The translations under genes were made by a program, and so were the position numbers. A model generated the notes under the pieces. It ran no database searches. It saw only the letters and a program-made list of their open reading frames with translations, and had not been told where the DNA came from. Shown here piece by piece: positions 1 to 25,590 of a stretch of DNA of 25,590 bases; the stretch's first letter is position 1; every line of letters starts with the position of its first letter. The DNA lies in IMG/VR virus record IMGVR_UViG_3300044911_001625, positions 1-25,590 of that record, one strand, 5' to 3'. Source of the stretch: a virus.

Positions 1-97
1 CCTGCGGGGTGTTTGACGCGGTCGCCGGCGGTAAGGATGCTCCGCGATTCTTCCCCCCTCCGGCAGGCGGCCGAACGAGGGGGGCACGGGGTGCCGA

Positions 98-1078
98 ATG
101 TTCCGTCGGTCCGGTCCTGCCACGCTCGGGGAGTATGCCCGCGAATACGGGCTCCTTCGGGACGTTCGCCCCGAGACTCTCCGCCAGTATCAGATCGCCG
201 CCGCCGCCTTCGAGAGATGGGCCGGCGCCGCCGTGCCGCTCGAGCAGCTCGACGAGCGGAGCGTCTCGGAATTCCTCCGCGACTACTCCGGCCAGGTCGC
301 CGCGTCGACGGTTCGGAGCAAACGGAACCAGATCCTCGCCCTCTGGCGGGCGGCCGCCGAGGACGGATTCTGTGATCCCCCGACCCGCCGGGTCCGGGCC
401 GCCCGGGTCCCGGTCGCCCCCGTCGAGGCCTGGGAGCGGTCGGAGGTCGAGCAGCTCCTCGAGGCCGCGGCCCGGCTCCCCCGCCGCCACCACTGCGGCC
501 TCCGGCGGTCGGTTTGGTTCGACCTCGCGATCCGTGTCGCCTGGGATTCGGGCCTCCGATGGGGAGACCTGGTCGCCCTTCCGGTCGCCGCGATCCGGCC
601 CGACGGGACGGCCTCGGTCGTCCAGAGCAAAACCGGCCGGCCGGCCGTGTTCCGCCTCGCGCCGGGGACGATGGAGGCCCTGCGGGCCAGCCTGGCGGCC
701 TGCCCCAGGGCGATCGTCTGCCCGTGGCCGGCCAGCCACGAGACATTCCTCGCCCAGGTTCGCCGGCTCGTCAAGAAGGCCGGGATCCGGGCGGGGACCT
801 GGAAATTCATCCGCCGGGGCTCGGGGACCGACGTCGAGGTCCAGAGGGGCGGCGCCGGTCATCTCCATCTCGGGAACACCCGGGCCGTCTTCGACCGCCA
901 CTACGGGAGCCAGGCGATCATCGGCCGGGCGACCCCGGCTCCCCGCGAGCTGCTCGTCGAGGCCCTCGCCCGACGGCCGGTCACGCGGTCTCCCGCTCCC
1001 TGCGCGGATGCACGCCCGCCAGCCCCACGAATTGCTCGAGCCGAGGCCAGAACCCCACCACCGCAAGCAGCGGGTTGA
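98..1078 (+). CDS. int: Tyrosine recombinase / phage integrase
   Basis: Site-specific recombinase expected to integrate and excise the element. Residues about 8-100 look like an N-terminal SAM-like DNA-binding domain, and about 110-290 like the catalytic domain. Visible catalytic positions are Arg154 in SGLRWGDL, Lys178 in QSKTGR, Arg239 in KFIRR and the nucleophile Tyr269 in FDRHYG. Two usual histidines are replaced: the HxxR box reads KFIR (Lys236), and the later His/Trp position reads Asn260 in HLGNT. The ATG at 98 has no better in-frame start just upstream. It is the only plus-strand gene and its last ~98 bases overlap the desaturase gene tail to tail; the last ~35 residues, beyond Tyr269, are low-complexity Ala/Pro/Arg and may be dispensable. 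Its position at the edge of the minus-strand block suggests an attachment site lies nearby, but none could be identified. Confidence 0.88.
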   Translation: MFRRSGPATLGEYAREYGLLRDVRPETLRQYQIAAAAFERWAGAAVPLEQLDERSVSEFLRDYSGQVAASTVRSKRNQILALWRAAAEDGFCDPPTRRVRAARVPVAPVEAWERSEVEQLLEAAARLPRRHHCGLRRSVWFDLAIRVAWDSGLRWGDLVALPVAAIRPDGTASVVQSKTGRPAVFRLAPGTMEALRASLAACPRAIVCPWPASHETFLAQVRRLVKKAGIRAGTWKFIRRGSGTDVEVQRGGAGHLHLGNTRAVFDRHYGSQAIIGRATPAPRELLVEALARRPVTRSPAPCADARPPAPRIARAEARTPPPQAAG

Positions 1079-1505
1079 GCCAGTCCGACATCACGCAAAA
1101 ATTCGTAGCGAACGGCGATTGATGATGGGCGGCGTGCCCGTCTGGCGACGACAGCAGGCCGATCAACTGGAGCCCCCGTATTGGGCGTGAGCATCTCTGG
1201 TGCGCCCAGCCGTGAACCTCGTTCGCCTGGGTCGCGAACGCCGCCGCCAGGGCGAGCCAGTTCTGCCCAGCCGCCAGGGCGACGATCGCGACCGCGGCAG
1301 CGGGCAAGATCGTCGTCCAGTTGCGCCGCCAGTAGTCGCCGGCGAGGAACGCCCGGGGCTCGGAGTGGTGCCGGATGTTCGGCGCGACGACATGCGTGCC
1401 CAGGATCGGCCACGCCGGGTCGCCGTATCGGTCCTCCCACCAGTGAACGACGCCCGCCGCGAAGTCGGCGGCGAGCCACGCGGAGAGGGCGTAGAGCAGA
1501 ATCAA
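981..1505 (-). CDS. PEDS1/CarF/Kua-like membrane lipid desaturase
   Basis: A 174-residue homologue of the lipid desaturase domain family (TMEM189/Kua; bacterial CarF; human PEDS1), whose studied members make the vinyl-ether bond of plasmalogens. The histidine signature is complete to the eye: His21 in HWWEDRYGDP, His38 in GTHVVAPN, His46-His47 in RHHSEPRAF, His98 and His102 in NEVHGWAHQ, His124/127/128 in HAAHH, then TNFCVMSDWLNP. Hydrophobic segments at about 1-20 and 64-92 would anchor it in the membrane. It is shorter than CarF or PEDS1 (about 270-280 residues), mainly through a missing N-terminal extension. The start is TTG: GGAG lies seven bases upstream and no better codon is in frame. 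It is the last gene of the leftward block, 13 bases after a small membrane protein gene, and its 3' end overlaps int. Family assignment is strong; substrate is inferred. Confidence 0.87.
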   Translation of the reverse strand: MILLYALSAWLAADFAAGVVHWWEDRYGDPAWPILGTHVVAPNIRHHSEPRAFLAGDYWRRNWTTILPAAAVAIVALAAGQNWLALAAAFATQANEVHGWAHQRCSRPIRGLQLIGLLSSPDGHAAHHQSPFATNFCVMSDWLNPLLAVVGFWPRLEQFVGLAGVHPRRERETA

Positions 1506-1518
1506 GGCACGACTCCAG

Positions 1519-1662
1519 TCAGCGGGCCGCCAGGTAGAGCCCCGCGTTCGCGAACGCGTAGCCCAGGTAGGCGATCGCGAGGCCCGTCTTCCCGTGGTAG
1601 ACGAGGTCGGCCGCGACGACGATGTAGATCACGCCCGTGACGGCGATCAGGAATGGGCTCAC
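1519..1662 (-). CDS. Small membrane protein (47 aa)
   Basis: A 47-residue protein beginning GTG (VSPFLIAVTG), almost wholly hydrophobic and able to form one long or two short transmembrane helices around the polar centre VYHGKTG. The GTG overlaps the stop of the preceding gene as GTGA, so translational coupling is likely. The pattern of an N-terminal helix, a short basic turn and a C-terminal LGYAFANAGLYLA segment resembles small membrane proteins of unknown function in environmental phages. It directly precedes the desaturase and could help its membrane placement, but that is a guess from position only. Confidence 0.7.
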   Translation of the reverse strand: MSPFLIAVTGVIYIVVAADLVYHGKTGLAIAYLGYAFANAGLYLAAR

Positions 1663-2120
1663 GGTATGGCCTCGACTTCGGCCAGACATGCCGCGTATCC
1701 CGCGAGGTCGACCGGCGTGTCGGAGGATTTCGCCTTGCCCTGGTGCCGGGCGAGCTTGTCTAGGATCATGATCTGCGCCCAGTCGGCGATCGTCAGCGGC
1801 GCGAGCAGTTTGTGCCCGAAGATCGCATTCACGGCCGCGACGGTCTTCGCGAAGTGTTCCGCCGGCGGGCCGTAGGTCGATCGCCGCTGGCGCACCGTCC
1901 GCGTCGCCGTGTCGAGCAGTTCCTCCGCCTTCGTCAGCGGCTCGGCCCCGTAGCCCGGGTGATTCGGGTCCTTCATCCTTCGCTCCCTTCTGATCGTGGT
2001 CACGGCGTGAAACAGCCAGGACGCTAACGTCCCCGAGGTGCCAGTCCAGGCCCCTTGGAACCGCCGGGCCAGCCGCTCGGCCTCGTCGAGGTCCGCGTCG
2101 GTGAGGATGTACCCGGTCAC
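1659..2120 (-). CDS. DUF6378-like phage protein
   Basis: Residues about 49-153 match the pattern of DUF6378 phage proteins: a TYGPPAEHFAKT segment, a hydrophobic stretch with LTIADWAQIMILDKLAR, and a C-terminal VDLAGYAACLAEVE. The function of this family is unknown to me. The GTG start at 2120 overlaps the upstream stop as GTGA, giving 153 residues. An internal ATG at 1976 is preceded by a strong Shine-Dalgarno stretch (AAGGGAG), so a shorter 105-residue form covering just the domain may also, or instead, be made. The first ~48 residues (VTGYILTDADLDEAERLARR...) are an acidic/basic helix of unknown role. A longer frame to 2291 exists but lies within the phosphoesterase gene and is not favoured. 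Confidence 0.75.
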   Translation of the reverse strand: MTGYILTDADLDEAERLARRFQGAWTGTSGTLASWLFHAVTTIRRERRMKDPNHPGYGAEPLTKAEELLDTATRTVRQRRSTYGPPAEHFAKTVAAVNAIFGHKLLAPLTIADWAQIMILDKLARHQGKAKSSDTPVDLAGYAACLAEVEAIP

Positions 2121-3115
2121 GAGGAGCGGACCCTCCCGCCGGCCGTGATCCGCAGGTTCTCGACGTCGAACTGCTGGTCGGCGTGAACCGTGACCACCGC
2201 GAACCCGTGGTTGTATTTCGAGAAACGCGAGTATTCCGGCCGGAGATCGCAGAGGCAGCCGGTACTCCAACAGAAGACCTCGCTCCCCCACATGTCGGGC
2301 TCGCAGTGTGCGCTGGTCCGGTGGCCGTGCCCCTCGAGGACCGTGTGATGGAGCCGGAGGAATGCACCGCGGGCCTGGTTGACCGGCGAGCTGATCCCTT
2401 TCCCCTTCTCGTGACCGTGGAGGACCGGCAGTTTCCCGAGCATGATCGGCCGCTTGTCCTCGACGAGTGTCATCCCGTGCCGCTCGATGTGGAGCCAGGC
2501 ACCGAGGCCCATCTCCGGCTCGGCCGAGACCTCGGGGGCGTGTTGCCAGAGCCAGTGTTTCCAGCGCTCCTCGTGGTTCCCGGTCTTGAATACGATCGGG
2601 ATCTTTTGGAACGACTGCCGCAGCCAGCCGAGCATTTCGCGGATCTGCGCCAGCTCGCCGGGGAGGTCGCGCTTTCTCGGATCCTTGATCCAGCGGCTGA
2701 TCGTGTAGAAGTCCGCGATGTCGCCATTCAGGACGAGCGCGTCGATCCCGGTCTCGCCCAGGTGATCGACCGCGGCCTCGAGCGCGACCGGATCGTGATA
2801 GGGAACGTGAATGTCAGAGAGGATCCCGACCTTCCCGACGACGCCCAGGTCGTGCGTTGTCCACGGCTCGACCTTCGACGGCGGCATCGCGAACCGGTGT
2901 CCAGGCTGGCGGGCCGGCCGCGGGGCCGTGGCGTATTTCTTGTCGTTCTTGCGGCCGCTCTGGCCGAACTGCGCCCGAATGCGAGTCCTCGCCGCCTCGA
3001 GGCCGAGAGCGCCCCTACTTTCGGCGACGAGTAGCCTTGCCAGCCCGCGCGCGGAGTGGTTTGGATTCTCGGCCACGAGCCGTTTTACGACCGCTGTCAT
3101 CGGATCGCCTGCCAT
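2117..3115 (-). CDS. Calcineurin-like metallophosphoesterase
   Basis: A 332-residue protein with an N-terminal helical region (about 5-55, possibly helix-turn-helix-like), a basic linker, and a metallophosphoesterase domain from about 90. Metal-binding motifs are all present in order: Asp101 and His103 in SDIHVPYHD, Asp132 in NGDIAD, Asn180-His181 in KTGNHEER, His233/His235 in LHGHE, and His263/His265 in GHGH. The family hydrolyses phosphomono- or diesters with two metal ions; phage members are often next to structural genes and their substrates are mostly unknown. The ATG at 3115 follows GGAGG at suitable spacing. The gene overlaps the preceding small gene by 101 bases and the next gene by four. 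Function class is secure, substrate is not. Confidence 0.87.
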   Translation of the reverse strand: MAGDPMTAVVKRLVAENPNHSARGLARLLVAESRGALGLEAARTRIRAQFGQSGRKNDKKYATAPRPARQPGHRFAMPPSKVEPWTTHDLGVVGKVGILSDIHVPYHDPVALEAAVDHLGETGIDALVLNGDIADFYTISRWIKDPRKRDLPGELAQIREMLGWLRQSFQKIPIVFKTGNHEERWKHWLWQHAPEVSAEPEMGLGAWLHIERHGMTLVEDKRPIMLGKLPVLHGHEKGKGISSPVNQARGAFLRLHHTVLEGHGHRTSAHCEPDMWGSEVFCWSTGCLCDLRPEYSRFSKYNHGFAVVTVHADQQFDVENLRITAGGRVRSS

Positions 3116-3227
3116 TCTCTCGGCCCTCCTTTGCCTTTGGTTTTCTCAGCCAGTGGATGTCGTCGCCGATGCCGTCCGGCGTGTCGTCGTCGTCGGTCTC
3201 GTCGAGGCTCGTTTCCAGCCGTGGCAT
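3015..3227 (-). CDS. Small charged protein of unknown function
   Basis: A 70-residue frame with a very acidic N-terminal half (LDETDDDDTPDGIGDD) and a very basic C-terminal half. ATG at 3227 has a good Shine-Dalgarno (GAGGGG, six bases upstream) and begins 16 bases after the preceding gene, which supports it being real. The last ~33 codons lie inside the phosphoesterase gene in another frame, so the basic half could be a by-product of that overlap. No family recognised. Confidence 0.5.
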   Translation of the reverse strand: MPRLETSLDETDDDDTPDGIGDDIHWLRKPKAKEGRENGRRSDDSGRKTARGRESKPLRARAGKATRRRK

Positions 3228-3243
3228 CGTTTGCCCCTCACGG

Positions 3244-3498
3244 TCAGTGCCCGATCCCGATCTTTAGCCCAGCCTCGTTGAGGGCCTCTTGCCGCTCATC
3301 GCAGCCGCAGCCGTCGAAGCCGACGGCGACCGCGACGGCGTCCGCGCGTTCCTTCGTGACCCCGACCGCCGAGAGGACCCGCTCCAGGTGATCGCCGAGG
3401 CCCGGCCGCGGGGCGGCGTCACAGTTGCGCCGCGCGGCCGGCGACCGCGCGGTCGCGCCGCAGCGGATACAGCGGAGGTTGTCGAACTTGCAATTCAT
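3244..3498 (-). CDS. Cys-rich zinc-ribbon-like small protein
   Basis: An 84-residue protein with Cys3, Cys10 and Cys13 (CIRCG), Cys26, and a C-terminal Cys64/Cys66 in FDGCGCDERQEALNE. The N-terminal part could be a small zinc-binding knuckle. The central GLGDHLERVLSAVGVTKER segment is helical. The GLGD...CGC..RQ..LN arrangement recurs, in my experience, in phage and provirus proteins of planctomycetes, often at the end of the tail genes; the function is unknown. The start ATG overlaps the previous stop (ATGA). Confidence 0.72.
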   Translation of the reverse strand: MNCKFDNLRCIRCGATARSPAARRNCDAAPRPGLGDHLERVLSAVGVTKERADAVAVAVGFDGCGCDERQEALNEAGLKIGIGH

Positions 3499-4442
3499 GG
3501 GCAGTTTGCGACGTCATAGTTGGCGGGCAGGGTGCAGCGGGAAGTCCCTCGCGGCTCGAACTGAGGCGCGGACGGTTGCCCGCCATAGATCAGCGTGATC
3601 CGCGACACGCGGAACGTGACCTCCATCGTTTGGGCCGCCGCAGAAGCCGGAGGCCAGGGCGACATGACCCCCGTAGACGACAGGACGCCCCGCTGGTAGG
3701 CGGTGCCGGCCACGGGGCATCCAGAGACAGCCCAGTTGGTCGCCGTGTACGCTCCCAGTCGGGGGAAATCCACGAGCCCGGCGAGCAGGTTGACGTCGAT
3801 CCTCGCATCGAACGGCGCCGCGCAGCCAGCCGCGCCGCACAATCGCCCGTTGAAAGTGTCGCTGTCTTGCTGCCTGATCTCGATCGTTCGGCAGGAAGGG
3901 GACGCCGTCGCGTCCCGAACGATCAGTTGCGGGAAGCCGTTGATCGTCGCCTTCGCCAGGCTGAACGTGTCGGGAATGCCGCCGGCGTTGAACGACGGAG
4001 AGTCTCGCGACAGCCCGGTAAAGGATTCGCCGAGCCGGCCCTCCCCCCAGGTCAGAGGCTCGAGCGACGCTCGCGTGGCGGGCGTCCCGCCGAGAACCCA
4101 CACGCGTCGCACGAGCGAGACCTGGAGCGAGACATCGGAGAGGTCCGACCCAACGTTCGCGAGAATCTGGTGAACGGTGCCGGCCGAGCCGTAGTCCTCG
4201 GCGTAACCGTAAACGCCGGCCCCGCCGGCCCCTCCGGCCCGGGTCAGCGTGAACACCCCGACGGGGGCCGTGAAGAGGACCGACATCGACGCTTCGGCGA
4301 CCGGGCCTTCGCACCCGGCCGAGGCGTAGCGGCCGAGCGTCACGGTGCCGAAATGCGATGTGCTGCTGGAGATCTCGACCTCGATCTCGTCGGGCGGCGC
4401 CGGGATCTTGCAGCAGCAGGACGAGCAGGGCAGCAGGACCAT
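3495..4442 (-). CDS. Putative tail-tip or virion surface protein
   Basis: A 315-residue protein with no recognised domain. It opens with a cysteine cluster (PCSSCCCK), followed by beta-rich sequence with alternating polar and hydrophobic residues, a Gly-rich turn (AGGAGGAGVYGY), and further cysteines around 215-221 (LCGAAGCAAP). The C terminus is also Cys-containing (RCTLPANYDVANCP). Composition and position, three genes after the tape measure, fit a tail-tip, baseplate-associated or decoration protein. Its stop overlaps the next start by four bases. Structural role is inferred from order only. Confidence 0.65.
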   Translation of the reverse strand: MVLLPCSSCCCKIPAPPDEIEVEISSSTSHFGTVTLGRYASAGCEGPVAEASMSVLFTAPVGVFTLTRAGGAGGAGVYGYAEDYGSAGTVHQILANVGSDLSDVSLQVSLVRRVWVLGGTPATRASLEPLTWGEGRLGESFTGLSRDSPSFNAGGIPDTFSLAKATINGFPQLIVRDATASPSCRTIEIRQQDSDTFNGRLCGAAGCAAPFDARIDVNLLAGLVDFPRLGAYTATNWAVSGCPVAGTAYQRGVLSSTGVMSPWPPASAAAQTMEVTFRVSRITLIYGGQPSAPQFEPRGTSRCTLPANYDVANCP

Positions 4443-4445
4443 TCG

Positions 4446-4784
4446 TCAGCACTCCGCCGAGATCAGGTACCAGGCATTCAGCGGGCCGCGGGCCACCGCG
4501 ACCCAGCGGCCCGACTGGACCGTCGCGAACCGGTTGACCACTCCCGCCAGTTCTCCGCTTTGGGTCTCCGAGCCGGGCGTCCCGCCCTCCCAGAGTTGGA
4601 TCGTGGCGGTCGAGCCCTTGTTCCAGACGGCGGTCGTCTTTCCGAGCCGGATCGGCTCGCCGCCGTCGTCGCCTGGTTGCCGGAAATGGATCGGCGGCTG
4701 ATCGCGCCCGCTGCGCTCATAGGCCAGCGTCGCCGCGGCGACGCGGCGGGCGGCGGATTCCGTGAGGCGCACCTTGCGGTCCAT
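4446..4784 (-). CDS. Small phage protein, tail-associated (112 aa)
   Basis: A 112-residue protein starting MDRKVRLTESAARRVAAATLAYE, an amphipathic helix, then a beta-rich half with aromatic-flanked segments (AVWNKGSTATIQLWEG, GRWVAVARGPLNAWYLISAEC). I recognise the N-terminal RLTESAARRVA pattern from short proteins in planctomycete genomes, located as here next to tail-tip genes, but know no function. It lies three bases after the preceding stop and is followed after three bases by the next gene, so it is within one transcription unit with the tail genes. Confidence 0.7.
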   Translation of the reverse strand: MDRKVRLTESAARRVAAATLAYERSGRDQPPIHFRQPGDDGGEPIRLGKTTAVWNKGSTATIQLWEGGTPGSETQSGELAGVVNRFATVQSGRWVAVARGPLNAWYLISAEC

Positions 4785-4787
4785 GCG

Positions 4788-5699
4788 TCAGGGCCCCGGC
4801 GGGACAGGGACGATCGACGGCGTGCCGAACTTCGCACCGTAGGCCGTCGCCGGGTAGACGTTGAACGTCAGCGCGTCGGGGGCCTGGCCGGCCGCCTTCG
4901 CGACACCGTTCGCCAGCGCGACCGGTTGCTTGACGGCCTTCCCGTCCTTGCCGGTGATCGTCCGCCGGTTGGTGCCGCTCGTCGACGCGTTGCCGTTGGC
5001 GTCAGCCTTCTCCTGGAATCCGAGATCCCACGGCTTGAGCTGCCAGCCGTCGGGATCGAACCGGAACTCCCATTTCGTCTCGACGTACTTCTTGACCTCG
5101 CCTTCCTCGTCGCCCTCGTCGAGCTTCTGCGACTGCCGCTCGTCGGCCGACTTCAACGAGACCTTCCATTTGCCCGCGGCCTCGCCGTCCCAGACGTCGG
5201 AGTTCACGCTCCCGGAGTAGGTGTCCCTGTCCGCCATCCAGGTATCGGCCGCGTAGAACTTCGTCAGCGTCCAGCCGCGCTCCTCGCGTTCGCGGGACAG
5301 GCCCTCGATCGGGTCTCCGGCCGAGTTGACGATCAACGCACCGTTTCGATCGCGGAACGCCGGCACGCTCGTCGTGCCGCCGGCGGCCTGCCAGAAGTCC
5401 TCGGGGATCCCGGTCGTGGCGTTGATCTTCTTCCCGTTCGGCGGGACGTAGAACTGGACGGTCACGATCCAGAGCATCCCGACGTCGTCGGCCAGGCTGA
5501 CGTCGAACTCCATCGCCTTGCACGCGGGGAAGTCCCAGTGCGGCAGGCCGTAGCCCTGGCCGGTGGAGTTGGCGATGACGATCTTCGAGGTCCGCGGGTT
5601 GTCGACGCGGACCCGCCACCTCTCGGTCGGCCGGTAGGATTCGCCGAGCTTCCCGGAGAGTCCCCCGGAGGGGAGCCAGTCCGCCTTCACGACAGCCAT
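4788..5699 (-). CDS. Putative tail-tip/baseplate protein after tape measure
   Basis: A 303-residue protein with no recognised catalytic motif. It is rich in aromatics and beta-type alternation (GKWKVSLKSADERQ, KWEFRFDPDGWQLKPWDLGF) and ends in a Pro-rich tail (VPVPPGP). In siphoviruses the position directly after the tape measure is usually taken by the distal tail or a tail-tip protein, so that is the most likely role. Its ATG shares one base with the tape measure stop (TGATG), which fixes the start at 5699; the longer open frame to 6311 is antisense-like sequence within the tape measure gene. Confidence 0.65.
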   Translation of the reverse strand: MAVVKADWLPSGGLSGKLGESYRPTERWRVRVDNPRTSKIVIANSTGQGYGLPHWDFPACKAMEFDVSLADDVGMLWIVTVQFYVPPNGKKINATTGIPEDFWQAAGGTTSVPAFRDRNGALIVNSAGDPIEGLSREREERGWTLTKFYAADTWMADRDTYSGSVNSDVWDGEAAGKWKVSLKSADERQSQKLDEGDEEGEVKKYVETKWEFRFDPDGWQLKPWDLGFQEKADANGNASTSGTNRRTITGKDGKAVKQPVALANGVAKAAGQAPDALTFNVYPATAYGAKFGTPSIVPVPPGP

Positions 5700-7237
5700 C
5701 AGCCACCCTCCAGACCGAACGGGTACTCGTCGTCGGCGGCGGCCGCGACATGGAGGTCGCGGATCTGCTCGAGGACGGAGAGCTGCTTCTCCTGGACGTC
5801 CTCGCCGCCGCCGCGCATCAGCCGGAACATCTCCGCGATGCCCTCCTGCGATCGCGAGTCGATGCCCCGCAGGGCCTGATCGTTCCGCAGCTCTGCCGCC
5901 GGGGCCGCCGCCGGGGGCGTCGCCCTCGAGGCCGTGTCCACCTGGGCGGCCGACTGCTCGGCCCGGGCGATCACCCCGTCGATGGCCGCCGTCAGCGGGC
6001 CGGCGACGGCGGCCCCGACGGGGGCGGCCGACTCGCCGAACGCCCGCTCGAATCCGGCCTTCGAGTCGGCGACGTTCTGGTCGATGCCCTTCGTGATCTC
6101 CGCGTTGAATGCCTTCGCCCCTTCGACGTAGGCGTCGAGCCCGGAAGTGTCGAGACCGAGGAACCGCCCGCCGGCCCGGAGGAGCCGCGCGATCCCCTCG
6201 ACGACCGCCCCGAACCCGAGGACGACAACACCGAGCCCGGCCTCCGCGGCGTTGAACACGCCCGACAGGAAGCCGGCGATCCGATTCATCGCGTCGGCCA
6301 CGGATCCCCACTGCCCGCCCACCTGGGAGACGTACTCCCAGACGCTCGACAGGTTGGAGATCAGATAGTCGCCGATCCCGGCGAGGAACCGCGCCCCTTG
6401 AAGGATCCCGTCGCCGATCGCCTGGCCGAGGTTCGCGCCGCCCATCGAGCCGACCAGGTTCGTGAACGTGTCGGCGACCTCCTTCACGGCTGGGGACAGG
6501 TAGGCGACGACCTGGTTCACGACGCCCTCGATCGCCTTGCCTGCCATCGTGAACGCGTCGTTCATCGCCTCGACGTCCTGCCCCTGGGCATTCGTCAGGG
6601 TGAGCCCGAGCCGCTCGGCCTGCTCGCGGGCCTGGGCGATCCCCTCGGCCCCCTGAGAGAACAGGGGAAGCAGCTCGACGCCCGACTTGCCGAAGATCTG
6701 GACGGCCGCGGCCGCCCGCTGGGCCTCGGTCGGGAGCTTGGCGATTGCCGCGGCGATCGCGTCGAACCGCTCCGAGGCCGACAGGCCCCCGAGCTGGTCC
6801 ACGGACAGGCCGAGCCCGGAGAAAGCGGCCTGGGCCACCTTCGATCCCTGCGAGGCCTTCACGAACGCGATGTCGGCCTTCGTCGCGGCCTTCGCGATCG
6901 TGTCCATGCCGACGCCTGCCAGGTCGCCGGCGAGGGCGAGGCCGGAGAATTCCCCGAGGGTCATGCCGAGCCTCGCCGCGAGTTTGCTCTGCTGGTCGAT
7001 CACCTCGGCCTGGGCCTGCCCGTAGGAGACCATCGAAGACACGCCGCGGGAGACAGCCCCGGCTATCGACCCGAAGAGCTGGGCCCCCTGGATCGCGACG
7101 AGCGAGGTCATGCCGCTCCGGAGGCTGCCGACAGCGGCCTCCATCTTGGCCATGCTGGTCACGGCTTGATTCACGCCCGAGACGAGACCGCCCGTCGAGG
7201 CCGTGAATACTGCGCGTACCTTGCCGATGTCCGCCAT
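5699..7237 (-). CDS. Tail tape measure protein
   Basis: A 512-residue protein that sets tail length and guides DNA ejection. The N-terminal region is an Ala/Gly-rich helical domain; residues 75-195 carry the typical tape-measure domain, ending in the hallmark IFGKSGVELLPLFSQ (182-195). Hydrophobic segments lie at about 215-300 and 340-370. Using the known rough scale of 1.5 angstrom per residue, the tail would be about 75 nm, if the protein is not processed. The first 67 bases overlap the end of the frameshifted chaperone ORF, the usual arrangement. Placement after the chaperone pair makes this assignment firm. Confidence 0.93.
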   Translation of the reverse strand: MADIGKVRAVFTASTGGLVSGVNQAVTSMAKMEAAVGSLRSGMTSLVAIQGAQLFGSIAGAVSRGVSSMVSYGQAQAEVIDQQSKLAARLGMTLGEFSGLALAGDLAGVGMDTIAKAATKADIAFVKASQGSKVAQAAFSGLGLSVDQLGGLSASERFDAIAAAIAKLPTEAQRAAAAVQIFGKSGVELLPLFSQGAEGIAQAREQAERLGLTLTNAQGQDVEAMNDAFTMAGKAIEGVVNQVVAYLSPAVKEVADTFTNLVGSMGGANLGQAIGDGILQGARFLAGIGDYLISNLSSVWEYVSQVGGQWGSVADAMNRIAGFLSGVFNAAEAGLGVVVLGFGAVVEGIARLLRAGGRFLGLDTSGLDAYVEGAKAFNAEITKGIDQNVADSKAGFERAFGESAAPVGAAVAGPLTAAIDGVIARAEQSAAQVDTASRATPPAAAPAAELRNDQALRGIDSRSQEGIAEMFRLMRGGGEDVQEKQLSVLEQIRDLHVAAAADDEYPFGLEGG

Positions 7238-7554
7238 GACGTCCCTGCCTTCTTGAGCCCGGGGAGCCGGGCTAACTTCTCCGCGATCTCCTCGTCCGTG
7301 AGGGGCACCGCCGGCCTGCTCTCGTCACCCTCGCGATAACTGGGCAGGAACCGCTCCTCGTCGCCGCGGTCATACCGGCACCCGAGCGCCGCCCGGATCA
7401 GGGCGGTCGCCCGCCCGGCTCGCCGCCACGGGTTGCCCCACGGCTCGACCCGGTAGTAGGCCGCCCACCTCGCCAGTTGTGACCGCGTGATCCTTGGTTT
7501 GAGTTCCTCCTCGACATTCCAAACGTTGCATTCCAGGGCCAGCCGGTAGAGCAT
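7171..7554 (-). CDS. Tail assembly chaperone, downstream (T-like) ORF, made as G-T fusion
   Basis: Second half of the tail assembly chaperone. The open frame is -1 relative to the upstream chaperone and continuous with it across the slippery site at 7578-7584; frameshifted product would be about 254 residues (119 from the first ORF plus 135). The part shown starts at an ATG that shares one base with the upstream stop (TGATG), so reinitiation could also yield a free 127-residue protein. It contains aromatic, helical sequence (LYRLALECNVWNVEEE, SQLARWAAYYRVEPWGNPWRRA) and a DEEIAEKLARL stretch. In the lambda G/GT system, the T part binds the tail tube protein and the G part coats the tape measure. 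Its end overlaps the tape measure start. Confidence 0.82.
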   Translation of the reverse strand: MLYRLALECNVWNVEEELKPRITRSQLARWAAYYRVEPWGNPWRRAGRATALIRAALGCRYDRGDEERFLPSYREGDESRPAVPLTDEEIAEKLARLPGLKKAGTSWRTSARYAQYSRPRRAVSSRA

Positions 7555-7584
7555 CAGCTCGAGCGGCTGGCGTCGGAGTTTTTT
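7538..7584 (-). promoter_or_regulatory. Programmed -1 ribosomal frameshift signal
   Basis: Slippery heptamer A AAA AAC at 7584-7578 (minus strand), correctly phased: the zero-frame codons are GAA AAA AAC. A six-base spacer (TCCGAC) follows, then a stem of eight perfect pairs, GCCAGCCG (7571-7564) with CGGCTGGC (7545-7538). The 18-base loop holds a second four-pair stem, GAGC/GCTC, capped by TGAT. The apical loop therefore contains the stop codon of the first ORF and part of the start codon of the second. Heptamer type, spacer length and downstream hairpin all match classical -1 sites. Confidence 0.88.
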
Positions 7585-7934
7585 TCGAGTTCCTCGACCT
7601 CTTCCTCGGTCGGCCCGTTCATCAGTTTCATGGCCGCCTCGGCCACCTCGGCCACGCCGGCCGCCGGCATCATCGCCACAGCGTCGAGGCCCTCGTCGCC
7701 GGGCGGAATGATCGCCTCGCCCCTGTCGTTCACGAGCATGATCTGGAGGAGCCGCGCGGAGAACGGGGCGTCGGCCGCCTTGTTCCGGTTGCAATACATC
7801 CGCCAGACGTCGAGGTCTTCGGCCGTCGGATCCTTGATGAGGACCGTCCGCTTCCACGCGCGGCAGAAGTAGGGCATCGGGGCGCCGGTGGCACCGAGCG
7901 CGAGGAGATCGTCGAACGTCGTGATCGTCGTCAT
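7554..7934 (-). CDS. Tail assembly chaperone (G-like, upstream ORF)
   Basis: A 126-residue acidic protein placed between the tail tube genes and the tape measure, the canonical position of the lambda G equivalent. It has a short N-terminal domain, a WRMYCNRNKAAD segment, then a helical segment ARLLQIMLVNDRGEAIIPPGDEGLDAV and a C-terminal AEVAEAAMKLMNG pattern that matches tail assembly chaperones of siphoviruses. The acidic EEEVEELEK immediately precedes the slippery site. Stop TGA shares a base with the start of the second ORF. The ATG at 7934 lies one base after the upstream stop. Confidence 0.85.
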   Translation of the reverse strand: MTTITTFDDLLALGATGAPMPYFCRAWKRTVLIKDPTAEDLDVWRMYCNRNKAADAPFSARLLQIMLVNDRGEAIIPPGDEGLDAVAMMPAAGVAEVAEAAMKLMNGPTEEEVEELEKNSDASRSS

Positions 7935-7935
7935 G

Positions 7936-8319
7936 TCAGGTTCCCGTGAGCTGGAAGGAGCAGGACCCCGTCGAGAACTCTCCCTTCCTGCCGGAGTGAC
8001 TCCAGCGGGTGAGGATCGCCTCTCCGGAGTAGGTTTTGCCGGGGACCGAAAACGTGAGCAGCCCGCGCATCCCGACGTCCTGGAGCGAGAACGACGGCGG
8101 CCCCCAGAACTGGAAGGCGGCCGTCGCCGATTCGATCGAGGTACAGTCCCATTCCTTGAGAACCCGCGAGGCCATTCCGTAGCCGACCACCTGGCTGTCA
8201 CCGTGAGTGACGTCCTGGAGTTGACCGGCTGCGGCCTCCGAGTCAAACCCGGTGAGCGCGCCGATCTGGACGCCGGCGAAGGTGACGATGCACGGATGGG
8301 AACTGGGGGGCAGGGGCAT
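7936..8319 (-). CDS. Tail-tube-like protein, second copy
   Basis: A 127-residue beta-rich protein beginning MPLPPSSHPCIVTFAG and ending STGSCSFQLTGT. The VTFAGVQIG start strand, a central FQFWGPPSFSL and the terminal strand pattern resemble the tail tube fold and the neighbouring 124-residue protein, though sequence similarity is weak by eye. It lies immediately before the chaperone pair, where the major tail tube gene is expected, so this copy or the next one is the main tube subunit; the other may be an initiator, terminator-adjacent or decorated form. Confidence 0.68.
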   Translation of the reverse strand: MPLPPSSHPCIVTFAGVQIGALTGFDSEAAAGQLQDVTHGDSQVVGYGMASRVLKEWDCTSIESATAAFQFWGPPSFSLQDVGMRGLLTFSVPGKTYSGEAILTRWSHSGRKGEFSTGSCSFQLTGT

Positions 8320-8331
8320 CGGCTCCCCCGA

Positions 8332-8706
8332 TCAGGAGAGGACCTGCTCGAACGTGGCCGAGCCCTCGACGAACGCGCCGACCTTCCGGCTGATGCTCGA
8401 CGCGGTGCAGCGGTAGGTGCCGCTGCCGCCGGTCGTGGTGAGCGTGCCTTCGGCGCCCTCGGTCGGGGGCGTGGCCGTGCCGTGGCAGCGGAACTGGATC
8501 GTCACCTTCTTCGGATCGGCCGGCTCCTTGAGCGGGGCATTCGCGTAGACCTTCTCGGCCCCGTCGGCGAGGTCGAGCGTCGAGAGGTCGACCCGCTCGC
8601 GGCTCGGGGCCGAGCCCTCCTGGCTGATGTCGATGCACTTGAAGGTCGCGCCGGCGAACGAAAACGTCGTCCCCTGCGAGCTGATCCAGGTCACGGGATC
8701 GGGCAT
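8332..8706 (-). CDS. Tail-tube-like protein, first copy
   Basis: A 124-residue protein beginning MPDPVTWISSQGTTFSFAG with a central segment of beta alternation (KKVTIQFRCHG, SGTYRCTASSIS) and a last strand GAFVEGSATFEQVLS. The gene lies after the tail terminator-like gene and before a second tail-tube-like gene, 12 bases away. The combination of size, strand pattern and position points to a major tail protein or tail tube subunit. Confidence 0.7.
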   Translation of the reverse strand: MPDPVTWISSQGTTFSFAGATFKCIDISQEGSAPSRERVDLSTLDLADGAEKVYANAPLKEPADPKKVTIQFRCHGTATPPTEGAEGTLTTTGGSGTYRCTASSISRKVGAFVEGSATFEQVLS

Positions 8707-8709
8707 GGT

Positions 8710-9120
8710 CTACTCCTCCCAGGTGATCGCGTAGGTCTGTTCGACGATGTAGGTCGGAACGTCGCGGCCTTCGAGGAACACCGCGTCGCCGTCCTGCTGG
8801 CCGGTGATCGCCGACTCGTGAATCTTCAAGTCGCCGACGAGGCCGGTAAAGTTTCGGAGCGCGGCCCGGATCCCCCGGGCGAGCTGCTTCGCCTGGAGGT
8901 AACCGTCGGCGCAGATCGACACGGAAAACGTCCCCTGGACCAGGGTCGAGGATCCGAATCCCTCGTCGAGCGTCTGGAGGTCTTCCTGCCCCGCCTGGCC
9001 GTACATCACGAACGGCGGCAGGACGCCCTCCGGGACGGCCAGCGGGTAGGCAGGGCACCCGGCCGCGTCCTCGATCGCGTCGCGCAGCCAGCCCTCGGCG
9101 TAGTTCGTGGGGAGTGGCAT
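8710..9120 (-). CDS. Putative tail terminator / tail completion protein
   Basis: A 136-residue protein with alpha-beta pattern: an N-terminal helix WLRDAIEDAAG, a strand PPFVMYGQ, central strands GTFSVSICADGY, a helix KQLARGIRAALRNFTG and a C-terminal strand TYIVEQTYAITWEE. That order is typical of the gpU-like tail terminator fold, and the location after the gp10-like gene and before the tail tube genes agrees. Start chosen at ATG 9120 because the longer frame to 9312 overlaps the previous gene entirely. Confidence 0.65.
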   Translation of the reverse strand: MPLPTNYAEGWLRDAIEDAAGCPAYPLAVPEGVLPPFVMYGQAGQEDLQTLDEGFGSSTLVQGTFSVSICADGYLQAKQLARGIRAALRNFTGLVGDLKIHESAITGQQDGDAVFLEGRDVPTYIVEQTYAITWEE

Positions 9121-9122
9121 GG

Positions 9123-9701
9123 TCACCTCTTGCGTCGGAAGCCGGGGGCGCCGCCAGGGTTTCGCTTGGAAGCCAATTCGGCCGTGGCCTTTTCGAGGGC
9201 CTCGGTCATGCCTTTTCGCAGCGTTGCGGCAGTCACCGGCCCCATCTCGCGGTACGTCTTTTCCATCATCCGGAACGCTCTTGCGCCGCTGGCGGTACCG
9301 AACTCCAGCCAAATCGCCTTCCGGCTCTCGAATCCGGCCTTGTACCCCAAGACTCCCCAGACGAACGACCCGTAGTCGGAACTGTTGCCGGTCTGGCCGA
9401 CGCGAACAGTGGCAGCCTTCCGTAGGGCGCCGGCGATGTTCTTGATCTTCCCGGACCCCTTGGTGAAACGCCCCCCGCTGTCTCGCGTGATCGCAGATGC
9501 TCGGAGTGTTTTCTTGCGCTTTGGCGTGTTCCGTCTCAGGATCGGAATTCCGGGTTTCATCGCCCGCCGCATGGTCGCCTTTAGGTGTTTCTTCGCGATG
9601 TGCCGCGGCAGTGCCTTGAATCGCCCCATTAGCGCGCCGATGTGCTTGTCGGCGTCGTAGCTGTTCGGTTCAAACGCAGAATTCCACGAGAGCGCGATCA
9701 T
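9123..9701 (-). CDS. HK97 gp10-like head-tail / tail connector protein
   Basis: A 192-residue very basic protein. The N-terminal half is helical (KALPRHIAKKHLKATMRRAMKPG), followed by KRKKTLRAS, a loop region, then RKAIWLEFGTASGARAFRMMEKTY, a pattern seen in the HK97 gp10 family in which a WLEFGT-like segment precedes a final helix. The C terminus is a helix and a basic tail (GFRRKR). ATG at 9701 overlaps the previous stop as ATGA. Neighbouring connector and terminator genes support the assignment. Confidence 0.75.
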   Translation of the reverse strand: MIALSWNSAFEPNSYDADKHIGALMGRFKALPRHIAKKHLKATMRRAMKPGIPILRRNTPKRKKTLRASAITRDSGGRFTKGSGKIKNIAGALRKAATVRVGQTGNSSDYGSFVWGVLGYKAGFESRKAIWLEFGTASGARAFRMMEKTYREMGPVTAATLRKGMTEALEKATAELASKRNPGGAPGFRRKR

Positions 9702-10030
9702 GTGGCTTGCTCCTCGACCGTCAACTCGTATTCCTCGCGGGCGCCCTTCTCGACGACCGCGGAGATGTAGAGGAGCCGGTCGCCACGGCTCACCCACCGA
9801 AGCCGCCAGTTGCCGCGGAGGCCGGCGACGTAGCGGATCCGGACGGTCGCCTGGGTCGAGCCGCCGATCTGGCCTCGCCGCTGCTGCTCCGAGTAGCTCA
9901 CTGCCTCATAGGATCCGTAGACGCGGCCGACCTCGCTCCACGACTGGACGCTCTCGCCGAGCGAGTTCCGGGTCTCGGTCGGCGATTCGATCGCGAACAC
10001 CTCGCGCAAGAGTCCGGACGGAAGCCCCAT
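9698..10030 (-). CDS. Head closure / head-tail joining protein
   Basis: A 110-residue protein with the usual features of the phage head-tail joining family (SPP1 gp16-like): a first strand ending in a TETRNSLGESVQSWSEVGRVY segment, the hydrophilic SYSEQQRRGQ, a strand ATVRIRYVAG, WRLRWVSRGDRLLYISAV and a final EEYELTVEE strand. It plugs the connector at the base of the head in relatives. Order (connector, closure, gp10-like, terminator) is standard for siphoviruses. Confidence 0.83.
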   Translation of the reverse strand: MGLPSGLLREVFAIESPTETRNSLGESVQSWSEVGRVYGSYEAVSYSEQQRRGQIGGSTQATVRIRYVAGLRGNWRLRWVSRGDRLLYISAVVEKGAREEYELTVEEQAT

Positions 10031-10031
10031 G

Positions 10032-10589
10032 TCACCAGCCCCCGTCGTGGGATTCGCTGGCGAGCAGGGCCTCGAAGGCCTGCGGCAGCTCGGCCGCCGT
10101 GTCCTCCGCCAGGACGCCGCGGTTCTTGAACAGATGCTCGACGTACATCAGCAGGGCCGCGCGGAGCTGCGGGGCGATCGGCGTCCCCGGAGCCACGCCC
10201 CCCCAGTAGGTCGCGACGACCTTCCCGGCCACGCCGGTTGGGATCTTCACCGTGGCCGGCATCGCGTCGGCGTCGACCTCGAGGTCGACGGCCGCCACGG
10301 CCACGCCGTCCACCGTGACGGCGAGCGGGTAGGTCTCATTCACGAGCAGGGGCGGGGCGGGGAGCGTCAGGACCGGCGAGGGCGACGACCAGGTCGCGCG
10401 GTACTGGGTCGCGACGAGCGTCTGGCCGAGCCGCCGCTCGATCAGCCGGCGACCGGCGGCGATCTTCCCGAGGAGGAGCGTGTCGTGGTCGTCCTGGTCG
10501 GGCATCAGGCCGACCTGGGCCTTCGCCTCGACGAGGCTCACGGGCTCGATCACGGGCCACTGGATCACGCGGAGGGTGTCTGGTTTCAT
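10032..10589 (-). CDS. Head-tail connector (gp6/gp15-like adaptor)
   Basis: A 185-residue protein with N-terminal helices (SLVEAKAQVGL, DDHDTLLLGKIAAGRRLIERRLGQTL), a central beta region and a C-terminal helix (APQLRAALLMYVEHLFKNRGVL). It matches the pattern of adaptor proteins (HK97 gp6 / phiE125 gp8 family), which dock below the portal. Its ATG overlaps the previous stop as ATGA, and the next gene begins one base after its stop. Confidence 0.8.
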   Translation of the reverse strand: MKPDTLRVIQWPVIEPVSLVEAKAQVGLMPDQDDHDTLLLGKIAAGRRLIERRLGQTLVATQYRATWSSPSPVLTLPAPPLLVNETYPLAVTVDGVAVAAVDLEVDADAMPATVKIPTGVAGKVVATYWGGVAPGTPIAPQLRAALLMYVEHLFKNRGVLAEDTAAELPQAFEALLASESHDGGW

Positions 10590-11038
10590 GACTGATTTAC
10601 CGATTGGATGTAGTTCGGCTGGGCCGTGATGAGCGACACGGTGCCCCCGAGGAAGATGTCGGCGTAGGTCTTGCCGCCGATCTGCCTTTCGTGCCAGGCC
10701 TCGATGCGGAACGATCGCGGGTAGGCGACGTAGCGCGAGTCGAAGTCGAGCCCGGAGAGCCCGTAGAACGTGGCCGCGGTGAAGGTCATCGTCGCAACCC
10801 GCCGGCCGGCCGAGTCGGTCGTGATCACGGGCGTGATCGCGATCGTCTTCCCGGCGTCGGTCGCCGTCGCCTCGGCGTAGGCGGTCCAGCCGGAGTAGTT
10901 CAGGCCGGAGACGAACGTGACGGTCACGACCGCATTCGCGCCGCTCCTGACGAGGTCGACCTTCGCCGCCGCCATGCCGCGGAGCGGCGTGACGATCAGA
11001 TCCTTCGCGGCGACGTTCGGCGTATTCGGGATCGGCAC
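10586..11038 (-). CDS. Phage structural-region protein of unknown function
   Basis: A 150-residue beta-rich protein with no recognised catalytic motifs. It shows clean strand patterns such as GANAVVTVTFVSGL, KTIAITPVITTDSAGRRVATMTFT and a terminal DIFLGGTVSLITAQP. Located between a small protein and the head-tail connector, it could be a capsid decoration or minor connector protein. The start at 11038 gives MPIPNTPNVAAKD; the stop overlaps the connector start by four bases. Confidence 0.65.
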   Translation of the reverse strand: MPIPNTPNVAAKDLIVTPLRGMAAAKVDLVRSGANAVVTVTFVSGLNYSGWTAYAEATATDAGKTIAITPVITTDSAGRRVATMTFTAATFYGLSGLDFDSRYVAYPRSFRIEAWHERQIGGKTYADIFLGGTVSLITAQPNYIQSVNQS

Positions 11039-11042
11039 GGGG

Positions 11043-11246
11043 TCACCTCGTTTCGATCGCCACCGACTCGACCGCCCGCTCGACCTCGAGGCCCGGCAGA
11101 CGCGGCCCGCTGTCTGCCGGCTCCGCGACCCCGCCCTCGACCAGGGCCAGGGCGAGCTGCGGCGTCGCGGAGATCACCTCGCCACGCCGGTAGCCCCGGT
11201 AGGAGCGAAGGAGCCGGAGCGGCTGCGGGGCTGCGGGATCGGGCAC
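11043..11246 (-). CDS. Small SH3-like protein after the capsid gene
   Basis: A 67-residue protein whose centre, LLRSYRGYRRGEVISATPQLALALVEGGVAEPA, resembles short proteins between capsid and connector genes: a small barrel with a GxxxGEV turn and a helix ending in a Gly-Val-Ala. No function known. It starts 81 bases after the capsid gene, beyond a strong hairpin, and is followed by a 4-base gap. Confidence 0.62.
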   Translation of the reverse strand: MPDPAAPQPLRLLRSYRGYRRGEVISATPQLALALVEGGVAEPADSGPRLPGLEVERAVESVAIETR

Positions 11247-11267
11247 TGGTCCCTCCGGATACGGGGC

Positions 11268-11303
11268 GGCCCGGGGGCTGGCGTCCGTGCCGGCCCCCGG
11301 GCC
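11268..11303. terminator. Strong hairpin after the capsid gene
   Basis: A perfect 11-base inverted repeat, GGCCCGGGGGC at 11268-11278 and GCCCCCGGGCC at 11293-11303, extended by two further G-C pairs, with an eight-base loop. It lies in the 81-base gap between the capsid stop and the next minus-strand gene. No U-tract follows in the direction of transcription, so it is a partial terminator, an attenuator, or a 3'-end stabiliser that raises capsid mRNA relative to connectors. Confidence 0.6.
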
Positions 11304-11327
11304 TGGTTTGCTGTCACGCGGTCAGGA

Positions 11328-12539
11328 TCAGGTCGCCGCCTTCGCCAGCCGGGCCACGAACTCGGGGCCGTGATTGCTCACGCCCACCCGGGTATTCGCG
11401 ACGTAGAGGACCTGGCGGCTGCGGACGAGCAGCTCGCGGGCGACGTTGATCTCCAGGCCGGAGTCCTTGACCCCGACGGCGGTCGCCATCGAGAAGTCTC
11501 CGAACAGGGCGAGCGTGGTCGCCGGCAGCCCCTTCACCAGGTACACCGGGGCACCGAAGATCGTCGGCACGACTTTCCCGCCACCCACGACCATCGTCGT
11601 CTGCTGCGCGGCCCAGATCTTCATCAGGTCGACGTAACCGGCCTTCGAGCAGACGAAGGAGCCGGTCCCCATGATCGACTCGTCGACCTTGCCGACCAGG
11701 TCGGCGAGGTTGGTGACGGAGGTCGCGGAGTTGAGTGCCACGGTGATCGTGTTCCCGCCGGCGACGGCGCCCGCGAGGCCGGTGATCGCCGGGTTCGACG
11801 CGTTGCCCCCGAGCCAGACCGAGTCGATCCAGCGGGCGAGGCCGTGCGAGAACCGATCGACGAGCAGGCCGGCGACGTCCACCGGGGAATCCTCGAGCAG
11901 GGCCCGCGAGACGGGCACCGAGGCCCCGCCTTCGTAGAGGACCAGCTCGGCGCCGCTGGAGTTGACGTCCTGATCCGTGAACGCCACGTTTTCGGCGGCG
12001 AACCCGAACGTGACGTCGCCCGACTTCGGGATCGACAGCTTCTGGCCGGCCGGCCGGAAGATGCTCGCGAGTTGGAGGCCGACCGACTGGTACTGGAGCC
12101 GGTTCACGATCGCGTTGTAGAGTTCCGTGGTCACCCAGTCGTCGCCGTAACCGTCGACGGTTTCGCCCATCGCACGCTTCGCGACACCGGACAGCCCGCA
12201 GAGGTAGGAGCCGACCGCGGCGGCGATCTTCACCGACCGGAAGGCCCGCACGCCGGCGCGGATGTCGACCTTGTCCGTCTCCTGGTCCGTGATCTCCGGC
12301 TTCTTCGGCTCGGAGTCGCTCGACCGGACAGCCCGCAGCGCGGCGAGCCGCTCATCGAGGGCCCGCTCGCCCTGCGCCTCGGAGGCGATCTCGCCGGCCC
12401 GAGTCGAGAGGGCCGCGAGCCGATCCTCGATCCGCTTCTTGTCGCCCTCGTCGGCCGGGGTCACGGAGCGGAGATCGTTGATCTCGTTCTCGATGCTGAC
12501 GGTCTCGTCCTGGAGTCGAGCGAGCTTGGGGCTGGGCAT
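11328..12539 (-). CDS. HK97-fold major capsid protein
   Basis: A 403-residue protein with an N-terminal delta/scaffold region of charged coiled coil (about 1-90, VSIENEINDLRS and repeated heptads), a hinge near 95-115, and an HK97-like shell domain to the end, with typical elements TTELYNAIVNRL (E-loop/N-arm region), PVSRALLEDSP, FSHGLARWIDSVWLGGN, and the C-terminal KDSGLEINVARELLVRSRQVLYVANTRVG. Removal of the N-terminal region by the upstream prohead protease is expected. The ATG at 12539 follows AAGGA and defines the start; the longer frame to 12668 covers a 101-base non-coding gap with a conserved regulatory element. Capsid call is strong from pattern and neighbours. Confidence 0.93.
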   Translation of the reverse strand: MPSPKLARLQDETVSIENEINDLRSVTPADEGDKKRIEDRLAALSTRAGEIASEAQGERALDERLAALRAVRSSDSEPKKPEITDQETDKVDIRAGVRAFRSVKIAAAVGSYLCGLSGVAKRAMGETVDGYGDDWVTTELYNAIVNRLQYQSVGLQLASIFRPAGQKLSIPKSGDVTFGFAAENVAFTDQDVNSSGAELVLYEGGASVPVSRALLEDSPVDVAGLLVDRFSHGLARWIDSVWLGGNASNPAITGLAGAVAGGNTITVALNSATSVTNLADLVGKVDESIMGTGSFVCSKAGYVDLMKIWAAQQTTMVVGGGKVVPTIFGAPVYLVKGLPATTLALFGDFSMATAVGVKDSGLEINVARELLVRSRQVLYVANTRVGVSNHGPEFVARLAKAAT

Positions 12540-12605
12540 GGTTCGCGTCCTTGCGTGCGGGGTGTTCGGGCCGACGCTCGCGAGAATGCCAGCCGGAGCC
12601 ACCCT

Positions 12606-12617
12606 CGGAAAAGTTTC
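12606..12617 (-). promoter_or_regulatory. GAAACTTTNCCG element, copy 1 (before capsid)
   Basis: Minus-strand GAAACTTTTCCG in the 101-base gap in front of the major capsid gene; 66 bases separate it from the start codon. Eleven of twelve bases are shared with two other gaps. The GAAACTTT half resembles -35 elements of ECF-type sigma factors (GGAACTT). No convincing -10 was identified, so promoter function is a hypothesis. Confidence 0.6.
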
Positions 12618-12620
12618 GCG

Positions 12621-12637
12621 CGTCCTACGGTAGGACG
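12621..12637. promoter_or_regulatory. 17-base palindrome before the capsid gene
   Basis: CGTCCTAC-G-GTAGGACG is a perfect inverted repeat with a one-base centre, located between the stop of the Cys-rich gene and regulatory element copy 1. It could be a protein binding site or, as RNA, a six-pair hairpin with a five-base loop acting as a weak terminator for the upstream block. Neither is proven. Confidence 0.5.
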
Positions 12638-12640
12638 ATT

Positions 12641-12958
12641 TCAGGGAGGGCACTTGCCGCCGGCGCACTTCCCCGCCTTACAGGTGCAGGCCGGCGAGCA
12701 TTCGCAGGGGATCTCGATCCGGCCGTCGGGCTTGATCTTGCCGTTCGTGCATCCGCATTTGCATCCGGTCGGCTTCGGCTTCGGGCCGGGGGCCGGCGGC
12801 GGAGCCGGGGGCCCCGGCGGCGCGGCATCGAGCGCGAGGCTCGCCCGGGCGGCGGCGACCGCGGCGGCCGCCTTCGGGGCCTCGAGGTCGACAGCGGCCG
12901 GGTCGGCCGACAGCCAGACGAGCCAGGCGATCAGGGAACGCCAGAGGTTCGCGATCAC
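12641..12958 (-). CDS. Cys-rich, Pro-rich secreted or membrane-anchored small protein
   Basis: A 105-residue protein with an N-terminal hydrophobic segment (about 2-17, MIANLWRSLIAWLVWL), an Ala-rich stretch, a Pro-rich linker at 46-64, and a C-terminal domain with nine cysteines: C66, C68, C70 in GCKCGCTNG, C85 and C87 in PCEC, C91 and C93 in ACTC, C98 and C103. In an exported protein these would form disulfides; in a cytoplasmic one they could bind metal. The DGRIEIPCEC segment seems a recurrent motif in planctomycete phage-like loci, but no function is known to me. It overlaps the previous gene by four bases and is the last gene of the membrane/secretory block. Confidence 0.72.
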   Translation of the reverse strand: MIANLWRSLIAWLVWLSADPAAVDLEAPKAAAAVAAARASLALDAAPPGPPAPPPAPGPKPKPTGCKCGCTNGKIKPDGRIEIPCECSPACTCKAGKCAGGKCPP

Positions 12959-13212
12959 TTGGGGGCCTCCTCAGTGAATGCCCGCCAGACCCAGATCGCG
13001 GCGGCCGCGCCGGCCACCGACCACAGGATCCCGGCCGGCCGGTAGCCCCCGCCGCCGACCGCGGCCTCGAGCAGGCCGCCGACGACGGAGCCGGCCACGC
13101 CGCAACCGATAGTCTCGATCCCAGTCGCGCGGCCGTCGGGCCGGATCGGCAACAGCCAATTCCCGATCGAGCCGGCGATCCAGCCAAACACGATCCATCC
13201 GATCAGCGACAT
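12955..13212 (-). CDS. GlsB/YeaQ/YmgE-type small membrane protein
   Basis: An 85-residue protein with three predicted membrane segments (about 3-22, 33-55, 60-78) and the family pattern SLIGWIVFGWIAGSIGNWLLP, then a Gly-rich helix GCGVAGSVVGGLL. This is the transglycosylase-associated / GlsB family found in many bacteria, with unclear function. In this block of small membrane proteins it could serve as a holin, but there is no direct evidence. Its stop overlaps the next start (ATGA) and its start follows the previous stop directly. Confidence 0.72.
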   Translation of the reverse strand: MSLIGWIVFGWIAGSIGNWLLPIRPDGRATGIETIGCGVAGSVVGGLLEAAVGGGGYRPAGILWSVAGAAAAIWVWRAFTEEAPK

Positions 13213-13497
13213 CTACCACCCCCTTCCGTGTTCGAGAACTCGATGCCCTTCGTCGTCGACGCGTGCCCTCACGATCTGCTGCTCGGCCCCGACGGCCTGC
13301 GGGCCTTCGGCCACGAGCGCGACCCAGAGGAACGTTTTCGCGATCCGCGCGATCACCCGCAGGACCGGCCGGTCGGGCCGGGGCGGGCCGAAGGGCGTCG
13401 GCGGGAAGGGCCCGGAGGCCGAGGCCGAGAACCAGAGCAGGAACAGGACCGCGGCCGCCGCGAAGATCGCGTGCCGCTTGTTTAGGGTGACCGTCAT
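13213..13497 (-). CDS. Small membrane protein
   Basis: A 94-residue protein with an N-terminal hydrophobic segment (about 10-26, AIFAAAAVLFLLWFSAS), a Pro-rich linker (GPFPPTPFGPPRPDRP), a second weak hydrophobic helix (IARIAKTFLWVALVA) and a polar C-terminal tail. It could span the membrane once or twice. Start at ATG 13497 overlaps the stop of the protease gene by four bases, indicating coupled translation. No family recognised. Confidence 0.65.
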   Translation of the reverse strand: MTVTLNKRHAIFAAAAVLFLLWFSASASGPFPPTPFGPPRPDRPVLRVIARIAKTFLWVALVAEGPQAVGAEQQIVRARVDDEGHRVLEHGRGW

Positions 13498-14585
13498 CGA
13501 CGAGCCTCCGGCGCGGGGGTGAGCCAATTCCCGTGGTGCAGGTCGCGCCAGCCAAAGCCGCTGATCGACCCGACCGCGAACGAGTCCTCCTGGGCGAGCA
13601 TCCGCTCGACGACACGCCGCTCGACCCAGAACGAGCCGTCGGGCATGTCTGCCGGCCACTTCGGGCCGGTGATCCAATTCGGGCCCCAGGAGTTCAGGCA
13701 GAGCAGGGCGTCGGAGGGCGAGCCGTTCCGCTGGTAGCGGACGGCCACGAAGACCATTTGGTGGGCCCACTGCCCTGACGCCGCGGCGTAGCCCTGCGCG
13801 TTGCGGGTGTTCGTGAATCCCTGCATCGAGGCGACCGGCACCGGGAACCCGGCCTCGATCGCGGCGGCGGCCTCGGCCCAGGTCGTGACGAGGGCGATGT
13901 GGGTCGCGGGGTGTCTCTTCGCGACCGCGTCCAGCCGGCCGCCGTCGCCCTTGCCGCCGCAGCCGTAGGCGCCCCACTGCTTCGCCCGGTCGGCGGAGTA
14001 GGCCCGGAGGTCGAGGTCGCCGATCTGCTCGCGGTAGACGACGCCCCAGTCGCGGACCCAGCGGGCCGCGGCCGCGCCGTAGGAGCCGTCGCTCCAGCCG
14101 CCGACAGGAGCGGCGCCATCGCCCGACCGGCCGCGGGCCTCGACCCGCGAGCCGCCGTAGATCGCCTCGGTGGATGGGAACGGGGGCGGGTTCGCGAGCC
14201 GGCCGGTTTCCCAGTCGACGCACTGGGCGACGTAGACCCCGTGCGCCCAGCCGAAGGAAACACAGTCTCCGATGCCCTGCCGCTCGACGATCCACGGCCG
14301 GCCGTAGAGGGCCTGGTGGGCTTTGTAGGCCGACCGGTACAGGAACGTGTCGACGCCCTCGGCCTTCGCCACGGTCTCGGCCCCGGCCCGGGCGAACGTC
14401 GGCTCCGGCAGCTCGGCCAAGAACGCGCGGACGCCGTCGGGATCCGGCCGCCACCCGAACCGGCCGTCGCCTTCACCGATCCAGCCGGCCGCGCGGGGGC
14501 CGCCCGTCAGGCTCGCGACGACAGCCGCGACCGCCAGGCCGAGGAGCAGGGAGACGGCGAGAATCCGGATCCTATCGTGCCGCAT
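13494..14585 (-). CDS. Papain-like (C1-type) cysteine protease, exported or membrane-anchored
   Basis: A 363-residue protein with an N-terminal signal or anchor segment (about 7-25, RILAVSLLLGLAVAAVVA), a spacer, and a domain from about 95 with the papain triad in order: Gln103 and Cys108 in RQGIGDCVSFGWA, His275 in GQWAHQMVFVAV, and Asn298 in CLNSWGPNW. The NSWG motif is particularly typical of C1 peptidases. Gln-to-Cys spacing is five rather than the usual six. The enzyme would cleave proteins outside the cytoplasm. It lies between a two-helix membrane protein and a small membrane protein, overlapping both. Candidate roles are envelope degradation for lysis, release from a protein-rich cell surface, or modification of the host envelope. 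Confidence 0.83.
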   Translation of the reverse strand: MRHDRIRILAVSLLLGLAVAAVVASLTGGPRAAGWIGEGDGRFGWRPDPDGVRAFLAELPEPTFARAGAETVAKAEGVDTFLYRSAYKAHQALYGRPWIVERQGIGDCVSFGWAHGVYVAQCVDWETGRLANPPPFPSTEAIYGGSRVEARGRSGDGAAPVGGWSDGSYGAAAARWVRDWGVVYREQIGDLDLRAYSADRAKQWGAYGCGGKGDGGRLDAVAKRHPATHIALVTTWAEAAAAIEAGFPVPVASMQGFTNTRNAQGYAAASGQWAHQMVFVAVRYQRNGSPSDALLCLNSWGPNWITGPKWPADMPDGSFWVERRVVERMLAQEDSFAVGSISGFGWRDLHHGNWLTPAPEARR

Positions 14586-15141
14586 GGGTTGCCTCCCGGC
14601 CGATCGCGCGGATCGCGTCGACCCACTTCGCCCGCTGCTCGGGGGTCACCGGTCCGCCGGCGGTCCCGACCTGGTCCTCGAGGTAGGTCTTGATCGCGTC
14701 GCGGGCCGCCGGCTGGCGAGCCCCGATCGACACGCCGCGGCATCGCAGCTCTCGCGACCGCTGCCGCAGATCGTCGAAGGCGACGCCGGTCTTCAGGAAC
14801 GGCTCGGCCTGCCGGCCGTCCCACTCGATCTCATCGGCCAGCTCGGAGCAGAGGGCGCCGATCGCGGCCGCGTCCTCCGACGCCGTCGGTCCCTTGAACA
14901 GGCCGCGCAGATGCAGGCCCGACGGTGCCGGGGCCGGGGCCGGGGCGGGCGGCGCCGCCTGGTCGTGGAGGCTGGCAGACCAGACGACGGCGGCGCCGAT
15001 CACCAGGCCGACGGCGAGCAGGTGCCGGGGCTGGAGCGACGCCGCGGCGACCTTCTTCTGGAAGGTCTCGCGGATCGCCTGGATCGTTTCCGGCTTCGTG
15101 AACAGGATCGCGGCGGCGGCGAGCAGGAAGGCGGTGATCAT
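14572..15141 (-). CDS. Membrane protein with two N-terminal helices and a polar domain
   Basis: A 189-residue protein with hydrophobic segments at about 2-14 and 41-57, an Ala-Pro-rich linker (PPAPAPAPAP) and a C-terminal domain of about 115 residues that is helical and charged, with two cysteines (IGALCSELADEIEWDG and SRELRCRG). Two helices and a soluble domain recall spanin- or anchor-type proteins, but no family was recognised. It shares one base with the previous gene (TGATG) and overlaps the protease gene by 14 bases. Confidence 0.65.
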   Translation of the reverse strand: MITAFLLAAAAILFTKPETIQAIRETFQKKVAAASLQPRHLLAVGLVIGAAVVWSASLHDQAAPPAPAPAPAPSGLHLRGLFKGPTASEDAAAIGALCSELADEIEWDGRQAEPFLKTGVAFDDLRQRSRELRCRGVSIGARQPAARDAIKTYLEDQVGTAGGPVTPEQRAKWVDAIRAIGREATHAAR

Positions 15142-15512
15142 CACGACCTCACGAGTTTCAGGATTTGCTCCATCGCCCCGGCGGCGATCGCCAGGACGAG
15201 CGACCGGACAGCCGGCCGAACGATCAGCCAGAACGGCCAGGCGACGACGGGGATCGCCTTGTCGGCCACGAGGTCGAACAGGCTCGCGGCCGCGGCCAGG
15301 ACGACCGCCCGCTTCTCGTCGCGGGTCAGGCCCTCGACCGTGTCGAGCGTGGTGACGCACATCCGCAGGAGCGAGACGAGCAGCTCGCCGAACTCCTGCC
15401 AGGTCAGGCCGCCGGCGGCGGCCGACCGGGCCGCGGCGAAGAATGCGCCGAGCTGGGCCGCGAGCGTGTCGAACGGCGCCGCGGCGGCGGCGGGGGCGTT
15501 GGCGTCGATCAT
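15141..15512 (-). CDS. Small holin-like or membrane-associated protein
   Basis: A 123-residue protein. The first 60 residues are Ala-rich and helical (FDTLAAQLGAFFAAARSAA, WQEFGELLVSLLRMCVTTLD); the rest has a GLTRDEKRAVVLAAAASLFDLVADK segment and a hydrophobic end (PVVAWPFWLIVRPAVRSLVLAIAAGAME) that could insert in the membrane. Aromatic and Pro residues in the hydrophobic part recall holin-like or membrane-binding proteins. Function is unknown; position in the block of membrane proteins is the main clue. Confidence 0.62.
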   Translation of the reverse strand: MIDANAPAAAAAPFDTLAAQLGAFFAAARSAAAGGLTWQEFGELLVSLLRMCVTTLDTVEGLTRDEKRAVVLAAAASLFDLVADKAIPVVAWPFWLIVRPAVRSLVLAIAAGAMEQILKLVRS

Positions 15513-15664
15513 CGGCTGCGCCTCCAAATGGAATCCGCGGGCACGACCTGGCGGCATCGTGCGCGGCAGGACTGGCACTCGACGTACTGGACCTGGCGGT
15601 CGCCGGCCCGCTTCGATGACGTCGCGCGGGCGCGGCCGCCGCACTTGGGGCATTTACCCGGCAT
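15509..15664 (-). CDS. Short zinc-ribbon protein
   Basis: A 51-residue protein, MPGKCPKCGG..., with Cys5-X2-Cys8 and Cys30-X2-Cys33 (plus Cys37) separated by a basic stretch, which is a typical zinc ribbon. Phage Ogr/Delta-type activators and small RNA-binding ribbons have this form, so it may regulate late genes, but the short size allows nothing more certain. It overlaps the protease-HAD gene by 11 bases and the next gene by four. A longer frame to 15877 exists but lies within the HAD coding region. Confidence 0.66.
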   Translation of the reverse strand: MPGKCPKCGGRARATSSKRAGDRQVQYVECQSCRARCRQVVPADSIWRRSR

Positions 15665-16607
15665 AGAGGCGCATCCTCGCGGCAGCGGCGGCGGCGACAG
15701 CCCGGGCGGCGGCGAGGCTCGACACGCGGAGACCGCGGGTCTCCTCGGGCTCCGGCACGGTCTCGGGCTTGTCGTCGATCCAGATGTCGGGCGAGAGGCC
15801 GGCGTCGGCTGCGGCCGACCGTTTGCGCCGGTCCGGCCCGGCAAGAACGACGCCGGCCAAGTCGCCAAAATGTTCACCGAACGCCAGCCGCAGTTCCTCG
15901 CGGTTCTGTTCGTTGTCCTCGCGGCGCGTCACGCAACAGACGCGGTTCCCGCGGGCGAGGGCCTCGGTCATGAAACTCCGCCACAGGCCGGGGGCGGCCG
16001 TGAACGTCTGGTCGAAGTCGAGCGAGATCAGCAGGCCCTGGGCCGTGCCGGGGGCGGCCGCGGCGGCGCGGGCGGACCGCCAGAGGTCGAGGGACCGGGC
16101 CGACAGGCCCGACGACGGATAGGCCGCGCGAGTGACTGGTGACAGATCGTAGAGGCCGGAAGCCTCGTTGATCGTCCTCGTGACGTTGCCTCGCCCATCC
16201 TCTTCCCAGCTCTCGCCCTTCTCGTTCACCGTGAACGCGAACGAGGATCCGAAAATCGTCTTCGAGCGGATCAGCGTCAGGACCTCGGCGGCCGTCGGAG
16301 TCGCGACCGGATCGGCCTCATAGGCCAGGCCCTTGTCGGTCTTCTCGATCCGGAGCGTGCCGTTCGTGGTCCGCGCGAGAATCTTGGAGTCGTCGTGGTT
16401 GAAGAGCAGCGGGACGTCCAGCCGCTTCTTCGCCAGAACCTTGTCGAACGCCGTCGGCGCGAACTTCTCGCGGAAGCCGCCCAGGTCCGAGGAGAGCGAG
16501 TCCCACGGCGGCGCGATGCCGCGGATCTTCGGTGCCTCGCCGTCCCGCTGTTCGACCGTCAGTTCCCCGCCTTCGGCGATCGGCAGATAGCGGCGTTCAG
16601 GTTGCAT
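15654..16607 (-). CDS. Prohead protease fused to a HAD-type phosphatase domain
   Basis: A 317-residue protein with two domains. Residues about 1-175 are an HK97-family prohead protease: GIAPPWDSLSSDLGGFREKF, PLLFNHDDSKILART with His71, the GSSFAF segment with Ser121/Ser122, and GLYDLSPVTRAAYP. Residues about 190-290 are a HAD-like hydrolase: LDFDQT (Asp197-X-Asp199, motif I), CCVTRRED (Thr227, motif II), KRSAAADAG (basic motif III) and DIWIDDKPE (Asp278-Asp279, motif IV). The protease processes the capsid protein; the HAD part would dephosphorylate an unknown substrate. No ATG, GTG or TTG codon occurs in frame between residues 163 and 199, so a separate HAD start near the joint is unlikely. 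Start overlaps the portal stop by 11 bases. Confidence 0.88.
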   Translation of the reverse strand: MQPERRYLPIAEGGELTVEQRDGEAPKIRGIAPPWDSLSSDLGGFREKFAPTAFDKVLAKKRLDVPLLFNHDDSKILARTTNGTLRIEKTDKGLAYEADPVATPTAAEVLTLIRSKTIFGSSFAFTVNEKGESWEEDGRGNVTRTINEASGLYDLSPVTRAAYPSSGLSARSLDLWRSARAAAAAPGTAQGLLISLDFDQTFTAAPGLWRSFMTEALARGNRVCCVTRREDNEQNREELRLAFGEHFGDLAGVVLAGPDRRKRSAAADAGLSPDIWIDDKPETVPEPEETRGLRVSSLAAARAVAAAAAARMRLYAG

Positions 16608-18159
16608 CGTTCTGGCCTCCTGGCTGGGCGGGGTTGGTGCCGTCGACCATCTGCGACGCGAGGGCCTCGGTGATCGTCGGGAAGGCCGCGGTGATCAGGG
16701 CGACGGCCGCGTCCTTGTCGATCGTGCCGGCGGCGATCTGGTTCAGGACATCGAGGAGCGCCGTGACCTGGGCGCCGTTGAGGGCGGTCGAGGCCAGGGC
16801 CGCGCCGGAGGCTGCGGCCGCGAGCGGGTCGGTCTCCGAGTCCACGGTCGTGTCGGCCGGCGGGGTCTCGTCATCCGGCGACGCGTCTGCCGGCGTGTCG
16901 TCGGTCGTGTCGCTCGCCGGCGGCTCGCCCCCGGCGGCCCCGGCCTGGGCGGCGGCAGCGGCGAGCGTCGAGAACCCGAGCTGGACGAACGTCTCGTTCG
17001 CGGCCGGGTCCTCGAGGAGCGGCAGATCCTCGCGGTCGCGGATCTCGTTCGGCGTGATCGCGCCCATGTTCCAGAGCGTCTGGTAGAGCGCCGACCGGGC
17101 CGCGGTGTCCCCGCGGAGAAGCCCGCGGTTGTCGAGCCGCGCGTAGATGTCCTCGCCGTAAACCGGCTGGAGGAGCATGTCCACCGGCCCCTCCATCCGC
17201 TTCTGCCAGGGCAGCAGGCACCAGACCTGGGCGGAAAGATGCTCCTGTTCGACGGTCGAATATTTCGCCATCCGGGCGTCGCCGAGGAGCGTCGAGGGAA
17301 CGCCCCAGCAGCGGCAGACGTCGGGGAGGATCGCGTCCCTCAACTCCTGGAACTGGTTCGCCTCCATCGAATTTGATTCGATCGGGACCAACTTCGTCTT
17401 TCGCGGCAGGACGGCCGCGCTGCCGCGGTTGGCGGCGCCGCCGTAGAGCGTCCGGATCTGCTCGCGGAGGGCGTCGACGGCCTCTTGCGGGATCTTCTCC
17501 TGAGTCTCCAGGACAACGTCGGGCCGCGCGGAGTTCTTCCAGAAACTCGTCGCCGCGGTGTCGAGTTCACGGGCGAGGGCGATCGACGTCCCGCAGAGTT
17601 CAGCCGGCGCCATGCCGATCGTGCCATTGTTCGACAGCCATCGCCAGTGCATCACCTCCGAGGCCGGCACCGGTTCCCAAACGCCGCGGTCGTTCCAGAA
17701 CTTGTAGGTGAGCGAGTAGTCGGAAAGACGCTCGACCTTGACCCGGCTCGGGTGCATCGGCCGCAGCTCGGAACAGAAGCCGCGCGGCCCCGGCAGGACG
17801 CGGCAGTAGGCGTTTCCGTGGAGGGCCGTCCAGTAGCTGACCAACTGCCAGAAGTCGTAGGCCGACTGCCACGGGTTCGGCCGCTTCCGCAGCGTGTAGG
17901 AGCAGGGGAGGTTTGCGTCCTCCTTCCGTCCGTCTGGGAGCGTCCGCATCACCTGGAGCGGCATGACCGCCACGGCTTGCGAGATCCAGCGGACGACCCC
18001 GAGGATCGACGACACGCGGATCGCGGTCTCGGGGCCGATGTCGCGCGGCGACAGGCTCAGGCTGATGTCGGCCAGGCTCTGCCGCAGGTTGACGAGCGTC
18101 CCGCGGATCGGCCGCGCGGCGGTCTTTCGGCGCGGGGCGGCGGCAGGCTTGCGGGGCAT
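16597..18159 (-). CDS. Portal protein
   Basis: A 520-residue portal subunit, which forms the ring for DNA entry. The N-terminal region is basic (RKPAAAPRRKTAARP). The core has typical elements: SSILGVVRWISQAVAVMPLQVM, YDFWQLVSYWTALHGNAYCRV, and HWRWLSNNGTIGMAPAELC; then the ring-forming QFQELRDAILPDVCRCWGVPSTLLGD and the MGAITPNEIRDREDLP segment common in HK97-type portals. It ends in an acidic, Thr/Pro-rich linker and a small helical domain, LNGAQVTALLDVLNQIAAGTID, seen in many portal proteins. Start at ATG 18159 follows GAGGG; the longer frame to 18396 overlaps terL. Confidence 0.93.
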   Translation of the reverse strand: MPRKPAAAPRRKTAARPIRGTLVNLRQSLADISLSLSPRDIGPETAIRVSSILGVVRWISQAVAVMPLQVMRTLPDGRKEDANLPCSYTLRKRPNPWQSAYDFWQLVSYWTALHGNAYCRVLPGPRGFCSELRPMHPSRVKVERLSDYSLTYKFWNDRGVWEPVPASEVMHWRWLSNNGTIGMAPAELCGTSIALARELDTAATSFWKNSARPDVVLETQEKIPQEAVDALREQIRTLYGGAANRGSAAVLPRKTKLVPIESNSMEANQFQELRDAILPDVCRCWGVPSTLLGDARMAKYSTVEQEHLSAQVWCLLPWQKRMEGPVDMLLQPVYGEDIYARLDNRGLLRGDTAARSALYQTLWNMGAITPNEIRDREDLPLLEDPAANETFVQLGFSTLAAAAAQAGAAGGEPPASDTTDDTPADASPDDETPPADTTVDSETDPLAAAASGAALASTALNGAQVTALLDVLNQIAAGTIDKDAAVALITAAFPTITEALASQMVDGTNPAQPGGQNDAT

Positions 18160-18226
18160 CGGCAGACCCTCGGTCGGCAGCGCTCCACGCCCTGCCTGCC
18201 GCCAGTGTCCGCCCCCCGGGTTTGCC

Positions 18227-18238
18227 CGGTAAAGTTTC
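18227..18238 (-). promoter_or_regulatory. GAAACTTTNCCG element, copy 2 (before portal)
   Basis: Minus-strand GAAACTTTACCG overlapping the terL stop codon (TGA forms part of the element) in the 77-base gap before the portal gene. It lies 67 bases before the start codon, almost the same distance as copy 1 before the capsid gene. Confidence 0.6.
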
Positions 18239-19856
18239 AGAGAACGTGGATCTTCCAGTCGTCCGCGCTGCCCGTTTCCGCGTCGTCGGTCGAGGCGAGC
18301 GCGAGGGCGTTGACGAGCGCCGCGATCCCGTCGATCTTCTCGTTCGACTTCGCCTTGTCCGGCTTGATCATGCCCGTGGGGTCCGTGTAGACGCACACGT
18401 TGTTAGCGTTGAACGCCGCGACCGGGTTCGCTCCGTGCCGGAGCCGGCCCTCGACGACCAGGGCCTCGAGTAGTTTGCACGGCGCGTTGAGGTAGGCCGT
18501 TCGCTGGGCGACCGACTTCACTTCGATGCCTTCCCGCTGGAGGAGTGTCTCCAGGGCCCCGGCCTGCCAGGGATCGACCCCGACGCCGCGGATCTCGTGC
18601 GACTCCCCGTAGGCGATGATGTCGCGGGCGACAGCCTCATGGTCGAGCCGGTGGCCGTCGGTCACGGTCACCCAGCCTTCGCGGATCCAGGTGTCGTAGG
18701 GGATGCCCTCGCGTACCCGGTCGCCGACGGTCTCCGAGGGGACCCAGTATTTCCACTCGACCGAGTAGGAGCCGTCCGCCTCTTTGAACACGAAAGCCGC
18801 GCTCGTCATGTCGAGGTTCGACGCGAGGTCGACACCCACCCAGCAGGGCCGGCCGGGGAGCGGCTCCAGCGGCTCGCGGCCGCACTTCGCCCAGTCGTCG
18901 CCGTGGAAAAAGCGGGAATCGGCCTGTTGCCAGACGTTCAAGGAGTATCGGAGGAATTTCGACATCTTCCGCGGATCGGTCGTCGCGTCCTGGTAGTCGG
19001 CCGCGAATTCCGATTCGGGAAACGCGACGCCCATCGACGGATTCGCTTTCCGCCAGACGGCGGGATCGGAGAAGTCGTCCTCCGGATCGGCCGCGTAGAT
19101 CAGCCCGTAGAACGTCGGGTTTGCGGCCGGGGTCTTCATCACCAGCTCGGAGTCCTTCCACCACTGCCAGCCGATGCCGTTCCGGTCCTCGCCGGCCGTC
19201 GAGATCGACATCACGACGCTATTCGGCGTTCCGCGGATCGCGTAGACGAGGGCATCGACCAGAGCCGGCGAGCGGAAACTGTGGATCTCGTCGAGGATGA
19301 CCGAGCCGTTCAGGCCTTCCTGTTTCCGCCACTCGCTCGACAGACAGCGGATCTCGTTCCCGTGCTGCCGGTTCCGGATCACGCTTTTGTAGTCGATCAC
19401 CTCGAGCAGCTTCGAGAGTTGCGGCGAGGCCTCGATCACGGCGGCCGCCATGCGGAACATCGTCCGCGCCTGCTCGCGATCGTTCGCGGCCAGGAAGACG
19501 TCGGCGATCGGGAAATGCGAAGTCGCCATGTAGGCCGCGAGCTGCGACATGAGCGAACTCTTCCGGTTCTTCTTCGGAACCCAGATCCCGGCGCGACGGT
19601 AGCGGAGCCGGCCGGTCGGCCCCTTCCACCCGAAGATCGGCGCGATGACGCGGTCGCGTTGCCAGTCGAGGACCTTGATCGGCTGCGGTTTTCCGTCGTC
19701 GCTCGGGTGCCGACAGAATCGCTCGATGAATTCGGCCGGCCGCGCGGCGGCCTCGGCGTCGAACGTGAACCCGGCGACGTACTCCGGCCGCCTCTTCGGA
19801 TCAGCCGCCCGTGAACGTCCGGAGGGCGCGGGCTTCTTCGTCGTCTTCTTCGCCAT
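18237..19856 (-). CDS. terL: Terminase large subunit
   Basis: A 539-residue packaging motor ATPase and nuclease. A Walker A-like VPKKNRKSS (93-101), a Walker B SVILDE (185-190) and a coupling STAGEDRNG segment (219-227) mark the ATPase. The nuclease domain has Asp343 in VGVDLAS, Asp428 in VGVDPWQAG and Asp509 in EKIDGIAALVNAL. Length and order match the HK97/lambdoid-type TerL family (P27-linked). The gene overlaps terS by 56 bases and ends on the conserved GAAACTTT element. The ATG at 19856 begins a Lys-rich leader. Confidence 0.95.
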   Translation of the reverse strand: MAKKTTKKPAPSGRSRAADPKRRPEYVAGFTFDAEAAARPAEFIERFCRHPSDDGKPQPIKVLDWQRDRVIAPIFGWKGPTGRLRYRRAGIWVPKKNRKSSLMSQLAAYMATSHFPIADVFLAANDREQARTMFRMAAAVIEASPQLSKLLEVIDYKSVIRNRQHGNEIRCLSSEWRKQEGLNGSVILDEIHSFRSPALVDALVYAIRGTPNSVVMSISTAGEDRNGIGWQWWKDSELVMKTPAANPTFYGLIYAADPEDDFSDPAVWRKANPSMGVAFPESEFAADYQDATTDPRKMSKFLRYSLNVWQQADSRFFHGDDWAKCGREPLEPLPGRPCWVGVDLASNLDMTSAAFVFKEADGSYSVEWKYWVPSETVGDRVREGIPYDTWIREGWVTVTDGHRLDHEAVARDIIAYGESHEIRGVGVDPWQAGALETLLQREGIEVKSVAQRTAYLNAPCKLLEALVVEGRLRHGANPVAAFNANNVCVYTDPTGMIKPDKAKSNEKIDGIAALVNALALASTDDAETGSADDWKIHVL

Positions 19857-20295
19857 CGGTGGGGTCCTGCGGGAGCCGGGCCGCGGCCGCCGCGGTCAGA
19901 CCGAAGTCCCGGGCCAGCATGACGAAATCCCGCCGCGAGTCACGGAGCAGCTTCGCGACCGGGCTGGCGGCCTGCCCCTTGTCGGTCGCCGTGATCCAGC
20001 CCTCGGCGGCGAGCTGCTCCTGGAGGGCGAGGATGTCGGCATGGATCTGGCAGAGGATCGCGAAGGCGGCGGTCTGCTCGGGGGCGAGCCGGCCTGCGGC
20101 GATCAGGGCAGGGGCGACGGTCCGCCAGAAGGCGAGCGCCGCCGGAACGGCGGCGACGTCCGGGGGCGGCGGCAGTTTGCCGGCAGGCGGGGCGGCATCG
20201 GCGGGCCTGGCCGGCGCCGGCTTTTTCGCCCGCGTGTTCCGGCCGGTCTGGGATCGGCCGCTCCGGGGGTCAGGGATGGGACCTCGGGAACCCAA
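19801..20295 (-). CDS. terS: Terminase small subunit, P27 family
   Basis: A 164-residue protein from a TTG start at 20295, chosen because it follows GGAGG at five bases and gives the family's usual opening MGSRGPIPDP. An upstream GTG at 20325 would add ten residues with no family match. After a Pro/Ala-rich region comes the helical core FWRTVAPALIAAGRLAPEQTAAFAILCQIHADI, as in P27-type small terminases, and an acidic C terminus. It binds packaging sites on the phage DNA in relatives. The start lies 116 bases after the HNH gene. Confidence 0.82.
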   Translation of the reverse strand: MGSRGPIPDPRSGRSQTGRNTRAKKPAPARPADAAPPAGKLPPPPDVAAVPAALAFWRTVAPALIAAGRLAPEQTAAFAILCQIHADILALQEQLAAEGWITATDKGQAASPVAKLLRDSRRDFVMLARDFGLTAAAAARLPQDPTDGEEDDEEARALRTFTGG

Positions 20296-20344
20296 GTGGA
20301 CCTCCAATTCTCGAAAACCCGACACGAACTAGCGCAGAGCGGCC

Positions 20345-20386
20345 GTGGGGTCATGCGTTGAATGGCACGATTGTTGCGTACCCCAC
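20345..20386. repeat. Inverted repeat between HNH and terS
   Basis: Seven-base arms GTGGGGT (20345-20351) and ACCCCAC (20380-20386) around 28 bases in the 116-base gap upstream of terS. The inner part contains related GCGTTG / GTTGCG words, and a G-rich run (GGGGGG, minus strand) adjoins. This is the place where cos or TerS recognition sites are commonly found; nothing here proves it. Confidence 0.35.
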
Positions 20387-20411
20387 CCCCCTTTTTCGAC
20401 GCGTTCGGCAG

Positions 20412-20705
20412 TCACAGGACGCCCCGCCTCCGCTGCTCCGCCCTGGTCTTCTTTCCGTGGCACGAGCTGCACCGCCAGGCGAGGTTCTCGTCGTCGTCTC
20501 GGCCGCCGTCCTCGAGGGCGACGATGTGATCGGCGTGGCCTGTCTTCCCGTAGGCGACACGGCCGCAGTCGCGACAGACGTAGGAGTCGCGGATCGCGAT
20601 CCGCTGCCGCTTCGCCTGCCAGTCGGCGGTCCGGTAGTGGGCGACCTCCTTCGTCGCCGCCCGTCGCATCGTGGGCGGCCGCCAGCGGGGAACGGGTAGT
20701 GGCAT
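20412..20705 (-). CDS. HNH endonuclease
   Basis: A 97-residue HNH nuclease. A basic N-terminal segment is followed by the zinc and catalytic core: Cys44 and Cys47 (CRDCG), His57/His60 (GHADHIV), Asn74 (DDENLAWRC), Cys79, Cys82 and His83 (CSSCHGKKT). Such genes are regularly next to terminases in HK97-like, cos-type phages, where the HNH protein helps the terminase cut DNA during packaging. It may have that role here. It begins seven bases after the LamG gene. Confidence 0.88.
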   Translation of the reverse strand: MPLPVPRWRPPTMRRAATKEVAHYRTADWQAKRQRIAIRDSYVCRDCGRVAYGKTGHADHIVALEDGGRDDDENLAWRCSSCHGKKTRAEQRRRGVL

Positions 20706-20712
20706 GGGTCGG

Positions 20713-21486
20713 CTATAGGTCAGGGAAGGCGGCAGTCGGCGCGGTGAACGCGGCCGTGTAGCGGGCCTCGCCGCGGGATAGGCGAAATTCGTCTATGTGC
20801 CCCGCGATGGACTCTGCGCTGGTCGAGTTGTTCCCTATGCGGATGTGGTCGACCGTCAGGTTGTAGGGGCTGGCCGTGGCGCTGGCGACCTGGGCGCCGT
20901 CGACGAACATTCTCAGGCTTGAGCCGCTGCGAGTTACGGCGACGTGGTACCACTGGCCGCTCGTCAGCGCGCCACCTGTGATACGGGTCTGGAACGCGGT
21001 TCCGTTCGTGATGTCGAACACGAGCCCTGTGGACGTCCCATCCCTGTTGAGCGTCCAGCCGCCGGCGGCCGGCCAGTCCCCAGCCTGGACCACGCGAGCG
21101 TTCGCCGCAGAGCTTGCCCAGTTTGGCCGGAGCCAGCATTCGATCGTGAAGTCTTGCGTGCCCAAAACGAATTCGGAACTCGTGGCAAAAATGCTGTCTC
21201 CGCTGCCGTCGAATGCTGCGGACTGACTGCCGAATTTGCTTTGTTCCGTGGTCTGCGTGGCATTCCCTCCAGCCGTGACCGTCTTCGTCGCCGGCGAGGA
21301 GTCAGCGAACGTCTGGCCGCTTCCCTCCATGTGCAGCAGCAGGACGGTACTACTCGAAACCGGCCAGGTCCCCGCCCGCTTGAACGACTCGGCCTCGCGC
21401 AGCGTCCAGACGCCGCTCGCCGCGGAATGGAGCCCCGAGGCCGCCGGGACGCGATTGAACCCGATGTATCCGCCTGGCCCCCTCAC
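20713..21486 (-). CDS. LamG-domain (concanavalin-like) protein, candidate receptor-binding protein
   Basis: A 257-residue protein with a short N-terminal region (10-40, possibly the attachment part) and a LamG-like beta-sandwich domain from about 46: LLLHMEGSGQTFADSS, SAAFDGSGDSIF, FTIECWLRPNW, GQWYHVAVTRSGSSLRMFVDG, and HIRIGNNST...HIDEFRLSRGEARY. This set of motifs is characteristic of the concanavalin-like LamG-type fold, which often binds glycans. In a phage, between tail fibres and terminase, it suggests a surface adhesin. Start GTG at 21486 has GGAGG six bases before it. Confidence 0.82.
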   Translation of the reverse strand: MRGPGGYIGFNRVPAASGLHSAASGVWTLREAESFKRAGTWPVSSSTVLLLHMEGSGQTFADSSPATKTVTAGGNATQTTEQSKFGSQSAAFDGSGDSIFATSSEFVLGTQDFTIECWLRPNWASSAANARVVQAGDWPAAGGWTLNRDGTSTGLVFDITNGTAFQTRITGGALTSGQWYHVAVTRSGSSLRMFVDGAQVASATASPYNLTVDHIRIGNNSTSAESIAGHIDEFRLSRGEARYTAAFTAPTAAFPDL

Positions 21487-21502
21487 GCGTCACCTCCAGG
21501 AA

Positions 21503-21877
21503 TCAAGACAGCTCTTTCCAGCAGGCGACGACATGAAGGTCGCCGCCGACCGAGGCCGTGGCGTAGATCGACTCGGCCTCGGTCAGGCAGAGGCCGAGAT
21601 CCTTCGACGCGACGACGAGCGTGGCGTCGGCCGGGACCGTGATCGTGTGCGCGAGTTTGGTCGCCGTGCCCGTGTTCGTCGCCGAGGCGTAGACCGAGAT
21701 CGTGACGTCGCAGGCGTTCACGCCGTCCACGTTCGCGACGATGAGCGAGTCGATGAGATACACCTTCCCGGAGGAGGCCGCGTTGCTTACGACCTGGGTC
21801 TCGGTCGTGTTGTCGAGCCTCACGAACGCGTTATTCAGGACGACAGTCGAGGCCGAGGCGATGTTTGGGTTTGCCAT
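21503..21877 (-). CDS. Small virion-like protein of unknown function
   Basis: A 124-residue beta-rich protein starting MANPNIASASTVVLNNAF, with alternating strand pattern (VYLIDSLIVANVDG, DVTISVYASAT, HTITVPADATLVVASKDLGL) and a helixless C terminus. Proteins of this length with this strand pattern are common among phage tail or decoration proteins, but no family was identified. It is placed between a collagen-like fibre and the LamG protein. Confidence 0.62.
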   Translation of the reverse strand: MANPNIASASTVVLNNAFVRLDNTTETQVVSNAASSGKVYLIDSLIVANVDGVNACDVTISVYASATNTGTATKLAHTITVPADATLVVASKDLGLCLTEAESIYATASVGGDLHVVACWKELS

Positions 21878-21884
21878 GCGTCAC

Positions 21885-22841
21885 CTATGAGAGGGCGAGG
21901 ACCAGGCCGAGCGAGACACCGCCGGAGCCCGTGTTCCCCCGTGGGATCGTGATGTCGAGGACCGCGGCAGAGCTGCTGCCGCTGTTCGTGACCGAGGCGT
22001 TCGACCCTGCCGCTCCGGTCGTCACCGTGCCGATGGCGATCGTGGCGGCGGCCCCGGCGGGGCCGGTTGCCCCGGCCGAGCCGGCGGGTCCGGTCTCGCC
22101 CGCGGCCCCGGCGGGGCCGGTGATCGCCGACAGGGCGACGATGTTCGTCCAGGTCGAGCCGCCGACGTAACGCCACTGGATGTGCGTCCCGGAGGCCTGG
22201 AACTCAACGTCGCCTCCGTCGGTCCCTTCGTCTCCCCTGGGGATCGTCAGGTTCAGCGTCTGGGCCGGGGCGGTACCCGTGATCGTGGCCGAGGCCGACG
22301 AGCCGGCGGCCCCCGTGGTCACCGTGCCGATCGTGAGCGTGTTCGCGGGTCCGGCGGCGCCGGTTGCCCCTTGCGGCCCAGTGATCGCGGAGAGGGCAAC
22401 GAGGTTCGTCCAGGTCGAGCCGCCGACCGGTCGCCATTGAACGTGCGTGGCGGTCGTCTGTAGCTCGAGCGTCGCGCCCGTCGCGCCGGTGGCCCCGGCG
22501 GGGCCGGTGATCGACGCGAGCGTGGCGAGATCCGACCAGGTCGAGCCGCCGACGACGCGCCACTGGATGTGCGTCGCGGTCGTCTGTAGCTCGAGGTTCG
22601 GTCCGGCCGCCCCGGCGGGCCCGGCCGGGCCCTGGGGAAGCGTGAGGTTCAGCGTCTGGTTTGGGGCGGCGCCCGTGATCGTGGCGGCGGCGGTGCCCGT
22701 CGCGACCGTGCCGATCGCGAGCGTGTTCGCAGGGCCGGTGTTTCCGGTGGGCCCGCGGTCGCCAGTCTGCGCGACGGTCACGCTCGCGGTCGTGCCGGAG
22801 ACTGCGACCGTCACGGGGCTCCCGGTGATCGTCACGCTCAT
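21885..22841 (-). CDS. Collagen-like tail fibre with alternating repeat modules
   Basis: A 318-residue fibre protein. The N terminus (MSVTITGSPVTVAVSG) is beta-rich and may attach to the tail. Then follow collagen-like Gly-X-Y runs (about 29-37, 71-81, 114-123, 155-166, 243-265) separated by two module types: B (about 33 residues, NTLAIGTV...LNLTLPQG) at 39-71, 167-203 and 267-302, and A (about 31 residues, THIQWR.VGGSTW..L) at 82-113, 124-154 and 211-242. Order is B-A-A-B-A-B. Collagen-like triplets make trimeric stalks in many phage fibres; the modules probably are spacer domains. The start overlaps the previous stop by four bases. Confidence 0.86.
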   Translation of the reverse strand: MSVTITGSPVTVAVSGTTASVTVAQTGDRGPTGNTGPANTLAIGTVATGTAAATITGAAPNQTLNLTLPQGPAGPAGAAGPNLELQTTATHIQWRVVGGSTWSDLATLASITGPAGATGATGATLELQTTATHVQWRPVGGSTWTNLVALSAITGPQGATGAAGPANTLTIGTVTTGAAGSSASATITGTAPAQTLNLTIPRGDEGTDGGDVEFQASGTHIQWRYVGGSTWTNIVALSAITGPAGAAGETGPAGSAGATGPAGAAATIAIGTVTTGAAGSNASVTNSGSSSAAVLDITIPRGNTGSGGVSLGLVLALS

Positions 22842-23197
22842 GGCGAGGTCGGCGACACGACGCCGGAGAGGTAGGTCCTGGTCACCGTTCCGGGCGACAC
22901 GCCGCGGAAAAACCAGCGGTAGCTCTTGGTCGGCGACAGGGCTGCGGTCTGCACTTCGGTGAGCGACAGGACGAGCTGCCCGAGGGCGGCGTTCGTCACC
23001 TCGATCGCGAAGGTCGCCGCGGTCGCGCCCTGCGAGGCGATCGCGACGCCGTTCTGGTAGCTGGGCGAAACCTCATAGACGAGGGCGGTCCAGGAGAACC
23101 CGGTTCCGTCGATCGACAGGTCGATCCCCAGCGTGAACTCGTCGCCCGGGACGAACGCCAGCGTTAGGTCGGCCGGTAATGCGGAGAACGTGGGCAT
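22838..23197 (-). CDS. BppU-like / fibre-associated small protein, copy 2
   Basis: A 119-residue protein with beta-sandwich pattern: LPADLTLAFVPGDEFTLGIDLSID at 7-30, a FSWTALVYEV strand and a C-terminal SYRWFFRGVSPGTVTRTYLSG. It is clearly related by eye to the 106-residue protein at 25131-25451 (both have LPx-L-LAF..GDEF...ID-SI and a Trp strand). The GDEF pattern recalls the N-terminal domain of baseplate upper proteins (BppU). Each copy lies directly before a collagen-like fibre, so it may attach or align the fibre. The gene follows regulatory element copy 3; there is no clear Shine-Dalgarno. Confidence 0.72.
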   Translation of the reverse strand: MPTFSALPADLTLAFVPGDEFTLGIDLSIDGTGFSWTALVYEVSPSYQNGVAIASQGATAATFAIEVTNAALGQLVLSLTEVQTAALSPTKSYRWFFRGVSPGTVTRTYLSGVVSPTSP

Positions 23198-23226
23198 ACG
23201 GAGACCGTAACCGCGGGCCGGAGTGG

Positions 23227-23238
23227 CGGGAAAGTTTC
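23227..23238 (-). promoter_or_regulatory. GAAACTTTNCCG element, copy 3 (before fibre cassette 2)
   Basis: Minus-strand GAAACTTTCCCG overlapping the stop of the chaperone-like gene, in a 39-base gap before the next gene. It is 29 bases from the start codon, shorter than for copies 1 and 2, and that start has no clear Shine-Dalgarno. If it is a -35 element, transcription would begin close to the start codon. Confidence 0.58.
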
Positions 23239-23647
23239 AGATCGCCGCGGCCTCGCGGAACGCTGTGTCGAGGGTCGAGGCGTCGAGGCCGAGAGCCGGG
23301 CCGAGGGCGGCAAGCCACGCGCTGCTTCGGTGGACCTCGGTCCCATACTCCCACTCGACGCGGACGCTCTCGCGGGTGATCGCGTCGGGGATCGACGCGA
23401 TCACGGCATCGACCTGGGCGAGCGTGATCCCGTGACGGATCAGCCAGAGGCGGGCTTGCCTGGCGGAGATCGTGGCGGGGACCGGCGAATCGTCGGCGGC
23501 ATACTGCCAGCCGGCCGGCAGTTGGTCGGCCGGAACGGCCGTGCATCCGTCGGGCGGAGACCAGCCTTCGGGAACGTCTGGACGGACGAACGTCACGACG
23601 CGGCCGGCCGTGTTGACGATCGCGAAGGAGGCGGCGTTGATTCCCAC
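23237..23647 (-). CDS. Tail fibre assembly chaperone-like protein
   Basis: A 136-residue protein from a GTG at 23647 preceded by GGAG; the upstream gene's stop lies a few bases before. The N-terminal half is beta-type (INAASFAIVNTAGRVVTFVRPDVPEGW). The C-terminal half, ARQARLWLIRHGITLAQVDAVIASIP, WEYGTEVHRSSAWLAALGPALG and TAFREAAAI, has the features of proteins that follow fibre genes and assist their assembly (XkdW/tail fibre assembly-type): a short RQ-led helix, a Trp-led middle and a last Asp-X2-Phe helix. The location straight after a large fibre gene agrees. Placement is inferred; the family link is moderate. Confidence 0.67.
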   Translation of the reverse strand: MGINAASFAIVNTAGRVVTFVRPDVPEGWSPPDGCTAVPADQLPAGWQYAADDSPVPATISARQARLWLIRHGITLAQVDAVIASIPDAITRESVRVEWEYGTEVHRSSAWLAALGPALGLDASTLDTAFREAAAI

Positions 23648-23649
23648 GG

Positions 23650-25131
23650 TCAGCTCCACGCGATGATTCGCACTAGACCGTTGCCGCCGTTTCCGCCGGC
23701 ACCAGACGGCGATCCGTTGACACTTGCGCCGCCGCCGCCGCCGCCGCCGCCGGGGAACGCGCCGTTGCCTCCGGCGCCTCCCGCGCCGGCAGAGTTGCCG
23801 CCGCCGCCGCCGCCGCCTTGGCCGCAAATGCCTCCATAGGCGAGATAGGCCACGCCAGCCGTTCCAGCCCCCCCTCCGGCCGTGCCGCCTGCGAGGTCCG
23901 GGATATTGAAATTGTCGCCACCGCGAAGCCGGACGTTTCCGCCCGCCCCCGCAGTGTTGGAAGAGTTGACACCGCCGCCGCCGCCGCCAGCGGAACAACC
24001 TCCTTGGGCAAAGTTGGTGGAGTTCATCGCCCCTGTGGGTGGCGATGCAGATGACCCGCCGGCTCCGCCGAGGTTGCACTGGCCGGGGCCGGTGTTTTCG
24101 TTCGACCCTGCGGCGCCACTTCCGCCGCTGGTAGTGCCGGCGCCTCCACCGTTTCCGGGTGTTGCCATTAGCACGACGGGGCCGGAGCTGTTGCCAGAGC
24201 GTATGAATGTGTAGTTGTTGTAGGTGCCCGCACTGCCGTTCGTGTCGTCCGCAGTGACGGCAGCGCCGCCCGCGCCGCCAGGCGATACGCTGATCCATAG
24301 CGTCGTCGATGGAAGGTCTGTGACGCTGATCGTCATTGTTTTCACTTCGCCCGACCCGCCGCCGCCGCCGCCTCCGCGAACGGACCCAGCGGCGCCGCGA
24401 CGACCCGACCCGCCGCCGCCTCCGCTTCCGACGACCACCAGCGAAACGGTTTTCACCGCGGCCGGAATCGTGAACGTGTAGCCGCTGGCAGCGCTCCCAG
24501 TAGCCCCGGACGGGGCACTCGTCCTTGTGAACTCGAAGACGGTAGCCTTGGTGATCGTCACGGCCCCAGTCGCCCCGTCGACGCTCGTCACCGGAGGCGC
24601 GGCGTAGGTCTGGTCGCCGCGCAGGAACGTCGAGGCCGAAGCCGTCCCGCTCCCGAGCCGCGCCGTCGCGATCGTGCCGGTCGCGATGTCGCTCGCCGCG
24701 TGAGTGTGCGTGGTCGGCGTCCGCGAGTCGGAGAGCCGGGCGTCGTTCCCCTGGCAGACCGTGCCAGCGGCCGAGCCGAAGTTTGGCACCAGGGCGCCGC
24801 TCGAGGTCGTGAGCCCAGCCCCGACCGAGAGGCCGACCGTCTGCGCGGCGTAGGTGACCGGAGCCGTGGCCGAGACGACGCCGGGATCGCCCTGCGGGCC
24901 GGTCGCGCCTGCTGGGCCTGTTGCTCCCGCCGCACCCGTGGCGCCGGTCGCTCCCGTGGCACCCGCGGCCCCGGCCGGGCCGGCCGGTCCCTGGGGACCC
25001 TGCGGGCCTGTCGCCCCGGCCGCTCCTGCCGGTCCGGCCGCGCCGGCCGGTCCCTGCGGCCCGGCTGGGCCTTGCCCGCCGGAGACCCCGACGGAGACAT
25101 CCTGGTCGCTCGCGGTGACGTTGATCGGCAT
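23650..25131 (-). CDS. Collagen-like tail fibre with glycine-rich adhesin end
   Basis: A 493-residue protein. Residues 1-18 form a short beta-rich head; 19-84 are 22 uninterrupted Gly-X-Y triplets (GPAGPQG and alike); about 85-285 form a linker with [14 protein letters not shown] (a segment common in phage fibre stalks) and a [14 protein letters not shown] element; and about 285-493 form a glycine-rich domain with several runs of seven to eight glycines separated by short strands ([36 protein letters not shown]) ending in LVRIIAWS. The Gly-rich end is like distal adhesin domains of tail fibres, in which polyglycine-II-type helices present variable loops. It starts with the TGATG junction, so coupled to the BppU-like gene. 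Confidence 0.87.
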
Positions 25132-25451
25132 CAGTTGTAGACCTCGACGGTCCCCTGTAGGACGGTCCGGATCGAATCGCCGGGGGCGGTCCAGGCGAGC
25201 CTCCAGCCGTAGGTCCCGGCCGCGAGCGCGGACGTCTGGATCTCGGAGAGAGCGACGTTCACTTGGCCGTTCGCCGCGCTCACGACCGAGACCGTCGGGG
25301 TCGCGATCGTCGTCCCGGTGACGACGGAGTAGATCGCGGCCGACCAGGTGTAGGAGGTCGTCGCGATGGAGAAGTCGATGAGCGTCGAGAACTCGTCCCC
25401 GCGGCGGAACGCGAGCGAGAGCGAGCCCGGTAGCGTGTCGGTGAGCGGCAT
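25131..25451 (-). CDS. BppU-like / fibre-associated small protein, copy 1
   Basis: A 106-residue beta-rich protein ([55 protein letters not shown]) that resembles the protein at 22838-23197 and likewise lies directly before a collagen-like fibre. It would be an N-terminal BppU-like or Ig-like adaptor. The stop shares one base with the fibre start. It begins nine bases after the preceding gene's stop. Confidence 0.72.
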
Positions 25452-25460
25452 AGCCTGCGA

Positions 25461-25590
25461 TTATCCCCCGTCTGCCGGGTCGGCAAAGTCTGGCGACGGT
25501 CGCCAGGTCGGGTTCCACTTCTCGCGGCGCGTCTCCTCGGTCCATCCGGCCTGAACCTCCGCGATCCGCCAGGCGATTTCGGCGTCCGTC
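25461..25590 (-). CDS. C-terminal part of an unidentified protein at the window edge
   Basis: A frame open through the right edge and closed by TAA at 25461-25463. It encodes about 42 residues ending in an amphipathic helix ([22 protein letters not shown]) and a Pro/Asp-rich tail ([17 protein letters not shown]). It is a short distance (nine bases) before the BppU-like gene and so probably belongs to the same leftward operon. Too little remains to say what it does. Confidence 0.6.

Follow-up and report, generated by a model that had tools for sequence, protein, structure and literature searches.

The window analysed here, a whole IMG/VR record of 25,590 bases, carries at 981..1505 on the minus strand a gene for a 174-aa protein that has the full catalytic residue set of the lipid desaturase family PF10520, together with an Asn next to its histidine pair. 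Compared across the available sequences, proteins of this N-type (PN-x-x-HH) appear to form a third branch of PF10520, which would be distinct from PEDS1/CarF and, as far as tested, from FAD4 as well. We propose, with a probability of about 0.6, that the window protein is a small membrane di-iron enzyme, made late and dependent on O2, which would desaturate (less likely hydroxylate) the chains of intact host phospholipids.

The ORF starts with TTG and is preceded by a GGAG-type ribosome site. The first-pass annotation had pointed out this ORF and quoted its histidine motifs, all of which are present in the 174-aa protein. The assignment as a membrane di-iron lipid desaturase gene of the N-type is based on this length, on Pfam, on the residue set, on an AlphaFold2 model and on dN/dS. 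In Pfam-A, the protein matched PF10520 (Lipid_desat) over profile positions 1-174 of 175 with 128.9 bits (E 2.7e-37), the curated score cut-off of this family being 26.4 bits. No homologue was found by PDB searches with the single sequence or with a profile, and the desaturase has no family in PHROGs. The AlphaFold2 model, built from a 35-row alignment, is all helical, with a mean pLDDT of 92.9 and a pTM of 0.87. Among viral predicted structures, it matched the PF10520 protein of Harvfovirus (E 1.6e-5, TM 0.67, 26% identity).

The window is a bona fide tailed phage, since the large terminase subunit TerL (18237..19856, PHROG 9, E 3.9e-134), the portal protein (16597..18396, Pfam PF04860, E 1.8e-73), the S78 prohead protease (15654..16607, Pfam PF04586, E 4.8e-33), the major head protein (11328..12668, PHROG 10, E 9.1e-24) and the tape measure protein (5699..7237, PHROG 8462, E 1.1e-35) are all encoded in it, on the minus strand. 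The proposal of a phage gene with the complete PF10520 metal-binding set is thereby borne out by the Pfam match, the residues and the accompanying phage genes. The minus-strand late set, which also holds a calcineurin-like metallophosphoesterase (2117..3115, Pfam PF00149, PHROG 221), ends in the desaturase, after a DUF6378-domain ORF (1659..2291, minus strand, Pfam PF19905, E 1.4e-15) and, directly upstream of the desaturase, a small hydrophobic membrane protein of 47 aa (1519..1662, minus strand), recognised from sequence and hydropathy and weakly matching an uncharacterised PHROG. A DUF6378 gene, 42-60% identical, is also the upstream neighbour in the nearest relatives of the desaturase (L006-L055). 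On the other side, a tyrosine integrase gene (98..1078, plus strand; PHROG integrase, E 1.4e-19, with a weak Pfam Phage_integrase match below the cut-off) is convergent with the desaturase ORF and overlaps its 3′ end by 98 bases.

A near-identical contig, L063 (99.9% over 9.9 kb), runs on beyond the window start, and the ORFs of this extension resemble, by eye, an excisionase-type HTH protein and a RusA-like resolvase. This would fit a temperate phage of which the window does not include the early region. A 170-bp collagen-like match at the opposite end was not accepted as proof of a circular genome. Collagen-like, Gly-Pro-rich fibre genes occupy 21885-25545, and a related, diverged allele is found at the far end of L063. 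Two further proteins of the head region were noted. One, of 105 aa (12641-12958, between the major head protein gene and the gene at 12955-13212), has a cysteine-rich tail (CKCGC, CECSPACTC, CAGGKC) and no Pfam or PHROG match; the other, of 363 aa (13494-14585), looks by eye like a papain-like cysteine peptidase and has no family match.

The host is probably a planctomycete, as far as can be judged from TerL: its closest match, in a planctomycete genome, is 54% identical (40% for others), against 32% for the best match among 50,697 phage records. This agrees with the host put forward at first. The portal protein and the protease are 50-52% identical to those of the same planctomycete contig. 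In one planctomycete genome, a single 6.53 Mb contig, the N-type gene occurs twice, both times within a prophage and with HNH, terminase and portal genes as neighbours. These prophages, L230 at about 5.087 Mb and L231 at about 4.163 Mb of contig C1, are related, and one of the two is identical to IMG/VR record 2687453341_000004. The same chromosome also has a Phe-type homologue of its own (L229). The cultured Erythrobacter phage vB_EliS-L02 shows that the N-type clade extends to Alphaproteobacteria too.

In mouse PEDS1, eight histidines, 96, 121, 122, 187, 191, 215, 218 and 219, are essential (PMC7149458, PMC8960569, whose residue numbering is used here). They correspond to H21, H46, H47, H98, H102, H124, H127 and H128 of the phage protein, so that after alignment none of the metal-binding histidines, whose absence had been named in the first-pass annotation as telling against its proposal, was missing. 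Spacings are mostly identical, for instance +25 both from H96 to H121 and from H21 to H46, and D25 occupies the place of D100, essential in PEDS1 (PMC8960569); across aligned members this residue is Asp, rarely Glu. Two positions differ within the gap-free stretch of the alignment from H21 to N62: F118 is replaced by N43, and H131 by G56. A PEDS1 F118A mutant keeps 6% activity, and H131, equivalent to CarF H113, is specific to PEDS1/CarF and strongly needed for activity (PMC7149458, PMC8960569).

These differences hold for the whole group. Among 71 aligned proteins, position 43 was Asn in 39 of 39 from the phage clade and in 8 of 8 planctomycete proteins of the N-type; the 23 PEDS1/CarF-like cellular proteins all had Phe there, and 18 of them have the ninth histidine, which no N-type protein has. 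Asn43 was likewise present in 153 of 153 phage-type loci (some contigs being counted twice), in which the eight histidines were invariant except in one truncated row. The H131-equivalent position was Gly, Gln, Lys, Thr or others in these loci, never His or Arg.

A PMSF tree was built from 71 rows, with cellular members sampled from Planctomycetota and Chlamydiota, CarF, PEDS1 and FAD4 themselves not being among the rows. The phage proteins formed one clade (support 99/94) and the planctomycete PEDS1/CarF-like genes another (100/97). The phage clade takes in the protein of vB_EliS-L02 and one gene from a Rhabdochlamydiaceae MAG. The latter (L062, 9767-10525) has chromosomal surroundings, and its N-type product clusters with that of the Erythrobacter phage, which suggests transfer between phage and cell.

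Scans of IMG/VR yielded 54, 147 and finally 193 confirmed stretches as the queries were widened, that is at least 193 in total, and the N-type branch comprises 33 lineages at 75% identity among the IMG/VR stretches. A scan of the same type over 84,980 species genomes produced six N-type loci, on five planctomycete MAG contigs and one chlamydial one. One of the six, L059, read over its full length, is clearly phage DNA, another, L058, matches an IMG/VR record in length and desaturase coordinates, and L062 is chromosomal. In these motif-limited scans, the N-type branch is almost absent from cellular genomes; as they hinge on short motifs such as VHWWEDR, the virus-to-cell ratio is of lower quality, while its direction is strong. 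PEDS1-type phage genes were sought in IMG/VR with the patterns I-x-x-F-x-x-HH and TNQ-x-H-x-W, and with the PF10520 protein of a huge phage as query; none was confirmed by either route. Plasmids gave no match to phage, cellular N-type or PEDS1-like queries. PF10520 genes were found in about 9% of 392 sampled Planctomycetota genomes, many of them PEDS1/CarF-like and with the ninth histidine (L119-L139).

How might such a protein act? The substrates of both characterised PF10520 members are intact phospholipids (PMC8960569, PMC9131029). We suppose that the desaturase would be made along with the late genes, given its place in the gene order, and would be located in the host inner membrane, where its eight histidines would bind two irons. 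With electrons from a host redox carrier, O2 would be activated and a double bond or, with lower probability, a hydroxyl put near the glycerol end of an intact host phospholipid chain. Membrane properties could be altered in this way at the stage of assembly or lysis, or else in lysogenic cells.

A more specific possibility is an acyl desaturase like plant FAD4, which would act on phosphatidylglycerol and place a trans double bond close to the carboxyl end of an acyl chain. FAD4 and the phage protein both have the eight-His set without the ninth histidine (PMC7149458, PMC9131029). Moreover, plant FAD4 needs the thiol peroxidase Prx Q (PMC8375268), and thioredoxin-like CXXC proteins, secreted or membrane-anchored, are encoded directly upstream of the desaturase in some relatives (L079 8933-9862; L084 8917-9840; L089 9488-9973; L049 1730-2215; L099 3109-3615). 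Their position is suggestive, and such a protein is a possible redox partner. These neighbours are nevertheless confined to a few lineages, with a best Pfam match of E 0.037, and all phage members have Asn at the place of Phe118, a residue that is reportedly both necessary and conserved among CarF/TMEM189 homologues. We regard a FAD4-like reaction as rather unlikely.

No partner gene constant across lineages, redox partner included, was found around the desaturase. In other phages it stands in packaging or head-tail clusters: it adjoins HNH, terminase and portal genes in L087 and L106, and a small-terminase-like gene in L181, lies between phoH and the portal gene in the Erythrobacter phage, close to phoH in L076/L083, and between a secreted trypsin-like protease gene and connector genes in L059 and L104. 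The trypsin-like protease, which has an apparent signal peptide, is directly upstream of the desaturase in L059 (8759-9922) and in the relatives L086, L087, L101, L102, L104 and L106, which make up a group of phages of planctomycetes.

The enzyme could also be a chain hydroxylase or another di-iron lipid oxygenase rather than a desaturase. Scs7p is a di-metal membrane fatty-acid 2-hydroxylase, and its structure (4zr1) was the sole match of the model above background among solved structures, with Z 6.4 over 142 residues, the next, unrelated one having Z 2.3. The likeness is moderate, the Foldseek E-value being just 0.9, and it also counts in favour of our main proposal of a membrane di-iron enzyme. 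FA_hydroxylase (PF04116) also came up as a weak second Pfam score (E 1.5e-4), but the PF10520 score is more than 100 bits higher, and the two characterised enzymes of that family are desaturases. An oxygenase of this kind is thus, to our mind, an unlikely reading.

The first-pass annotation had named the protein PEDS1/CarF-like, and as such it would be a true plasmanyl desaturase that, its residue differences notwithstanding, converts ether lipids of the host into vinyl-ether plasmalogens. It shares with these enzymes the Pfam family, the eight histidines and the essential aspartate. In NCBIfam it comes closest to the CarF model NF045946, and some Planctomycetota, the likely hosts, do have PEDS1/CarF-like genes with the ninth histidine. 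The label itself did not hold up, however. The NCBIfam match reached 89.6 bits, against an equivalog cut-off of 500, the protein lies outside the clade of planctomycete PEDS1/CarF-like genes, and N43 and G56 stand where normal PEDS1 activity needs F118 and H131 (PMC8960569, PMC7149458). In addition, alphaproteobacterial homologues which likewise have no ninth histidine failed to replace CarF (PMC9131029). On the tested features, the window gene would not belong to PEDS1/CarF, and we consider a plasmanyl desaturase quite unlikely. Desaturation of intact phospholipid chains by an N-type enzyme is the reading that we keep.

Comparison with other phages showed that the gene is exchanged between them. 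With blastn against the nearest non-identical phages, the sole match was the desaturase (969-1496, 82-84%). In a 47.5 kb relative, G008, protein identity was 80% for the desaturase, and 37% for TerL, 38% for the portal protein, 36% for the protease, 25% for the major head protein and 48% for the DUF6378 protein. More generally, backbone proteins are 23-38% identical to those of the nearest other phages, and in L069/G558, with a desaturase at 80%, a counterpart of the window's TerL was undetectable. The dN/dS ratio among desaturase copies was 0.14-0.19, for dS of 0.54-1.4; this purifying selection shows that the desaturase is a real gene. Likeness of the DNA restricted to the desaturase, divergent backbones and a low dN/dS together show that the gene moved between phage backbones and stayed functional. 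That it be a cellular contaminant or a decaying hitch-hiker, functionless in the phage, is very improbable: it does lie towards one end of the record, by the integrase, a usual place for cargo genes, but it is present in at least 193 viral stretches, lies inside structural gene clusters in many phages, has invariant catalytic residues under purifying selection and two intact prophage copies in one chromosome, and frequent frameshifts or lost histidines are absent from the 153 loci.

Enzymes that modify intact membrane lipids are known from few phages. The subfamily described here, its catalytic set complete, is present in 33 phage lineages and moves between phages of unrelated backbone, so that a repeated benefit is implied. 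A larger proposal, which we hold as tentative, is that N-type PF10520 proteins are a class owned largely by viruses and passed among tailed phages that are unrelated and infect Planctomycetota and Alphaproteobacteria. They would catalyse a lipid reaction for which cells offer no known example, desaturation or oxygenation at a new position of an intact phospholipid, and serve late remodelling of the host membrane. PF10520 would thus gain a third branch, and the Asn by the histidine pair offers a handle on what separates plasmalogen synthesis from other chemistry. Bench work in a natural host is possible because one complete planctomycete chromosome holds both N-type prophages and the chromosomal Phe-type homologue.

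Among known systems, PEDS1/TMEM189 and CarF are PF10520 membrane proteins which, like the phage protein, have eight histidines in matching order and at near-identical spacing, and the essential Asp. The phage protein differs by the Asn and Gly replacing Phe118 and His131, by its separate clade and by its size, 174 aa compared to 281 for M. xanthus CarF. The PEDS1/CarF-like genes of Planctomycetota extend the range of that type beyond the reported myxobacteria, Leptospira and Alphaproteobacteria. Plant FAD4, a phosphatidylglycerol delta-3-trans desaturase also of PF10520, resembles the phage protein in its eight-His motif and the absence of the ninth histidine, a likeness drawn from published descriptions of FAD4; it differs in that the phage protein has Asn43 for the conserved Phe, and Arg, common in FAD4 at the H131 position, occurs in 0 of 153 phage-type loci.

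Turning to viruses, no paper on phage PF10520 enzymes was found in the open-access literature. The initial statement that no phage member had been described stands for annotation, but a huge phage and the cultured vB_EliS-L02 do encode unlabelled members. The Erythrobacter phage protein UIS25202.1 is in the same clade as the window protein, with the Asn and the eight histidines, is 42% identical to it (tblastn) and is encoded close to phoH and portal genes. Unlike the window phage, vB_EliS-L02 is a lytic Cbk-like siphovirus of 150 kb; UIS25202.1 is annotated only as 'hypothetical', and the text of the published paper on this phage contains neither 'desaturase' nor 'lipid'. The Harvfovirus 'Lipid desaturase domain-containing protein' (A0A3G5A308) is also virus-encoded and has the same predicted fold, but belongs to a giant virus of eukaryotes. 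Finally, the huge phage LR756511.1 (595 kb) encodes, at about 54.6 kb (L149 5983-6441), a PF10520 protein with eight histidines which, unlike that of the window, keeps the equivalents of Phe118 and His131 and groups with the PEDS1/CarF-like clade. Judged by these residues, if a plasmalogen desaturase is to be sought in a phage, this gene would be a better choice than that of the window.
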